Shown here one piece after another: positions 1 to 64,000 of a stretch of DNA of 64,000 nt (positions within the stretch are counted from its first letter, which is position 1; every line of letters starts with the position of its first letter). The DNA is from Trinickia soli (GTDB taxonomy: Bacteria > Pseudomonadota > Gammaproteobacteria > Burkholderiales > Burkholderiaceae), in the NCBI RefSeq assembly GCF_002879855.1, contig NZ_PNYB01000006.1, positions 1 to 64,000 of the forward strand, written 5' to 3'. The notes beneath the pieces were generated by a model, which saw only the letters and a program-made list of their open reading frames with translations, searched no databases and was not told the DNA's origin. The translations under genes and the position numbers were made by a program.

Positions 1-802
1 TCCTCCTCCCGCGCCGCCCGTACGCGTGCAGCCGCCTCCCCCCGTCGATCAGGAGCAGGCCGACATCGCGCTGCAGGAGAAGAAGCGTAAGGAGCAGGAG
101 GCCGCTCAACGCGCCGCGCAGCTCGCCGAGCAGCAGCGCCAAAAGGCGCTTCAGGAGCAGCAGGAGCAGGCTGCCCGCGAACAAGCGGCACGCCTCGCCG
201 CGCAAAAGGCCGCCGCCGAAAAGCTCAAGCAACAGCAGGCGCAAGCGGCGAAGCTGCGCGAGCAACAGGCCCAGCAACAGGCCCAGCAGCAGAAGCAGGC
301 GCAGCTGAAACAACAGCAACTCGAAGCCCAGCAAAAGGCGGAGGCGGACAAAGCCGCTCAGGAAAAGGCGGCCAAGGCGAAGGCATTGGCGCAACAGCAA
401 GCGAAGCAGAAGCAGCAGCTCGAGCAGGAGCGGCGCGCGCGGCTCGCGCAGCTGCAAGGCATGGCGGGCCAAAGCGAAAGCGGGAATGGCCTCGCCAAGA
501 GCGGCACGGGCAGCGGCTCGGGCGGCACGGCCGCATCCCCCGGATATGCGGACAAGGTGCGGCGGATCGTGCGTCCTCATATCATTTGGGGCGGCGCGAC
601 CGAGGGGCTCGAAACGGTCATCTCCGTGCATTGCGCGCCCGACGGCCAGTTGCTGTCCGCTTCGGTCCAAAAGAGCAGCGGAAATCCGCAGTGGGACACG
701 GCCGCCCTGAACGCGGTCAATGCGTCTAATCCGATGCCGGTCGACCTCAACGGAAAAGCGCCGGCCTCGTTCCTCATTACGTTGCGGCCGGCCGGCGGAT
801 GA
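1..802 (+). CDS. tolA: TolA, cell-envelope integrity protein (5' partial)
   Basis: TolA is the periplasm-spanning part of the Tol-Pal system, which pulls the outer membrane in at division. The N-terminal membrane anchor lies outside the window. What remains is a proline-rich linker, a long Ala/Gln/Lys/Glu-rich helical domain II with no hydrophobic stretch, a Gly/Ser hinge, and a C-terminal TonB-like domain III (from [11 protein letters not shown] to the stop). The reading frame is open from the first base. The GTG at 26 is internal and is not a real start. tolB follows on the same strand, so this is the standard tolA-tolB-pal-cpoB order. Identity rests on domain architecture and context and is secure. 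Confidence 0.95.
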
Positions 803-920
803 AGCAAATGACAGGCAAGAGCATGCAAATCGCGACGAAAACGGGCCGATCAGGAACAATTCATGCATCGCGCAGTCTCTTGGCTGTCGTGCCATCTTTT
901 CGTTTTATGGGATTTTCAGC

Positions 921-2213
921 ATGAGTTTGATGACGAAACCGGGCTTGAGGACTTTGCTGGCATCTTGCCTGATCGCGGCCGCCGGGGCGGCACACGCGCA
1001 GCTCAATGTGCTTGTGACGGGCGTCGGCTCCACACAGTATCCGATCTCGACGGCGAACTTTGCCGGTGAAACGAGCGCCCCGCAGTCGGTCAGCGAGATC
1101 GTTCGCCAGGACTTGCAGCGCAGCGGCAAGTTCACCAACATCGACGCCGGTTCCGCGCCCGTCTCGGAAACCGATTCCGTCGATTTGGGCGCCTGGAAGG
1201 CCAAAGGCGCGAATGCGTTCGTGGCAGGCAGCGTGACACGTGCGGCGAACGGTCAATACGACGTCCGCTTCCGCCTGTACGACACGGTCAAAGGGCAAAG
1301 CCTCGGCGGTTTGTCGTTCACGACGCCGCAAGACAGCCTGCGTTTGACAGCCCACAAGATTTCCGACTACATCTATCAAAAGCTGCTCGGCACGCGCGGC
1401 GTATTCGCGACGCGGCTGTCGTACGTGATCAAGGTCGGCAACCGTTATCAATTGCAGATCTCCGATTCCGACGGGCAGGACGCGCACGTCGCACTGTCGA
1501 GCCCGGAGCCGATCATCTCGCCGGCGTGGTCACCCGACGGCACGAAGGTCGCGTACGTCTCGTTCGAAAAGCGTAAGCCGATCGTCTACATTCACGATCT
1601 GCCCACGGGCCGCCGCGTCATCATCTCCGACCAGAAAGGCAACAACAGCGCGCCGGCCTGGTCGCCCGACGGCCGCACGGTCGCCGTTGCGCTGTCGCGC
1701 ACGGGCAATACCCAGATCTGGGCCGTGAACGCGAACGGCGGCGGCTTGCGTCGCTTGTCGCAAAGCACGTCGATCGACACCGAGCCCTTCTACTCTCCCG
1801 ATGGCCAGTGGATCTATTTCACGAGCGACCGTGGCGGCCAACCGCAGATCTACAAGATGCCGGCGGCGGGCGAACGCGCGGGCGCGGCGCAGCGTGTCAC
1901 GTTCACGGGCAACTACAACACGAGCCCGCGCGTGAGCCCGGACGGCAAGCAACTCGCCTATATCTCGCGCGTCGGCGGTGCGTTCAAGCTTTACGTGCAG
2001 GATCTCGAGACCGGCGTCGCCACGGCGCTGACCGACACGACACATGACGAATCGCCGAGCTTTGCGGCGAACGGTCAGTACATTCTTTACGCCACTCAGG
2101 TGAACGGCCGTGGCGTGCTGGCCGCAGTTTCGACCGATGGTCGGACCCGGCAAATCCTGTCCGTTCAGGGCGGCAGCGTGCGTGAGCCGTCCTGGGGCCC
2201 ATTTATGCAATGA
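921..2213 (+). CDS. tolB: TolB, periplasmic Tol-Pal beta-propeller protein
   Basis: 430 residues, the normal TolB length. The open frame extends upstream, but the ATG at 921 starts a good Sec signal peptide (hydrophobic [11 protein letters not shown], cleavage after AHA at residue 26), so I chose it. An N-terminal alpha/beta domain is followed by WD40-like propeller repeats with the hallmark blades [43 protein letters not shown] and [15 protein letters not shown]. In the family TolB binds Pal and the TolA C-terminal domain. It sits 118 bp after tolA and 19 bp before pal. Confidence 0.96.
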
Positions 2214-2232
2214 CACACAAGGAGAGTAAAAA

Positions 2233-2736
2233 ATGATGTCCAAACTTCGTATGGCGTTTGCGGTGATGCTGGTCGGCGCATTGGCTGCCTGCCATTCGGG
2301 CACGAAGCTCAACGAGAACGCGAACCAGGGAGCGGTCGGCACGCAACCGAGCCCGAACGCGGTCGCGCCGGTGACGGTCGACGAGCTGAACAACCCGAAC
2401 AGCCCGCTCGCGAAGCGTAGCGTGTACTTCGACTTCGACAGCTACTCGGTCAAGCCCGAATACCAAAGCCTGCTGCAATCGCACGCGAACTACCTGAAGA
2501 GCCATCCGCAACGCCACATCCTGATCCAAGGCAACACCGACGAGCGCGGCACGAGCGAGTACAACCTCGCGTTGGGCCAGAAGCGTGCGGAAGCGGTCAA
2601 GCAAGGCCTGGAAACGCTGGGCGTGCAGGATTCGCAAATCGAAGCCGTCAGCCTCGGCAAGGAAAAGCCGCTGGCGACGGGTCACGACGAAGCTTCGTGG
2701 GCGCAAAACCGCCGCGCGGACATCGTCTATCAGTAA
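2233..2736 (+). CDS. pal: Pal, peptidoglycan-associated outer-membrane lipoprotein
   Basis: 167 residues. A type II signal peptide ends in lipobox LAAC with the acylated Cys at residue 20. The OmpA-like peptidoglycan-binding domain fills the C-terminal half, with VYFDFDSYSVKPEY and the GNTDERGTSEYNLALGQKRA motif that contacts diaminopimelate. A strong Shine-Dalgarno (AAGGAGA) sits 8-9 bases before the first of two adjacent ATGs. Pal anchors the outer membrane to peptidoglycan and is released from it by TolB. Confidence 0.97.
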   Translation: MMSKLRMAFAVMLVGALAACHSGTKLNENANQGAVGTQPSPNAVAPVTVDELNNPNSPLAKRSVYFDFDSYSVKPEYQSLLQSHANYLKSHPQRHILIQGNTDERGTSEYNLALGQKRAEAVKQGLETLGVQDSQIEAVSLGKEKPLATGHDEASWAQNRRADIVYQ

Positions 2737-2746
2737 TTCGTAACGG

Positions 2747-3508
2747 ATGACAACGCGTATGACGCACCGTTTCTCCTGGCTGCGAGGCACCGCAGCCGCA
2801 TGCGTAGCCGCCTCGGCGCTTGTCGCCGGGCCGGCGCACGCGGGTCTGTTCGACGACGACCAGGCGCGCCAAGCGATTCTTGACTTGCGCGCGAAGACCG
2901 ACAACCTCACGACCCAACTGTCGGCGGCGCAGCGCACGCTGCTCGACCAGCAGGGGCGCATCGACCAGCTGAACCAGCAGGTCGCGACGCTGCGCGGGCA
3001 GAACGAGGATCTGACGAACCAGGTCACGACGTTGCAGAAACAGCAAAAGGACTACTACACCGATCTGGACACGCGCCTGAAGAAATTCGAGCCGCAGCAG
3101 CAGACGGTCGACGGCGTCCAGGGCACCGTGCAGCCCGGTGAGACGGAGGCGTTCAACGCGGCGTCGCAGCAGTTTCGCAGCGGCGACTACAAAGGCGCCG
3201 CTGCGGCGTTTCGCGACTTCATCGCCAAGTATCCGCAAAGCCCCTACCAGCCGACGGCGCAGTACTGGCTCGGCAACGCGTTGTACGCACTGCGCGACTA
3301 CAAGGGCTCGACGGCCGTTTGGCAAGGCATCGTGAAGAACTACCCGCAGCACCCGCGCGCACCGGAAGCGCTGCTGGCGATCGCGAACAACCAATTGGAG
3401 CAAGGCCAAAAGGCTGCCGCTCGCAAGACGTTGCAGCAGATCGTTTCGCAGTACAGCGGATCGGACGTTGCGCAAACTGCGCAACAGAAGCTCGCGCAGA
3501 CGAAGTGA
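2747..3508 (+). CDS. cpoB: CpoB (YbgF), coiled-coil/TPR division coordinator
   Basis: 253 residues. A Sec signal peptide has a predicted cut after AHA at about residue 32, so the mature protein begins GLFDDDQAR. Residues of roughly 40-105 form a Gln/Leu-rich coiled coil (trimerisation region) and residues of about 130-250 form TPR repeats (FRSGDYKGAAAAF, YWLGNALYALRDYKGS, LLAIANNQLEQGQKAAAR). In E. coli CpoB links PBP1B activity to Tol-driven constriction. The start at 2747 is 10 bp after pal; the ATG at 2759 is an alternative that would keep the signal peptide. Confidence 0.93.
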   Translation: MTTRMTHRFSWLRGTAAACVAASALVAGPAHAGLFDDDQARQAILDLRAKTDNLTTQLSAAQRTLLDQQGRIDQLNQQVATLRGQNEDLTNQVTTLQKQQKDYYTDLDTRLKKFEPQQQTVDGVQGTVQPGETEAFNAASQQFRSGDYKGAAAAFRDFIAKYPQSPYQPTAQYWLGNALYALRDYKGSTAVWQGIVKNYPQHPRAPEALLAIANNQLEQGQKAAARKTLQQIVSQYSGSDVAQTAQQKLAQTK

Positions 3509-3542
3509 ACTGAGGGATGGGGGTTGGCGCGCCAGCGCAGTA

Positions 3543-3571
3543 TTGACGAGCCATATCAGCCCCGCTATACT
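3543..3571 (+). promoter_or_regulatory. Sigma-70 promoter of tRNA-Lys
   Basis: TTGACG at 3543-3548 and TATACT at 3566-3571 are separated by exactly 17 bp, followed by a GC-rich discriminator. The tRNA begins 11 bp after the -10 element, so the primary transcript would carry only a few leader bases. It is one of the best -35/-10 pairs in the window. Confidence 0.8.
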
Positions 3572-3582
3572 CTCGCCTCTTC

Positions 3583-3658
3583 GGGTCGTTAGCTCAGCTG
3601 GTAGAGCAGCGGACTTTTAATCCGTTGGTCACTGGTTCGAATCCAGTACGGCCTACCA
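3583..3658 (+). tRNA. tRNA-Lys, anticodon UUU
   Basis: A 76-nt cloverleaf with encoded CCA. The acceptor stem GGGTCGT pairs with ACGGCCT (G1-U72 and one internal G-U wobble). The D arm contains AGCTCAGCTGGTAGAGC, the anticodon loop is CTTTTAA (anticodon TTT), and the T arm contains GGTTCGAATCC. It follows the Tol-Pal operon but has its own promoter. The 3' side borders an accessory patch, as is usual for tRNA genes used as integration sites. Confidence 0.97.
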
Positions 3659-3666
3659 AGAAAAAT

Positions 3667-3703
3667 CAAAGGGTTACAGTGCTTCTCGCGCTGTAACCCT
3701 TTG
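3667..3703 (+). terminator. Hairpin downstream of tRNA-Lys
   Basis: A perfect 13-bp inverted repeat, CAAAGGGTTACAG (3667-3679) and CTGTAACCCTTTG (3691-3703), with an 11-nt loop starts 8 nt after the tRNA CCA end. Only a weak T-rich tail (TCGTTTC) follows, so it may be a terminator or processing hairpin. It could also be a remnant of an attachment-site arm. Confidence 0.55.
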
Positions 3704-4099
3704 TCGTTTCTGGCGCCGTGTAGGCACGGTGTAGGCATTTTCGGGCTGCATCAATCAATGCCGGTCCATGTCGACGCGGCCGGCGGCGGGTGGGACGACC
3801 GCATATGTCCTGTGTACCGCCCTGCGCCAGCCACCTTGCGTTGTACTTCCCGCTGTCGCAGCCAACTCGCCACGGCACCGAGCAGATGGCGGCGCGGTCA
3901 TCGAGTCCGCAGGCTCGTCAACTGAATATCCTGATAAGCGCGGCGGACCAGACTCCCTGCATGCGACGTTCCAAATAACAGGACTAGCACAGCCCCAGCC
4001 GATCCGGCCTCACTATCGTTGGCCCGATGAACGCCAGCTTTCGCAACGACGAATTCGGCCCATGCGGCTGCATGCGGAAGTGTGCACGGCGCCAATTGA
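3704..4099. other. Non-coding stretch behind tRNA-Lys
   Basis: About 400 bp with no reading frame that looks coding in either direction. The short overlapping frames here have mixed codon use and no recognisable motif. No integrase, transposase or duplicated tRNA 3' end was seen. It reads as decayed accessory DNA between the tRNA hairpin and a broken hydrolase gene. Confidence 0.5.
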
Positions 4100-4346
4100 A
4101 GTATCAAAACACGTGGAGTTGGGAGCGCATAGCACCGACGCTCCTGATTCGTTCCTACGACCAGCCCATCTTGTTGATTCACGACCAGCACGATGAGGAA
4201 GTACCGGTTCAGCATGCGCAAATCCTTCAATCGAACAATGTCAATGCGCAGCTCGTCTTCACGCAGAAGCAAACGCATCGCAAGATCTTGCGCGACAAAG
4301 TCGCGGCATCACGGCTGCCGTCCAGTTCCTGGCCGAAACCAAATAG
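4100..4346 (+). pseudogene. Alpha/beta-hydrolase C-terminal remnant, frameshifted
   Basis: One frame reads QPILLIHDQHDEEVPV, then LVFTQKQTHRKILRD. This is the pattern of an alpha/beta hydrolase C-terminus: strand 7 with the catalytic Asp (HDxxDxxVP), then strand 8 and the catalytic-His region (xxHRxILRD). Around 4300 that frame loses the match, and the next frame over supplies ITAAVQFLAETK followed by TAG at 4344-4346, a typical end for these proteins. A single indel therefore breaks the gene. The N-terminal half with the nucleophile elbow is not found upstream. Boundaries are approximate. Confidence 0.6.
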
Positions 4347-4400
4347 TTTCTTTTAGTCAGCTATGATGGGCGGCCTTACTCTTTCTCATAGCGCTGTTCG

Positions 4401-5150
4401 ATGCTGAACGTATATAAGGCCGCACTGGGTCCGATTTTGCTGGCGCAGGCCCGATGGTTACGACGGACTGCACTTCGCTTGCCGGAAGCCGCCGGCCCAC
4501 GCAAAGGTGTCGAAGGGGAAAGTGACTCCCCGGGGGAGCCGTTGCGCATCTTGGTCGTCGGTGACTCCTCGGCAGCCGGCGTGGGGGTCAGCGAGCAGGC
4601 CCACGCGTTGGCACAGCCGGTAGCAAAGCTGTTGACCGCGAGAACCGGCAAGCGCGTCGCGTGGCAACTGGTCGCCAAGTCCGGCGTCAACACGCGCGAA
4701 GCACTAGAGTTTTTGAAACACAGTCAGCTGTGCCCCGCTGACTATCTGGTAACGGCACTCGGCACGAACGATGTCACTTCGCAGCGGCGGCCCACTCAGT
4801 TTCTACACGATTACGTTGCACTCGCTGATATGCTCCGCGGACGCACAGGTGCCGTTGGGCTAGTCGTCACCGGGCTGCCGCCATTACGCATTCTTCCCGC
4901 CGCGCCTCATCCTCTGCGCTGGTACCTCGGCCGCTACGCAATCCAGTTGGACCAAGCATTGCGCGAGTGGACCGAACAAGATTCGATGATGCGCTACGTT
5001 TCGCTGGACTGGGCCGCGCGCCCGGAAGACATGGCGCAGGACAGGTTTCACCCGGGACCCCGTCAGTACCGCCAGTGGGCCGAACTCGTAACCGAAAAGA
5101 TTCAGTCGCTGCTCGCCGTGTCCGAATCCGGTCTCGCCCAGGGAAGCTAG
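4401..5150 (+). CDS. SGNH/GDSL-family hydrolase
   Basis: 249 residues with the SGNH hydrolase blocks in order: block I ILVVGDSSAAGVG with nucleophile Ser56, a Gly in block II (SGVNTRE, near residue 95), block III GTND (121-124), and block V DRFHPG with Asp214 and His217. These enzymes are esterases, lipases or thioesterases; the substrate cannot be told from sequence. There is no clear signal peptide, so it is probably cytoplasmic or bound by its N-terminus. It stands alone, about 50 bp after the hydrolase pseudogene and 281 bp before the amidase. Confidence 0.85.
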   Translation: MLNVYKAALGPILLAQARWLRRTALRLPEAAGPRKGVEGESDSPGEPLRILVVGDSSAAGVGVSEQAHALAQPVAKLLTARTGKRVAWQLVAKSGVNTREALEFLKHSQLCPADYLVTALGTNDVTSQRRPTQFLHDYVALADMLRGRTGAVGLVVTGLPPLRILPAAPHPLRWYLGRYAIQLDQALREWTEQDSMMRYVSLDWAARPEDMAQDRFHPGPRQYRQWAELVTEKIQSLLAVSESGLAQGS

Positions 5151-5431
5151 AGCGGGGACGAATGCATCCGATGCGGCTGGCGCGGCCAATTTGGACCAGC
5201 GGCTCCGAAAGCGATGACGAACTTATTTTTTCATCAGGAAATAGGTGCCCCTGGAGCCGAAGAAGCTCGCCGAACCGGCCGACGAAGTGCTTTACGACGC
5301 CAAAGTTTTACGGGAAAAGGTGATCGCTGGGTTGGTACTATTGCGAAATCCAAGATTGTTGCATCGAGTTCCACACCTCCTAGTAAACCATAGGCCATTA
5401 TTTCGGATGAGCGTGAAGGCGGGAAACAAGA
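5151..5431. other. Intergenic stretch before the amidase
   Basis: 281 bp between the SGNH hydrolase and the amidase. Around 5248-5330 the plus strand reads LEPKKLAEPADEVLYDAKVL in a frame that looks coding for a short distance, then loses quality and runs on out of phase under the amidase. I do not recognise it; it may be another gene fragment. No clear promoter was seen. Confidence 0.35.
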
Positions 5432-6922
5432 ATGGATTTTTCCGAGTATCGACAATACGATGCCCTTGGTTTGGCCAACCTCGTTGCCACCCGGCAAACG
5501 TCGCCTGCGGAACTTCTCGAGATTGCTATAGCGCGCGCGGATGCCATAGACCCAAGCATCAATGCCATAGTTGTCCGCATGGACAAACTCGCCCGCGAGC
5601 GCGCTCGCGAAACACTGGCAGGCCCGTTTTCAGGTGTCCCCTTCCTGTCGAAAAATCTGCAGCAGCAGCATGCTGGGGTGATGTCGGCCCAAGGCTGCCG
5701 AGGCATCTTCCGCTCGGGCATATATCCGGACCGACATGCGGAGATCACTGCGCGATGGCTAAAGAGCGGTATCGTCATGTTTGGCCAGACCAACACGCCC
5801 GAGTTTGGCTTGCCCCCGATCACCGAGCCTTTGCTGTTCGGCCCCACGAATAACCCATGGGATCTCCAGCGATCACCAGGTGGAAGCTCCGGCGGGTCTG
5901 CCGCCGCCATCGCAGCGGGTATCGTGCCGATGGCGGGAGGAAACGATGTCGGCGGGTCGATCCGTATTCCGGCATCCGCGTGCGGACTATTCGGCTTCAA
6001 GCCTGGCCGCGGCCGAACGCCGTGGGGACCCGAACAGGGCGAAATGATGCACGGCGCTGCCGTGAATCACGTACTGACCCGAAGCGTGAGAGACAGCGCA
6101 GCTATGCTCGATGCAAGCCATGGCAAGGAATTGCCGGCTTCGTTCCATCTCCATCCACCTGAGCGCCCGTATCTCGAAGAAGTCGGCACCTCCCCTGGCC
6201 GGCTCCGTATAGCATTTTCCTCACGATCCCCACTCGGAACAGAAATATCTTCGGAGGCCACTCTTGCGGTCAACAACACCGCGAAACTTCTCGAGTCCAT
6301 GGGACATTATGTGGAGGTCCGCGAGCCGAGAATAAACTGGGATCAGATGTATGACGACGTGATGACAATGATGTATGCGAACGCCGCCCATTTCGTCACA
6401 AAGACCCAGGAAATGACGGGATGCGGCAAAGATGGATTCGAGCCGGACACATGGTTAATGGCTCGTTTCGGCCAAGCTATTCGTGCCGATGAGTACGTCA
6501 CGAGCCTATCCCGATGGCAAGACTATCAGCGGATTACCAACGAATTCCTTGCAACGTACGACGTCTATATGACACCGACGGTTGCCTATCCTCCGTCGCT
6601 GACGGGAACGAATGCGACACCGAGGCGTGAGCAGATTGTCGTGGATTTTTTACAATCGATCGGCCTGTCGAGAACGTTGTTGAAAACGTCAAAGCTGAAG
6701 CAAAAGGTTCTCGACACCTTGATGCATGTCCCGTTCACCGAATTAGCAAATCTCACTGGGACACCTGCGATGTCCGTGCCATTGCATTGGACGGCCGACA
6801 GTTTGCCGCTTGGTGTCCATTTTATGGCTGGTCCGTCGCAGGAAGCCGTGCTATTTCGGCTTGCAGCTCAACTCGAAGAAGCACAACCGTGGTTCAATCG
6901 GGTGCCTTCACTGAAAGTGTGA
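5432..6922 (+). CDS. Amidase-signature family enzyme
   Basis: 496 residues, normal for the amidase signature family. The Lys-Ser-Ser triad is in place: Lys74 in GVPFLSKNL, the Ser pair in SPGGSSGGSAAA (about 152-153), and the nucleophile Ser176 in GGNDVGGSIRIPAS. The last block more often reads G(T/S)DGGGSIR, so the Asp-Val pair is a mild variant. Family members hydrolyse carboxamides; the substrate is unknown, with 6-aminohexanoate-cyclic-dimer hydrolase-like enzymes among the nearest-looking relatives. It is not GatA, because gatB and gatC are absent. Codon use is less GC-biased than in the flanking core genes, which fits acquisition behind the tRNA. Confidence 0.88.
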   Translation: MDFSEYRQYDALGLANLVATRQTSPAELLEIAIARADAIDPSINAIVVRMDKLARERARETLAGPFSGVPFLSKNLQQQHAGVMSAQGCRGIFRSGIYPDRHAEITARWLKSGIVMFGQTNTPEFGLPPITEPLLFGPTNNPWDLQRSPGGSSGGSAAAIAAGIVPMAGGNDVGGSIRIPASACGLFGFKPGRGRTPWGPEQGEMMHGAAVNHVLTRSVRDSAAMLDASHGKELPASFHLHPPERPYLEEVGTSPGRLRIAFSSRSPLGTEISSEATLAVNNTAKLLESMGHYVEVREPRINWDQMYDDVMTMMYANAAHFVTKTQEMTGCGKDGFEPDTWLMARFGQAIRADEYVTSLSRWQDYQRITNEFLATYDVYMTPTVAYPPSLTGTNATPRREQIVVDFLQSIGLSRTLLKTSKLKQKVLDTLMHVPFTELANLTGTPAMSVPLHWTADSLPLGVHFMAGPSQEAVLFRLAAQLEEAQPWFNRVPSLKV

Positions 6923-6924
6923 CT

Positions 6925-7140
6925 TGCTGGCGGCAGGTACCGCGCAAAGTGGCCGCGCTGATGCCGCGGCACGGTGAGCTTGACGCCCATCGGATCCTCC
7001 GTCGGCGCCAACTCGTCGAAGATGCGGTCGAACTCGGCCTGCTCGAGAATCCGGCGCTTGACCTCCGGAACCTCGCGCAGAGCGACCTCCACCGGTTCCG
7101 GCAGGCCGTCGACCACGTTGCGCGCAGTCACGCGCCCAAC
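6925..7140 (-). pseudogene. Minus-strand gene remnant of unknown origin
   Basis: Read on the minus strand, this stretch shows strongly biased GC-third codons and a plausible protein segment (VTARNVVDGLPEPVEVALRE, then IFDELAPTEDPMGVKLTVP). It has no start codon of its own, because its upstream side runs into the 3' end of the LysR gene in another frame. The first part faintly recalls MreB/actin-like proteins (xGRxxVxGLP), but I would not name it. It is most likely the broken middle of a gene cut by a rearrangement between the amidase and the LysR gene. Confidence 0.35.
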
Positions 7141-7142
7141 CC

Positions 7143-8066
7143 TTAGCGAATCACATGCAAGGTTGGAAGCGGATCGACCACCACCCCCGTCTCCTCCAAC
7201 GCCCGCATGAAATGCCGCACACCCGCCGTCTGCGCATGAGTGCGCCAGAGCAGGTGTATCTCGACCGTGAGCGGCAACCAGTCCATCGGCTTGAACACGA
7301 CGCCGGGCGGACTCATGCGCCGCATGCTCGACTGCATGATCGCAACCCCGAGTCCGGCACTGACGAGTCCGAGTGTCGTCGACACCTGGGCGACTTCGAA
7401 TTGAATATCGGGCGTAAAACCGCACGATGCGCACGCCGCCAAAAACCGTTCGCGCGCCGCCGGATTGATCGACTTCGGCAATGCGATCCATGGCATGCCG
7501 TCGAGGTCTTTCGCATTCACAGTCGCACGTTTGGCCAGCGGGTGATCGTCCGCGAGCGCGAGGACGAACGGCTCGCTGGTCAGCAACCGGCTCTGCAGCG
7601 ATTCGCTCGGCTGAGGCAGGTTATAGACCAATGCAACATCGATCAGCGACCGCTCCAGCGCCTCGATTTGCTCGCCCGAACGCATTGCAGCCAGCTTCAA
7701 GGACACGCGCGGATGCGCCGACCGAAAACGGCGCAGCGCCGCGGGCAGACGGCCGTTGTGGATGATCCCTTCGCAATAGCCGATCGACAACGCACATGCC
7801 TCGCCCTTGCCCACTTGCCGCGCCCGCTCTTCCATCCGTTCGGCCTGGCTCAACAAATCGCGCGCCTGCACCAGGAAGTCGCGCCCGGCCGGCGTCAGAC
7901 GCACGCGCTGCTTGATGCGCTCGAACAACTGCAAGCCGAGATGGTCTTCGAGTTGGCGAATCTGACGCGACAACGGCGACTGCGAAATGTGCAGCCGCTC
8001 CGCCGCGCGCGCGACATGCTCGGTCTCCGCGACGGCCACGAAATACCGCAACTGCTGCAGCTCCAT
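7143..8066 (-). CDS. LysR-family transcriptional regulator
   Basis: 307 residues. The N-terminal winged helix-turn-helix is typical (MELQQLRYFVAVAETEHVARAAERL, then HISQSPLSRQIRQLEDHLG) and a periplasmic-binding-like effector domain follows from about residue 90 to 295. It is transcribed away from the Bcr/CflA-type exporter at 8256, with 189 bp between them, so it probably controls that exporter and itself. A short dyad at 8094-8106 lies just upstream of its start. Confidence 0.92.
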   Translation of the reverse strand: MELQQLRYFVAVAETEHVARAAERLHISQSPLSRQIRQLEDHLGLQLFERIKQRVRLTPAGRDFLVQARDLLSQAERMEERARQVGKGEACALSIGYCEGIIHNGRLPAALRRFRSAHPRVSLKLAAMRSGEQIEALERSLIDVALVYNLPQPSESLQSRLLTSEPFVLALADDHPLAKRATVNAKDLDGMPWIALPKSINPAARERFLAACASCGFTPDIQFEVAQVSTTLGLVSAGLGVAIMQSSMRRMSPPGVVFKPMDWLPLTVEIHLLWRTHAQTAGVRHFMRALEETGVVVDPLPTLHVIR

Positions 8067-8093
8067 TGTTATGTCCTTTATTGCATCATCTAT

Positions 8094-8106
8094 GACTAAT
8101 TAAGTC
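8094..8106. promoter_or_regulatory. Candidate LysR operator dyad
   Basis: GACTAATTAAGTC is an AT-centred inverted repeat (GACT/AGTC) in the divergent LysR-MFS spacer, 28 bp upstream of the regulator start. The position and AT-rich centre suit a LysR-type recognition site, but the arms are only four bases. Confidence 0.4.
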
Positions 8107-8152
8107 TTGGACGGCATTATATCCAGCCGATAAGCTTTCAGCTGAATTCGTT

Positions 8153-8176
8153 GCACCGCCACTGTCATGGCGGTGC
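8153..8176 (+). other. Perfect hairpin in the MFS leader
   Basis: GCACCGCC (8153-8160) and GGCGGTGC (8169-8176) enclose an 8-nt loop, 80 bp upstream of the exporter start. A palindrome TTCAGCTGAA lies just before it at 8137-8146. No T-run follows, so it is not an obvious terminator; it could shape the 5' leader or bind a regulator. Confidence 0.35.
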
Positions 8177-8255
8177 GAGGTGGCTCAAGGACAAGATGGC
8201 GGCCGGAGCCGGAGCCGCCGCCGTCATCGGTCATGCATAACAAGGAAAGCCTGAA

Positions 8256-9482
8256 ATGAACCAACCACGCTTTGCCGTTGCCCACGGCGTCTTACTCGTG
8301 ACGCTCGTGCTGCTCAGCGCGAGCGGACTCGTCGCGTCCGACATCAATCTGCCGGGCATGCCGCTCGCCGCCCACGCCTTCGGCACGCCGATCTCGGCGT
8401 TGCAACACACGTTCAGCGTGTATATCGTCGGACTCGCCGTAGCGCAGGCGCTCTATGGCCCGCTCTCGGATGCTTATGGGCGACGGCGTCTCGTCATCGG
8501 CGGCATGCTGCTCTATACGGTCGCCTCGGTCGCATGCTCGCTCGCACCCAACGTCACGGCCTTCGGCCTCGCGCGCATCGTCCAGGCACTGGGTGCGGGC
8601 GCCGGCATGGTGATCGGCCGCGCGATCGTCAGCGATATCTTCGACGCGAAGACCGCGGCCCGCACATTCACGACGATCATGCCGATCGTCGGTGCATCGC
8701 CGGCACTCTCGCCGCTGCTCGGCGGATATATCACCACCTATGTTTCGTGGCGCGCGCCGTTTCTGTTCACGGCCGCGCTGGGCGTTTTGGCCGTCGTGCT
8801 GCTGGCCGCCTACATTCCCGAGACTGCGCCGAAGTCGAGCCGCCACAACAACGTCGCCCGCACCTTCCGCAGCTATCCGATGTTGCTCGCACAGCCGCGG
8901 TTCTGGTCGTACGCGCTCAATCTCTGCGTCGGCTACGCGGCCTACCTCGGCTACCTCGCCGCGTCACCCGTGATTCTCGTCAACATGGGACTGTCGACGA
9001 AGGCCATCAGCTACTGCTACATCAGCCTGTCGGTCACCTATATCTTCGGCAATCTCACGTCCCGCCATTTCGCCAAGACGCATCGCATCGATCGGCTGCT
9101 CGGCGTCGGCTTCGCCATCCTGGCAACGGGCGCGGCAAGTCTGCTCCTGGCCGGCTGGCTCGGCGGCATGTCGCCGCTGCCGATGATCCTCGCGATCTCG
9201 ATCGTCACGCTCGCCAACGGGTTTCTCATCCCGCTGTCGTTCGCAGGCGGCGTCACGAGCTTTCCCGATAACGCAGGAGCCGCTTCCGGGCTCATGGGTG
9301 CGATGCATCTCATCGCCGGCTCGCTCGCGATCTACCTCATCGCCGCCATGCCCGGTACCGTGTCGGCACTCGCGGCGTTCATCGCGGTCGTCACGACGGC
9401 CGGATGCATCGCCTTCCCGATTCTGCTGCGTTGGTCCAACCAGCCGCGCGCTGTCGTCCCGGTCGCCTGTTCGTCGAACTAG
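8256..9482 (+). CDS. Bcr/CflA-type MFS drug exporter
   Basis: 408 residues with about 12 hydrophobic segments. The loop 2-3 motif A is clear (GPLSDAYGRRRLVIGG), and the helix 5 region (PIVGASPALSPLLGGYI) matches motif C of the 12-helix drug:H+ antiporters. The N-terminal ASDINLPGMPLAA is typical of the Bcr/CflA subgroup (TDMYLPALP type). It acts in the inner membrane. The start is preceded by AAGGAAAG. Substrate unknown. The stop codon overlaps that of the convergent GntR gene by 4 bp. Confidence 0.88.
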   Translation: MNQPRFAVAHGVLLVTLVLLSASGLVASDINLPGMPLAAHAFGTPISALQHTFSVYIVGLAVAQALYGPLSDAYGRRRLVIGGMLLYTVASVACSLAPNVTAFGLARIVQALGAGAGMVIGRAIVSDIFDAKTAARTFTTIMPIVGASPALSPLLGGYITTYVSWRAPFLFTAALGVLAVVLLAAYIPETAPKSSRHNNVARTFRSYPMLLAQPRFWSYALNLCVGYAAYLGYLAASPVILVNMGLSTKAISYCYISLSVTYIFGNLTSRHFAKTHRIDRLLGVGFAILATGAASLLLAGWLGGMSPLPMILAISIVTLANGFLIPLSFAGGVTSFPDNAGAASGLMGAMHLIAGSLAIYLIAAMPGTVSALAAFIAVVTTAGCIAFPILLRWSNQPRAVVPVACSSN

Positions 9483-10195
9483 CGGGGGCGCCCCTCGCCC
9501 ACTTTGCTGCGCACGAAGTCGATATGGGCCTGCATCGCCGTGCGCGCCTCCTCCGGCCGGCGCGAGCAGATCGCTTCGCAGAGCACGCGATGTTGTTGAA
9601 GCAACACTTCCGCGGCGCCGTCTTCGTGCTCGCGCAGACCCGTACCGCTCGCCGTAATGTGTTCGCGCAGCACGCCCAGGACGCCCGCGTGCAAATGCAA
9701 AAACATCGCGTTGTGCGACGCCTTCGCAATCGCTTCGTGCAACTTGGCATCGGCCTGCGCCTCGGCCGCCTTGTCGTCGGCGCGACGTGCCGTCTCGAGC
9801 GTTCGCAGTAGAGCGGCGATGGCCTTCTGCTCCTGCCTCGTCGCCCGCATCGCGGCGAAGTAAGCCGTCGCGCCTTCGAGCACGCGGCGAAATTCGAGGA
9901 TGTCTTCGCGCAGCGCAGGATGATCGCTGACGAGCTCGCCCCAAGGCGAGGCCACGCTCGTGCGCAAGCGATCGGTCACATAGACCCCGGCCCCGCGGCG
10001 ACTGTGCAAAAGCCCGCGTGCCGCCAAGCGTTGGATTGCCTCACGCACGGTATTGCGCGAGACGCCAAACTGTTCCGCCAGCACGCGCTCGGCCGGCAGG
10101 TGCGTTCCCGCGGCGCATGTGCCGCCGAGCAGAGCCGTTTCGAGCCGCCGCATCGTCGCCTCCACGCGTGAGCGCGTCGCTCCGATTTCCGCCAT
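9479..10195 (-). CDS. GntR-family (FadR/LldR-type) repressor of the lut operon
   Basis: 238 residues. An N-terminal winged HTH (GTHLPAERVLAEQFGVSRNT, then VREAIQRLAARGLL) is followed by an all-helical FCD effector domain (about residues 85-230) carrying the His/Asp metal-site pattern (AKLHEAIAKASHN, QQHRVLCEAI). I chose the ATG at 10195 because GGGAGC lies just upstream; the frame runs open much further but with no domain there. It is divergent from lutA, with a perfect FadR-family operator in the spacer, so it most likely senses L-lactate or a related acid. Confidence 0.9.
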   Translation of the reverse strand: MAEIGATRSRVEATMRRLETALLGGTCAAGTHLPAERVLAEQFGVSRNTVREAIQRLAARGLLHSRRGAGVYVTDRLRTSVASPWGELVSDHPALREDILEFRRVLEGATAYFAAMRATRQEQKAIAALLRTLETARRADDKAAEAQADAKLHEAIAKASHNAMFLHLHAGVLGVLREHITASGTGLREHEDGAAEVLLQQHRVLCEAICSRRPEEARTAMQAHIDFVRSKVGEGRPR

Positions 10196-10243
10196 CACTG
10201 CTCCCGTCTCATCCAGTCCGACCCAGGCCCCGCATTCGCAGAC

Positions 10244-10258
10244 ATTGGTCCAACCAAT
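10244..10258. promoter_or_regulatory. FadR/LldR-type operator
   Basis: ATTGGTCCAACCAAT has perfect 6-bp arms around a 3-bp centre. It matches the family pattern TNGT-N(0-3)-ACNA and closely resembles the known LldR-type site. It lies 49 bp upstream of the repressor start and about 100 bp upstream of lutA, where it can control both divergent units. Confidence 0.78.
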
Positions 10259-10360
10259 TTGCGTCCGCGCGGCGGATGCGGCGATTATGCACCGACGCTG
10301 CCATCGCCGCGAGCACCGGATCACCGATTCGCCGCGCCTCGAATGGCCCAGGAGAGAGAC

Positions 10361-11266
10361 ATGTCGCAACGGCACTACCCCACGCGTCGACCGACGCACG
10401 TCTATCTGTTCGCCACCTGCCTCGTCGATCTGTTCTGTCCGCAAGCCGGGCTGGATGCCGTACGTCTGCTCGAACGCGAAGGGCTCACCGTCCATTTTCC
10501 GAAGGGGCAAAGCTGTTGCGGCCAGCCCGCGTACAGCAGCGGCAACCCCAAGCAGGCGCGCGATGTCGCGCGGGCGCAATTGGATCTGTTCGATCAACCG
10601 TGGCCCATCGTCGTGCCCTCGGGTTCGTGCGCCGGCATGATGCGCCATCACTGGCCGCAATTGTTCACCGATCATCCGGCCGATCAGCGCAAAGCGGTGG
10701 ACTTGGCAGAGCGCGTCTTCGAACTCGCCGAATTTCTCGTTCACGTGCTCGAAGTTGACTATGGCGACGCGTCGCTCCCAACTGCCGACGCTGGCGCGCC
10801 CGGTGAAGAGCGCGTCGTTTTGCACACGTCGTGCGCGGCGCGGCGCGAAATGGGCACGCGTCTGCATGGGATCGCACTGGTCGATTCGTTGCCTGGCGTA
10901 ACGCGCGTCGAGCATGAACGCGAGTCGGAATGCTGCGGCTTCGGCGGCACGTTCTCGCTCAAGCATCCCGACATCTCGGGCGCCATGGTGCACGACAAAG
11001 TGGCTTCGGCCTGTGCGACGGGATGCGAGCGGCTCGTGTCGGCCGACTGTGGTTGCCTGCTCAACATCGGCCATGCGGCCGAGCATCAGGGTTCGCCGCT
11101 TGCCGTCGAACATCTGGCCACTTTCCTGTGGCGGCGCACGGGCGGCGACGCTCGGCCCGCGCGCGGCGATGCGATCGCGGGGACAAGCACGCGAAACGCC
11201 GATGAAGCGCCGAGACCGCACCGACCACAAGATGCAGCAGTTTCGATCGAGGATCGTCAACCATGA
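10361..11266 (+). CDS. lutA: LutA, L-lactate oxidation iron-sulfur subunit
   Basis: 301 residues from the ATG at 10361, which follows GGAGAGAG. It carries two CCG domains: the first with Cys20 and SCCGQPAY (Cys52-Cys53), the second with HTSCAARREMG, ECCGFGGTFS and SADCGCLLN. Such domains coordinate Fe-S clusters in heterodisulfide-reductase-like and glycolate-oxidase-like subunits. With LutB and LutC it oxidises L-lactate to pyruvate. The C-terminal 40 residues are Arg/Asp-rich and look like a variable tail. Its stop overlaps the lutC start by 4 bp. Confidence 0.93.
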   Translation: MSQRHYPTRRPTHVYLFATCLVDLFCPQAGLDAVRLLEREGLTVHFPKGQSCCGQPAYSSGNPKQARDVARAQLDLFDQPWPIVVPSGSCAGMMRHHWPQLFTDHPADQRKAVDLAERVFELAEFLVHVLEVDYGDASLPTADAGAPGEERVVLHTSCAARREMGTRLHGIALVDSLPGVTRVEHERESECCGFGGTFSLKHPDISGAMVHDKVASACATGCERLVSADCGCLLNIGHAAEHQGSPLAVEHLATFLWRRTGGDARPARGDAIAGTSTRNADEAPRPHRPQDAAVSIEDRQP

Positions 11267-11961
11267 TCGGCGCACGCGAGCGGATTCTTGGGCGGCTGCG
11301 TTCGGCCACGACCACGCAGCAGATCGACGACGACGCATCGATCGATCGACACATCGACGAACACTACGCTCGATGGGCCGCGCTGCGCGACGCTACCGAC
11401 GTGCAGCGTATCGACGCTTTCGAAGCCGCGTTGGTCGCATCGCACGCCGAAGTGTGGCGCGCGAACGCAGCCGACTGGCCCGCCGAACTCGCGCAACGAA
11501 TCGCGCAAGCCGGCGTGCGGCGCCTGCTGGTCGACACCGGGCGCACCGAAGGCGCCGCGCTGGCCGCTGCGTTGCCGGCCGCCGTCGAACCGCTCGCGTT
11601 CGCGCGCCCTATCGAGCAATGGAAGTCCGAACTGTTCGATACGGTCGAAGCCGGCTTCACTGTCGCCCGATCAGGCATCGCTTCGACCGGCACGCTCGTC
11701 CTGTGCCCCGACCGAGGCTCGCCCCGGACGATGTCGCTCGCTCCGCCGCTGCACATCGCCCTCGTCCACGCCAATACGCTCCACCGCGATTTGCATAGCG
11801 CAGCCCGCATGGAACGCTGGGGCGACGGCATGCCAACCAACCTCGTGCTCGTCTCGGGCCCGTCGAAAACGTCCGACATTCAGCAGACCCTCGCCTACGG
11901 CGCTCACGGTCCGCGTCGGTTGTGGGTCGTTATCGTCACCGACGAACAGCAAGGAGCCTGA
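11263..11961 (+). CDS. lutC: LutC, LUD-domain lactate utilisation protein
   Basis: 232 residues forming one LUD domain, with the conserved GSPRTMSLAPPLHIALV and the C-terminal GPSKTSDIQQTLAYGAHGP block typical of LutC/YkgG. It begins in an ATGA overlap with lutA and ends two bases before the lutB start, so the three genes are almost certainly co-translated. The order lutA-lutC-lutB differs from the B. subtilis order lutA-lutB-lutC. Confidence 0.92.
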   Translation: MIGARERILGRLRSATTTQQIDDDASIDRHIDEHYARWAALRDATDVQRIDAFEAALVASHAEVWRANAADWPAELAQRIAQAGVRRLLVDTGRTEGAALAAALPAAVEPLAFARPIEQWKSELFDTVEAGFTVARSGIASTGTLVLCPDRGSPRTMSLAPPLHIALVHANTLHRDLHSAARMERWGDGMPTNLVLVSGPSKTSDIQQTLAYGAHGPRRLWVVIVTDEQQGA

Positions 11962-11963
11962 CG

Positions 11964-13409
11964 ATGACTACGCAAGCGCTTCACTTCGTACCGCCGGGCG
12001 ACTTCAAAGCGCGCGCACGCGCCGCGCTCGACGATCCCGATCTGCGTGCAAGCTTTCGCGGCGCGATGGATTTCCTGCAAACGAAACGCGCCAGTCAGTT
12101 TCCCGACGATGCAGAACGCGAAGCGCTGCGCGACCTTGGCGAAGCGATCCGTCAGCATGCGCTCGCACGCCTGCCCGAGCTGCTGCAACAATTGGAGGCC
12201 AAGCTGGCCGCGCGCGGCGTCCATGTGCATTGGGCCGACACTCCCGCCGAGGCGAACGCCATCGTGCTCGAAATTGCGCAAGCGCATCGCGCGAAACGAA
12301 TCATCAAAGGCAAATCGATGGCGAGCGAGGAGATCGAGCTCAACGATTACCTTGCCGAACATGGCGTGACATGCACCGAATCCGATCTCGGCGAGTTCAT
12401 CGTTCAGCTTGCCGATGAGAAGCCGTCTCACATCGTCATGCCTGCGATTCACAAGACCAAACGCGATATCGCGCGCCTGTTCGAAGCGCGGATCGCCGAT
12501 GCGACTTACACCGAGGACGTCGACGAATTGCTGCAAACGGGGCGGCGCGCGCTGCGTCATGCCTTCGTCGAGGCCGACATCGGCTTATCGGGCGTGAACT
12601 TCGCGGCGGCCGATACCGGCACGTTGTGGCTCGTCGAAAACGAAGGCAACGGCCGGCTTTCGACAACGGTGCCCGACGTGCATATCGCGCTCATGGGCAT
12701 CGAGAAGGTCGTGCCGAAGCTCGAACACATCGTGCCGCTCTCCAGCTTGCTCACGCGCTCGGCAACGGGGCAGGCGATCACCACCTACTTCAACCTGATT
12801 TCGGGGCCGCGTCGCGAAGGCGAGCAAGACGGGCCGCGCGAGATGCACGTCGTGCTGCTCGACAACGGCCGCACGCAAGCCTACGCCGACGAGCAGTTGC
12901 GCGCGACGCTGCAATGCATTCGCTGCGGCGCATGCATGAATCACTGCCCCGTCTATACGCGCATCGGCGGACATGCCTACGGGACGACCTATCCCGGTCC
13001 GATCGGCAAGATCATCTCGCCGCACCTGCTCGGACTCGACGCAACCGCGGACCTGCCGACCGCGTCCTCGCTGTGCGGGGCGTGTGGTGAAGTGTGTCCC
13101 GTGCGCATTCCGATTCCGCAATTGCTGATCCGCCTGCGCACGGAAGCGAACCGCGCCCCCGGCGAAGCTGTAGCGCACCCGTTGCGAGGACAAGGCGCGA
13201 ACCACAGCGCGGCCGAGCAAATCGTCTGGCGGTTCTGGCGCGGGGCGTTCGCGCATCCGCGCGTCTACCGTTTTTTCCGCTGGGCAGCGACGCGCTTCGC
13301 AGCGTTTGCGCCGTCACGGCAGATGGGGTGGACGCAGCATCGCACGCCGCTCAAGCCCGCGTCGCGCAGCCTCACCGAATTGCTGCGCGCGCGCGGCCAG
13401 CCGGAATAA
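11964..13409 (+). CDS. lutB: LutB, LUD/ferredoxin-type lactate oxidation subunit
   Basis: 481 residues from the ATG at 11964, preceded by AAGGAG. A LUD domain (about residues 75-300, with IIKGKSMASEEIELN and EADIGLSGVNFAAADTGT) is followed by two 4Fe-4S motifs: CIRCGACMNHCPVY (Cys318, 321, 324, 328) and CGACGEVCPV (Cys371, 374, 378). A C-terminal DUF3390-type region completes the usual LutB layout. It transfers electrons from lactate within the LutABC complex. No lactate permease gene lies nearby. Confidence 0.94.
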   Translation: MTTQALHFVPPGDFKARARAALDDPDLRASFRGAMDFLQTKRASQFPDDAEREALRDLGEAIRQHALARLPELLQQLEAKLAARGVHVHWADTPAEANAIVLEIAQAHRAKRIIKGKSMASEEIELNDYLAEHGVTCTESDLGEFIVQLADEKPSHIVMPAIHKTKRDIARLFEARIADATYTEDVDELLQTGRRALRHAFVEADIGLSGVNFAAADTGTLWLVENEGNGRLSTTVPDVHIALMGIEKVVPKLEHIVPLSSLLTRSATGQAITTYFNLISGPRREGEQDGPREMHVVLLDNGRTQAYADEQLRATLQCIRCGACMNHCPVYTRIGGHAYGTTYPGPIGKIISPHLLGLDATADLPTASSLCGACGEVCPVRIPIPQLLIRLRTEANRAPGEAVAHPLRGQGANHSAAEQIVWRFWRGAFAHPRVYRFFRWAATRFAAFAPSRQMGWTQHRTPLKPASRSLTELLRARGQPE

Positions 13410-13494
13410 TCCGACCGCCACACACCGTCGGCCGTCGGCCGGAGGCCCCCAACCCCCGGGTCGACATACGCCGATGCAATCGCACAGACGCGCA

Positions 13495-14589
13495 TCAGCC
13501 CCAAGCGCGCTCGTCTTCTGCCGAAACAACCGTGCATTGCAGCCCTTGTGCCGCGCCGGCACGGTCGATCGCCGCTTCGAGTTCTGCGAACGGGTAGCGC
13601 GTGAGCTCGATGCCTTCGAGCGACAACTGCCCCGACGCAACGAGCGATACGAGCGTCAGGTAATCGGCCCGCGTGTACATGAAGTTACCGATCAACTCCC
13701 AGTTGTTGATCAGCATCTCGCCGTAGGGAATCGGCAGTTCCACCTGCATGCTGCCCATCAGCACGAGCCGGCCGTTGCGGCGCAAGCTGCGCAGCGCGGC
13801 GAGCGTCGCATTGGCGTCGCTCGCATGGCCGACCATGTCGAACGCGAGGTCCGCGCCGCCGCCCGCCGCTTCACGGATCGCAGCAATGTCGCGCACACCC
13901 TCTCCCGTGAGGACGACCGGCTTCACGCGCCCTGCACCGAGCTCGACCACTTTGCTCAACGCTTCTGCCCGACGGCCCAGCGCAACGACCCGACTCGCAC
14001 CGAGCGAGAGCGCCGCGAGCACGGCCGCGGAGCCGAAATACCCCGTGGCGCCGTTGATCACCACCACTTCGCCCGCGGCCAGCCGGCCGCGGCGCAAGCC
14101 CCCGAACGGCACGGAGAACTTTCCGAGCGCAGCCAGTCTCGATGACGGGATTGCATCGAGCCCGTCCAGGGCGACGATCGTCGACGCCGGGAATTCGGCC
14201 AGTTCGCGCAACGTGCCATGGGGGAAGTCACCCAGCATCGGTGCACTGGCGGTGCTGATGCCCGTCAGGCCGATCAGAACCTGCTCCGGTTCCGCGACGG
14301 TTTCGTCGGCACGCCAATACGGGTTCACGGCCACGCGCTGGCCTGACCGAAAGCCGTAGACGCCCTCGCCGACCGCTACGATCCGGCCTACGCCGTTCGT
14401 GCCCGGAGAGAACGGCCCGGGCGGAAACGCATACGGCAGCCTGCCTTCCAGATAAGCGCGCGTGTAACTGAGCAACGGCACGGCCTCCATGCGCAGCAAC
14501 ACGGCGCCGCGGCGCGGTTGCGGCGTCGACACTTCACGCAGCGCCAACGGCTTGCCGGGTTCGTCGAGCATCCAGGCTTTCATCGTCAT
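13495..14589 (-). CDS. Medium-chain dehydrogenase/quinone-oxidoreductase-like protein
   Basis: 364 residues with a GroES-like N-terminal domain and a Rossmann domain carrying VVVINGATGYFGSAAVLAAL (glycine-rich NAD(P) motif, about residues 173-192). The Cys/His catalytic-zinc ligands of classical alcohol dehydrogenases and the four-Cys structural lobe are not visible, so it is probably zinc-independent. Substrate unknown. It is divergent from the LysR gene at 14692 with about 100 bp between, suggesting control by that regulator. Confidence 0.82.
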   Translation of the reverse strand: MTMKAWMLDEPGKPLALREVSTPQPRRGAVLLRMEAVPLLSYTRAYLEGRLPYAFPPGPFSPGTNGVGRIVAVGEGVYGFRSGQRVAVNPYWRADETVAEPEQVLIGLTGISTASAPMLGDFPHGTLRELAEFPASTIVALDGLDAIPSSRLAALGKFSVPFGGLRRGRLAAGEVVVINGATGYFGSAAVLAALSLGASRVVALGRRAEALSKVVELGAGRVKPVVLTGEGVRDIAAIREAAGGGADLAFDMVGHASDANATLAALRSLRRNGRLVLMGSMQVELPIPYGEMLINNWELIGNFMYTRADYLTLVSLVASGQLSLEGIELTRYPFAELEAAIDRAGAAQGLQCTVVSAEDERAWG

Positions 14590-14657
14590 TCCTCCGTTCG
14601 GTATGTCGTCGTTCGAGTTGGATCGGACGATTGAACTTTACCGAGGGCCGACATATT

Positions 14658-14676
14658 CTTGAAATCAATTGTCAAG
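14658..14676. promoter_or_regulatory. Candidate LysR operator between MDR and lysR
   Basis: CTTGAAATCAATTGTCAAG has 5-bp inverted arms (CTTGA/TCAAG) spaced by nine AT-rich bases, the size of LysR recognition sites. It sits just upstream of the regulator GTG and 69 bp from the dehydrogenase start. A longer reading frame would start inside it, which argues for the GTG at 14692 instead. Confidence 0.5.
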
Positions 14677-14691
14677 ATTGGACCCATCAAC

Positions 14692-15612
14692 GTGATTGAT
14701 CTCAGAGGCATCGACCTGAACCTGCTCGTGTCGCTCGATGCGCTACTCGAAGAGTCGAACGTCACGCGTGCGGCCGAACGTCTCCATCTCACGCAGCCGG
14801 CCGTCTCGACACAGCTGGCGCGCTTGCGACAGCTGTTCGGCGACCCGCTTCTCATTCCCGCGACGAGCGGCCGCGGCATGACGCGCAGCGTCCGCGCGAC
14901 CGAGCTCATGGCCCCGCTCAAAGCGGCGCTCGCGCAGCTCGAAGCCGTCGTGCGCAAACAGCCTTCGTTCGATCCTTTCGTCGATGCGCGCCGTTTTGTG
15001 ATCGCCGGCAGCGATCAAGCCGTGGCCGTGCTCGGCTTTCAACTGATGCAGGTGTGGCGCGAGCACGCGGGTCCGGCGACGCAGCTCGCTTTCGTGGCTC
15101 CCGAATCGGCGGCGAGCGTCGAGCGCTTCGAGCGCGGCGAGATCGATCTCCTGATCGGCTCGGAGCGGATGGTTCCCGGCTGGGCCAAGGCGCGCAAACT
15201 CTACGACGAGCGTTTCGTCTTCGTGCAACGCAAGGGGCATCCGCGCGGGAGCGGGCCGCTTGACTTAGACACGTACTGCGCGCTCGATCATGTGCTCGTT
15301 TCGACGAGCGGCGGCAGCTTCTTCGGTTTCATGGACGAGCATCTGCAAGCGCTGGGGCGAGCGCGCCGCGTCGCGCTCTCCGTGCAGCACTTCACCGTCG
15401 TGCCCGAATTGCTCGCGCGGACCGACTACGTGTCGACGTTGCCCGCGCGACTCGTCGCGCGCTACCGCGATGCGTTGGAAATGTTCGAATTGCCGTTCGA
15501 TGCACGCGGCTTCACGATGTTCGCCGCGTGGCACCCGCGCGGCCATCTCGATCCGGCCGGCGTATGGTTGCGCGATCTGCTGGCCGAAGTGGCGGGCGCG
15601 TGCCCGGCCTGA
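14692..15612 (+). CDS. LysR-family transcriptional regulator
   Basis: 306 residues from the GTG at 14692 (then IDLRGIDLNLLVSLDALLEE). The HTH is typical (NVTRAAERLHLTQPAVSTQL, then LARLRQLFGDPLL) and an effector domain extends to the C-terminus. The opening DLNLL and the DPLLIP after the HTH are features of the NodD/LeuO-like branch of LysR proteins. It is divergently paired with the dehydrogenase at 13495. An in-frame TTG at 14659 is possible but lies in the operator-like dyad. Confidence 0.9.
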   Translation: MIDLRGIDLNLLVSLDALLEESNVTRAAERLHLTQPAVSTQLARLRQLFGDPLLIPATSGRGMTRSVRATELMAPLKAALAQLEAVVRKQPSFDPFVDARRFVIAGSDQAVAVLGFQLMQVWREHAGPATQLAFVAPESAASVERFERGEIDLLIGSERMVPGWAKARKLYDERFVFVQRKGHPRGSGPLDLDTYCALDHVLVSTSGGSFFGFMDEHLQALGRARRVALSVQHFTVVPELLARTDYVSTLPARLVARYRDALEMFELPFDARGFTMFAAWHPRGHLDPAGVWLRDLLAEVAGACPA

Positions 15613-15646
15613 TGGCGCCATTCGCAAGAAAGACGTCAGCGCCGCC

Positions 15647-16147
15647 CTAATCTTGCGGCCGCCGCAGCAACGCGACTGCCGCAAGGCCGACGGCGATGCC
15701 GACATAGACGCACGTCATCGAGCGTGGGCCAAGATGAGCTTCGAATCCGGGCGTCAAGCGTTCCGGCACGACGTGGTAATCGACGCAGTAGGCCGTCGCC
15801 GCCGTGGCGGCTGCGGCCACCGCTACGCCTGCCGGATCTGCCCGCGGCGCACGTGGGACGATGCGTTCGAACATCAACGCCCAAAACACGGCGGCCGCCT
15901 GATGAATCCCCAGGCCGAGCACCGTATGACGAACGCTGAATCCCCGTTCGCGCACGGCTCGCTGCGGCCATAGAGAATGCGTGACCGCGTTGATCGGCGC
16001 GCACGCCGTGCTGCCTTCCCGACGTGCGCAGTAAGCGGCGGCGGCTGCCGCGCACAGACCGGCTACCGTGCCCGATAGCCATGCTCGCCGCGGGTTGAGC
16101 AACCGTAGCCACCCGGCCGCACGGGCCCATGCGTTCGCCTCTTTCAT
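15647..16147 (-). CDS. Hypothetical inner-membrane protein
   Basis: 166 residues with three to four hydrophobic stretches (GTVAGLCAAAAAAYC; HTVLGLGIHQAAAVFWALMF; AGVAVAAAATAATAY; VYVGIAVGLAAVALL). Charged conserved-looking residues sit in the third loop (CVDYHVVPERLTPGFE). I do not recognise a family. The ATG at 16147 overlaps the stop of the small upstream gene (ATGA), which supports this start over the much longer open frame. It could be the last gene of the minus-strand export cluster, 206 bp after the M50/HlyD gene, or an independent unit. Confidence 0.65.
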   Translation of the reverse strand: MKEANAWARAAGWLRLLNPRRAWLSGTVAGLCAAAAAAYCARREGSTACAPINAVTHSLWPQRAVRERGFSVRHTVLGLGIHQAAAVFWALMFERIVPRAPRADPAGVAVAAAATAATAYCVDYHVVPERLTPGFEAHLGPRSMTCVYVGIAVGLAAVALLRRPQD

Positions 16148-16347
16148 GAGCGCGGCCTCACCTGCTGCTGCGCAAACGGTTTGCGCTCGTTTTGCGTCCC
16201 CGGCGGCGTCCCGGGCGTCGTAGCGGGTGCCCCTGAGCGCGTCGCGTCCTCGATCGAGGCTGCGCCCGGCGCCTGCGGCATCTCCAGTCCTGACGGCATA
16301 TCTTGCGTCTGGCCCGGCAGCGTGCCCCCGCTGTCGTCCGCCTTCAC
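16144..16347 (-). CDS. Small Pro/Gly-rich protein, coupled to the membrane protein
   Basis: 67 residues, GTG start, low complexity and Pro/Gln/Thr-rich (GAPATTPGTPPGTQ), with no signal peptide or membrane segment. Its stop codon overlaps the ATG of the next membrane-protein gene by 4 bp, the usual sign of translational coupling. The ribosome-binding site is weak, so its start or reality is uncertain. Function unknown. Confidence 0.4.
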   Translation of the reverse strand: MKADDSGGTLPGQTQDMPSGLEMPQAPGAASIEDATRSGAPATTPGTPPGTQNERKPFAQQQVRPRS

Positions 16348-16553
16348 GTTCTTGCAAATCCGGCATATCGCGCTCCCGCGTCGAAGGAAACTCTGTCTCT
16401 TTCACCCCGCAAGCATTCGGCATGCCCTGCGCCCCGCACGGCCGATTTCGTCTGCCGCGCGCCTTCGGCTTCTGCGGGGCAGGAACGAGCCATGCCCGGC
16501 GTTCACGGAGAAGTCCGGTGCGACTTGACTCACACGGTAGCGCCGCGGCGTCG

Positions 16554-18665
16554 TCACGCCCCGCCTTCGCGCTCGAAGATCGAAGCCAGCCGCTTCAGCG
16601 CGCGCCAGGCAAAGCTCTGCCGCGCGCCGCCGATCGTCGCTGTCCCGACGATTTCGCGCGGCCATGCCTGTTCTGCCGGGCAATCGCCAATCCGCACGCG
16701 ATACGTGGCGGTCAGCGGCACAAGTTGATGCGTATTCGGCTGCAGCTGCACGGGCAGCGGCCCCCCGTAGACGCTCGCGAGCGAAGGCGCATCGAGCGTG
16801 GCGACATTGACGCGATCGACAGCCGTCACACGGCAATGCAGCGCACCGAGTTCGGGCAACGACGCGACGAAGCTCACGCGATCGCCAGGCTCGACGCGCG
16901 CGGCGTCGTCTTCGCCGACAAAGGCTTCGCCTTTCACGCCGATCGGCCCGACGACATCGAACAGATGCGCGCCGCGCGGCAGCCACGTGCCGGGGGCAAG
17001 CGCTTCGTCGGTCTGCACGACGCCGTCGAACGGCGCGCGCAGGGTCAACTGCGCGACTTGCGCCGTGAGGCCGCTCACCGTTTCGCGCGCCGCCTCCCAA
17101 CGTCGACGCAGCGCCACGCCCTGATCGAGCAAGCGATTGTCGAACGATTGTTGTTCGACCTGCCAGCGCAATAACGCTTCCTCGGCTTCGCCGGCTTGCA
17201 GCCGATGGGTGAGATCGGGCGACGCCAGCACAGCCAGCACGTCCCCCGCATGCACGCGTTGACCGTCGCGCGCGATCGGCGCGGCACTCGTCATGTAGGC
17301 GGCCTCCGGCACATAGAGCCCTTGCGCGCGCAGCGGACCGAGCACGGCCGGTGCGCTGACACCGCCGTGCCACGGCAGCACGAACAATCCGAGCAAAAGC
17401 GCGCCGACGAACGCCGAGCGCCGCGTCTCGCGACGCCAATGCAAATCCCCGCGACGATGCCAGCATGCAGCGACTTCGCGCACGATCGGCCGCGCGATGA
17501 ACCATCCGAACTCGACGCAGAACAGCATCAACCCCAGCGCTTTGAAGAACGTGTGATAGACGACGAGCGCGATCGAGAAGAACACGACGAGCCGATAGAG
17601 CCATGTCGCGAAAGAAAACCCGATCAGAAAGCGCCGACGACCGGGCGCGCAAGGTTCGGGCTGCGGATCGTCGAAGCCGAACAACCGCTCGCGCACCCAC
17701 CACCGGCCGATCGCGAACGCGCGGTCGTGCAGGTTCGGCATGTCGAGCCAATCCGACAGCAGGAAGTAGCCGTCAAAGCGCATGAAGGGGCTCGCGTTGA
17801 TCGTCAGCGTGCCGATCCAGGTCGTCGTCGCCAATAGGAACGCACCTGCGCGCATCGGCCCGTCGGGCAGCACGCTCCAGGCGAGCGTCGCAAACGCGGC
17901 CAGCGCCAGTTCGGTCAACATGCCGGCCGCCCCGATCCGCAGGCGCTCGGCGCGACCCGGCACTTTCCACGCTTCGGTCGTATCGGTGTAAAGCACCGGC
18001 ACCATGACGAGCAGTGCGACGCCCATCGTCGGCACGCGACAGCCGTAACGATACGCCGTGAACGCATGGCCGAATTCGTGCAGCACCTTTGCACAGCCGA
18101 GCGCCACGCCGATCGCGATGAGCCCACGCAGATCGGCATAGCCGTGGAATGTATGGATGAATTCGTCCCACCGGCGCGAAACGAGCACGAGGCCCGTCAG
18201 CGCCACGAGCGCAACGACGACCCACGACGCAGGCCGATAGGCAATCTCGGCATACCGCGCAAACCGGTTCAGGAACGGCATCGGCCGCCACAGCGGCACG
18301 CGGATCATCAGGTAGTGCTTGAGCAACCACATCGCGTGCGAGAGCTTGCCCGCCGCAGCCGCGCTCGCCAGCCGCCCCGTATCGGCCGGGCTGGCCGCCA
18401 CGAGCAGGTGCTGGTGGCGCAGCATCTTTATCAGCACCTCGAAGTCGTCGATCGACAGATGCAGCGTCGTCTCGGCGTTGACCGCGGCGACGATCGCTTC
18501 AGGGTCGTCGAGCGGCCAACGCGAGAGCATTTCGAATGCAGGCCAGCCGATCTGGAAGAAACGATTGGCCGCCGGGTCGTGCAGCATCCAGCTCGGCGCA
18601 CCATCCGGGGTCGCGGCGCCGGGCATCAGACTCAGTTCTTGGCGAAGGGGCGGAAGGCGGGACAT
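16554..18665 (-). CDS. PqqD-like / M50 zinc-metalloprotease / HlyD fusion
   Basis: 703 residues. About 25-90: a PqqD-like winged-helix region (WMLHDPAANRFFQIGWPAFE, then AIVAAVNAETT). About 115-430: a polytopic membrane M50 (site-2-protease-like) region with the zinc motif HEFGH (196-200) and a second motif NASPFMRFDGYF (Asp298). About 435-640: a HlyD/biotinyl-lipoyl adaptor region (RAPFDGVV). These fusions are commonly labelled putative peptide zinc metalloproteases. It is the last of four export genes after the giant repeat protein, 40 bp after the GAF-HlyD gene. Processing or guiding the giant substrate is an inference from context. Confidence 0.85.
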   Translation of the reverse strand: MSRLPPLRQELSLMPGAATPDGAPSWMLHDPAANRFFQIGWPAFEMLSRWPLDDPEAIVAAVNAETTLHLSIDDFEVLIKMLRHQHLLVAASPADTGRLASAAAAGKLSHAMWLLKHYLMIRVPLWRPMPFLNRFARYAEIAYRPASWVVVALVALTGLVLVSRRWDEFIHTFHGYADLRGLIAIGVALGCAKVLHEFGHAFTAYRYGCRVPTMGVALLVMVPVLYTDTTEAWKVPGRAERLRIGAAGMLTELALAAFATLAWSVLPDGPMRAGAFLLATTTWIGTLTINASPFMRFDGYFLLSDWLDMPNLHDRAFAIGRWWVRERLFGFDDPQPEPCAPGRRRFLIGFSFATWLYRLVVFFSIALVVYHTFFKALGLMLFCVEFGWFIARPIVREVAACWHRRGDLHWRRETRRSAFVGALLLGLFVLPWHGGVSAPAVLGPLRAQGLYVPEAAYMTSAAPIARDGQRVHAGDVLAVLASPDLTHRLQAGEAEEALLRWQVEQQSFDNRLLDQGVALRRRWEAARETVSGLTAQVAQLTLRAPFDGVVQTDEALAPGTWLPRGAHLFDVVGPIGVKGEAFVGEDDAARVEPGDRVSFVASLPELGALHCRVTAVDRVNVATLDAPSLASVYGGPLPVQLQPNTHQLVPLTATYRVRIGDCPAEQAWPREIVGTATIGGARQSFAWRALKRLASIFEREGGA

Positions 18666-18705
18666 CGAAGCGCTACGTCAGGTAAGGGCCAGGGCGGCGC
18701 ATCGT

Positions 18706-20187
18706 CTACCACCCGAGCCACTGCCGCGCCGTGGCCAGCGGCCGGCGCAGCAGATAGTACGCGAGCGGCGTCCAGTGGCCATGGATGCGCGCGGTGCCCA
18801 TCACGCCGAGCGGCGGCTTGACGGCGCCGACGAACGTTGCTTTCACGCGGTAGGCCACGACCCCTTCGGGGGTAGGCTCGGCGCGATAAGCGACCGTATC
18901 GATGCGCGCGTCGTAGGAGGCCAGCGGCGAGCTCTTCGGATAAAGCGTGACCGATGCGCCCGGGACGACATCGACATTGTCGGCAACCGGCACGTAGGCC
19001 GTCAGCTCGACATGCGCCGGGTCGGCCAGCAACATCACCTTCTCGCCGATCGAGACGGCCTTGCCATTCCAATCGTTCGGATCGGAGAAGACGGCGACGC
19101 CCGCGCGCGGCGCATTCACGCGCACGCGCGCGAGCTCCCGCGCGGTGTAGTCGAGCTCGACCGCGCTTTCGTCGAGCTTACCCTTGCGCAGCGCCATATC
19201 AAGCCGGTCTTTGTCGTCGGTGACGGCGAGCTGCGCGGTTTGCCGGTACTCTTCCTGCGCCGTCGCATAGTTCTTGTTGGCCAGCGCATAGCGTGAAGCA
19301 AGCGCCGTCGAGTCGAGCGCGAACAGCGGCGTACCCGCCTCGACGCGTTGATTCGGCTGCGCAAAGAGTCGATCGATGACGCCGTCGAGCGGCGCGCGCA
19401 CGACAAACGGATCTTTCGGCGTCACTTCCGCCGGCGCAAGCACCGTCAACGGCACCGGGACGACAAGCCCAATCGCCAGCGCCGCCAGCACGCGGCGGCG
19501 ATGCCTGCCCGCGCGGAGCGTGAGCTTGGCCCGCTCGATCCACGACACCCGCGGGGCAAATGCGGCCAACGCGTGCGACCAGACGCGCGCGAGTTCGGCG
19601 AGCAGCGCTTCGTCGACATGCGTCCACGGTTCCTCGCGCGCGAAGACGATGCCGCCGAAGGAACGGCCGGCGCGATCGATCAGCGGCGTCCAAAGCGCAT
19701 GCGTAGGCCACCACGCGGCCCAATCGGCGGCCAGCGCCGCGGGCAGACTGTCGGCGGTGAACGGATAGGGCCACGCGAGCGCCGCCGGGTCGACAGGCTG
19801 GGCAGGCGCACCGGCTTCGCCGCTGAATTCGCCATTGGGCACGGCTTGCGCGTGAAACTGCGTTCCCGCCTGCGGGGATGTGCCGGCCGCCGCCCCTTGT
19901 GTCGAGGCTTGCGCCCAACGACGTTCAAGCACGCGGCACACTTCGCCAAGCCATTGCACGTACGGCGTGCCCGGATCGCTCTGCGGCAACCCCGACACGG
20001 CGGCGACGGCTCCGGGCACGGGCGCCGGCGCACGCCACCACGCGGCCTGACGATAGGGCGTCAGCGCGAGCGTCTCGTTGACGATCACAAAGCCGAGCGT
20101 CTCCTCGCTCGCGGCTTCCCGCGCACGCGCCGACAATTGCCATAGCAGTGCGAGCGCGTTCGCCTCGATTCGCAGCGGAGCGTTCAT
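18706..20187 (-). CDS. HlyD-family adaptor with GAF-like cytosolic N-terminus
   Basis: 493 residues. Residues 1-215 look like a cytosolic GAF-type fold (TLGFVIVNETLALTPYRQAAWW; LWTPLIDRAGRSFGGIVFAR; VDEALLAELARVWSHALAAF) broken by a Gln/Pro-rich insert at about 92-133. One transmembrane helix (about 233-252) leads into a HlyD adaptor with the lipoyl half-motif FVVRAPLDGVIDRLF, a coiled coil and a beta-barrel. Ordinary HlyD proteins have only a short N-terminal tail, so the cytosolic domain is unusual. It starts 9 bp after the preceding adaptor gene. Confidence 0.83.
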   Translation of the reverse strand: MNAPLRIEANALALLWQLSARAREAASEETLGFVIVNETLALTPYRQAAWWRAPAPVPGAVAAVSGLPQSDPGTPYVQWLGEVCRVLERRWAQASTQGAAAGTSPQAGTQFHAQAVPNGEFSGEAGAPAQPVDPAALAWPYPFTADSLPAALAADWAAWWPTHALWTPLIDRAGRSFGGIVFAREEPWTHVDEALLAELARVWSHALAAFAPRVSWIERAKLTLRAGRHRRRVLAALAIGLVVPVPLTVLAPAEVTPKDPFVVRAPLDGVIDRLFAQPNQRVEAGTPLFALDSTALASRYALANKNYATAQEEYRQTAQLAVTDDKDRLDMALRKGKLDESAVELDYTARELARVRVNAPRAGVAVFSDPNDWNGKAVSIGEKVMLLADPAHVELTAYVPVADNVDVVPGASVTLYPKSSPLASYDARIDTVAYRAEPTPEGVVAYRVKATFVGAVKPPLGVMGTARIHGHWTPLAYYLLRRPLATARQWLGW

Positions 20188-20196
20188 GGCGCGACT

Positions 20197-21045
20197 CTAG
20201 CGGCCGGCGTCGGCGAAGTGCGCCCAGCCGCTCATGCCCGGCAGCAGCTCGGGGGCGTGGCTCGACAGTGCCGCCGTCACGTCGACGGTCTGCGTGACGG
20301 GATCGACGCGCGCGCCGATGCGTGCAACGGTAGCCGGATACGTCTTGCCGACTTCATCGACGGTGACCGTCAGCACATGGCCCGGCTTGAGCCAGGCGAG
20401 CCACTTGGACGGCACGATCATCTTCAGTTCGAGCCGGCTCGTATCGACGATCGTGAGCAGCGTCTTGCCCGGTTCGGCGAACTGCTGCGCCGACGCGCTG
20501 CGTTTGACCACGCGCCCGTCGAACGGCGCGGCGATGCCGCACTTGCGCACCGTGGCCTGCATATAAGCGACTTCGGCGGCGCTCGCTTTGGCCTTCGCGT
20601 CGGCCTGCTGCACCTCGATTTCGCCGATCGAATGAAGCTGCGACAGTCGATCGTCGACGCGTTTCAATTGCACAGCGGCATCGGCCTCGGCTTGGGCTTT
20701 ATGCAACTGCGCCGCGTAGAGCGAGCAATCGAGCGCGACGAGCGTCTGCCCTGCGCGGAAAGCATCGCCGTCGCGAAACGGCATGGCGGAAATTTTCGCG
20801 CTGATTTCGCTCGATAAGTCGACTTGATCGCGCGCGACGAGCTGGATGCGGATGCGACCCTGGTCATCAGCACGTCCGGCCGAGGCACCGGCCGGCGCGA
20901 CCGTCATATTGACCCCCGTGGGCGCGGGGGTCGCCGCATGCAGCCCCGAAGTGGACGTACCGGCTTGCAACCCGGCGGCCCAAGCAGTATGAGCCGCCAC
21001 CATCAAGGCTGCGCTGCGCAGCCCTGCCCTACACCATCGATTCAT
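20197..21045 (-). CDS. Periplasmic adaptor (RND/HlyD-type membrane fusion protein)
   Basis: 282 residues with a Sec signal peptide (cut after TAWA at about residue 23), so it is exported and lacks an inner-membrane helix. Lipoyl half-motifs (DAFRAGQTLVALDCSLYAAQ and CGIAAPFDGRVVKRSASAQQ) flank a short helical hairpin, followed by a beta-barrel and a membrane-proximal domain. It would bridge the inner-membrane components to the TolC protein. The start overlaps the TolC-gene stop (ATGA), so translation is coupled. Confidence 0.85.
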   Translation of the reverse strand: MNRWCRAGLRSAALMVAAHTAWAAGLQAGTSTSGLHAATPAPTGVNMTVAPAGASAGRADDQGRIRIQLVARDQVDLSSEISAKISAMPFRDGDAFRAGQTLVALDCSLYAAQLHKAQAEADAAVQLKRVDDRLSQLHSIGEIEVQQADAKAKASAAEVAYMQATVRKCGIAAPFDGRVVKRSASAQQFAEPGKTLLTIVDTSRLELKMIVPSKWLAWLKPGHVLTVTVDEVGKTYPATVARIGARVDPVTQTVDVTAALSSHAPELLPGMSGWAHFADAGR

Positions 21046-22673
21046 TGCGTTTTAACTCCGTCCGCGTGGCCGAACTGCGCCCATCGCGTTTGCTCCTTGT
21101 CGATCGATTGCTCGATCGAGGTCAAATCGCCCTTGCCGGCGTCAACCGACACCGGATCGAGACCGAGCGTCGCCAGCATTTGGCCGTAGGCGCTTTCGAG
21201 TTCGCCGTAGCTTTGATAGAGACGCAGTTCCGACATCATCGCAGAAGTCGCGGCGCGGATCTCTTCGAGCTTGCCTTGGGCGTTTGCCACGGTGGCGTTG
21301 TGCGTGTGCTGCAGAATCTGCCCGTCGACATCGTTGATCTGCTTGTAGAGATCAAACTGGCGCTGCTTCGCGCTCAATTCCGCACGCGCGACGTGAACCT
21401 GCGTCAGCACAGCCATCGACAGCGCCAGTTGCTGCGCGTGTGCGACATCGCGCTGGGCGTTCGCCATGCCGCGAATGTTCTTGGCGTTGAGCAGGTTCAA
21501 CAGGTTCCAGCTCACGTTGATGCCGGCCGCGCGCCACGCGTGATACGCGAGGAAGCTGTTGCTGTCGTAATGCGTGCCCAGTTGGAATTCGATGCCGGGC
21601 AACAGCCTGGCGATCGCCTTGTGCGTTTCGTTGATGCTGATGCGTTCGTTGTAGCTCGCTTCCACGAGTTCGGGACGGCGCTCGAGCGCCGTCTCTTCCA
21701 TGCGATCCATCGGCATATCGAAGCTCGGCACCGAGAACCCTTCGGGCGGCGCGAGCGTGATGTCGGTGCCGGGCGCGATATTCATCAGCGAGGCAAGGCG
21801 CGGCTTGGCCTCGTCGAGTTGATCGCGCACGGCTTCGAGCTGACGCATGATGTCGAGCAGCGCGTGCTGGTAGCCGAGCGTGTCGAGCGGCGAGCGCAAG
21901 CCTTCCGATTGCGAGCGGCGCGAATCCTCGAGTGCCTGCCGCGCCTGCGCGAGCAGCGGCGCGATGCGGTTTTCAAGCCGCTGCGCACCCACTGCTTCCC
22001 AATAGGCTTCGCGCACCTGCTGCATCATCAGCTGCACGACCTTGCGTCGGCGCTGTTCGACGACGAGCACGCGATCGGCCTGCTCCTTGGCTTCGAAGTA
22101 ACTCACGCCGAAATCGAGCACGTTCCACGAGAACGTGAGATCGGCCGTGCGATCGTTCTGATCGGTCGAATACGAAGGCTCCAACGACACCTGATGGGTC
22201 TGCAGCGAGATCGATTCCGACGCGAGCGGATGATCACGATGCGTGTAGCCGGCCGCCGCGGTCAGGCGCGGCAGCATGTCGAAGTTGGCGACATCGAGTT
22301 GTTTCTGCGCGAGCGCCTCTTCCATCATCTTCAAGCGATGGTCGAGGTTGTAGCGAATGGCGCGCGCCATCGCTTCTTCCAGCGTCACCGGCCCGGCAAG
22401 CGGCGGTTGATCCGCAAACATCGCCGTGCGTTCGGCATGGGCATTCTGCACGCGCTCGGCGTCGGTGAACGGCGTCGGATGAACCGCGCAGCCCGACAGC
22501 CACAATGCGGCCACGGAGATCGCGATCAGCGAGGGTCGCAAAGCCCGCCTCGCGCGGGTCTCGCGCGTGGCTTCCGAGCCGGGCGCAAGGGTGGGCCCAT
22601 ACGCGGGCGAAGGCATCACTGCGGCAACTGACGGTTGTGGTCTCATTGGTCTTGATCGATAACGGGAATTCAT
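21042..22673 (-). CDS. TolC-family outer-membrane factor
   Basis: 543 residues. A long N-terminal extension ends in a hydrophobic segment and lipobox-like LSGC (Cys62), suggesting a lipid-anchored outer-membrane channel. The body has the two repeated alpha-helical/beta-barrel halves of outer-membrane efflux proteins (SFSWNVLDFGVSYFEAKEQA and INVSWNLLNLLNAKNIRG). The ATG at 22673 overlaps the stop of the giant gene (ATGA). A start nearer the hydrophobic segment would also encode a valid signal peptide. Confidence 0.88.
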   Translation of the reverse strand: MNSRYRSRPMRPQPSVAAVMPSPAYGPTLAPGSEATRETRARRALRPSLIAISVAALWLSGCAVHPTPFTDAERVQNAHAERTAMFADQPPLAGPVTLEEAMARAIRYNLDHRLKMMEEALAQKQLDVANFDMLPRLTAAAGYTHRDHPLASESISLQTHQVSLEPSYSTDQNDRTADLTFSWNVLDFGVSYFEAKEQADRVLVVEQRRRKVVQLMMQQVREAYWEAVGAQRLENRIAPLLAQARQALEDSRRSQSEGLRSPLDTLGYQHALLDIMRQLEAVRDQLDEAKPRLASLMNIAPGTDITLAPPEGFSVPSFDMPMDRMEETALERRPELVEASYNERISINETHKAIARLLPGIEFQLGTHYDSNSFLAYHAWRAAGINVSWNLLNLLNAKNIRGMANAQRDVAHAQQLALSMAVLTQVHVARAELSAKQRQFDLYKQINDVDGQILQHTHNATVANAQGKLEEIRAATSAMMSELRLYQSYGELESAYGQMLATLGLDPVSVDAGKGDLTSIEQSIDKEQTRWAQFGHADGVKTQ

Positions 22674-25600
22674 ACGCGACGCGCTGCGCCGCCCGGACGC
22701 GACACGTGCAACGCAGCACGTGCCTGCGCAAACTGCTGATCGAGCGAAGGTTTGCCGACAGGCACCGCGGCGCGCGCGATCGACGGTTCGCCCGATGTGC
22801 GCGATGCATGCCCCTGCGGCTTCGGATGGGCCACGCCGTGCGAACCCGCGTGCGGCCCGGCGTGCTTGTCGTGCGGTGCGAGCACGATCTCGCGGCGCGT
22901 CTCATGGCCGGACGCATCGCGTGTTTGCACGACGATGCGAACATCCTCGACGCCCGGCGGCACCTTGCCGCGCAACACGCCGTTCGCCGCGTCGTAGTGA
23001 ATCCAACCGGGCAGCGTGCGTCCGTTGGCCAGCATGACCGTCACGTCGGAGCCACCATGCATCGCTTCCGATGGCGGCAACAGCGTCGCCACGCTGATCG
23101 AGAACGGATCGCTCGGTGCCAGCGTGAACGACACATCGGGCAACGACTCGGGCATCGGGACCGGCGTGATCGCGATCGCGGCATTGAGCGCAGTCGGGTC
23201 GAAGTGGCTCACCGTGGCGCGATCGAGCGAGAACGCGTTCTGTGGCGCGCTCGGATCGGAGAACGTCATCGTCGGCACGACAGGTACTGAGCCGATCGGC
23301 GTTGGCGCATTGAACTCTTGCAGCACGTCGGGCGGCGAGGTGTTGTCCGAACCGACAAACGGCACGGGCGGCGTCGGTGCCGGCGGTTCTACGATGGGCG
23401 GCGGCGGCGGCAGAATCGGCGGGAACGCCGGCCCCTTCACGATGGTGATCGTGTTCGACGCCGCGGCGCTCGTCTTCGCACCGTCGCTGACCGTGAATGT
23501 CACCGTGCGGCCATCGCCCGCCCGCATCGACGAATCGGAATAGGTCACCGATTGCAGCGCGGTACGCCATTGCGCGAGCGTTGCCGTTGCACCGGCCGAG
23601 GTCATCGTCAGTACGCCGGTCGCGGCGTTGTAGCTCGCAGCGATGTTGCCCGTCGTCGCGGTGCTGCCCACGAACGCAAGCGTATCGTGCGCCGGATCGA
23701 AGCCGCCGCTGATCGTCACCTGCGCCGAGGCGAGCGTCGTGTTGTCGAGATCGCTCAGCGTCACTTGCGGCGCCACGGCCACCGGCGTCGAGCCGTTTCC
23801 GCGCGCCGTGAAGGTGGCAGTGCCGCCCACCGTCAGCAGCGGCGTCTGATCGGTATCGGTCACCGTGACGTCGCGCGTTTGCACGGCGCTCGCAGTGCCG
23901 TTGCCGTCCGTTACCGTGAAGCTGACCGTGCGCGTTGCGTGATCGGGCGTGACCGCCGTATCCGTATAGCTGATCGAGGCGAGCGCCGCCTGCCATTGCG
24001 CGAGCGTGGCCGTGCCGCCGGCCGACGTCAGCGTGAGCACGCCGGTGTTCGCGTTGTAGCTCGCGGCGATGTTGCCCATCGTCGCGCCGTCGTTGTTGAA
24101 CGCGAGCACATCTTCGCCTGCATGGAAGCCGCCCGTGATCGCCACCGTGGCCGACGACAGCGTCGTGCTGCTCGCATCGGTCAGCGTCAGATGAGGTGAC
24201 ACGACGATCGGCGTCGGGGGCGCGTTGTCGGCAGCCGTGAACGACGCTGCGCCGGAATCCGTGCCGATGTGCGGCCGATCGAGGACAGTGACCGTGGCCG
24301 TCGCCGCGGCGCTCGTCTTCGCGCCGTCGTTCGTTGCGAACGCAATCGTGCGATCGCCGAAGTGCGCACCGTTGCTCGCAAACGTCACGGCGGACAGCGC
24401 GCTTGCCCACTGCGCGTCGGTGGCCGTGCTGCCGGCCGAAGTCAGCGTCAGCACGCCCGTCGCCGCATTGTACGAAGCGGCGATGTTGCCGAACGCCGTT
24501 GCGTTGCCGTTCGTGAAAGCGAGGACGTCTTCGCCGCTATGGAAATTGCCCGTGATCGACACCGTTGCTAGAGCCTGGGTCGGATTGTCGAGGTCGCTCA
24601 CGCTGACATGCGGATTGACGACCGCGCCCGTCGCGCCGGCCACATACGAGGCGGCCCCGCCCGTCGTCGTCACGATCGGCGTTTGATCGGTATCGGTCAC
24701 TGTAACCGCGCGTGTTGCCGTGTTGCTCGTCACGGCGCCCGTATCGACAGCCGCAAAGCTGATCGTGCGCGTTGCATTGTTCGGCTTGACGGCCGTGTCG
24801 GTGTAAGTCACCGCATCGAGCGCCGCCTGCCATTGCGCAAGGCTCGCCGATGCGCCCGACGACGTCAGCGTCAATACGCCTGTCGCCGCGTTGTAGGACG
24901 CCGCGATGTTGCCGTAAGTCGTCGAACTTGTATTCGTGAACGCCAGTACGTCTTCACCGCTGTGGAAGTTGCCCGTGATCGCAACGGTGGCCGAGGCCAG
25001 CGTCGGCGAGCTGCCGTCCGTCACTGTCAGCCCCGAGTCAATGGCAACGGGTGTCGAGGCCGTATTGTCACCCGCCACGAATGAAGCCGAACCGGAGTCA
25101 GTCGTGATCGTCGGGGGGCCGAGCACGCTTACCGTGTCGATCGCGGCCGTGCTGATTTTGGTGCCGTCGCTCGTCGTGAACGAGATCGTGCGGTTGCCCG
25201 GCGTCGCGCTCGAACCGGCCGAGAACATCACGGCGGACAGAGCGGCGCTCCATTGCGCATCGGTGGCGACGGCACCCACCGACGTGAGCGTCAGCACGCC
25301 CGTCGCTGCGTTGTACGAGCCGACGATGTTGCCGAACGTCGTCGGGTTCGTGTTGACGAAGCTCAGCGTATCGCCGCTGTGGAAGCCGCCCGTTACCGAC
25401 ACCGTTCCCGACGATTGCGTCGTGTTGTCGAGGTCGGTGACGGAGATGCCGCCGTCGATCGTCGCGGCCGAGGTGCCGCCCACGTAGTTCGTCGTGCCCC
25501 CCGTCGTCGTCACGATCGGCGTTTGGTCGGTGTCGGCCACCGTAACCGCGCGTGTTGCCGTGTTGCTCGTCACGGCGCCCGTATCGACAGCCGCAAAGCT

Positions 25601-28600
25601 GATCGTGCGCGTTGCATTGTTCGGCTTGACGGCCGTGTCGGTGTAAGTCACCGCATCGAGCGCCGCCTGCCATTGCGCAAGGCTCGCCGATGCGCCCGAC
25701 GACGTCAGCGTCAATACGCCTGTCGCCGCGTTGTAGGACGCCGCGATGTTGCCGTAAGTCGTCGAACTTGTATTCGTGAACGCCAGTACGTCTTCGCCGC
25801 TGTGGAAGTTGCCCGTGATCGCAACGGTGGCCGAGGCCAGCGTCGGCGAGCTGCCGTCCGTCACTGTCAGCCCCGAGTCAATGGCAACGGGTGTCGAGGC
25901 CGTATTGTCACCCGCCACGAATGAAGCCGAACCGGAGTCAGTCGTGATCGTCGGGGGGCCGAGCACGCTTACCGTGTCGGTTGCGGCCGTGCTGGTTTTG
26001 GTGCCGTCGCTCGTCGTGAACGAGATCGTGCGATTGCCCGGCGTCGCGCTCGAACCGGCCGAGAACGTCACGGCCGACAGAGCGGCGCTCCATTGCGCAT
26101 CGGTGGCGACGGCACCCACCGACGTGAGCGTCAGCACGCCCGTCGCTGCGTTGTACGAGCCGACGATGTTGCCGAACGTCGTCGGGTTCGTGTTGACGAA
26201 GCTCAGCGTATCGCCGCTGTGGAAGCCGCCCGTTACCGACACCGTTCCCGACGATTGCGTCGTGTTGTCCAGATCACTGACCGTGATTCCGCCGTCGATC
26301 GTCGTAGCCGAGGTGCCGCCCACGTAGTTCGTCGTACCGCCCGTCGTCGTCACGATCGGCGTTTGATCCGTGTCGGTGATCGTCACGTTGCGCGTCGCCG
26401 TGGCGCTCGTATTGCTGGCGCCGTCGACCGCGGTGAAGCTGATCGTGCGCGTCGCGTTGTTCGGCGTCACCGCCGTGTCGGTGTACGTGATCGACCGCAG
26501 CGCGCTTTGCCACTGCGCAAGCGTCGCCGTCGCGCCGGTCGAGGTCAGCGTCAACACGCCCGTCGCCGCGTTGTACGACGCCGCGATGTTGCCCATCGTC
26601 GCGCCATCGTTCGTGAACGCCAGCACGTCTTCGCCGCTGTGGAAGCCCCCCGTGATCGCCACCGTCGTCGAACCGAGCGTCGTCGCGCTGCCGTCCGTCA
26701 CCGTCAAGCCCGAATCGATCGTGACCGGCGTCGATGCCGTGTTGTCCCCCGCCACGAACGAAGCCGAACCGGAGTCAGTCGTGACCGTCGGCGGCGCCGT
26801 CATGTTGACCGTATCGGTGCCGGCGGTGCTCGTCTTCGTACCATCGCTCGTCGCGAACGAAATCGTGCGACTGCCGTACGTCGTGCTCGTGCTCGAAAAC
26901 GTCACGGATTTCAGCGCGTCGGCCCACTGCGCATCGGACGCCGTCGAGCCCGCCGAGGTCAGCGTCAACACGCCGGTCGCCGCGTTGTACGACGCCGAGA
27001 TGTTGCCCATCGTCGCGCCATCGCTCGTGAAGCTCAGCGTATCGCCGCTGTGGAAGCCACCCGAAACCGACACCGTTCCCGACGATTGCGTCGTGTTATC
27101 CAGATCACTGACCGTGATTCCACCGTCGATCGTCGTAGCCGAGGTGCCGCCGGCGTAGTTCGTCGTACCGCCCGTCGTCGTCACGATCGGCGTTTGATCC
27201 GTGTCTGTGATCGTCACGTTGCGCGTCGCCGTGGCGCTCGTATTGCTGACGCCGTCGACCGCCGTGAAGCTGATCGTGCGCGTCGCGTTGTTCGGCGTCA
27301 CCGCCGTGTCGGTGTACGTGATCGACCGCAGCGCGCTTTGCCACTGCGCAAGCGTCGCCGTCGCGCCGGTCGAGGTCAGCGTCAACACGCCCGTCGCCGC
27401 GTTGTACGACGCCGCGATGTTGCCCATCGTCGCGCCATCGTTCGTGAACGCCAGCACGTCTTCGCCGCTGTGGAAGCCCCCCGTGATCGCCACCGTCGTC
27501 GAACCGAGCGTCGTCGCGCTGCCGTCCGTCACCGTCAAGCCCGAATCGATCGTGACCGGCGTCGATGCCGTGTTGTCCCCCGCCACGAACGAAGCCGAAC
27601 CGGAGTCAGTCGTGATCGTCGGCGGCGCCGTCATGTTGACCGTATCGGTGCCGGCGGTGCTCGTCTTCGTACCATCGCTCGTCGCGAACGAAATCGTGCG
27701 ACTGCCGTACGTCGTGCTCGTGCTCGAAAACGTCACGGATTTCAGCGCGTCGGCCCACTGCGCATCGGACGCCGTCGAGCCCGCCGAGGTCAGCGTCAAC
27801 ACGCCGGTCGCCGCGTTGTACGACGCCGAGATGTTGCCCATCGTCGCGCCATCGTTCGTGAAGCTCAGCGTATCGCCGCTGTGGAAGCCGCCCGTTACCG
27901 ACACCGTTCCCGACGATTGCGTCGTGTTGTCCAGATCGCTCACCGAGATGCCGGTGTCGATCGTCACCGCCGATGTCGCGCCGACGTAGTTTGTCGTGCC
28001 GCCCGTCGTGGTGACGATCGGCGTTTGGTCGGTGTCCGTTACCGTCACCGTCCGGGTGGCGGCGCTACTGGTATTGCTCGCGCTGTCGACCACGGTGAAA
28101 CTCACGGTACGCGTCGCGCTGTTCGGCGTCACCGCCGTGTCGGTGTACGTGACCGACCGCAGCGCGCTTTGCCATTGCGCGAGCGTCGCCGTCGCGCCGG
28201 TCGAGGTCAGCTTCAACACGCCCGTCGCCGCGTTGTACGACGCCGCGATGTTGCCCATCGTCGCGCCATCGTTCGTGAACGCCACCACATCCTGACCGCT
28301 CGCGAAGCCGCCCGTGATCGCGACCGTCGCGGACGCGAGCGTCGTGGCGGCGGTGTCGGTCACCGTCAAGCCGGAATCGATTGCCACCGGCGTCGATGCC
28401 GTGTTGTCGCCGGCCACGAACGCGGCCGAACCCGAATCGGTCGTCACTTGCACCGGGTTCACGACATTGATCGTATCGGTCGCCGCAGTGCTCGTTTTCG
28501 TGCCGTCGCTTGTCGCGAACGAAATCGTCCGCGTGCCGAACGTCGTGCTCGTGCTCGAGAACGTCACGGCTTTCAGCGCGTCGGCCCACTGCGCATCGGA

Positions 28601-30688
28601 CGCCGTCGCACCCGCCGAGGTCAGCGTCAACACGCCTGTCGCCGCGTTGTACGAGGCCGAGACGTTGCCCATCGTCGCGCCATCGTTCGTGAAGCTCAGC
28701 GTATCGCCGCTATGGAAGCCGCCCGAAACCGACACCGTTCCCGACGATTGTGTCGTATTGTCGAGATCGCTGACCGTGATGCCGCCGTCGATGGTGATGG
28801 CGGACGCCCCACCGCTGTAGCTCGTTGTGCCCCCCGTCGTCGTCACAATCGGCGTTTGATCGGTTCCCGTGACGGTCACGCTTTTCGTGACCGCATTGCT
28901 GGACGATTGGTAGGCGTCGCTCGTCAACTGGAAGCTGACCGTACGCGTGCTAGTGGTCGGCGTTACAGCCGTATCGGTGTAGGTCACCGCGCGAAACGCG
29001 TTCTGCCATTGGGCGATCGTGGCGGTGCCGCTCGCCGACGTAAGCGTCATCACCCCGGTGGCCGCGTTGTAAGAGCCAGCGATGTCGCCGTATTGCGCAG
29101 CGCTGGTATTGGTGAATCCCAGTACGTCCTGCCCGCTCGCGAAGTTGCCGGTGATGCTGACCGATCCCTGCTTCGCAGTCGTTGCGTCGCCGTCGGTCAA
29201 CGTGACGCCGCTGTCGACCGCGACCGGCGTGGACGCGACGTTATCCCCTTCGACGAAAGCCGTGCTGCCGCCGGAAGCCGTCAAGGCCGGTGGTGAAGAA
29301 AGGTCGACATACGTAAAGTTGTTGAGCGTCGGCGTGAGAAACGCCGAATCCGTCTCGCGCAATCTCAGGCTCGTGATGCCTGCGAAAGCAGCGTTGCCCG
29401 ATACATTGACGTGAAACACAGAGCTGCCGCCATTCGTCGACGTATCAAGCGTGAGCGTGCCTACCACGCTTCCTAAGGAATTCAGCGCCTCGACCGCGAC
29501 TACCGACGGCGCATTGATGTCGACATCGAAGCTCTGGACGGCCATCTTGTCGCCGTTTTGCAGCGACATGGTCATCGATGTCAGCGAGGTGCCTTGCACG
29601 TTGCCGAACAACACCCCATCGGTCGGCCCTGTAGTGAGCGGCGGAGGGCCGAACTGGTTGACGGTCGTGCTGTCGACGGCGAATTCCGCAGCCTGGTCCA
29701 ACGTGTAGTGGATGCCGTCCAGGTCGAACGATGTGACGCCCGCCGCACCGCCGGCCGTGTCATAGCCGATCTGTCCATCGTATGTTTCATCGGTGACGGC
29801 CAATAGTCCGGCATATTGCTGCTCGGCAGCCTGCGAAAAAATCACCGACGTATGCACGGCGCCGGCGTCGTACTCGAGCGCCCAGTCGCCGCCAAGCGCG
29901 GCCGCCCCGGTGGCATCGGTCGATGCCCCCACGTTCAATCCCGAGATCGAGGCAATCTGCTGCACGAGCGCCTTGCCGTCGGCGTTTTGGGCGACATCGC
30001 AGCCGTAAATCAAGAAGTCGCCGCCCGGCCGCATCGCCGCGCCGATCTGCGCGAGTTCCGCGCTATAGGCCGCGATATCGCCCTGGTTGAGCCAGGTGCT
30101 GCCGATCTGCACGTTGCCGTCGGAACCGTGCGAAACGAGATGGATCGCGCTGACACCCGAGTGCTGCTGCAGATACTGCTCGATTTGCGCGAGGCCATCC
30201 TTCGTCGAATCGAGGATCACATATTGCGTGCCCTGCGGCAGGCCCGCGACGAGTGTCTGGTAGCCGGTGACGTTCGAATTGATGAAGACGACCTGTTTTT
30301 CCGCCGACTGGGCCACCGCATCGGTGAAACCGTGCACCGCCCGCATCGTCGACGACGCAGCCGTGGCGTCGCCCGCAGCTGGCGTCATATACCCATGACG
30401 AGGCGTCGCGTCCGACAGGTTCGACGTGCGCGCTGCCGTCGCGCTCTGCGCCTGGGCAGCCGGGGATGCCCCCTCTTGCGCAAGGCTCGCCGGATGGCCA
30501 TCGACATTCGCGTGATGCTGCGCGACCACCGCCGCCGCACCGATGGACGCAGCCGATGCGTCATAGACGATGCGCGGCTCGAGCGCAACGAGCAGCGGCG
30601 CGGGAAGCGCTGCGCGTTCCCTGCGTGCGTGCGTGGCAGGCGAGCGCATGGCGCCGAGAAGTTTGGAGAGGCTGGCGGCGAGTTTCAT
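22670..30688 (-). CDS. Giant LEPR/DUF4347 tandem-repeat surface protein
   Basis: 2672 residues. Residues 1-45 are a basic leader with VALEPRIVYDA (LEPR at 36-39), the LEPR-XLL-type N-terminus of large repetitive proteins. About 131-297 is a DUF4347 domain with HLVSHGSDG (His187) and LIYGCDVA (Cys230). After a linker domain come 14 modules of about 140 residues, each containing YNAATGV or YNANTGV, in two alternating types. A Pro-rich segment (near FPPILPPPPPIVEPPAPT) and an Ig/putative-binding C-terminus with a basic tail follow. No classical RTX nonapeptides were seen. It is probably a secreted or surface adhesin exported by the four genes downstream. Confidence 0.9.
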   Translation of the reverse strand: MKLAASLSKLLGAMRSPATHARRERAALPAPLLVALEPRIVYDASAASIGAAAVVAQHHANVDGHPASLAQEGASPAAQAQSATAARTSNLSDATPRHGYMTPAAGDATAASSTMRAVHGFTDAVAQSAEKQVVFINSNVTGYQTLVAGLPQGTQYVILDSTKDGLAQIEQYLQQHSGVSAIHLVSHGSDGNVQIGSTWLNQGDIAAYSAELAQIGAAMRPGGDFLIYGCDVAQNADGKALVQQIASISGLNVGASTDATGAAALGGDWALEYDAGAVHTSVIFSQAAEQQYAGLLAVTDETYDGQIGYDTAGGAAGVTSFDLDGIHYTLDQAAEFAVDSTTVNQFGPPPLTTGPTDGVLFGNVQGTSLTSMTMSLQNGDKMAVQSFDVDINAPSVVAVEALNSLGSVVGTLTLDTSTNGGSSVFHVNVSGNAAFAGITSLRLRETDSAFLTPTLNNFTYVDLSSPPALTASGGSTAFVEGDNVASTPVAVDSGVTLTDGDATTAKQGSVSITGNFASGQDVLGFTNTSAAQYGDIAGSYNAATGVMTLTSASGTATIAQWQNAFRAVTYTDTAVTPTTSTRTVSFQLTSDAYQSSSNAVTKSVTVTGTDQTPIVTTTGGTTSYSGGASAITIDGGITVSDLDNTTQSSGTVSVSGGFHSGDTLSFTNDGATMGNVSASYNAATGVLTLTSAGATASDAQWADALKAVTFSSTSTTFGTRTISFATSDGTKTSTAATDTINVVNPVQVTTDSGSAAFVAGDNTASTPVAIDSGLTVTDTAATTLASATVAITGGFASGQDVVAFTNDGATMGNIAASYNAATGVLKLTSTGATATLAQWQSALRSVTYTDTAVTPNSATRTVSFTVVDSASNTSSAATRTVTVTDTDQTPIVTTTGGTTNYVGATSAVTIDTGISVSDLDNTTQSSGTVSVTGGFHSGDTLSFTNDGATMGNISASYNAATGVLTLTSAGSTASDAQWADALKSVTFSSTSTTYGSRTISFATSDGTKTSTAGTDTVNMTAPPTITTDSGSASFVAGDNTASTPVTIDSGLTVTDGSATTLGSTTVAITGGFHSGEDVLAFTNDGATMGNIAASYNAATGVLTLTSTGATATLAQWQSALRSITYTDTAVTPNNATRTISFTAVDGVSNTSATATRNVTITDTDQTPIVTTTGGTTNYAGGTSATTIDGGITVSDLDNTTQSSGTVSVSGGFHSGDTLSFTSDGATMGNISASYNAATGVLTLTSAGSTASDAQWADALKSVTFSSTSTTYGSRTISFATSDGTKTSTAGTDTVNMTAPPTVTTDSGSASFVAGDNTASTPVTIDSGLTVTDGSATTLGSTTVAITGGFHSGEDVLAFTNDGATMGNIAASYNAATGVLTLTSTGATATLAQWQSALRSITYTDTAVTPNNATRTISFTAVDGASNTSATATRNVTITDTDQTPIVTTTGGTTNYVGGTSATTIDGGITVSDLDNTTQSSGTVSVTGGFHSGDTLSFVNTNPTTFGNIVGSYNAATGVLTLTSVGAVATDAQWSAALSAVTFSAGSSATPGNRTISFTTSDGTKTSTAATDTVSVLGPPTITTDSGSASFVAGDNTASTPVAIDSGLTVTDGSSPTLASATVAITGNFHSGEDVLAFTNTSSTTYGNIAASYNAATGVLTLTSSGASASLAQWQAALDAVTYTDTAVKPNNATRTISFAAVDTGAVTSNTATRAVTVADTDQTPIVTTTGGTTNYVGGTSAATIDGGISVTDLDNTTQSSGTVSVTGGFHSGDTLSFVNTNPTTFGNIVGSYNAATGVLTLTSVGAVATDAQWSAALSAVMFSAGSSATPGNRTISFTTSDGTKISTAAIDTVSVLGPPTITTDSGSASFVAGDNTASTPVAIDSGLTVTDGSSPTLASATVAITGNFHSGEDVLAFTNTSSTTYGNIAASYNAATGVLTLTSSGASASLAQWQAALDAVTYTDTAVKPNNATRTISFAAVDTGAVTSNTATRAVTVTDTDQTPIVTTTGGAASYVAGATGAVVNPHVSVSDLDNPTQALATVSITGNFHSGEDVLAFTNGNATAFGNIAASYNAATGVLTLTSAGSTATDAQWASALSAVTFASNGAHFGDRTIAFATNDGAKTSAAATATVTVLDRPHIGTDSGAASFTAADNAPPTPIVVSPHLTLTDASSTTLSSATVAITGGFHAGEDVLAFNNDGATMGNIAASYNANTGVLTLTSAGGTATLAQWQAALASISYTDTAVTPDHATRTVSFTVTDGNGTASAVQTRDVTVTDTDQTPLLTVGGTATFTARGNGSTPVAVAPQVTLSDLDNTTLASAQVTISGGFDPAHDTLAFVGSTATTGNIAASYNAATGVLTMTSAGATATLAQWRTALQSVTYSDSSMRAGDGRTVTFTVSDGAKTSAAASNTITIVKGPAFPPILPPPPPIVEPPAPTPPVPFVGSDNTSPPDVLQEFNAPTPIGSVPVVPTMTFSDPSAPQNAFSLDRATVSHFDPTALNAAIAITPVPMPESLPDVSFTLAPSDPFSISVATLLPPSEAMHGGSDVTVMLANGRTLPGWIHYDAANGVLRGKVPPGVEDVRIVVQTRDASGHETRREIVLAPHDKHAGPHAGSHGVAHPKPQGHASRTSGEPSIARAAVPVGKPSLDQQFAQARAALHVSRPGGAARRV
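24661..26340 (-). repeat. 840-bp tandem duplication within the giant gene
   Basis: Bases 24661-25500 and 25501-26340 align at an exact 840-bp offset. Several 60-bp rows are identical (for example 24721-24900 against 25561-25740) and only scattered single-base differences occur elsewhere. Each copy encodes one pair of repeat modules (280 residues). The near identity points to recent duplication or gene conversion. Confidence 0.9.
26341..28002 (-). repeat. 831-bp tandem duplication within the giant gene
   Basis: Bases 26341-27171 and 27172-28002 repeat at an 831-bp offset (277 residues, one module pair). The rows covering the variable part of the modules are nearly identical. Together with the neighbouring 840-bp pair this gives a block of about 3.3 kb of highly similar DNA, where copy number could change by recombination. 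Confidence 0.85.
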
Positions 30689-30706
30689 CGCTTCACATCC
30701 TTAAAG

Positions 30707-30728
30707 GCGTGCCGCTCGCGCGGCACGC
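30707..30728 (-). other. Intercistronic hairpin upstream of the giant gene
   Basis: GCGTGCCG (30707-30714) and CGGCACGC (30721-30728) form a perfect 8-bp stem with a 6-nt loop in the 50-bp gap between the tail-collar gene and the giant gene. On the transcribed strand it is followed by CTTTAAGG. It may attenuate read-through or protect an mRNA end. Confidence 0.5.
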
Positions 30729-30738
30729 ACTCATTTCA

Positions 30739-31356
30739 TTACGAGCGCGACGGGAAAATCCCTTGCAGCGCAATACAGAAGTTGACACCCAGATACGGAT
30801 TACGCGTCTCAACGGGAATGTTGTTCCCGACAAGGCTGTTGGTAATCGTCGGCGCCGTGGTCTGCAGCGTCACACTGAAAGGCTTGAGCGTCGTGGCGTG
30901 GTCGGTTGCGGTGCTGTACAGACCAAGGGGACGCCCGCCGGAACTGAGCGGTCCCAGCACGGCGGTGGGGCCGGGCACGCCGCCGTCGCTCGTCGTGTCT
31001 GTCGATGTCGTTGCGGGCAGCGCGATGTTGCCCGTCGCAGTGCCAGGCCCTTGCGTCGCCACGTGCGTATGCTGCGGCATGTTCGCCGTCGTCAGCGTGA
31101 CGCTCTCCGTGCCGCCTTGCTCGCCGATCTCGATGGTCGAAAGCCCCGCTCCCTGCCCGATGCCTACAGGCGTGCGGCTCTGCATGTTCGGCAGTTGGTA
31201 GTTCGACGTGCCGTTACCGCCGTAGAACGTGCCAAGCAGCGCGAACAAAGCCTGGTTCTGCGAGATCGGCATCAGTTGGCCCTGACACTGCGCCCAGCCG
31301 GTGGGAGCAAAGTTGAACCCCATCATGCGGATTTCGCCCAAAAACGGATCACTCAT
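30739..31356 (-). CDS. Phage tail-collar (microcystin-dependent type) protein
   Basis: 205 residues from the ATG at 31356, which has GGAGG six bases upstream (a GTG one codon earlier is too close to it). The N-terminal tail-collar domain is diagnostic: FLGEIRMMGFNFAPTGWAQC, then GQLMPISQNQALFALLGTFY and NYQLPNMQSRTPVGIGQG. The C-terminal part contains HTH in MPQHTHVATQ and ends NPYLGVNFCIALQGIFPSRS, as in MdpB-like proteins. No other phage gene is nearby. Such proteins also occur as stand-alone genes beside large surface proteins; their role is unclear. Confidence 0.88.
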   Translation of the reverse strand: MSDPFLGEIRMMGFNFAPTGWAQCQGQLMPISQNQALFALLGTFYGGNGTSNYQLPNMQSRTPVGIGQGAGLSTIEIGEQGGTESVTLTTANMPQHTHVATQGPGTATGNIALPATTSTDTTSDGGVPGPTAVLGPLSSGGRPLGLYSTATDHATTLKPFSVTLQTTAPTITNSLVGNNIPVETRNPYLGVNFCIALQGIFPSRS

Positions 31357-31388
31357 CACACGCCTCCTGTCAAAAAAGAGAAAAACGC

Positions 31389-31730
31389 TTATGTCGCGTC
31401 CGGCGAGCCGGCCGCTTTGCCCAGCTCATCGGCGCGCGTATGCACGACGACAGTGAGCGTCGATCGCCCGTCCTCGGTCGGCCGCGTCGGCGTCGCGAGC
31501 AGATCCCACGTCCGGCCGGTCGGCGAACCGATGCGGTAAACGTCCTGAGGCAGCGCAACGCCTGCGGGCAGCTCAAAGGTCGCTGCGTAGCAGACGAAAC
31601 TGTCGCTCATGGGAACGCCCGCCGGCGCATGCGAGAGCACGGCGTCGACGGTTTGCCCGTCGGCCGCGCCGAACGTGAACCGTTGCCCGATGGCGTCGAG
31701 CAACTCGTGATGGGTAGGGATGGACAGCAA
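31389..31730 (-). CDS. Small tail-collar-associated protein (probably DUF6916)
   Basis: 113 residues, beginning MLSIPTHHELLDAIGQRFTF and containing FELPAGVALPQDVYRIGSP. It has no signal peptide or membrane helix. It is 32 bp upstream of the tail-collar gene and in the same direction. From memory this matches the DUF6916 family commonly found with microcystin-dependent proteins; the family label needs a profile search. Biochemical role unknown. Confidence 0.7.
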   Translation of the reverse strand: MLSIPTHHELLDAIGQRFTFGAADGQTVDAVLSHAPAGVPMSDSFVCYAATFELPAGVALPQDVYRIGSPTGRTWDLLATPTRPTEDGRSTLTVVVHTRADELGKAAGSPDAT

Positions 31731-31862
31731 GCAAGCCCCCGCTCGTTGTTCGTTTTCTGGGGCCGATGCCTTGGCCCTGGTCTATGATTCTTTCCGCCTT
31801 ATCTGGGCGACCTGCCGCGCCCGCGCGCCGCGGAGGCAGGCTGCGCATACCGCGCGCACGGG

Positions 31863-32465
31863 TCAGTCCTGCTCAGCCGCGTCCGACGCAAGCCCTGCCA
31901 CGGGCATCGCATCGGCATCGGCAAACGGCGCAACCGCGCGCCGCATCTGCACATACACGCCGTTCTCGCCGATCGGCTCGAACCCGAGCCGCCGGTAAAG
32001 CGCTTGCACGGGGTTGTTCATTTCGACGTAAAGAACGATCGGCATCGCCCTCGCGGCCGCCCGGGCCACGAACGCGCGAACGATCCGCCCTCCGAGGCCC
32101 GCGCCGCGATACGCCGGCAGCAGCGCAATGTCGATCAAGCGCGCCTCGCTGCCGCACCAATCGTGATAGAGACGGCCGATGGCCGTCGCGCCCTGCACGA
32201 TCACGTCGAAGCGACCGCGCGGGTAGTGCTGCCGGTAATACGCGTCCTGCGCCAAAAACTGCTGGGCCAGCACGGCCGCGATGCGCTGTGCATCCCACCC
32301 CGTTTGCGCGAACTCGTCGGCGCGCGTGCTTTCAAAGACGGCCTGCAGGAATCCGCGGTCGTGATCGTGCGCGGGCCGAAGCCGCAGCAAAAGCCCCGTA
32401 TCCTCACAGCAACGCGATTGCGCATCGGAACCGGCGCCGCAATCTTCGGCCATCTGAGATCTCAT
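31863..32465 (-). CDS. GNAT-family N-acetyltransferase
   Basis: 200 residues from the ATG at 32465. The GNAT core is clear: motif A IDIALLPAYRGAGLGGRIV (the acetyl-CoA pyrophosphate loop RGAGLG) and motif B VLYVEMNNPVQALYRRLGFE. It probably acetylates a small molecule or a protein amine; the substrate is unknown. It is the first gene on the minus strand of the giant-protein region, 132 bp ahead of the DUF6916-like gene, and may be part of the same operon. The in-frame TTG at 32477 and the ATG at 32453 are alternative starts. Confidence 0.82.
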   Translation of the reverse strand: MRSQMAEDCGAGSDAQSRCCEDTGLLLRLRPAHDHDRGFLQAVFESTRADEFAQTGWDAQRIAAVLAQQFLAQDAYYRQHYPRGRFDVIVQGATAIGRLYHDWCGSEARLIDIALLPAYRGAGLGGRIVRAFVARAAARAMPIVLYVEMNNPVQALYRRLGFEPIGENGVYVQMRRAVAPFADADAMPVAGLASDAAEQD

Positions 32466-32823
32466 TTTCCTGCGCAAACGAAGACAGCCAATCGATTGGT
32501 CCGCGGGTCGAATGGCCTATATCAAAATACCTGATCGCGATGCGGATATTAGTCTAGAGAAACGGTACTAGCAACCGCGCGCCTTGGCGTGCTTCTCCGT
32601 ATATACCCCGATCGACTTTTTATCGATCGAAGCGCGACACGAACAACGGCGGCGCAAGGGCCGCCGTTCTGATCAAACCGTGTGCGTTAATGACGATTTG
32701 ATGGTTGGTTACGGATAATCGATTTCCCGCCCCGCAAACGTTGGCGCCATGCCACCCTGAAATTCCTAGTGCCGTTTCGGCTTCGATTGGCGTCGGCTTC
32801 GATTGCCGCGGCTTGCTCGAACG
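32466..32823. other. Control region upstream of the GNAT/giant-protein genes
   Basis: 358 bp without a gene. It holds the 12-bp palindrome CCAATCGATTGG (32488-32499) just upstream of the GNAT start and an AT-rich stretch at about 32520-32640. The hairpin AACGGCGGC/GCCGCCGTT (32645-32668, 6-nt loop) may end the phasin transcript. A promoter for the minus-strand cluster is expected here, but I could not assign -35/-10 boxes with confidence. Confidence 0.5.
32645..32668 (-). terminator. GC-rich hairpin downstream of the phasin gene
   Basis: AACGGCGGC and GCCGCCGTT form a perfect 9-bp stem with loop GCAAGG, about 155 bp past the phasin stop. No T-run flanks it on either strand, so terminator activity is uncertain. 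Confidence 0.4.
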
Positions 32824-33357
32824 CTACTGCTTCACCGAGGAAACGACATGGCCGGCGCTATCGACGATATCGACCGAACGCTTTTTTCCTCCCGGCCTGG
32901 CGGCTTCCGGCGCATCGGCCGCGACCGGCACCGGCAGCCCGGCGTCCTGCGCCGACAACACGAGCGACGCGCCAAGCCGTGTCCGCGTCGAACTCACGGG
33001 CGCCCACGTGAACCAGCGCGACCATTCGGTGAAGCCCTCCCAACCGGCCCCCACATTGTTCGAGGCCGTCTCGATCGCAATTGAATGAACGTGCTGCCAA
33101 TAGGCGAGCAACTTCTTGAAGCCGGCTTGCGCCCCCATTACGGGAAGCGTAAAGACCCAATCGAACGTTCGACCATCGACGGCCTCGATCGCAGTACCGT
33201 GCTGCTCGGCCAACGTCGTCTTCATGGTCTGAAGATTGAGCCGCGCAAGGCGCTCGAATCCGTCGAATGTTTGATTGGCGATGTCGGCCATCGCGGCAAA
33301 GGCCGCATATCCGGCATGCCCGGCTTCGCCTGGATGCCCAATTGCAGGTGAGGTCAT
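32824..33357 (-). CDS. Phasin-family protein
   Basis: 177 residues from the ATG at 33357, chosen because GGAG lies eight bases upstream; the ATG at 33387 has no such site. It contains the phasin-type amphipathic helix (ANQTFDGFERLARLNLQTMK and TLAEQH) and a variable C-terminal tail (PGGKKRSVDIVDS). Phasins coat polyhydroxyalkanoate granules. No pha synthesis genes are nearby; phasins are often encoded separately and in several copies in Burkholderiaceae. Confidence 0.82.
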   Translation of the reverse strand: MTSPAIGHPGEAGHAGYAAFAAMADIANQTFDGFERLARLNLQTMKTTLAEQHGTAIEAVDGRTFDWVFTLPVMGAQAGFKKLLAYWQHVHSIAIETASNNVGAGWEGFTEWSRWFTWAPVSSTRTRLGASLVLSAQDAGLPVPVAADAPEAARPGGKKRSVDIVDSAGHVVSSVKQ

Positions 33358-33406
33358 CGTTTGACTCCAATCGAAAGTAAAACGCATAAGAACCGACGCG
33401 CAGCGC

Positions 33407-33901
33407 TCAGCGTTTTGCCGCTTCGGGATTGCCGACTTTCTCGGCGAACTCGGTGAGCTTTTTGTCGGTGGCCTTTTCCTCTTCGAGCGTTTCCTTGAGC
33501 AGCGTCACGGCTTCCTGCCTGCCCAGCAGCTTTGCCAGCGCGCAGAGCGTTCCGTACGAGGCGATCTCATAGTGCTCGACTTTCTGCGCCGCACCGATCA
33601 GCCCGGCGTCGAGCACGGGCCCCTTCTCGATTTCGTCGATCAGCTCCGCGCCTTCTTCGATCAGGCCCTCCATCGCCGCGCATTTCATCCGCTTCAAACG
33701 AAGGCCGGACTTTTCGACGACCTGGTCGATCCGCTCGATCTGGCCATGCGTTTCCTGCAAGTGCGTCTCGAAGGCTTGCGACAGCTGTTCGTTGGTCGCC
33801 GCCCGGGCGAGCTTGCCGAGCGCCTTCGTCAATTGCTTCTCTGCACTGTAGATATCGGATAGGGAATGAACGAAAAGATCTTCGACTGTCTTGCGTGCCA
33901 T
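33407..33901 (-). CDS. Ferritin-like YciE/YciF-type (DUF892) protein
   Basis: 164 residues, all-helical, matching the DUF892/YciE-YciF family. It starts TVEDLFVHSLSDIYSAEKQL and contains HLQETHGQIERIDQV and KVEHYEIASYGTL, which supply the Glu/His ligands of a di-iron four-helix bundle. Members are stress-induced ferroxidase-like proteins. It lies 49 bp upstream of the phasin gene in the same direction. Confidence 0.9.
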   Translation of the reverse strand: MARKTVEDLFVHSLSDIYSAEKQLTKALGKLARAATNEQLSQAFETHLQETHGQIERIDQVVEKSGLRLKRMKCAAMEGLIEEGAELIDEIEKGPVLDAGLIGAAQKVEHYEIASYGTLCALAKLLGRQEAVTLLKETLEEEKATDKKLTEFAEKVGNPEAAKR

Positions 33902-34133
33902 GGTGGTGGTCCTCTATGTCAGCAGTGAGTGCCCCCGAAGATCGGCGCGGACGAAACGGCTGTGATCGCCTCCCCGAACCCGAGGTCCTGACGCACTGCC
34001 GCAACGCGCGTGCCGCCGGCGTCGTGCGCGCGAAAACAGGGGAACAGCCGTTGCTCGCCTGCTGCGGCGGCCCTCGAAACCACGGCGGCCCTGTCCGGCT
34101 ATTCCGGTCTAACGGGAGCTGCGCCGCCGTTCG

Positions 34134-34712
34134 TTACCAAAACGCAGAGATGCCGGCGATGCCGTGCGCGCCGTGCGCATGCGCCGTGGCGGCCATCGCA
34201 CGCGTCATTCCTCCGAGCGCGTAAACGGGCAGGGTCACCTGCGCGGCAAGCGTCTCGAATTGCTGCCAGCCGAGCGTCGGTTCGCCGGGGTGGCTCCTAG
34301 TGGGTAAAACGGGGGAAAGCGTGACGAAGTCGACGCCGATCGCCTGCGCGCGGAGCAGTTGGTCGCGCGAATGACATGCGGCCGAAAGCAGCTTCGGCCG
34401 CAACAGGGGGCGGGAGGTCAATTGCATGAGTCGCGCGCTCGGCAAATGCAAGCCGTCGGCATCGAGATCGCCGAGGCTCTCAAGCGGCCCGTTGAGAACG
34501 ATGCGCGCACCGTGGCGACGGCAAAGCGCGCAGGTACGGCGCGCCAGTTCGCGATAGGCAACGGCATCGAGTGTCTTCGCGCGCAGCTGCACCAGCGCAA
34601 TGCCCGAGGACAGCGCGCGACCCAGTCGATCGAGAAACCACTCGAAATGAGCCGGGTCTGGCGGCTCGGGCGTAATCAGCAAAGCGTCGGGAAGTGGGGG
34701 ATCGATCGGCAT
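34134..34712 (-). CDS. Thiamine-phosphate-synthase-like (ThiE/TenI fold) protein
   Basis: 192 residues of TIM-barrel type, with GIALVQLRAKTLDAVAYREL (the QLRxK strand-loop), DADGLHLPSARLM, SAACHSRDQLLRAQAIG, VDFVTLSPVLPTRSHPGEP and the phosphate-binding YALGGMTRAMAATAHAHGAH. The pattern matches ThiE. In relatives this domain is often fused behind a Nudix (MutT) hydrolase; here it stands alone and no other thi gene is near. It may be a true thiamine phosphate synthase or a TenI-like or house-cleaning relative. Confidence 0.72.
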   Translation of the reverse strand: MPIDPPLPDALLITPEPPDPAHFEWFLDRLGRALSSGIALVQLRAKTLDAVAYRELARRTCALCRRHGARIVLNGPLESLGDLDADGLHLPSARLMQLTSRPLLRPKLLSAACHSRDQLLRAQAIGVDFVTLSPVLPTRSHPGEPTLGWQQFETLAAQVTLPVYALGGMTRAMAATAHAHGAHGIAGISAFW

Positions 34713-34790
34713 CCGCCCACGCTATCAAAAGTTGCCCGACGCGCCAACCTGGCATGTCTCGCGTTAATGCGATGCGAGACAACGGTTGTC

Positions 34791-35816
34791 TCAATGGGCT
34801 TGCGCTGCAGGCGCGCTGCCCGGACACGCCGGGTCTTTGCCCCAGTGGCCGGAGCAGACGTGCCAGCGGCAGCTCTGCGCTTCGAGGAAGTTCCCCTTGT
34901 CGCACGCCTTGATCTGATCGCCGAGGCTGACCGTGCGCCCTTTTGCCGACGAGGCACCCTTGGCGGACACATCGCTCGCGCCGTGCGGCGCTTTGGCGTC
35001 GTACGGCTTCGTGCGCGCAATGAGCGCGGCCAGCAAATCGGCGTCGGGGTCGTCCTTGGCCGCGGCAGCCCGAGCTTTCGCCCGCTTGCGCGCGTGCGCA
35101 GCCGCAAGCTTTTCGGCGCGACGGGTTTTGGCGCTTTCATGCTGCGTGCGCGACGCCAGAGCCTTCGCTTGCGCACGCTTCGAAACAGGAGCGGCGGGCG
35201 CGGCCGAAGCCGCTGCGAGCGCAGTCGAAGCTACGCCCGATGCCGGATGCGCCGCCGTCCCCCCCGTCGCGGACGCCGGCTGTTGCGCGACTTGCGCGGC
35301 GCTCTGCCCTGTCGTCGTGCCGCTGGCGAGCGCGCGCGACAACCGTCCCGCGTCGGAGTCGGCCGGCGCGGCCGCAGGATTGCCACCGACCGAATCGTCG
35401 GCGACGATTACGGCCGGCTGCGGTGCCGACGCGGCCTCGCCCTGCGCCACGCGCGTCGCAGCGGCGGCGCTTGCGCTCGCAGCACTGGCTGCGACGAGCG
35501 CAGCGCCCCCGGCGACCGCGCTTGCGCCGGTGGCAGCGTGCGTCGTGTCGGAAGCGGCGCTTTGCGTCAGCTCGGGATGCTCACTGACTTGAACCTGACT
35601 GCGCTGCCATTGCCATGCGCCGAACGCGCCGAGGCCGAGCACGGCCAACGCTACGGCCACCAGCGGCATTTTCGAACGGCGACGCACAGGCTGCTGCGCC
35701 ACCACGCGCCCTTCCAGGCTCGCCAGAATGCGGGCGTTGTTGTTCGCGCCCCCCGGGGCCGTCTCGGAAAGCAAGCTTGGCCGCCCTTTAGAACTAGAAC
35801 TTTCCGGCGCACTCAT
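34791..35816 (-). CDS. Unknown single-pass membrane protein with Cys-rich C-terminus
   Basis: 341 residues. A cytosolic N-terminus of about 48 residues with RRRSK leads into one transmembrane helix (PLVAVALAVLGLGAFGAW, about 51-68). A long Ala/Ser/Thr-rich periplasmic linker follows, then a basic Lys/Arg/Ala segment, and finally a compact end with four cysteines (IKACDKGNFLEAQSC, WHVCSGHWGKDPACPG). I recognise no family. It is divergent from tagX with 56 bp between, at the edge of the T6SS locus, so a T6SS accessory or envelope role is possible but unproven. Confidence 0.68.
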   Translation of the reverse strand: MSAPESSSSKGRPSLLSETAPGGANNNARILASLEGRVVAQQPVRRRSKMPLVAVALAVLGLGAFGAWQWQRSQVQVSEHPELTQSAASDTTHAATGASAVAGGAALVAASAASASAAAATRVAQGEAASAPQPAVIVADDSVGGNPAAAPADSDAGRLSRALASGTTTGQSAAQVAQQPASATGGTAAHPASGVASTALAAASAAPAAPVSKRAQAKALASRTQHESAKTRRAEKLAAAHARKRAKARAAAAKDDPDADLLAALIARTKPYDAKAPHGASDVSAKGASSAKGRTVSLGDQIKACDKGNFLEAQSCRWHVCSGHWGKDPACPGSAPAAQAH

Positions 35817-35872
35817 TCAGTATCTCGTTAGATCCTTGTTTAATTCACCGCGATAATACACGCCGGCCTCCC

Positions 35873-36805
35873 TTGACAGGCAGGCCAGATTCTAAGAGCA
35901 AGCATTACAAAATACAATTCATTTCCCTGCCGGGGCCGAACTTGATTGCCGTCGCACTTGCCGCTTATTTCTCTATCGCCGTCACCATCGCGGCATTGTT
36001 CCTGTTGCCTCCGGCGCGTGCCGCGATAATGTCGGCCGCACTCGAATTCCATAGGCGCATATCACAACGCACTTCGCGCGGACTCTCGCACGCGCGCAGT
36101 GGTATCGACAAATCAGTAAGAATTTCTCACCTCACTTTTAAAGACACGAAAAAAATACTGATTCGGCAACGCTTGCTGATTTTGATTACGGCAGGTATCC
36201 TTGCGGCGCCTCCGTTGATTGCAATTGCGTTGCGCGGTCGCCAATTATTTCAGTTTGATGGCGGTACTCGCGTACCGGACGAGAAAATCGCCGCATTGCT
36301 CAATGGCGAGCAGCTCGTTCCGCCGCCGCCGTTGCCGCCCGAGGTTTTCGCGACACAGGAAGTCGAACAGGTCCGTCCAGCATTGCGCGACGCCAGCCGC
36401 GATTGGAATTTGCTTGATGCCGATTTCAGAACACGCCTATTGCTCGTCTATAAGATCATGCGCGAGCAGTACGGGTATGAAATGGCGCTGTTGGAAGGCT
36501 ATCGAAGCCCGGAGAGGCAGAATCGACTCGCGCAGCTGGGGGGCGTGACCAATGCGGCCGCATATCAGAGCTATCACCAATACGGCCTTGCCGCCGACAA
36601 CGCGTTTTTGCGCGACGGCAAGATCGTCATTTCCGAGAAAGATCCGTGGGCCATGCGAGGCTATCAGCTGTACGGAAAAACAGCCGAGCAAGTCGGCTTG
36701 ACATGGGGCGGACGATGGAAATTGATGGATCTCGGACACGTTGAATATCACAAGCCCGGATTCGTCCTAGGACGCCCGCCAGTCGGTGCGGCAACCGGGC
36801 AATAA
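35873..36805 (+). CDS. tagX: TagX, T6SS-linked M15 peptidoglycan endopeptidase
   Basis: Up to 310 residues. Two hydrophobic segments (about 23-50 and 101-119) anchor a periplasmic M15-type peptidase domain. The zinc and catalytic residues are visible: EGYRSPERQ (Arg211), SYHQYGLAADNAF (His235, Asp242) and LGHVEYH (His289). In other T6SS loci this protein opens peptidoglycan to let the apparatus assemble. The start is uncertain: 35873 is a TTG that keeps the first membrane segment, while the first ATG at 36029 would drop it. It leads the tssM-tagF-ompA block. Confidence 0.82.
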   Translation: MTGRPDSKSKHYKIQFISLPGPNLIAVALAAYFSIAVTIAALFLLPPARAAIMSAALEFHRRISQRTSRGLSHARSGIDKSVRISHLTFKDTKKILIRQRLLILITAGILAAPPLIAIALRGRQLFQFDGGTRVPDEKIAALLNGEQLVPPPPLPPEVFATQEVEQVRPALRDASRDWNLLDADFRTRLLLVYKIMREQYGYEMALLEGYRSPERQNRLAQLGGVTNAAAYQSYHQYGLAADNAFLRDGKIVISEKDPWAMRGYQLYGKTAEQVGLTWGGRWKLMDLGHVEYHKPGFVLGRPPVGAATGQ

Positions 36806-36824
36806 GGCGAACATTCTCCGCCAA

Positions 36825-36864
36825 GCACCGATAAGTACCGTTAAGTACCGTTCAGCACCGTTAA
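36825..36864 (+). repeat. Four 10-bp direct repeats upstream of tssM
   Basis: GCACCGATAA, GTACCGTTAA, GTACCGTTCA and GCACCGTTAA lie head to tail with no gap in the 118-bp spacer between tagX and tssM. The 10-bp period is close to one helical turn, so the copies face the same side of the DNA. This fits a multi-site regulator-binding array, but simple slippage could also produce it. Confidence 0.8.
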
Positions 36865-36923
36865 GCAATGCCTTACGCCGCCCGTGCGCCGGCCCATTCG
36901 CAGACTTAGAAAGTTAAAGCCTT

Positions 36924-39900
36924 ATGCAACGCTTCCTCAATGCGCTGTTCAGCAAACGGACGATGACCGTCGTCGGGGTCATCGTCTTCGCCGCTCTGGT
37001 GTTCAGCCTCTCGATCTGGCTCGAGCTTCCACTCCTATGGCCCGCGCTGGCGCTCGCCGCATTGCTCGCGCTGCTTTTCGCCGGCTGGCTGTGGCGGCGC
37101 ATCGCTGCGCGGCGGGCCGGCAGCAAGCTCGGCGAGGTGCTCGAGCAACAGGCCGAGACGGGCAAGGCGCCCCAGGCTGCCGGCGCTCAGCCGGCCGATC
37201 TCGACATGCTGCGCAAGCGGCTGACCGAAGCCGTCCGCACGATCAAGACCTCCAAGATCGGCCAGGTCTCGGGCGCCTCGGCGCTCTACGAACTGCCCTG
37301 GTACATCGTCATCGGCAACCCTGCAGCCGGCAAAAGCAGCGCGGTGCTCAATTCGGGGCTGCAGTTTCCGTTCGCCGAAAAGACCGACGCCGTGGTGCAT
37401 GGCATCGGCGGCACGCGCAACTGCGATTGGTTCTTCACGACCGAAGGCATCCTGCTCGATACGGCCGGTCGCTATTCGGTGCAGGAAGAGGACCGCACCG
37501 AATGGCTCGGCTTCCTGAATCTGCTCAAGCGGCACCGCCCGAAGGCGCCGATCAACGGCATCATCGTGACAGCCAGCATCGCCGAGCTGACGAGCAGCCG
37601 CCCCGATGCCACGATCAACCTCGCCCGCAGCCTGCGCCAGCGCGTACAGGAACTGACCGAGAAGCTCGAAGTCTTCGCGCCTGTCTATGTGATGTTCACG
37701 AAGGCCGACCTCATCACGGGCTTCGCCGAGTTCTTCAGCGGCGGCGAGCGTCACGAATACGAGCGCGTCTGGGGCGCCACCCTGCCGTACGAGCCCGACG
37801 AGAAACGCGACATCGTCACGTTGTTCGACGAGCGTTTCGAAGAACTCTACGAAGGGCTCAAGGAAATCAGCGTCGCGCAGATGTCGATCAATCGCGGCGC
37901 CATGCTGTCGCCGGGGCAACTGAGTTTTCCGCTCGAATTCCTCGCGATCAAGCCCGCGCTGCGGGTCTTCCTCGCCACGCTGTTCGAAAACAACCCGTTC
38001 CAATACAAACCGATCCTGCGCGGCTTCTATTTCACGAGCGCGCTGCAACAGGGCGAGACGAGCAGCGCCGCTGCGCAGCGCATCGGCCATCGCTTCGGGC
38101 TGGCCGTCGACAACCTGCCCAAACCGCAAGCCGCCGCCTCGAAAAACGGGTTCTTCCTGCGCGATTTGTTCTCCAAGGTCATCTTTGCCGACCGCCAGAC
38201 GGTCCGACAATTCGCCAGCCCGGCCAAAACGCGCCTGCGCTACGGCACGTTCTTCGCGTTCGTGGCCGCCCTGGCGCTGGCGCTGGGCGGCTGGACGTGG
38301 TCGACGCTCGGCAACCAGCAACTCGCCGCGAACGTCCAGGCCGATCTCGACAACATCGTGCGTCTGCAGCAAAACCGCAACGATCTGCAGTCGCGGCTGC
38401 AGGCAATGGACATTCTCGAAGATCGCATCGCGCAACTCGAGCAGTTCCGTCGCGATCGCCCGCTCTCGGTCTCGCTGGGTCTTTATCAAGGCGACCGGAT
38501 GGAGCAGCGCTTATTGGCCGAGTATTACCGTGGCGTCAAGCAGTTGATGCTCGACCCCGTCTCGCAGAATCTCGCCTCGTTCCTCAGAGACGTCGATGCG
38601 CATCCGGAGCAATTGGCGCCGTTGACGCGCCCGCCCGAGTCCGGCGCGATCCCCGTGTCGACGCGTGCGAACGCTATGGGCCAAGGGGCCGGCGGCGCTC
38701 AAGGCGGACTGTATAGCGATGCGTCGCCCACCAATGTCGAAGATGCCTATAACGCCCTCAAGACGTACCTGATGCTGTCGGACAAGCGGCATGTCGAGGC
38801 GGCGCATCTGACGGACCAGCTCGCACGCTTCTGGCGCGGCTGGCTCGAAACGAATCGCGGCAACATGTCGCGCGACGAGATGATCAAGAGCGCCGAGCGG
38901 ATGATCACGTTCTACCTCTCGCGCGTGTCGGACGACGACTGGCCGATGATCGATGCGAATCTTTCGCTGATCGATCAGACGCGCGAAAACCTGCGCCGGG
39001 TCGTGCGCGGGATGCCGGCTCGTCAGCGCGTCTATGAGGAGATCAAAGCGCGCGCCTCGACGCGTTTCGCGCCGATGACCGTGGCGCGCATCGTCGGCGA
39101 AAACAATACGAACCTCGTCGGCGGCAGCTACGCGATCCCCGGCACCTTCACGCGCGAAGCGTGGTTCGACTATGTCAAACCCGCGATTCGCGACGCCGCC
39201 ACGAAGGAACTCCAAGCGAAGGATTGGGTGCTCAACACGGCGTCGCAGGACGATCTCACGCTCGAAGGCAGCCCCGAGCAGATCCAAAAGGCGCTCGTCG
39301 GCATGTACAAGACCGAATACGCGCAGCATTGGCAGCGCTTCATGCAAGGGATCGCCGTGCGCGATTTCGGCAGCTTCGGTCAGGCCGTCGACGCCATGAA
39401 CCGCCTGGGCGACCCGCAAGATTCGCCGATCCGCAAGATCCTCGAAACGGCCTACGACCAAACGGCGTGGGATAACCCGGCGCTTGCATCCACTACGTTG
39501 CAGAAGGCTCAAAACGGTGTAACGGGCTGGTTCAAGCGGCTGTTCTCGTCGAAGACGCAAGCGGCGCAGAACGCCGGAGTCGATCTCGATGTCAATCTGA
39601 GCGGCGGCTCGGCCACGGCCGGCCCGGTCGGCATCGCGTTCAGCGGGCTTGCACGCATCGTCGCCAAGCAGGACAACGCGTCGCTGCTGAACGGCTACAT
39701 GGACACGCTTTCGAAGGTGCGTACGCGTTTCAACGTATTGAAGAATCAAGGCGATCCGGGTCCCGGCGCACGCGAGCTGATACAGCAAACGCTCGACGGC
39801 AGCGGGTCGGAACTTGCCGATTCGCTCAAATTCGTCGACGAACAGATGTTGACGGGGCTGACCGACGATCAACGCAAGTCGCTGCGTCCGCTGCTCGTGC

Positions 39901-40832
39901 GGCCGCTGATGCAGGCGTTCGCCGTCGCCATCGAGCCGGCCAGCAACGAAGTCAACAAGGTCTGGAACGCACAGGTCTACCAGACATTCGAAACGTCGCT
40001 GGCCAACAAGTACCCGTTCTCGGGCGACGCCAAGGTCGAAGCCGGCGCAAGCGAAATCGCGCAGGTGTTCGGTCCCGACGGTGCGATTTCCAAGTTCGTC
40101 GGCACGACGCTCGGCCCGCTTGCCGTGCGGCGCGGGGACACCCTTTCGCCACGCACGTGGGGTGGCATGGGCATCGTGCTCTCGCCCGACTTCACGAACG
40201 GCTTCGCTCGCTGGGTCGCCCCGCTGGCGGGCGCGGCGGCGACGAGCGGCGGCGGCGCGGCCGAACCGCAAACCGTCTTCCAGATCATGCCGCAGCCGGG
40301 CCAGGGCACGACCGAGTACACGATCGTGATCGACGGCCAGCAATTGCGCTATCGGAATACGCCGCCGCAATGGACGAACTTCGTCTGGCCCAACCCGGCG
40401 GGCTCGCCCGGCGCGACGCTGACCGCGACGTCGTTCGACGGCCGCACGATCGAGCTCGTCAACGAACCGGGCCGCTACGGTTTGGAGAAGCTCATCAATT
40501 CGGCGCAGCGCACGCGCAATCCCGACGGCACGTTCTCGCTGTCATGGACGCAAGGCAGCGTCACCGTCGCGCTCAGCATGAAGATCATCAGCACCTCGCA
40601 GCCCACGAGCGGCGGCAGCGGCAACGCCCCGCAGCAGCAAAGCCTGCGCGGCACGCGTCTGCCCGAGTCGGTCGCCGACGTTGCCGCCGCACGCACGGCC
40701 GCCGCGCAAGCAAGCGGATCGGCGCCGGCGCCGGTCGCGTCCGGCGCCACGGCCAATGCCGCCGCGCCTTCGCCCCTCCCCTCCCCCTCGGCCGTCAACG
40801 CGACGGTCTCGAATACAGGAGCCGCGCAATGA
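36924..40832 (+). CDS. tssM: TssM (IcmF), T6SS inner-membrane core protein
   Basis: 1302 residues, the expected size. Two N-terminal helices (about 15-57) precede a cytosolic GTPase-like domain with Walker A GNPAAGKSS (131-139) and LDTAGRYS. A third helix (about 438-460, FFAFVAALALALGGWTWST) leads to the large periplasmic domain that binds TssJ and ends in a beta-rich C-terminus plus an Ala/Pro tail. With TssL and TssJ it forms the trans-envelope complex. Its stop overlaps the tagF start by 4 bp. Confidence 0.96.
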   Translation: MQRFLNALFSKRTMTVVGVIVFAALVFSLSIWLELPLLWPALALAALLALLFAGWLWRRIAARRAGSKLGEVLEQQAETGKAPQAAGAQPADLDMLRKRLTEAVRTIKTSKIGQVSGASALYELPWYIVIGNPAAGKSSAVLNSGLQFPFAEKTDAVVHGIGGTRNCDWFFTTEGILLDTAGRYSVQEEDRTEWLGFLNLLKRHRPKAPINGIIVTASIAELTSSRPDATINLARSLRQRVQELTEKLEVFAPVYVMFTKADLITGFAEFFSGGERHEYERVWGATLPYEPDEKRDIVTLFDERFEELYEGLKEISVAQMSINRGAMLSPGQLSFPLEFLAIKPALRVFLATLFENNPFQYKPILRGFYFTSALQQGETSSAAAQRIGHRFGLAVDNLPKPQAAASKNGFFLRDLFSKVIFADRQTVRQFASPAKTRLRYGTFFAFVAALALALGGWTWSTLGNQQLAANVQADLDNIVRLQQNRNDLQSRLQAMDILEDRIAQLEQFRRDRPLSVSLGLYQGDRMEQRLLAEYYRGVKQLMLDPVSQNLASFLRDVDAHPEQLAPLTRPPESGAIPVSTRANAMGQGAGGAQGGLYSDASPTNVEDAYNALKTYLMLSDKRHVEAAHLTDQLARFWRGWLETNRGNMSRDEMIKSAERMITFYLSRVSDDDWPMIDANLSLIDQTRENLRRVVRGMPARQRVYEEIKARASTRFAPMTVARIVGENNTNLVGGSYAIPGTFTREAWFDYVKPAIRDAATKELQAKDWVLNTASQDDLTLEGSPEQIQKALVGMYKTEYAQHWQRFMQGIAVRDFGSFGQAVDAMNRLGDPQDSPIRKILETAYDQTAWDNPALASTTLQKAQNGVTGWFKRLFSSKTQAAQNAGVDLDVNLSGGSATAGPVGIAFSGLARIVAKQDNASLLNGYMDTLSKVRTRFNVLKNQGDPGPGARELIQQTLDGSGSELADSLKFVDEQMLTGLTDDQRKSLRPLLVRPLMQAFAVAIEPASNEVNKVWNAQVYQTFETSLANKYPFSGDAKVEAGASEIAQVFGPDGAISKFVGTTLGPLAVRRGDTLSPRTWGGMGIVLSPDFTNGFARWVAPLAGAAATSGGGAAEPQTVFQIMPQPGQGTTEYTIVIDGQQLRYRNTPPQWTNFVWPNPAGSPGATLTATSFDGRTIELVNEPGRYGLEKLINSAQRTRNPDGTFSLSWTQGSVTVALSMKIISTSQPTSGGSGNAPQQQSLRGTRLPESVADVAAARTAAAQASGSAPAPVASGATANAAAPSPLPSPSAVNATVSNTGAAQ

Positions 40833-41815
40833 CGCAAACCGTGCAGGCGCAACTCGCCTACTTCGGCAAGATCCCGTCGCGCGGGGACTTCGTTAAGAGC
40901 ACGCACAATCCGCAACTGCTGCAGACGCTCGACCAATGGGTCGCGCAAGCCTTGGAGCTGCTCGCCGAAGATCCTCGCTGGAAGATCGTGTACGAGAACG
41001 CGAAGCCGATGCATTTCGCCTTCCTCGGCTCGCAAAGCCGGCTCGCGATCGCGGGCCACTTCATGTCGAGCCACGATATCTCCTCGCGTCGTTTCCCGCT
41101 GTTGGCCGCAACGGCGCTTGAAGTCGAGCGCCCGCTTGCCTTCCTCGCCCGCAGCCCGCTCGCGTTCGCGCGCCTCTGGACGCGCGCCTCGACGCAAATG
41201 CGCACGCTCTACGATTGCGACGAACCGAGCGCCGCATTGCAAGCGCTCGGCGATACGCAGGTGCCGATCGATGTCGGTTACACGAACTCGCACGACGGCA
41301 CGTTTTCCGACTTCCTCGAACATCAAACACTGGCCGGCCTCGAGCAGATGTTGCTCGGGAGCGGCCATCCCGTGCGCTTGCGCGGCGCCATGCTCGCGCT
41401 CGGTTCGCTGCTCAAGCCTGTCATGCTCAGCCATGCGCCGAACCTCGAACGCGGTCTTACGTTGCCGCTGCCGAACGATACGTTCTATCGCAGCCTCGTC
41501 GCCGCGTTCTGGCTCGAACTGATCGCGCCGTTCCTCGCGCAGGCCGACTTCGAGCTCGCTGTATTCATCGGCACGATCGCCGAACGCGAACGGCTCGTGA
41601 TCGGTTTTAACGGCGCATCGGCGAAGACACTGCATAGCGTCATCGATCCGCAGGCCTATGCGGCTCACAACATCGACATCGACGATCCCGAATGGATCGA
41701 CGACCACGCCCAGAACGAACATGGAATCAGCAAGCTCGTCAGCTATCTCGAACAACCGCAGCTGTCGCTGCGCATCGCGGTCGATACGTTCCGCGAAGCG
41801 TTCGTCGGAGCATGA
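40829..41815 (+). CDS. tagF: TagF (ImpM-type) T6SS-associated protein
   Basis: 328 residues from the ATG at 40829, which overlaps the tssM stop (ATGA). The N-terminus has the ImpM/TagF signature QLAYFGKIPSRGDFVKS and, further on, SHDISSRRFPLLAATALE. In Pseudomonas the related protein is a post-translational repressor of T6SS assembly. No PppA or Fha gene is present here, so the control circuit may differ. It ends 1 bp before the next gene. Confidence 0.92.
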   Translation: MTQTVQAQLAYFGKIPSRGDFVKSTHNPQLLQTLDQWVAQALELLAEDPRWKIVYENAKPMHFAFLGSQSRLAIAGHFMSSHDISSRRFPLLAATALEVERPLAFLARSPLAFARLWTRASTQMRTLYDCDEPSAALQALGDTQVPIDVGYTNSHDGTFSDFLEHQTLAGLEQMLLGSGHPVRLRGAMLALGSLLKPVMLSHAPNLERGLTLPLPNDTFYRSLVAAFWLELIAPFLAQADFELAVFIGTIAERERLVIGFNGASAKTLHSVIDPQAYAAHNIDIDDPEWIDDHAQNEHGISKLVSYLEQPQLSLRIAVDTFREAFVGA

Positions 41816-41816
41816 C

Positions 41817-42815
41817 GTGACGACGAGCGGCCTGGTTGCGAAGTTGCGTCGCGACTCGCAACGACATTCTCCTCCGGCAAGTCCGGCCTACGCGCGCCGC
41901 ATCGCGTCGGGCGTGCTGGCCGCCATCCTCGTCGCAACGGGCTGTGTGGCGACGGTCGCCGCGCACGCCGACGACAGCACCCCTGCCACGGTTACGCCCG
42001 TCGACAACGGCGGCGCCCGCGTCCGCGTCGCGGCGCTGCCCGCACCGGGACAACCGACGGCCACGAGCATGGCCGGCGCCACCAATGCGAGCGGGCGCAT
42101 GCCGGCCCCCGCCGATGCGGCGCCGGGACAAGTCGTCGTAAGCGGCAAGGTGCCCGATGAAGCCACGCATAGCGCCGTCCTGCAACGTCTGCGCGAAACC
42201 TACGGAGCCGGCAGCGTCGTCGATCAGATCGAGGTGGGCAGCGTCGCGACGCCGCCGAACTGGAGTGCGAATGTGCAGAAGCTGCTCGGGCCGCAACTCA
42301 AGCAGATCAGCAAAGGGCAACTCAAAATCGACGGCACGCAGATCGACGTGAAAGGCGAAGTATCGAACGAGTCGCAGCGCCAGCAGATTGCGAGCGACAT
42401 GGCCAATGCGCTGAACCCGACTTATACGATCCGCAACGGGCTGCGTGTCAGTGCGTCGGAGCAGGGACTGCTCGATACGACGCTCGCCAACCGCACGATT
42501 GAATTCGAAACGGGCAGCGCGACGCTCGCGCCGCAAGGCCGTGCGATTCTCGATCAAATGGCGAGCGTACTTGCCAGGATGTCGGGCAAGACGATCGAGA
42601 TCATCGGCCATACCGACAATTCCGGCAGCCGCGCGGCCAATATCACATTGAGCCAGGCGCGCGCCGATGCCGTGAAGGGCTATCTCGTCACGAAAGGCGT
42701 CGCGCCGCGGTCGATGATGACAATGGGCGTGGGCCCCGACCAGCCGATCGCGTCGAACGACACCGACGATGGCCGCGCCCGCAATCGACGCATCGAATTC
42801 CGCGTCGGTCAATAA
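41817..42815 (+). CDS. T6SS-associated OmpA-family protein
   Basis: 332 residues from the GTG at 41817, one base after the tagF stop. A hydrophobic export segment (IASGVLAAILVATGC) could be a lipoprotein signal (ATGC) or a Sec signal cut after AHA. A BON-like region (VVVSGKVPDEATHSAVLQRL; KGQLKIDGTQIDVKGEVS) is followed by a C-terminal OmpA domain (IEFETGSATLAPQG; IIGHTDNSGSRAANITLSQA). It is likely to bind peptidoglycan and stabilise the T6SS envelope complex, the TagN/TagL-like role in other loci. Confidence 0.85.
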   Translation: MTTSGLVAKLRRDSQRHSPPASPAYARRIASGVLAAILVATGCVATVAAHADDSTPATVTPVDNGGARVRVAALPAPGQPTATSMAGATNASGRMPAPADAAPGQVVVSGKVPDEATHSAVLQRLRETYGAGSVVDQIEVGSVATPPNWSANVQKLLGPQLKQISKGQLKIDGTQIDVKGEVSNESQRQQIASDMANALNPTYTIRNGLRVSASEQGLLDTTLANRTIEFETGSATLAPQGRAILDQMASVLARMSGKTIEIIGHTDNSGSRAANITLSQARADAVKGYLVTKGVAPRSMMTMGVGPDQPIASNDTDDGRARNRRIEFRVGQ

Positions 42816-42879
42816 AGCGACAGGGCCGGGGCAACAGGGCCGCACCTCGGCGCCCTGCCCTGCCCCCTCTGCTCACGGC

Positions 42880-43995
42880 TCAATTCCCCTCGTCGGGCTT
42901 CACGCCCAGCAACTCGCGGATATGCGAGAGCGAGCCGTCGTCCTTGACCACGGCCGCGAGCCATTGATGCAGCGGCATATCGGCCCACTCGGCGGCCTTA
43001 TCGGCGAGATACGCGGCCGGGCTGTGCGGCTCGGTCGCGCGCAAGAAACGCGCGACGGCGCGCAACTGCGCGACGGCATCGGCGCGGCTTTGAATCGGGC
43101 CGGTATGAGGTACGGCAGCACGCGCGTCGGCTTGGGCTTGCATCGAAGTCTCGAGGGAAGGAGCTGTCTTGAAGCTGGGTTCGGCCCGCTCGCCATGGGC
43201 GGCCGGAGGTTGAGGCGGCGCCGAGGGCTCCAGCGTTGCGCCGACATCGCGAGCAAATCGCTCGGCAAGCCCGAAGACGAACTCATAAGCGTCTTTCACC
43301 TGCCGGAAGCTGGGCGCCGCGGTGCCGGCCCGCGCGTCCAGTTCCCGCTCCAACGCGAGCATGGCGGTCTCGAACGCTTTCAGATCCGTCAGCAGCGTTC
43401 GATAGAACGCCGCCGGCGTCGCGCGCTTGGCTACCTCGATCTGCTCGATCGACGGTTTTCCGCGCGCGAGTTCGTCGGCACGATCGGGCTCGCGACGGAT
43501 CGCCTGTGCGACGTTCATCGCCACTTCCCAATCAAGCCCGGTGAAGGCGCCGGCCGACGCTTGCGTCAGTGGCGCCTCACGCAGCAACTGCGAGCTGCGA
43601 CCGACAAGCCAGCCGATATTGCCGAGCCGGTACTCGGTGTCGTCGCCTTCGGGCAGCGGGTGCACACTGTCCCAAAACTGCTCGCTGAGCGCCGCGATCA
43701 ACGCATACCCTTGCGATAGTCCCGCCACGCCCTGCTTGATCGCCAGCGCTTCGGTCAGCCACGCGGCCAAACGCAGGTCCTTCGTTTGCGTCGTGAGCAA
43801 CAGCGTGCAGCGCTCGATGACGAAGCCCCAATCGGCCTCTTTGATGTCGGTCACCCATTCGCCTTGATCGAGCGAAGGGTCGTCGAAGCGGCGGGCGTGC
43901 TGGATCGCGTCGAATTCGGTGGAAAACAGCAGGTCTTCTCCGCATGGCGATGCGCCTTCGAGCGGTGCGACGAGTGGTGCGAGGTCGATCGGCAT
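42880..43995 (-). CDS. tssA: TssA (ImpA), T6SS baseplate/sheath cap protein
   Basis: 371 residues from the ATG at 43995. The ImpA N-terminal domain is clear (LVAPLEGASPCGEDLLFSTE, DWGFVIERCTLLLTTQTKDL, EQFWDSVHPLPEGDDTEYRL). A Pro/Ala-rich linker (about 250-310) leads to a short C-terminal helical domain (AVARFLRATEPHSPAAYLAD). It lies one base after the tssH stop and is convergent with the OmpA-family gene. Confidence 0.94.
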   Translation of the reverse strand: MPIDLAPLVAPLEGASPCGEDLLFSTEFDAIQHARRFDDPSLDQGEWVTDIKEADWGFVIERCTLLLTTQTKDLRLAAWLTEALAIKQGVAGLSQGYALIAALSEQFWDSVHPLPEGDDTEYRLGNIGWLVGRSSQLLREAPLTQASAGAFTGLDWEVAMNVAQAIRREPDRADELARGKPSIEQIEVAKRATPAAFYRTLLTDLKAFETAMLALERELDARAGTAAPSFRQVKDAYEFVFGLAERFARDVGATLEPSAPPQPPAAHGERAEPSFKTAPSLETSMQAQADARAAVPHTGPIQSRADAVAQLRAVARFLRATEPHSPAAYLADKAAEWADMPLHQWLAAVVKDDGSLSHIRELLGVKPDEGN

Positions 43996-43996
43996 A

Positions 43997-46675
43997 TCAG
44001 CAAACCTTGTATTCGAAGTCGCCCGATTCGAGCGCACGCACGTCGATCCGTTCGATGCGTTCGCCCTGAGCGATGCGGCCGAGCACGTGCTGCGCGAGTT
44101 CGGGCAACAACGTGCCGTTCAGAATATGGTCGACGTTGCGTGCGCCCGAATCGACTTCGGTGCAACGCGCGTGTACTGCGTCGATGAGCGATTCGTCCCA
44201 CGAGAATGTGGCGCGATGATTCGCAGCGACGCGCTCGCGAATGCGCTCGAGCTTCAATTCGATGATCTGCGCCAGCACATCGTCAGAGATCGGGTAGTAC
44301 GGCACGACTTTGACGCGGCCGAGAAACGCGGGCTTGAAAGCCTTGTACAACTGCGGCCGCAACAACTCGGTGAGCGCTTGCGCGTCGGGTAGCGCATCGT
44401 CCTCCTGATTCAGACAGGCCTGCATGACGGCAGCCGAGCCAACGTTGGACGTGAGAATGATCAACGCATGGCGGAAGTCGATCTCGCGTCCTTCGGCATC
44501 GTCGAGTGTGCCTTTATCGAACACCTGGAAGAACATTTCGAGCACGTCGGGGTGGGCCTTTTCGATTTCATCGAGCAGCACGACCGAGTACGGATTGCGT
44601 CGAACGGCTTCGGTCAGCACGCCGCCCTCTCCGTAGCCGACGTAGCCCGGCGGCGAGCCCTTCAAGCCCGACACGCTGTGCGCTTCCTGATACTCGCTCA
44701 TGTTGATCGTGATGAGCTTGCGCTCGCCGCCGTACAGAATATCGGCAAGCGCAAGCGCCGTTTCCGTCTTGCCGACACCGGAGGGGCCCACGAACAGAAA
44801 CACGCCGCGCGGCTTGTGCGGATCTTCGAGATTCGCGCTCGCCGTGCGCACGCGCTGCGCGATCGCGTCGAGCGCGTGGTCTTGACCGATCACACGCGCG
44901 GCGAGCAACGCGTCGAGCGACAGGACAGTATCGATTTCGTCCTTGACCATGCGACCGAGCGGAATACCCGTCCAGCCCGCAACGATCTCTGCGACAACGT
45001 GGCCGTCGACCTGCAACGGCACCATCGGGCTCGACTGTTGCAAGGCGGCCAGCTCCGACGTCAACCTCGCAAGCGTCTCGCGTTGCGCGGATAGGTCGGC
45101 GCTGGTCGTCTGGGCATCATCCGTCGCCTGCGGCGATAGTTCGCGCCGCAACGCCTCGATCTGCTGCGCCAGTGCCCGCTCTTGCTCGTAGCGTGCCTCA
45201 TCGGCGGCAAGCGACGTCAGATCGGCCTCGCGCGTCGCACGCAACTGCGCGAGCCGCTCCTCGTGTGGCTGCGCCGCGGTGCTCGTCGCGCGCTCGCGTT
45301 CGAGCACGGCGATCTCGGCGTCGATACGCTCGATCCGTTTTCGGGTGTCGTCGATCGCGGCCGGCGTCGAACCCTGCGCGAGCGCCACCTTTGCACAGGC
45401 GGTGTCCAGCACGCCGATCGCCTTGTCAGGCAACTGCCGCCCCGTGATGTACCGGTGCGACAAGCGCACCGCCTCGGTGATCGCTTCGTCGAGAATACGG
45501 ACGTTGAAATGCGACTCCATCCGCGAGGCCAGGCCACGCACCATCGCACAGGCGAGCGTTTCGCCCGGTTCGTCGATTTTCACGACCTGAAAGCGCCGCG
45601 CGAGCGCGACATCCTTTTCGAAATACTTGCGATATTCACTCCACGTCGTCGCCGCGATGGTGCGCAGCTCGCCGCGGGCCAGCGCCGGCTTGAGCAGGTT
45701 CGCCGCATCGTTTTGGCCCGCCTGCCCGCCCGCGCCGATAATCGTGTGGGCTTCGTCGATGAAAAGAATGATCGGCACCGCGCTTTTCCTGACCTCGTCG
45801 ATGACGTTCTTCAGGCGATTCTCGAACTCGCCCTTCACGCTCGCCCCCGCCTGCAACAATCCCATATCGAGTACGTGCAGCGCGACGCCGACGAGCGGCG
45901 GCGGTACGTCGCCGGCCGCGATGCGCAGCGCCAGGCCTTCGACGACGGCCGTTTTGCCCACGCCCGCCTCGCCCGTCAGAATCGGATTGTTTTGGCGGCG
46001 GCGCATGAGGATGTCGATCGTCTGCCGGATCTCCGCTTCGCGCCCGATGACGGGATCGATGTGGCCCTCGCCCGCGCGCTGCGTGAGGTTCGTCGTGTAG
46101 GTGTCCAGCGCCGGCGTCTTGGACGGCGCCGCGGGCAGGGTAGGATCGATCGCGCCGCGCGCGGCTTCGCCGCTGGCTGCGGCGTTGGCGACCTGCTCCG
46201 CTTCGATCGACCCGCTTGTCGCTTCATCGAACCGATGCTTGAGTTGGTCGATCGGCACACGCGAGAAAATCGACGACATCCGCTCGGCGAACTGCGCGAG
46301 TTCCGGCGACGTGAGCAACGCGAGCAGCAGGTGCCCCGAGCGAATGCGAGCGACGTGCGAATCGAGCGAAGCGATGAGCCACGCCTGCTCGAACAGCGCG
46401 ATCAGGTGCTGCGAAAACACGGGCGTGCGCGTATTGCCCGTCTTCATGCGTTCGAGTTGGCGTTCGAGATCGGTGCGCAGCGCTTCGGCGCTGAGCCCAT
46501 TCGCACGCAGCACGACCGAGACATCGCTCGTCCGCTCCTCGATGAGCGCCAGCAGCAGATGCTCGAGGTCGACCTCGTAATGGCCGCGCGCCAGACACAC
46601 GCTTGCGGAGCGTGTCGCAGCGTTCAGGCACAGCGTATCGAGCTTGGCGATGAGAGTCTTCAGGGGAGTGCTCAT
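43997..46675 (-). CDS. tssH: TssH (ClpV), sheath-recycling AAA+ ATPase
   Basis: 892 residues. The ClpV-type N-domain (LIAKLDTLCLNAATRSASVC) binds the contracted sheath. Two AAA+ modules carry Walker A motifs GEAGVGKT (about 235-242) and GPSGVGKT, with Walker B LFIDEAH and LLDEIEKAH. The middle coiled coil has the ERERATSTAAQPHEERLAQL type of sequence. It disassembles contracted TssB/TssC sheaths in the cytosol. The gene follows tssG after 58 bp. Confidence 0.97.
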   Translation of the reverse strand: MSTPLKTLIAKLDTLCLNAATRSASVCLARGHYEVDLEHLLLALIEERTSDVSVVLRANGLSAEALRTDLERQLERMKTGNTRTPVFSQHLIALFEQAWLIASLDSHVARIRSGHLLLALLTSPELAQFAERMSSIFSRVPIDQLKHRFDEATSGSIEAEQVANAAASGEAARGAIDPTLPAAPSKTPALDTYTTNLTQRAGEGHIDPVIGREAEIRQTIDILMRRRQNNPILTGEAGVGKTAVVEGLALRIAAGDVPPPLVGVALHVLDMGLLQAGASVKGEFENRLKNVIDEVRKSAVPIILFIDEAHTIIGAGGQAGQNDAANLLKPALARGELRTIAATTWSEYRKYFEKDVALARRFQVVKIDEPGETLACAMVRGLASRMESHFNVRILDEAITEAVRLSHRYITGRQLPDKAIGVLDTACAKVALAQGSTPAAIDDTRKRIERIDAEIAVLERERATSTAAQPHEERLAQLRATREADLTSLAADEARYEQERALAQQIEALRRELSPQATDDAQTTSADLSAQRETLARLTSELAALQQSSPMVPLQVDGHVVAEIVAGWTGIPLGRMVKDEIDTVLSLDALLAARVIGQDHALDAIAQRVRTASANLEDPHKPRGVFLFVGPSGVGKTETALALADILYGGERKLITINMSEYQEAHSVSGLKGSPPGYVGYGEGGVLTEAVRRNPYSVVLLDEIEKAHPDVLEMFFQVFDKGTLDDAEGREIDFRHALIILTSNVGSAAVMQACLNQEDDALPDAQALTELLRPQLYKAFKPAFLGRVKVVPYYPISDDVLAQIIELKLERIRERVAANHRATFSWDESLIDAVHARCTEVDSGARNVDHILNGTLLPELAQHVLGRIAQGERIERIDVRALESGDFEYKVC

Positions 46676-46733
46676 AGTGAGTCGCTTCTCGTATGGAATG
46701 AGAGTTCGGGGCTGCTCGAAGGCAAATCCGGAT

Positions 46734-47837
46734 CTAGTGGATGACGTTCAACTCGTAGCGTGCGTCGTCGCGGTCGCGCTCGGCTTCGCGTGTGCAAAGA
46801 AACGCGTCGTAGCCGAGCCGCGCGCCGCCGCCAAGCTGGCTCGCGCCGACCTCTGCGCGGGCAAGAACGAGCGACACCTCGTATTCGATCGTGATGCCGG
46901 CGAGCAGCGTCAACATGCGTTCGAGCGCGATCGCGCGTGATTCGCCCGGCAGGAACGCTTCGTACTCGCGCTTGGTCAGCGGGCCGACGACGATACGGGC
47001 GCGCATGTCGCGCTGCCAGACCCGCTCGCCGGCGAGCGCCGTCGCACCGAGCGTCGCATTCACTTTGCCGAGCACCGTCGTCCGTTCGGGCGGGACGGCA
47101 TACCACCTGCCGGCATATTGTTCCGCGCGTATGGGCACACGAAAGTATTCGGCCAGCGCCTGTGCAAGATAGGCAGCCGACATCGGTCGATGCCGCGCCG
47201 GCAACGCGTAGCCCGCAATCGCTTCGTCGATCAACGCGCCGCGGCCCGCTTGCATGTGCGCACGCGTCGGCCCATCGGGCACGCCGGCCAGCGCCAGCAG
47301 CAACGGCAGATAGCGCTCGTCGCGATCGAGCTCGTAATGGAACGGCAGCCGATACTTCTTCCACGCCGCGTAAAAGAGTGCCGTCGCGCGATTCGAAAAA
47401 ACGTCGAAAAACTCGCGCGCCGCATGATCGCGCTGGATCTGAGCGCGTCCGATCAACTGCTCGGTGTAGTGCAGCGGTAACGTGCCCTGTCCACCGAGCA
47501 AGCCGAAAAAGGCGGGGGTCAATTCAACGCGGTCGATTTTGCGCTGCCCCAGCGCCGAGCGCCGGGCGTCAGGCTCGGCCAGCGGGGCCCCGTCGATGCC
47601 GAATGGCAGCGCGTGCTCGAGTTCGCTCGGCGGGAACGTGACGGCAAGGCTGTTGCGAAAGACGACACCGTTCGCGCCGCGCTCACTGGACCGGCGTCCA
47701 TCGTCGCTGGCCTTCGCGGCCTCGCGCGAGAACCAGGTATCCAGCATCCTTACCGCTTGAAAGAATTGGAACCGGTACGGCTCGTCGAGCAGGCGCTCGA
47801 CTACGCCAGCGTCGATTCCGCGCTGCGCGGCTTGCAT
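46734..47837 (-). CDS. tssG: TssG (ImpH), T6SS baseplate protein
   Basis: 367 residues with the TssG/ImpH pattern: LDEPYRFQFFQAVRML near the N-terminus, VTFPPSELEHA, then AFFGLLGGQGTLPLHYTEQL and REFFDVFSNRATALFYAAWK. With TssF, TssE and TssK it forms the baseplate wedge. The start lies 37 bp inside tssF, so the two are co-translated, matching their 1:2 complex. Confidence 0.95.
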   Translation of the reverse strand: MQAAQRGIDAGVVERLLDEPYRFQFFQAVRMLDTWFSREAAKASDDGRRSSERGANGVVFRNSLAVTFPPSELEHALPFGIDGAPLAEPDARRSALGQRKIDRVELTPAFFGLLGGQGTLPLHYTEQLIGRAQIQRDHAAREFFDVFSNRATALFYAAWKKYRLPFHYELDRDERYLPLLLALAGVPDGPTRAHMQAGRGALIDEAIAGYALPARHRPMSAAYLAQALAEYFRVPIRAEQYAGRWYAVPPERTTVLGKVNATLGATALAGERVWQRDMRARIVVGPLTKREYEAFLPGESRAIALERMLTLLAGITIEYEVSLVLARAEVGASQLGGGARLGYDAFLCTREAERDRDDARYELNVIH

Positions 47838-49639
47838 CGCAAGATCTCCTCGCCTGTGCGGCCGGCCACGGCCACGAGTTGCACAAAACTGTTCAAGCGA
47901 ACGAACAGGCCGAAGAACGTATCAAGCACGCGCACGAACGTGGCGAGGCTGGTGCCCACATAGTGCGACTCGTCGAAGGTCAGCCGGATCTCGACGCCGC
48001 GCACGAAGGTCGCGAACGGGCGCCCGGCCAGCCAATGCACCGCCGGCCGTTGCTCGATGCCGACGATGCCTGCGATGTGTCGGGCGGACACGGGCGTGCG
48101 GCGAATGTCATAAAGCGCGAGCAGTTCCTTGAGCGCGGCGAGGCCGCCCGCGGCCAGCGAAACGTGGTTGAGCGACAGATGCGACACGAGCCGCCATCGC
48201 AGCGGCGCGCCGCGCTCCACGCGCACGCTCGCGCTCGGCCGCGACAGCAGCTGGATCGTGCCGGTGCGCAGGTCGGGCTGCGCAAATAGATCTCCGCCTT
48301 CAAGACCGACGGCCATCCTCGCGGGCAGGTCGCGATTCGTGCAGGTCAGCGCGAGACTCAGCGTATCGGTGCAGGCGTCGAGCGGATCGAAATCGGCATC
48401 GACGATCGAAATTTCCGTCTCGTAGCCAGGGCTGTGCTGCGCGACCCATTCGTTGCGGCGTGCAAACCAGTAACGCCCCACGCGCGCTGCCTCGTCGTGA
48501 TGAAGCGAGTAGAACGGCCGAAACTCTGTGATCGTTTGCCCGTTCTGCCGTGTTTCGACCCGGCAGACATGATCGATCGAATAGACTTCGTAAGCGCGGG
48601 CGTGTCGCGCGTCGGCAACGACCGGATACGAGACCGCCTCGTGACTGACGTGGATCGGCTCGCCGCGCTGCGCGAACAGATTGACGACCGGCGTGCAGAA
48701 CAACCTGACATGATTGACGCTCAGCGATTCCACGAGCCGCTCGATCGTCGGTTCGTCACGCAGTTCGCCGAGCGCGACATGCAGTGTCAGGCGGCGGCAC
48801 CGCCCTGCGACGCGGACCATCTCGCCGAAGTCGAAGTCGACGAAGTTGAATTTCTCGGGAAACGCGAAGTACTCGCTGAGCACTCGATAAGCGGGGTGCG
48901 ACCTGGCCGGATAATCGATCAGCGCGTCCGCCTCGTCAAAGCCTGCCAACTCGATCGGTACCGCCGCGAGCGGGCGCCAAAGGCGGCTCTCGTCGGTTTG
49001 GATATAGGCGCCGATCGACTTCATGAAAAGCGAGTCGGCCAGCGCCGCGATGAACGACTGCTCGCCGTGCAGATAGGCCCGCAGCTTGGCCAGATTGAGT
49101 GCTGATAGCATCAGCTCGCGCGACGTCGTCTCAAAGGTAAACGACAGCAGCGCGGAAGCGTCGCCGGGCAGCGTAATGGCCGAGGCGGAAACATCGGCAA
49201 GCGGTGTGTACTGCGCGTGCGCGAGGCGCACGGGCGCCAGCGTCACCTCGTATGCGGTGCGAAATTGGCATCGCACTGCGCGGATCTCGCGGCCCGCGAG
49301 CGCAGTACCACGCGGGATCGTGGCCGGCTCGAGCGGCCGGCCGTCGCGCGGCAAGCCGAATTGCGCAATGGAGCACGACGGGAACGGCCGCAGATAGTGC
49401 GGATAGAGCACCTCGAGCAGCGCTTCGGTAAATTCGGGCAGATCGTCGTCGAGCTTCTTGTTGATGCGCGCGGTCAGCAGCGCGAACGACTCGATCATGC
49501 GCTCGACATGCGGGTCGTCGCCCTGCTCGCCGAGCGGTGCAAGACGGGCGGCGATTTTTGGGTATCGCTCGGCGAAATCGCGCGAGTAGCGGCGTAAAAA
49601 CGCCAATTCGCGCTCGTAATAAGGCAGCAACGCTTCCAT
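47801..49639 (-). CDS. tssF: TssF (ImpG), T6SS baseplate protein
   Basis: 612 residues, the normal length, opening LLPYYERELAFLRRYSRDFA and ERYPKIAARL, then RMIESFALLTARINKKLDDD and LLEVLYPHYLRPFPSCSIAQ. These are diagnostic for TssF. The C-terminal region contains RGVEIRLTFDESHYVGTSLA, also conserved. It starts 33 bp after tssE. Confidence 0.97.
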   Translation of the reverse strand: MEALLPYYERELAFLRRYSRDFAERYPKIAARLAPLGEQGDDPHVERMIESFALLTARINKKLDDDLPEFTEALLEVLYPHYLRPFPSCSIAQFGLPRDGRPLEPATIPRGTALAGREIRAVRCQFRTAYEVTLAPVRLAHAQYTPLADVSASAITLPGDASALLSFTFETTSRELMLSALNLAKLRAYLHGEQSFIAALADSLFMKSIGAYIQTDESRLWRPLAAVPIELAGFDEADALIDYPARSHPAYRVLSEYFAFPEKFNFVDFDFGEMVRVAGRCRRLTLHVALGELRDEPTIERLVESLSVNHVRLFCTPVVNLFAQRGEPIHVSHEAVSYPVVADARHARAYEVYSIDHVCRVETRQNGQTITEFRPFYSLHHDEAARVGRYWFARRNEWVAQHSPGYETEISIVDADFDPLDACTDTLSLALTCTNRDLPARMAVGLEGGDLFAQPDLRTGTIQLLSRPSASVRVERGAPLRWRLVSHLSLNHVSLAAGGLAALKELLALYDIRRTPVSARHIAGIVGIEQRPAVHWLAGRPFATFVRGVEIRLTFDESHYVGTSLATFVRVLDTFFGLFVRLNSFVQLVAVAGRTGEEILRCKPRSAESTLA

Positions 49640-49672
49640 CGATATCCCCGAGCGCGCCCGCTCTTATGTCGA

Positions 49673-50191
49673 CTAGCCGAGTCCGGATTCGCGCCCGCGC
49701 GAGCGCGTCGCATCTACCGCGCGCCGCGATCGCGTGACCGAATATTGCAGCGTGGACGCTTGCAGCATGGCGTCGAAGCTGACCGGCTCTTCGGCCGGGT
49801 GGACGACGAGCTTCGCGCGAATGACAAAATACAGGACGTTCGTCGACTGCTCGTTGATTTCCAGCGAGACGCGGACGTCGCGCAGGCGTGGCTCATGGCG
49901 CGCGATGGCCTGCGCAATGGAATCGCAGATGAACGTGCGATCGACGTGGCTCGCCAGGCTCAAGCCTGAAAAATCGTTCAAACCGAATGTCAGCACGGAG
50001 CGCTGACATTCGGGCAGCTTCGCCAATTCGTGTTCGGTCAGCACGATCCGCGTGTTGAGCAACGCCTCGACATCGCGCGCAACGCGGCCCTTGAGCTCGT
50101 CCATCGACCACTGGCGCATGGCGGCAGGCGCAGGCGAGCGGGGGTCGTCGTCGAAGAGCTTGTCGAGCAAGCTCGGTTCGAAGCGCTTCAT
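49673..50191 (-). CDS. tssE: TssE, gp25-like T6SS baseplate protein
   Basis: 172 residues of the gp25/lysozyme-like family. The conserved core reads VARDVEALLNTRIVL, then VLTFGLNDFSGLSL and an EPRLRDVRVSLE block. A short basic tail (RSRGRESGLG) follows. It sits between hcp, with a strong hairpin in the 90-bp gap, and tssF. Confidence 0.95.
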   Translation of the reverse strand: MKRFEPSLLDKLFDDDPRSPAPAAMRQWSMDELKGRVARDVEALLNTRIVLTEHELAKLPECQRSVLTFGLNDFSGLSLASHVDRTFICDSIAQAIARHEPRLRDVRVSLEINEQSTNVLYFVIRAKLVVHPAEEPVSFDAMLQASTLQYSVTRSRRAVDATRSRGRESGLG

Positions 50192-50234
50192 CGTGAAACG
50201 TATACCGGCAAATGGTGCGGAACGGAGAACGAAC

Positions 50235-50268
50235 GCGCCGCCCGCTTCATGACCGAAGCGAGCGGCGC
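50235..50268 (-). terminator. Strong hairpin just after hcp (attenuator)
   Basis: GCGCCGC-C-CGCTTC and GAAGCG-A-GCGGCGC form a 14-position stem with one mismatch and a 6-nt loop, beginning 13 bp past the hcp stop. On the transcribed strand a mildly T-rich GTTCGTTCTCC follows. It probably ends or protects a large share of hcp transcripts before tssE. Confidence 0.65.
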
Positions 50269-50281
50269 ATAGGCGAAAAGG

Positions 50282-50785
50282 TCAGACGGCGTAGGTCTTG
50301 TCGTTCTTCGTCAGGCTCCAGGCGCCTTGTGCATTGCCGCCGGCACCGCCGCCGACTTGCTGCTGCGTATACTTCCATTGCACAGCGGCATACTTCAGCG
50401 AAAACTGCTCCGTGGGCAGCCCTTCGCCGACGACGCTCGGATTGACCGACGAGATGATGACGTACTTCATCTTGATCTCGAGGTACTTGACGCGGTTGCC
50501 CTCACCGTCCGATCGCATGAAATCGACCGTCACTTCATCGAACGTCGTGCCGCCCGACGCGTGCTGGTAAAGCAGCGGGCTGACGACGTCGAGATCCTTC
50601 GAGAAAGCCATGTCGGCGTGCTCGCAGCGCTCGGTCGTTGCACCGCCGGCCGTGCCGGACATAGCCGAGCGCGGCTGCGTGATCGTGTGATTCCAGGAAT
50701 TGATCTCGATCCAATCCTTGTGATCCTTATCGGCGGACTCGCCCTTGATGGCGGGGTTGCCAAACTTCAAATAGATGTCTTTCAT
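50282..50785 (-). CDS. hcp: Hcp (TssD), T6SS tube protein
   Basis: 167 residues of the Hcp1 family: MKDIYLKFGNPAIKGESADK, DWIEINSWNHTITQPRSAMS, MAFSKDLDVVSPLLYQHAS and EIKMKYVIISSVNPS. Hexameric rings stack into the expelled inner tube and can carry effectors. It is flanked by a 75-bp gap from tssC and a hairpin before tssE, a layout suited to much higher expression than its neighbours. Confidence 0.97.
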   Translation of the reverse strand: MKDIYLKFGNPAIKGESADKDHKDWIEINSWNHTITQPRSAMSGTAGGATTERCEHADMAFSKDLDVVSPLLYQHASGGTTFDEVTVDFMRSDGEGNRVKYLEIKMKYVIISSVNPSVVGEGLPTEQFSLKYAAVQWKYTQQQVGGGAGGNAQGAWSLTKNDKTYAV

Positions 50786-50860
50786 GACTTCACGACTCCC
50801 AGGTAGCGGTTATAAGCGGCGCGGAGCTGACGCCCGTGCCGCGCTCGGAATGACAGCTTG

Positions 50861-52348
50861 TTATGCGCCGGCGGCTTTCGGTAAATCGGCAACCAGACGC
50901 AGAGAGATCGACAGCTCGTCGAGCTGGAAATGCGGACGCAGGAACGCGACCGACCGGTACGAGCCGGGCTTGCCGGGGATCTCGGATACCTGAATCGATG
51001 CTTCGCGCAGCGGGAACTGCGCCTTCTGCTCCTGCGTAGCGTTATCGTCGAGCAGCACGTACTGCATCACCCAACGGTTCAGGAACTGCTCGACGTTTTG
51101 CGCCGAAGCAAAGCTGCCGATCTTGTCGCGCATCATCGCTTTCAGATAATGGGCGATGCGCGATACGGAGAAGATGTACTGCAGCTGCGCCGACAACACG
51201 GCATTGGCATTCGCGCTGTCGGTGTTGTACTTCTTCGGCCGTTGCACCGACTGCGCCGCGAAGAACGCCGCGTAGTCGGAATTTTTACAATGCACGAGCG
51301 GGATGAAGCCCAGATCGCTGAGTTCCTTTTCGCGCCGATCGGTAATCGCGATCTCGGTCGGACACTTGAGGGCGATCTCGCCGTCATCGGTCTTGAACGT
51401 GTGCGTCGGCAGATCTTCGACGAGCCCGCCGCCCTCCACGCCGCGAATCGCCGCGCACCAACCAAAATCGTCGAATGCCGCCGTCAGCCGGGCAGCGAAC
51501 GCCCACGCAGCGTTGCACCACAGATACTTGCTGTGATCGGAGCCGTCGACGTTTTCGACGAAGTTGAACGTCTCGGCGACGAGACCGTCCTTCGGATTGA
51601 ACGGCAGGCGGCCCAGATAGCGGGGCAGCGTCAAGCCGACGTAGCGCGAATCCTCCGATTCGCGGAACGACTTCCATTTGGCGTATTCGACCGTGTCGAA
51701 CACTTTCGCGAGATCGCGAGGTTTGCCCAGATCGGCGAACGATTCGAGACCGAGCAACTCGGGCGAGGTCGATGCAATGAACGGCGCGTGCGCCGCCGCG
51801 GCCACATGCGACATCTGCTCGATGAAATACATGTCCTCAGGCTGGCGCGTCAGCTCGAAATCGCCGATCAAAGCGCCGAACGGCGCACCGCCGAACGTGC
51901 CGAATTCTTCTTCGTAGACTTTTTTGAACAGCGCGCTTTGGTCGAACTCCGAGGCAGACTTGAAGTCGCGGACCAGCTCGCGCTTGCCCGCATTGAGCAC
52001 GCGGATCTTGATAGACGAACCGGTGTTGCTCTCCTTGACCAGGTAGTTCAGACCGCTCCAGGTGCTTTCCATGCGCTGAAATTCGGGCGCATGCATGACT
52101 TCGCTCAGTTGTGCCGACAAAAGCCGGTCGAGCTCTGCAATGCGCGCGTCGATCGTCGCGGACAGGTTGTCGGAGACGACGACCGTGCCGTCCATGACCT
52201 GATGGACGAGTTCACCGATCAAATCCTTCGCACGCGCATGCTCGGAATCCGATTTGGCGACTTTGCTCTTTTCGACGATTTCATCGAGCAGCGTCGGGGC
52301 TGCCGCTTGCGCGGCGCCGACGGGGGCCGTGGCCGTTTGCTGGTTCAT
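50861..52348 (-). CDS. tssC: TssC, T6SS sheath large subunit
   Basis: 495 residues from the ATG at 52348; a GTG two codons upstream is possible but less well spaced from the GGGG ribosome site. Diagnostic blocks include EFQRMESTWSGLNYLVKES, GAPFGALIGDFELTRQPED and LGRLPFNPKDGLV. With TssB it builds the contractile sheath. It is 18 bp after tssB. Confidence 0.97.
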   Translation of the reverse strand: MNQQTATAPVGAAQAAAPTLLDEIVEKSKVAKSDSEHARAKDLIGELVHQVMDGTVVVSDNLSATIDARIAELDRLLSAQLSEVMHAPEFQRMESTWSGLNYLVKESNTGSSIKIRVLNAGKRELVRDFKSASEFDQSALFKKVYEEEFGTFGGAPFGALIGDFELTRQPEDMYFIEQMSHVAAAAHAPFIASTSPELLGLESFADLGKPRDLAKVFDTVEYAKWKSFRESEDSRYVGLTLPRYLGRLPFNPKDGLVAETFNFVENVDGSDHSKYLWCNAAWAFAARLTAAFDDFGWCAAIRGVEGGGLVEDLPTHTFKTDDGEIALKCPTEIAITDRREKELSDLGFIPLVHCKNSDYAAFFAAQSVQRPKKYNTDSANANAVLSAQLQYIFSVSRIAHYLKAMMRDKIGSFASAQNVEQFLNRWVMQYVLLDDNATQEQKAQFPLREASIQVSEIPGKPGSYRSVAFLRPHFQLDELSISLRLVADLPKAAGA

Positions 52349-52366
52349 CCTCACACCCCGCTTACG

Positions 52367-52897
52367 TTAGTCGCCTTGCTTGTCTTCGCCATCGCCGCGC
52401 GCGCCCGTCTCGCCCGCAAGCGCCTGCAGCTGCTGCGTGTTGGCGAGCACTTCGCTGAGCAGGCTCTCGAGCTTGTCGTTGCCGGCCAGCTTGTTGCGCA
52501 GATCGGCAAGCTTCGAACGCGCTTCGAGCAAACGCCGGAGCGGTTCGATCTGCTGCACGACGGCGTCGGGCCCGAAATCGTCCATCGAACGGAAGCGCAG
52601 ATCGACGCCGAAAGAGCCGCCCGCGTCGGTCAGCTCGTTCTTCACCTGGAAAGCCGCGCGCGGCTCGACGCCTTTCATCACGTCGTCGAAATTGTCGCGG
52701 TCGACGCTGACGAACTTGCGATCACGCAGCTTCGGCTGCTCGATCTCGGACTGCCCGGCCAGATCGGCGATGACACCGACCACGAACGGCAACTCTTTGA
52801 CTTCGATCGCATCGCCGCGCTCGACCTCGTAGGTCAGCTGAACGCGCGGCGGCCTCACCTTTTGCAGGCGCTTCTGAATGCTTTCTTTCTTCGCCAT
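52367..52897 (-). CDS. tssB: TssB, T6SS sheath small subunit
   Basis: 176 residues: KKESIQKRLQKVRPPRVQLT, ELPFVVGVIADLAGQSEIEQ, RKFVSVDRDNFDDVMKGVEP and a C-terminal helical region (RKLAGNDKLES type). This is the ImpB/VipA family. It pairs with TssC and directly precedes it. Confidence 0.97.
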   Translation of the reverse strand: MAKKESIQKRLQKVRPPRVQLTYEVERGDAIEVKELPFVVGVIADLAGQSEIEQPKLRDRKFVSVDRDNFDDVMKGVEPRAAFQVKNELTDAGGSFGVDLRFRSMDDFGPDAVVQQIEPLRRLLEARSKLADLRNKLAGNDKLESLLSEVLANTQQLQALAGETGARGDGEDKQGD

Positions 52898-52934
52898 CGA
52901 TGGCTCCCCAAGGAAACTGAATCAAATGAGCCGA

Positions 52935-53591
52935 TCAGCGAAGCGCACTGAAAGGATCTGCGCCGCCGCTCTTGGCGGATTGAGCCGGCGCGGGTTTTTG
53001 AACCGGCGCGCCGGGTGCAGCGGCCGCGCCGCCAGCCGGCTTCGCAGCGGGCCTTTGCGCGGACGCGACCGGATGACGAACGACGCGGCGCTTTTTCGCG
53101 GCCGGCTTCTTTTCTTCGTCTTCGGGAAACAGCGCGTTTTGACCGAGCGTATCGCGCAGTTGATGTGCGAGCACCTGGGCGTCGGCCTTCGCGTCGCCCG
53201 CGAGCTCCGAATCCTGCCGCAGTTGACCCAGCGATTCCGTTGCGACGCGCAGGCCGCTGACGGCCAGCACGCTCTTTGCTTCGCGGTCGGTCTGATCGCG
53301 CGAAAGCGCCTCTTGCGCGGCGACGATCGCCTGCCCGTAGTGCGATTGCGCGAATTGAATCTGCGCGATCCGGGACCAAGGCTCCTCGCGAGTCGGATCG
53401 GCCTTCGTCAACTGATCGTATAGCGCGAGCGCACGCGCTTGATCACCCCCCTTCGCGACAGCATCGGCATCAGCCAGTGCTTTGTTGAAGACCTCGGGGC
53501 TCGAGGCCGGGTTGGAATTTTGCGTCGCGCAGCCGACCATAGCGGCGCATACGAGCGCTGCCGCGGAAAATTGGAAGATTCGTTGTTTCAT
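52935..53591 (-). CDS. TPR-containing T6SS-associated lipoprotein
   Basis: 218 residues. A type II signal peptide ends MVGC with Cys21. Three TPR-like helices pairs follow (VFNKALADADAVAKGGDQA, EPWSRIAQIQFAQSHYGQAI, AKSVLAVSGLRVATESLGQL), then a Lys/Arg-rich segment and an Ala/Pro tail. Similar lipoproteins (TagM-like) head the tssB operon in Burkholderia T6SS loci. Its job is not established from sequence; it may help place the apparatus at the cell envelope. Confidence 0.8.
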   Translation of the reverse strand: MKQRIFQFSAAALVCAAMVGCATQNSNPASSPEVFNKALADADAVAKGGDQARALALYDQLTKADPTREEPWSRIAQIQFAQSHYGQAIVAAQEALSRDQTDREAKSVLAVSGLRVATESLGQLRQDSELAGDAKADAQVLAHQLRDTLGQNALFPEDEEKKPAAKKRRVVRHPVASAQRPAAKPAGGAAAAPGAPVQKPAPAQSAKSGGADPFSALR

Positions 53592-53670
53592 CGTTCTTTC
53601 TTCTAACCGCGAAACGGTTTATTAATTCGCCGAGGGAAACCGCAACTTTGCTTTGCGGCAAGTGCGGCGT

Positions 53671-53699
53671 ATAGTACCGGCCAATTTTCGATAATTCAA
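53671..53699 (-). promoter_or_regulatory. Candidate promoter of the tssB-tssA operon
   Basis: On the minus strand TTGAAT (53699-53694) and TACTAT (53676-53671) are spaced by 17 bp. The predicted transcription start is about 70 bp upstream of the lipoprotein gene. Both boxes match four of six consensus positions. Confidence 0.42.
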
Positions 53700-53710
53700 C
53701 AGTGTTGACT

Positions 53711-53725
53711 ACGAATCAGATTCGT
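53711..53725. promoter_or_regulatory. Perfect dyad in the T6SS control region
   Basis: ACGAATCAGATTCGT has 7-bp perfect arms around a single base. It lies 11 bp upstream of the candidate -35 box of the minus-strand operon, a position suited to a dimeric activator. It is about 180 bp upstream of tssJ. Confidence 0.55.
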
Positions 53726-53901
53726 CCTTCTTTGAAGATCTTTGATATCCCAGGCAGGCGATACTGAAATAATTTCCGAATCAATGACAGTTGAATTAAA
53801 TACGGCAAAAATTTCCTATCCCTCGAACTAGACAAATCTGTATAGCGTTTCTGGTGTCAAGATCTCCAGGAAGTGTCATAAATCGTTGTTAAGCGTTAGC
53901 A

Positions 53902-54567
53902 ATGCGCCATCATGAACGGGGTGCCGGTGTGAGTCGTCGAGCTTCAAGATTGAGTTATTCGCGTATATCGCGCTTCGTATGGCCGTTTGCGCTATGCCTG
54001 CTTCTGGGCGGATGCGCGGCCGGCGTTACCGTGCTGGGGGCCGCCGCCTCCACGGCGCTGCAGGCCGCCGGCATCGGCAAGCCACCCGTGCCCGATTCGC
54101 AAAAACCGCCGCGCGACATCCCGTTGACGCTCGCCGCCGCGTCCAATCTCAATGCGGCCGACGACAACCACCCGCTGGCGCTCGTCGTGCGGCTTTACGC
54201 GCTCAAGGATCCCACGTCGTTCCAACAGGCGCCGTTCGATACCTTTACCGATCCGGCCAAGGAAAAAAGCACGCTTGGCGCCGATCTGCTGAACGTGCGC
54301 GAGGTGACGCTGATACCTGGCCAGCATTACCAGCTGACCGAAAAGGTCACGCGCGAAGCGCAGGCGTTCGGCGTCGTCGCGTTGTTTCGCGACCCGGCGC
54401 TGCAACGTTGGAAATTCGCCTTCGATCCGGCTAAATCCGAGAAATCCGGCATAATGATCGGCCTTCACAACTGCGCGATGACCGTCACGAGCGGCGTCGT
54501 CATTGCGCCCGACCCGCGATTGCCGATGCAGCAGCTCAATATGCTTTCGTCCGTCAGTTGCGGCTAG
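53902..54567 (+). CDS. tssJ: TssJ (SciN), T6SS outer-membrane lipoprotein
   Basis: 221 residues from the ATG at 53902. A hydrophobic segment ends in lipobox LLGGC (Cys38), followed by a TssJ transthyretin-like fold with HPLALVVRLYALKDPTSFQ, then EVTLIPGQHYQL and FGVVALFRDP. It binds the TssM periplasmic domain. The GTG at 53929 would give a shorter leader and has a G-rich site upstream, so the exact start is open. tssK follows after 90 bp. Confidence 0.93.
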   Translation: MRHHERGAGVSRRASRLSYSRISRFVWPFALCLLLGGCAAGVTVLGAAASTALQAAGIGKPPVPDSQKPPRDIPLTLAAASNLNAADDNHPLALVVRLYALKDPTSFQQAPFDTFTDPAKEKSTLGADLLNVREVTLIPGQHYQLTEKVTREAQAFGVVALFRDPALQRWKFAFDPAKSEKSGIMIGLHNCAMTVTSGVVIAPDPRLPMQQLNMLSSVSCG

Positions 54568-54657
54568 CGAATGGGTAATGATCTTTGACGCGCCGGCCAA
54601 TCGCCACGCCATGGCGGCCGGGCGCGCGATAAATGAAACCGGGATAGTGAATTTGAG

Positions 54658-56004
54658 ATGAGTTATTCGGCGAAATTGCTTTGGGGCGAGGGGCTCTTTT
54701 TAAGACCCCAGCATTTCCAGCAACAGGACGCCTATCATGAGGCGCGCGTATTCGAATCGATCCGGGCGGTCCAGCCGTTCAACTGGGGCGTGCGCAGCGT
54801 GCGCTTCGACGCCGATTCGCTCGGCAACAATCTGCTTCGGCTGAGCGAGCTCTCGCTCGTCTTTCCCGACGGCACGCTCTACGCGGCGCCGCTCGCCGAC
54901 GAACTGCCCCAACCGGTCGCGCTCGATACGCTGCCCGAAGGTGTGGGCGAGTTCACGTTCTATCTCGCCTTGCATCCGCTGCGCGAGACCGGCGGCAATT
55001 ATGCGGACGAAGCAGCCGACTCGTTCGTCTCGCGCTATGCGCCCAAGCAGCAAAATGTCGCCGATCAGTTCACGGACGCCGCCGTCGCGAACCTGACGTT
55101 TCTCAAAACGCGCGTGAAGCTGATCAGCCATACCGAGCCGCGCGCCCAACTATTGGCCATTCCGCTCGCGCGTTTGCGGCGCACGGCCACCTCGGGGTTC
55201 GAGTTCGACGACACGTTCGTGCCGCCCTGCCTTGCCGTCGAGGCGTCGCCCATTCTGCACCAGCGGTTGCGCCAACTGATCGACGCATTGCAGGCCAAGG
55301 TCAGCGCGCTCTACGGCTTTCATCGCGAGCCGACGAAGAACATCATCGAGTTTCGCTCGGGCGACATCGCCTCGTTCTGGCTTCTGCATACGGCCAACGG
55401 CGCCGTCGCCTCGCTCGTCCATTTGCTGCAACAGCCTACGTTGCACCCCGAACGGCTCTTCCAGGAACTGCTGAGATTGGCCGGGCAATTGATGACGTTC
55501 TCGAAGCGCTACACGCTCGCCGAGTTGCCCGCCTATCGCCATGACGATCCCGGTCCCGGGTTTGCGCAACTCGACACGATCGTGCGCGATCTGCTCGAAA
55601 CGGTCATCTCGACGCGCTACTTCGCGATCGCGCTCGAAGAAGTGCGCCCGTCGTTTTACGCGGGCCGGCTCGATTCGGGCAAGATCGACGAAAAGACCAC
55701 CTTCTTCCTGGCCGTGTCGGCCGACATGCCGGCAGTCGAACTCGTCGAAGCCGTGCCGGCGCGCTTCAAGGTCGGCGCGCCCGACGACGTCGACAAGCTC
55801 GTGCTCTCGGCCATGCCCGGCGTACGGCTCGTCTATACGCCGCAAGTGCCACCGGCCGTGCCGGTGCGTCCCGGCGCCTGCTATTTCGCGTTCGAATCGC
55901 GCAGCAGCCTCTTTGAGCGGATGCTGCAGGCGCAGTCGGCCATGATTTACGCGCCCTCGGGCATCAACGAACTCAAACTCGAACTGATCGCGGTCACGTC
56001 ATGA
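54658..56004 (+). CDS. tssK: TssK, T6SS baseplate-to-membrane connector
   Basis: 448 residues, the standard length, beginning LLWGEGLFLRPQHFQQQDAY, which is diagnostic. Later blocks include LYGFHREPTKNIIEF and LASLVHLLQQPTLHPERLF-type sequence. TssK trimers link the baseplate wedges to TssL and TssM. Its stop overlaps the tssL start by 4 bp. Confidence 0.97.
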   Translation: MSYSAKLLWGEGLFLRPQHFQQQDAYHEARVFESIRAVQPFNWGVRSVRFDADSLGNNLLRLSELSLVFPDGTLYAAPLADELPQPVALDTLPEGVGEFTFYLALHPLRETGGNYADEAADSFVSRYAPKQQNVADQFTDAAVANLTFLKTRVKLISHTEPRAQLLAIPLARLRRTATSGFEFDDTFVPPCLAVEASPILHQRLRQLIDALQAKVSALYGFHREPTKNIIEFRSGDIASFWLLHTANGAVASLVHLLQQPTLHPERLFQELLRLAGQLMTFSKRYTLAELPAYRHDDPGPGFAQLDTIVRDLLETVISTRYFAIALEEVRPSFYAGRLDSGKIDEKTTFFLAVSADMPAVELVEAVPARFKVGAPDDVDKLVLSAMPGVRLVYTPQVPPAVPVRPGACYFAFESRSSLFERMLQAQSAMIYAPSGINELKLELIAVTS

Positions 56005-56780
56005 CTCAAATGCCTTCGCTGTTCAGCGCCAGCGCACCGTCCGCGCCGTCTTCGGCTTCGACCGAAGGAGGTTTCCAGGCGCGCTCGTTGCGCGATTTGC
56101 TCTATGACGGCTTTTTCATGCTGTTCCTGCTCAAGGAAGGCCGCGAGCCTGACGGCGCGAGCGAGTTTGTCGCGCGCGTGCAAGCGTTCCTTGCCGATTT
56201 CGAACGCGGTGCGAAAAAGCTCAATGTGCCGGCCGACGACGTCTACGCGTCGAAGTTCGCGTTTTGCGCGGCCATCGACGAAGCCGTGCTCGCGTCGTCG
56301 TTCAAGATCCGCGCCGAATGGGAGCGCCGGCCGCTGCAGTTGGTGTTATTCGGCGAGCAACTGGCGGGAGAGAAGTTCTTCGAATTGTTGGAGGACTGTC
56401 GCGCACAAGGCGCTGCGCGATTGCAGTCGCTCGAGGTGTTCCATATGTGCCTGCTGCTCGGTTTCCAGGGCAAATACCTGCTGGAAGGGCCGGAAAAGCT
56501 TGCCTATCTGACGGGACGGCTTGGCGACGAAATCGCGCAAATGAAAGGCAAGCGCGCCCCGTTCGCGCCGCACTGGCCGTTGCCCGATCAGATCGCGCAC
56601 CGGCTCAAGCACGAACTGCCGCTGTGGACGATCGGCGCCGTCTTCGCGCTGGTAGGGCTCGGGGCGTATCTCGGCCTGAACACCTACTTGCGCGATTCGA
56701 CGCTGCGTACGCTGGCGCCGTACTCTCAGCTCGTCAAGCCCGAAGCCGAATCGGCCAATCTCACGATCTCGTTGCCGTAA
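56001..56780 (+). CDS. tssL: TssL (DotU), T6SS inner-membrane protein
   Basis: 259 residues. The cytosolic DotU domain is clear (FEAR-type N-terminus SLRDLLYDGFFMLFLLKEG, KLNVPADDVYASKFAFCAAI, ASSFKIRAEWERRPLQLVLF, EVFHMCLLLGFQGKYLLEG). A single C-terminal transmembrane helix (about 208-226) and a short tail follow. There is no peptidoglycan-binding extension, so this T6SS relies on the separate OmpA-family protein for wall anchoring. Confidence 0.95.
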   Translation: MTQMPSLFSASAPSAPSSASTEGGFQARSLRDLLYDGFFMLFLLKEGREPDGASEFVARVQAFLADFERGAKKLNVPADDVYASKFAFCAAIDEAVLASSFKIRAEWERRPLQLVLFGEQLAGEKFFELLEDCRAQGAARLQSLEVFHMCLLLGFQGKYLLEGPEKLAYLTGRLGDEIAQMKGKRAPFAPHWPLPDQIAHRLKHELPLWTIGAVFALVGLGAYLGLNTYLRDSTLRTLAPYSQLVKPEAESANLTISLP

Positions 56781-56840
56781 GCACAGCCGCAGGCAGGGCG
56801 AACCGCGAGCTGCAAGTCCGCTCCAGCGGCATCGGGCGCG

Positions 56841-57017
56841 TCAGTACCTCGCGTCAACCGGCTTGCCGCCCTTCGGCCAATCGTTCTCTTTGCCGGGAAA
56901 GTCAGGCCGCGGTTGATGCGTCACGAACGCGGCCTCGCACAGGCGATCAACGCGTCGGCGGTTGAGGATGGTCTTCTCCGCGAACGGCGCAATCCATCGA
57001 AGTTTCATCTTTGCCAT
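56841..57017 (-). CDS. Small basic protein of unknown function
   Basis: 58 residues from the ATG at 57017, preceded by GAGGAGAC, a good ribosome-binding site. It starts MAKMKLRWIAPFAEKTILNR and ends PKGGKPVDARY; there is no signal peptide, membrane helix or cysteine pair. It lies between the end of tssL and the cupin gene and is convergent with tssL. I do not recognise a family. Confidence 0.5.
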   Translation of the reverse strand: MAKMKLRWIAPFAEKTILNRRRVDRLCEAAFVTHQPRPDFPGKENDWPKGGKPVDARY

Positions 57018-57096
57018 GTCTCCTCTGTTTCGTTCGTGTAGGGGGAGGCTCCCATAACCGGCGCGCATTGCGCCTTTGCCTTGCCGAGGGCCTGGA

Positions 57097-57426
57097 TCAA
57101 TCGACGATGAACAACGTCGCGCCCACCGGCGTACTCGAACGGTGCGGTTCGGCTCCGTCCGCAACCTGATAGCTTTGACCGGCCTTCAATACGAATCGAC
57201 GACCGTCTTCGAGCTCGGTGTGCAGCTCGCCTGCAAGCACGTAAAGGATGTGTCCTTTTACGCACCAATGGTCGGCCACATAGCCAGGCGTGTATTCGAC
57301 CTGGCGGACGCGAATGTCGCCGAACGCGCGCATGCGCCAAAGGGCCGTGCCCGAATCCCCGGGATGCGCTTGCGCTTCGACGCCCGACCAGTCGGTCACG
57401 CCAAATGGGATGCCGCTCATCTTCAT
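57097..57426 (-). CDS. DHCW-motif cupin-fold protein
   Basis: 109 residues forming one small cupin barrel. The motif DHWCVKGHILYVLAGELHTE supplies the first cupin motif in the variant form used by the DHCW group, and GQSYQVADGAEPHRS supplies the second His. Members are small metal-binding proteins of unknown activity. The start has AGGAG nine bases upstream. It precedes the 58-residue gene by about 80 bp in the same direction. Confidence 0.82.
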   Translation of the reverse strand: MKMSGIPFGVTDWSGVEAQAHPGDSGTALWRMRAFGDIRVRQVEYTPGYVADHWCVKGHILYVLAGELHTELEDGRRFVLKAGQSYQVADGAEPHRSSTPVGATLFIVD

Positions 57427-57544
57427 TGGAAATCGCTCCTGTTCGAGAGTGGCAGACAGCCTGCCTCGCCCGCGCCATCATCTGACAGAACGACGAACGA
57501 TGCATGCAAATCACCGCATTCGCGAGCACCGGCGCGGCCCCGCC

Positions 57545-59254
57545 CTATTGCGCTGAAGGAGCGCCGGCGAGCACCGATTGGACGCATTCGTCGACGCTGA
57601 GCTCGCGCAGCGAATCGAGCGGCAGCGTGTCATCGGTCGCCCGCTTGAGCACGTCGAGCGCGCGCGGCTTGAGACGAGCGAGTAACAGCCGCTGGTTGTG
57701 CGCGCGCAACTCGGCCGCGAACACACGCAGCGCCTCGATGGCCGTGCCGTCGACGTCGGGCGTCTCCTCGAGACTCAGCATGATCGTGGTGGGCGGCCGC
57801 GTTTGCGCGGCGGCGAGCTTGCGGACCTCGCCCAGCACGCGATCCGCGTTGGCAAAAAACAGCGGCGCTTCGGGCCGCACGATCATGATGTCGTCTACGG
57901 GTCGAGCGTCGGCATGCGCGGCGAGATCGACAAAATCGTGGCTGTCGCGCAAGCGGCCCAACACGCTGACCATCGGCTCGGAAAAATTGCGCAGTGTGAC
58001 GAGCAAACTCACGCCGATCGCGACAAGCAGACCATGCAACACACCGAGCAGCAAGACACCCGACAGCGAGGCGACGGTCAGGAGTCGATCGCGCCGCCAT
58101 GCCCAGTACGGCCGAAATACGTCCGGGTGCAGCGAATGACTGACCGCATAAATGACGATGGCCGCCAACACCGGCTCCGGAATGCGCGCAAGCTGCGGCC
58201 GCAGGAACACAACGATCAGCGCGACGACGGCTGCGGCGATAAGCCCGGCCCGACGCGTTTGCGCGCCGGCCGCTTCGTTGGCTGACGTGGCCGAATAGCC
58301 GGCGCCAACGGGCATGCCCTGCAGCAGTGCCGAGACGATGTTCGCGCCGCCGAGCGCGACGAGATCGCGATTGGCCAAAACCGAATCGCCATGTTTGAGC
58401 GCGAAGCTGCGGATCGAGCCATACGACTCGGCATACAGAATAAGCATGAGCGCGAATGCGAGTTCGGTCGTCTGCAGCCACTGCGCACGCGCGATCGCGG
58501 GCAGTCCGAAGCGCACGTCGCGCACATCGATCGCACCGACCACGGCAATGCCCCATCGGTGCCAATCGATAAAGTAGCCGGCGCCGATGCCGAGGACGAT
58601 GACGACGAGCGTCGCGGGAATGCGCGCGCGTCTGCCGAGCGCGAACAAGATCGCGAGCGCCGCACCGCCAAGCATGACGCTATGGCTGTTCCATCGGGGC
58701 AGCTGCCGCGCAAGATCGAACGCCACCCGCGGCGCGTCGGCATAGTGCGGCGTCACGCCGAGGATGTTCGGCAATTGCTTGACTGCGATCGTCAATGCAA
58801 GACCGAATGCGAAGCCGCGCAGGACGGGTTTCGCGATGAAGTCCGACATGCCGCCGAGCCGCGCAAACCCGGCGAGCGCGAAGAGGATGCCCGTTGCGGC
58901 CACGAGCGCCGCTGCGTACGCGAGCTGCGCCCCGCCGCCGCCCGTTTGCGCGCTGACGGTCGCGGCCAGCACTGCGGCCGACGAGGAGGTCGCCGAAACG
59001 ATTGCAAAGCGGCTGCTGCCCAACAACGCGTAAACGGCAAGGCCTGCGATCAGGGCGACGAGGCCCGCTTGCGGGGGCAGATTGGCGATGCCTGCATAGG
59101 CGACGGCTTCCGGCAGCAGCAGCCCGGCAATCGACACGCCCGCGAGCGCGTCCTTGGTCGCGCGCCAAGCGGGCGGCCGGGGCGCACTCGGCTGAGCGTA
59201 ATGGCTGGGCTCTTGGAGATGGGCAGCGGCGGCGTGCCCGGTATCGATCGTCAT
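57545..59254 (-). CDS. SulP/SLC26-family anion transporter with STAS domain
   Basis: 569 residues. About ten or more membrane segments with the SulP signature region (LAGVSIAGLLLPEAVAYAGI, ANLPPQAGL) are followed by a cytosolic STAS domain from about residue 450 (IMIVRPEAPLFFANADRVLG, SLEETPDVDGTAIEALRVF). Substrates in the family include sulfate, bicarbonate and C4-dicarboxylates; the one here is unknown. I used the ATG at 59254; the frame stays open far upstream over other genes. It follows the ParB-like gene by 14 bp. Confidence 0.88.
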   Translation of the reverse strand: MTIDTGHAAAAHLQEPSHYAQPSAPRPPAWRATKDALAGVSIAGLLLPEAVAYAGIANLPPQAGLVALIAGLAVYALLGSSRFAIVSATSSSAAVLAATVSAQTGGGGAQLAYAAALVAATGILFALAGFARLGGMSDFIAKPVLRGFAFGLALTIAVKQLPNILGVTPHYADAPRVAFDLARQLPRWNSHSVMLGGAALAILFALGRRARIPATLVVIVLGIGAGYFIDWHRWGIAVVGAIDVRDVRFGLPAIARAQWLQTTELAFALMLILYAESYGSIRSFALKHGDSVLANRDLVALGGANIVSALLQGMPVGAGYSATSANEAAGAQTRRAGLIAAAVVALIVVFLRPQLARIPEPVLAAIVIYAVSHSLHPDVFRPYWAWRRDRLLTVASLSGVLLLGVLHGLLVAIGVSLLVTLRNFSEPMVSVLGRLRDSHDFVDLAAHADARPVDDIMIVRPEAPLFFANADRVLGEVRKLAAAQTRPPTTIMLSLEETPDVDGTAIEALRVFAAELRAHNQRLLLARLKPRALDVLKRATDDTLPLDSLRELSVDECVQSVLAGAPSAQ

Positions 59255-59268
59255 ACGGGCGGTGCCGA

Positions 59269-59769
59269 TCAGGAAACCGGCAGCTTGCCGGACCAGCCCG
59301 GGAGATAACGCGCCTCGGGATCGTGCGCGCAAGCGAGCGCCTCTTTGAGCGCCTTGTCGAAATCCTTGCGAACGCGCTTTTCGGGGAGCTTCAGGCGCAA
59401 GTAGTCGGCCCACAAAAATTCGCTGAACGGCGTCATGTCCTTCGCATAGCCGCCGAGGCGGCGCAGTTCGCCGGCGAGGCTGCGGTAGGGATCGTGATCG
59501 CGCAGCAACATGACCTTCACATCGCTCAAGCCTTCTTCGATGAGCGCGAGCCCGAGATGGTGGTGATCGACGACGAAATGCTGGTGCCCCGGGCCGAGCA
59601 CGGCCGCAAACCAGTGCGTCGCAATCGCCTGCGCACGCGCCTTCTTGTCGAGCGACTTCCAATGGGCACGCTTGGCGCGCACCTCGTGGTAGCCCACCGT
59701 GATCTGCGTGGGCCGCAGCGTTTCGAGCTTGGCCGAAATCAAGCGAACATCGGCGGTCGGACCGTTCAC
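59269..59769 (-). CDS. ParB-like nuclease-family protein (ParBc_2)
   Basis: 166 residues, GTG start with GAGGGG upstream. It matches the ParBc_2 type: DVRLISAKLETLRPTQITVG, then GYHEVRAKRAHWKSL and the family block HQHFVVDHHHLGLALIEEG, followed by FSEFLWADYLRLKLPEK. Despite the name, these proteins lack a DNA-binding HTH and are not the chromosome ParB. Function unknown. It sits between dedA and the SulP gene, all in one direction. Confidence 0.85.
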   Translation of the reverse strand: MNGPTADVRLISAKLETLRPTQITVGYHEVRAKRAHWKSLDKKARAQAIATHWFAAVLGPGHQHFVVDHHHLGLALIEEGLSDVKVMLLRDHDPYRSLAGELRRLGGYAKDMTPFSEFLWADYLRLKLPEKRVRKDFDKALKEALACAHDPEARYLPGWSGKLPVS

Positions 59770-59820
59770 CTTGCGCCCCTCTTCGTTCGTTGCACCTCTG
59801 TTCGCCGGCGCGACCGGGCT

Positions 59821-60510
59821 TCAGCGGGTCCCGTTGCGCGCCACGTCCCCAGCCGATTTCTTGCGCATCAGCTTCCAAAGCGCGGCCAGCGCGACCGGCA
59901 CGACCGCGGCGCCCACGCCCACCAGCACGATCAGGTTCAGGTATTGCCGGATGAAAGGAATATTGCCGAAGAAATAGCCGGCCAACACGAGCAGCAACAC
60001 CCACATTGCGGCGCCGGTCACATTGAAGAATTGGAAGCGGCCCATGCGCATCTCGGAGACGCCCGCTACGAAAGGCGCAAACGTGCGCACGACGGGAATG
60101 AAGCGGGCGAGGACGATCGTCTTGCCGCCGTGCCGCTCATAAAAATTGTGCGTCCTTTGCAGCGCTGCCCGATCGAGGAAACGTTCCAGCACCGGCACAC
60201 GCGTGTTGAACACCTTCGGCCCGATCGCGCGGCCGATCACATAGTTGACGGTATTGCCGCCGATGGACGCGACAAGCAGCAACAGAATCAGCGACGCCAG
60301 ATCCATCTGGCCGGACGCACAAAACGCGCCGCCGATGAACAGCAGCGAATCGCCCGGCAGGAACGGCAGGATGACGAGCCCTGTCTCGCAAAAGACGATC
60401 GCAAACAGCACGGCATAGACCCACGCGCCGTATTGGTGGACGAAATCGCCGAGGAACTTGTCGATGTGCAGAATCAGGGCGACGAAATGAAGCAGCGTGT
60501 CCAAAGGCAT
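59821..60510 (-). CDS. DedA-family membrane protein
   Basis: 229 residues from the ATG at 60510 with GGAAGGA directly upstream. The DedA pattern is complete: VFCETGLVILPFLPGDSLLF (E and D of the transport motif), GGNTVNYVIGRAIGPKVF, and FYERHGGKTIVLARFIPVVR with TFAPFVAGVSEM. DedA proteins move or flip phospholipid or undecaprenyl-phosphate carriers and support proton homeostasis and polymyxin resistance in Burkholderia. It is divergent from mutL with 174 bp between. Confidence 0.93.
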   Translation of the reverse strand: MPLDTLLHFVALILHIDKFLGDFVHQYGAWVYAVLFAIVFCETGLVILPFLPGDSLLFIGGAFCASGQMDLASLILLLLVASIGGNTVNYVIGRAIGPKVFNTRVPVLERFLDRAALQRTHNFYERHGGKTIVLARFIPVVRTFAPFVAGVSEMRMGRFQFFNVTGAAMWVLLLVLAGYFFGNIPFIRQYLNLIVLVGVGAAVVPVALAALWKLMRKKSAGDVARNGTR

Positions 60511-60672
60511 TCCTTCCAAAAAAAGAGAACCGTTTCGCGATCGTGCGTAGTCGGGCCTGCCCCGTGCCCGCGTGCCCGACACAATCGCGCCATGATACCG
60601 AAACCGCACGACCAATCTCGAAACGGGCCATAGGGAACGCGGGTCGCGGCGCTGGGCCATGCCGCGAATCGC

Positions 60673-60678
60673 TATAAT
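60673..60678 (+). promoter_or_regulatory. Candidate -10 box directly before mutL
   Basis: TATAAT lies 6 bp before the first mutL ATG. No good -35 is present at the right distance. If used, transcription would start near the ATG at 60685, giving a leaderless message or favouring the internal ATG at 60727. Confidence 0.35.
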
Positions 60679-60684
60679 CGCGGC

Positions 60685-62718
60685 ATGTCCGAATTCTCCG
60701 AATCGCCGGCCGATCCCGTACGCACCATGCCGGCTGGCCCCGGCGCGCGCCGTGCGATCGCCCCACTGCCCGATCAGCTGATCAGCCAGATCGCTGCCGG
60801 TGAAGTCGTCGAGCGCCCGGCCTCGGTCGTCAAGGAACTACTCGAAAACGCACTGGACGCTGGCGCAAAAACGCTGCGCATCCTACTCGATGCGGGCGGC
60901 GTCAAACGCATTTCGATCGCCGACGACGGCTGCGGCATTCCTTCCGGCGAGCTGCCGCTGGCGCTGATGCGCCATGCGACGAGCAAAATCCGCTCGCTCG
61001 CCGAACTCGAAGCCGTCGCCACGCTCGGATTTCGTGGCGAAGCACTCGCTTCGATCGCATCCGTGGCCGAAATGTTCATTACGAGCCGCACGCCCGACGC
61101 CGCGCATGCCATGCGCATCGATGCGCAAACGGGCGCATTGACGCCCGCGGCGGGCGGCATCGGCACGACGATCGAAGTGCGCGAGCTTTACTTCAACACG
61201 CCGGCGCGCCGGAAGTTCCTTAAAAGCGAACAAACGGAGCTTGGCCACTGCATCGAGATGATCCGGCGCGCGGCGCTCGCGCGGCCCGACGTTGCGATCT
61301 CCGTCATGCATAACGGCCGCGCGCTCGAGCATTGGAATGCAAGCGAGCCCCCCGCGCGGGTGGCCAGGATTCTCGGCGAAGCCTTTGCGAACGCGCACCT
61401 GCCGCTCGAAGAAGTCGCCGGGGACATCGCCCTCTACGGCTGCGCCGGGCTGCCGACCGCGAGCCGGGGGCGGGCCGACCAACAATATTTCTTTGTCAAC
61501 GGCCGGTTCGTGCGCGACAAATTGCTCACGCATGCCGTGCGCTCGGCCTATGAGGATGTCCTGCACGGCGATCGCTATCCGTCGTACGTGTTGTTTCTCG
61601 ATCTGCCGCCTGAAGCGGTCGACGTCAACGTGCATCCGTCGAAGATCGAAGTGCGCTTCCGCGATTCGCGCGCGGTCCACCAGTTCGTGTTTCACGCCTT
61701 GCAGCGCGCCCTCGCCCGGCATGCGGGCGCTTCCCCCGAGACCACGGCGCTGGGCCACGCCGCGCAGATCGAAGCGCACCCCGGCGTCGCTCCGGCGCAA
61801 GCCGCTGCGGGCGCAGCCGGTACGCCGGGCGCTGCCGGTTCCGCGCTTGGCGGCCTGTCGATTTCGGCCGCAGGTCGCAGCGGCTCTACCTGGATGCGCG
61901 ATTCGCGCATGACGCAGGGAACGCTGCCCGTTGCGCAACCACTCGCGCTTTACGACGCGTTGTTCGGACGCAAAGACGCGGCCGGTGCGCAGGGCGGTGC
62001 GGCCGATCGGAACGGCGACCAGCCCAACGATGCGCCGTGGCTGGCCACCGCATCCGGTCCCGACCTGGAAGCGCGCGAGCGCGCAGCCGCGCCCATGTTC
62101 GGCCTGCCGCCCGCCGCCGTGCCGGCCGACCTCGATCACCCGCTCGGCTTTGCCATCGGGCAGATCCATGGCGTCTACGTCATGGCGCAGAACGCGCGCG
62201 GACTCGTCATCGTCGATATGCATGCCGCGCACGAGCGCATCCTCTACGAGCAGTTCAAACGCGCGCTGGCCGAGCGAACGGTGGCCGTGCAGCCGCTCCT
62301 GCTTCCCATCTCGATGACGGCCGACGCCGTCGAGATCGGCACCGTCGAGGAAGAGCGCGACGCCCTCGATGCGCTCGGCTTCGATCTCGCCCCGCTTTCA
62401 CCGACCACGCTCGCGATCCGCGCCGTACCGGCGCTTCTCAAGGACGCCGACCTGCCCGCGCTCGCGCGGGCCGTGCTGGCCGATCTGCACGCCTACGGCG
62501 GCTCGCGTGTGTTGACCGAACGCCAGCACGAGTTGCTCGGCACGCTCGCCTGCCACCACGCTGTGCGCGCGAACCGGCGCTTGACGCTCGACGAGATGAA
62601 CGCACTGCTGCGCCAGATGGAAGCGACCGAGCGCGCCGACCAGTGCAATCATGGCCGGCCCACCTGGTATCAGTTGACGCTGGCCGATCTGGACCGGCTG
62701 TTCCTGCGCGGACAATAA
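60685..62718 (+). CDS. mutL: MutL, DNA mismatch-repair ATPase/endonuclease
   Basis: 677 residues. The N-terminal GHKL ATPase is complete ([20 protein letters not shown] with [31 protein letters not shown]). A Pro/Ala-rich linker (about 350-480) leads to the C-terminal dimerisation domain. There the metal-site motifs of nicking MutL proteins are seen: [12 protein letters not shown] (511-522), [10 protein letters not shown] and CNHGRPTW. E. coli MutL lacks these and uses MutH. The start could also be the ATG at 60727. miaA follows after 4 bp. Confidence 0.96.
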
Positions 62719-62722
62719 CCGC

Positions 62723-63688
62723 GTGAACGCGTTGCACCGCACCGCCATCGCCTGCCTGCTGGGCCCGACGGCATCCGGCAAAACGGCTGCCGCACTCGCG
62801 TTTGCAGCGCGACACCCGTCGGAGATCGTCAGCGTCGACTCGGCGCTCGTCTATCGCGGCATGGATATCGGCACCGCCAAACCCACCCTCGACGAGCGCG
62901 CGCTCGCGCCGCATCATCTGATCGATATTCGAGATCCTACCGAGGCCTATTCGGCGGCCGATTTCCGCGCCGATGCTTTGAGAGTCATAGAAGAAATCCT
63001 CGCGCGCGGCCACGTTCCGCTGCTGGTGGGCGGGACGATGCTGTACTACAAGGCGCTGACGCAAGGACTGAACGATTTGCCATCGGCCGATCCGCACGTG
63101 CGTGCCTCGCTCGAAGCGGAGGCGGCGCGCGATGGGTGGCCTGCGCTGCATGCACGCTTGGCGAGCGTCGATCCGGCCACGGCGGCGCGCCTGGCGCCGA
63201 ACGACGCGCAGCGCATCCAACGGGCGCTCGAAGTCATCACGCTGACGGGCACGCCGATGTCGACGCTGCTGGCGCAAGCCGAGCGCGACGACGACACGCC
63301 GTACCGCTTCGTGCCGATTGCGCTGGAACCGAGCGACCGGGCCGTACTGCACGCGCGAATCGCCGAGCGCTTCGACGCGATGCTCGCGGCCGGCTTCATC
63401 GACGAAGTGCGGCATCTGCGCGCGCGCGGCGATCTGAATCCCGGTTTGCCGTCGATGCGCTGCGTCGGCTATCGACAGGCCTGGGAATATCTGGACGGTT
63501 CGATCGATTACGCCACGATGCGCGATAAGGGCATCTTCGCCACGCGTCAGCTCTGCAAGCGGCAACTGACCTGGCTACGTTCGATGCCCGAGCGGATCGT
63601 GATTGATTGCTGCGCCCCGGGCGCGACCGAGGAGGCGGTCCGGGCGATTGAATCGATTGTCGGCGAAAGCGGGGGCGCTTCGGCATAG
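62723..63688 (+). CDS. miaA: MiaA, tRNA dimethylallyltransferase
   Basis: 321 residues, GTG start 4 bp after mutL. The P-loop GPTASGKT spans residues 14-21. It is followed by [38 protein letters not shown] and the family block [20 protein letters not shown]. The C-terminal [14 protein letters not shown] and [15 protein letters not shown] bind the tRNA anticodon arm. It adds dimethylallyl to A37 of tRNAs reading UNN codons. Adjacent mutL-miaA is a conserved arrangement. Confidence 0.96.
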
Positions 63689-63836
63689 AACGACACGCCG
63701 ACGCTTTGCCGGCTGCTCCGCGGCGTGCCCATCGCTATCGGCCAAGCGCGCCTGGCCATCGCGCGCGAGTGACATGCGGATTGATGTGCGGATCGATCCG
63801 CGGTCGATGCGCGAACGGCCGTCAGGCCGTCCCCGC

Positions 63837-64000
63837 CTACACGACGACGGTCTGCGCCTCGCCCTCGCGGCTGGCGCGCACGACGCCGATCTTCCAGACC
63901 TGCTCGCCGGCGGCCGTCAATTCGCGCAGCGCCTCATCGGCATCTGCCGACGCGACGACCACGGCCATCCCGATCCCGCAGTTGAAGACGCGATGCATTT
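63837..64000 (-). CDS. purM: PurM, AIR synthase (3' end only)
   Basis: The last 54 codons are inside the window and the rest lies to the right. The visible part reads [16 protein letters not shown], then [20 protein letters not shown] and a short tail. This is the C-terminal region of phosphoribosylformylglycinamidine cyclo-ligase, the step from FGAM to AIR in purine synthesis. It is convergent with miaA; the 148-bp gap holds a short hairpin ACGGCC/GGCCGT at 63815-63830. Confidence 0.9.

Follow-up and report, generated by a model that had tools for sequence, protein, structure and literature searches.

A conserved giant-protein gene cluster of Trinickia soli encodes a putative exporter without a linked ABC transporter

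The stretch of Trinickia soli DNA that was analysed as a whole (64 kb; hereafter the window) carries on its minus strand, at positions 16554-30688, five genes that follow each other in the order giant repeat protein, TolC-type channel, secreted adaptor, GAF-type HlyD adaptor and M50-HlyD fusion (Table 1). This layout had been proposed in a preliminary description made from the letters alone, and it was confirmed by the open reading frames (ORFs) and their Pfam matches. The coordinates and the sequence likewise bear out the two 4-bp ATGA overlaps (giant/channel and channel/adaptor) and the subsequent gap of 9 bp between the adaptor and GAF-HlyD genes that it had reported; the last gap, between the GAF-HlyD and M50-HlyD genes, is 40 bp. 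Three of the cluster proteins match HlyD_3 in Pfam. The GAF label stands for part of the family but not for the window's own protein, as Pfam detected a GAF domain in 11 of the 56 members of this HlyD adaptor family and none in the adaptor of the window. The topology of this GAF-type adaptor, as read from its sequence, is a cytosolic N-terminus followed by one membrane anchor. Counts of promoter-like sites (1, versus 2.1 in shuffled sequences) and of terminator-like sites (12, versus 12.0) gave no signal.

Table 1. Positions of the genes, domains and motifs of the cluster in the window.
Feature	Position	Strand	Size or residues	Basis
RRE-like (weakly supported) N-terminal domain + M50 + HlyD fusion	16554..18665	-	703 aa	Peptidase_M50 1.5e-6; HlyD_3
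HExxH motif of the M50 domain	18066..18080	-	residues 196-200	alignment of M50 proteins
GAF-type HlyD adaptor	18706..20187	-	493 aa	HlyD_3 6.7e-15
Secreted periplasmic adaptor	20197..21045	-	282 aa	RND_mfp TIGR01730 118.9 bits (cut-off 94.9); hydrophobic N-terminus in sequence
TolC-type outer-membrane channel	21042..22673	-	543 aa	Pfam OEP 9e-27
Giant repeat protein, presumed substrate	22670..30688	-	2672 aa	ORF, translation, DUF4347
C-terminal tag GKPSLDQQF of the giant	22730..22756	-	residues 2645-2653	pattern count
DUF4347 domain of the giant	29801..30292	-	residues 133-296	Pfam 1.3e-56
N-terminal tag LEPRIVYDA of the giant	30557..30583	-	residues 36-44	60 giants aligned on tag
Tail-collar protein (PF07484), optional sixth gene	30739..31359	-	206 aa	PF07484 1.6e-24

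The giant of the window shows a repeat period of about 140 residues in self-comparison, no RTX family in Pfam, and a short conserved tag near each end. The N-terminal tag, LE(P/Q/S)Rxx(F/Y)D(A/G), is common to the giants with a readable start, with exceptions. Sixty such giants were aligned on the form LE(P/Q/S)Rxx(F/Y)(D/E)(A/G/S), and they are not independent since several come from near-identical strains (e.g., Pectobacterium and Phytobacter pairs). The strict tag occurs within the first 120 residues of 60 of the 115 giant-like ORFs, many of the others being truncated by the ends of their stretches, versus none of 1,241 other ORFs. Because the patterns of both tags were written from the same proteins as were counted, the invariant letters of the N-terminal tag are partly so by construction, which leaves the zero among the other ORFs unaffected. 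Pfam placed a DUF4347 domain after the tag in 40 of the 45 giant N-termini scanned. One more giant (L182) is also tagged, its true start lying downstream of the start first placed. No N-terminal tag was seen in the giant of L120, the frame of which opens near the contig start, or in the L124 giant that adjoins the GAF-HlyD gene and is preceded by a masked stretch; the second, upstream giant of the latter genome does have the tag (L191). In L051 a masked (N/X) stretch splits the giant into two frames, and its apparent length is therefore provisional. As for the other end, the tag G(K/R)xx(L/F)xxQ(L/F) was found in 55 of 84 giant-like ORFs (the strict form being absent from 29), as compared with 5 of 1,179 other ORFs and a mean of 0.1 per 84 shuffled C-termini, and a looser core of it in 70 of 84, versus 92 of 1,179 and 8.35 per 84, respectively.

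NCBIfam returned no match to the N-terminus of the window giant at E≤5. LEPR-XLL is the name of the version of the tag that goes with the sister modules described below. The same name was given to a protein of about 8,000 residues in the relevant passage of one paper (PMC10868602). BTH_II1339, a DUF4347 protein of B. thailandensis that shares at least this domain with the window giant, appears in passages of two other papers: one lists it with proteins whose levels rise in stationary phase (PMC12322963), the other with those raised during infection of a host (PMC6206043).

The tail-collar gene lies 50 bp upstream of the window giant, and of the 55 assessable LEPR-tagged giants, 19 have a same-strand collar gene no more than 1.5 kb upstream; 15 of these 19 belong to the window's own clade. 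In some Chromobacterium-, Paludibacterium- and Phytobacter-type loci a collar gene is present elsewhere near the cluster, and in a second cluster of Pectobacterium aroidearum (L197, 11834-19901) the M50 fusion is followed by a collar gene and a tagged giant. Beyond the collar gene of the window, upstream of the giant, type VI secretion genes (IcmF, ClpV-like AAA, TssF and VipB sheath) occupy positions 36924-52354.

The order of the gene set is beyond chance, because neither the order nor the strand of the four export genes varies among the 26 loci of the family, window included. These loci come from 150 genomes of the same family, the family and phylum names being deduced from named records. 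The fusion gave a match at E≤0.001 in 31 of the 150; it is full-length in 23 of them, at 26 places in total, and the rest are weak partial matches. They make up a close set and a second set, the latter being 37-44% identical in the fusion and endowed with larger giants. A scan of named genomes yielded 80 further loci, the best 80 of 594 relatives, from Burkholderiaceae, Pectobacterium, Pseudomonas, Azospirillum, Magnetococcales, and Desulfobacterota-type and Nitrospira records; the two sets overlap by three loci, the contig of L097 being that of G075, L099 that of G063 and L100 that of G013, and the 23 family and 33 named located genomes share no coordinates. Among these best 80 of 594, the GAF-HlyD gene was present in 76, the adaptor in 60, the channel in 58 and all four export genes in 56, while the M50 and GAF-HlyD proteins (GAF being assigned here by homology only) are encoded side by side, on the same strand and within 1.2 kb, in 75. 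When at least 5 kb of upstream sequence was available (65 of these loci), all four export genes were found in 53; the other 12 (L129, L130, L145, L151, L154, L159, L164, L165, L168, L171, L172 and L174) are without at least one. In L151 and L130 (seen in L194) the giant sits between the adaptor and GAF-HlyD genes, so that the first genes are displaced to near the end of the stretch or past it. Tagged giants accompany the export set in most loci with a readable giant start, even where the gene order has changed; no giant-like ORF was found in L198, L200 and L201, three stretches with the fusion or its GAF-HlyD partner. On the scale of the phylum, the fusion was detected at E≤1e-150 in 77 of 398 genomes, 58 of 338 good-quality genomes and 36 of 213 genera, a count that scores two candidates per genome, includes the window's own genome and contains at least two recurring named genomes (G168 and G185).

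No ABC ATPase was found in the 64-kb window, either by tblastn, with eight ORFs of this genome's ABC loci as queries (one or more of them seems to be read from the wrong strand), or by an HMM of the ABC nucleotide-binding domain that was built on 24 ORFs containing ABC motifs. In the named loci (best 80 of 594), this HMM exceeded 60 bits in 12 of the 80, at varied distance, strand and size, and never between the cluster genes. The nearest match (L171) is an ATPase-only gene on the same strand that starts 77 bp downstream of the fusion, and two family loci have an ATPase-type match downstream (L050, 0.9 kb; L049, 3.2 kb). The five cluster proteins and the ten neighbours scanned are also devoid of RND and MacB domains. 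The preliminary description thus holds as regards the absence of an ABC ATPase from the window, and the giant-plus-exporter set without a linked ABC transporter proved to be widely conserved (in all 26 family loci, with the fusion recurring across the phylum at the frequency given above).

That description had also named, as the observation that would speak against it, an ABC transporter gene in fixed association elsewhere in the genome, and for the type I classes no such association was found. HlyB-class proteins (E≤1e-130, a cut-off set by the genome's own MsbA, which scores 5.5e-97 in the HlyB model; the matches of 437-461 bits that pass it are probably LssB-like) occur in 16 of 24 family genomes (23 with the fusion and one control, G088) and in 25 of 37 named genomes, the genomes of L097, L099 and L100 being excluded from the latter. 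The HlyB-negative genomes number 20, of which G038 (70% complete) was left out; 8 of the 19 tested hold a PrtD-class match (E≤1e-100). Hence, to a depth of the first 30, 22 and 43 candidates per genome, 11 of the 60 fusion-bearing genomes have neither class at these cut-offs, including the one-contig genome G072, and all 11 hold the cluster.

These figures bear on the possibility that an ABC transporter encoded elsewhere and shared, whether HlyB/LssB, PrtD or a generic one similar to MsbA or MacB, performs the inner-membrane step. The frequencies of HlyB and PrtD classes just given are compatible with it, two HlyB-type genes are found on other contigs of the window's genome, and the seven of the 11 negative genomes that were scanned for all ABC exporters each keep 5-8 ABC_membrane matches. 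We nevertheless consider it improbable, since the 11 genomes show neither class at the cut-offs, no ABC gene recurs beside the cluster, and the control G088, which has no fusion and lies outside the 60, possesses HlyB genes all the same. As generic ABC exporters are kept and the window's genome has HlyB-type genes of its own, what is excluded at the cut-offs is a universal dedicated type I ABC transporter; the exclusion does not extend to a shared one.

Turning to the M50-HlyD fusion, residues H196, E197, H200 and D298 are invariant in 82 of 82 aligned M50 proteins, comprising 75 of the window type and seven of a sister type described below. The active-site residues of this site-2 type protease are therefore intact, and the protein is predicted to be active. 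Its M50 region scored 153.6 bits with the daptide-type M50 model NF041824, below the cut-off of 300. PqqD is a peptide-binding fold. The resemblance of the N-terminus of the fusion to PqqD, from which its RRE-like reading comes, is weak: for the window type, hhalign gave 29.4% at best and 7.8% in a second run, the 29.4% being obtained with the first segment, as against 1.5-10.4% with segments that start at residues 16-46 and at most 0.7% further on; the second run gave 19.7% for all sequences and 32.7% for the sister type, over only 22 columns; and Pfam found no PqqD in 13 fusion members at E≤10. The N-terminal domains of both M50 types match each other (hhalign, 97.5%). Beyond M50 and HlyD, Pfam revealed no transporter signature in the fusion. 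The best scores of the adaptors are with RND_mfp and MacA-like adaptors.

It could be argued from the proximity of the M50 part to a daptide (peptide) protease model, from the RND/MacA resemblance of the adaptors and from the few stretches without a giant, that the export genes serve another substrate, a peptide or a small molecule, the giant being merely co-transcribed. This strikes us as very unlikely, given that tagged giants go with the set in most readable loci, even after a change in gene order, and that the cluster contains no pump gene.

A two-step route, in which ordinary Sec would deliver the giant to the periplasm and the adaptors and channel would cross the outer membrane only, fits the tripartite type of these proteins and the Sec-like N-terminus that the secreted adaptor itself possesses. 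The giants, however, are poor candidates for such a signal: the N-terminal hydrophobicity has a median of 1.47 in giants versus 2.11 in adaptors, with overlapping ranges, and four giants have only 4-5 residues ahead of the tag (script-placed starts, one of them a doubtful GTG). Lower hydrophobicity and short pre-tag stretches together argue against an ordinary Sec signal. In addition, this route would leave the cytosolic domains of the two anchored adaptors without an obvious cytosolic task, and we rate its chances as low.

Loci that resemble the present one were described in 2015 (Kamneva, Poudel, Ward 2015, PMC4452313). According to the sections of that paper covered here, they lack an ABC transporter and encode a secondary SecA_DEAD protein together with proteins of the M50, GAF-HlyD and HlyD kinds; it was proposed that the role of the ATPase may fall to the SecA-like protein and that of the pore to the M50 protein, the broader role of the module was called completely unknown, and no substrate or tag is named. 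We found a single SecA_DEAD protein in the window's own genome, and no SecA-like ORF in the window or in 142 fetched loci, except in the sister-type locus L062. A single strong SecA is present in 54 of the 60 fusion-bearing genomes, and a second strong SecA_DEAD in the other six (seven genes), the weak second matches of three Pectobacterium genomes (31-32 bits) being left out of this count. All seven secondary secA genes adjoin a divergent type of M50 gene, and none lies in a window-type cluster. In the M50 tree, the seven sister-type sequences group together, separate from the 75 of the window type (support 1.0 and 0.78, midpoint root). The giants beside the sister modules have LEPR-XLL-like starts in four of five readable cases (LEPRVLMSG in G122, VEPRLLLSA in G172, LEQRLLLSG in G185 and LEPRILLSA in G163); none was found in contig C38 of G184, and G180 and contig C69 of G184 end too early for the giant start to be read. 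LEPR-tagged giants thus accompany each of the two branches, every branch having its own version of the tag.

In G122 (L062, L249), the SecA-bearing sister module and its LEPR-XLL-like giant, of more than 3,600 residues, adjoin the type VI genes IcmF and DotU. Macromonas and Desulforhopalus genomes (L273, L272, L246; L275, L271, L245) also show LEPR-XLL-like starts beside sister modules, in frames that would reach about 10,000 residues each if continuous across the fetched stretches.

The window type is best read as the SecA-less sister branch of the 2015 module, probably powered by the housekeeping SecA. As all genomes examined possess the latter, finding it there is no evidence in itself. The fusion could alternatively be a passive or proton-driven pore, with the giant being pulled out by folding outside. 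Such a pore would suit a conserved fusion in a cluster devoid of ATPase, and the sister-type M50 protein was indeed proposed as a pore in the sections of PMC4452313 covered here; yet the sister branch carries a SecA-like ATPase and the fusion has no transporter signature besides M50 and HlyD, and we regard this explanation as unlikely.

We propose, with a probability of roughly 45%, that the cluster is a putative type-I-like exporter which works without an ABC protein and is dedicated to a single giant surface protein, with the housekeeping SecA as the likeliest source of the push. Its established base is as follows. First, the gene set is conserved. Second, it contains no ATPase gene. Third, the giants have conserved end tags. 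Fourth, the active-site residues of the M50 domain are intact. The giant would be marked for export by its N-terminal LEPR tag, possibly together with the tag at its other end. The cytosolic RRE-like N-terminus of the M50-HlyD fusion might bind the giant and read its tag, and the GAF-type N-terminus of the second anchored adaptor may also bind it. The M50 domain could be the entry or gate in the inner membrane, or could trim the tag, while the three HlyD-type adaptors and the channel would form the conduit to the outside. By analogy with the sister branch, which encodes its own SecA-like ATPase at this place, the housekeeping SecA would be the likeliest motor, to which the outward folding of the repeats could add a pull. 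The interpretation given in the preliminary description, a dedicated exporter powered or gated differently from type I systems, is supported in part, namely as regards a conserved set unlinked to ABC genes; it took no account of the collar gene, of the tags at both ends of the giants or of the SecA_DEAD/M50/HlyD module of 2015 (PMC4452313).

More tentatively still, LEPR-type tags may define a general ABC-free export route for the giants of Gram-negative bacteria, from about 2,000 to perhaps 10,000 residues, that would be neither type I, type II nor type V. In such a route, an M50-HlyD gate would read the tag, one branch using its own SecA-like motor and the other borrowing the housekeeping SecA or working motor-free.

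Similarly to type I secretion (HlyB/HlyD/TolC), the cluster combines HlyD-type adaptors, a TolC-type channel and a giant repeat substrate. Unlike it, the cluster has no linked ABC gene, three adaptors, two of which are fused to M50 or GAF-type domains, and an N-terminal tag on its giant. Type I substrates carry RTX repeats or an uncleaved C-terminal secretion signal; Pfam found no RTX family in the window's giant, and the giant does have a conserved C-terminal tag. LapBCE is a type I secretion system, and retained adhesins of the LapA type have an N-terminal retention module that works with LapD and LapG. Tripartite RND/MacAB pumps have the best-scoring relatives of the adaptors, whereas no RND or MacB protein is among the five proteins. 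The M50 region resembles the daptide protease (NF041824), from which the present protein differs in its fusion to HlyD and its pairing with a giant. With the 2015 module, as presented in the sections of PMC4452313 covered here, the cluster has in common the M50 protein, GAF-HlyD homologues, an extra HlyD protein and the lack of an ABC transporter, and modules of that type also adjoin giants with LEPR-type tags in the genomes studied here; the window type differs in that it has no secondary SecA and possesses a channel gene of its own, that its M50 proteins fall into a separate clade and that its tag reads LEPRxx(F/Y)D(A/G).

The Pectobacterium MRP adhesin, which belongs to a type I cluster with MRP and LapG, was considered as a LEPR giant, an identity that its description in the passages of PMC6963963 consulted does not support. 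In the literature searched, which most subscription journals lie outside, we found no paper joining peptidase M50, HlyD, TolC and secretion, and no printed link between the giant tag and an ABC-free module; the passages of the review PMC8277102 on M50, SecA and GAF contain no ABC-free module. Judged from its sequences, the window cluster thus appears to be a variant of the published SecA_DEAD/M50/HlyD module, of which the link to tagged giant substrates would be new.

The cluster, whose layout is found again in many Proteobacteria, raises the mechanical problem of how a giant adhesin could be moved out of the cell with no ABC motor. The link between a short N-terminal tag and both branches of the ABC-free machinery gives a presumed substrate class to a module whose wider biological role is called completely unknown in the sections of PMC4452313 covered here. 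If the export reading is true, the route would be a common one, the fusion being present in 77 of the 398 genomes of the phylum.
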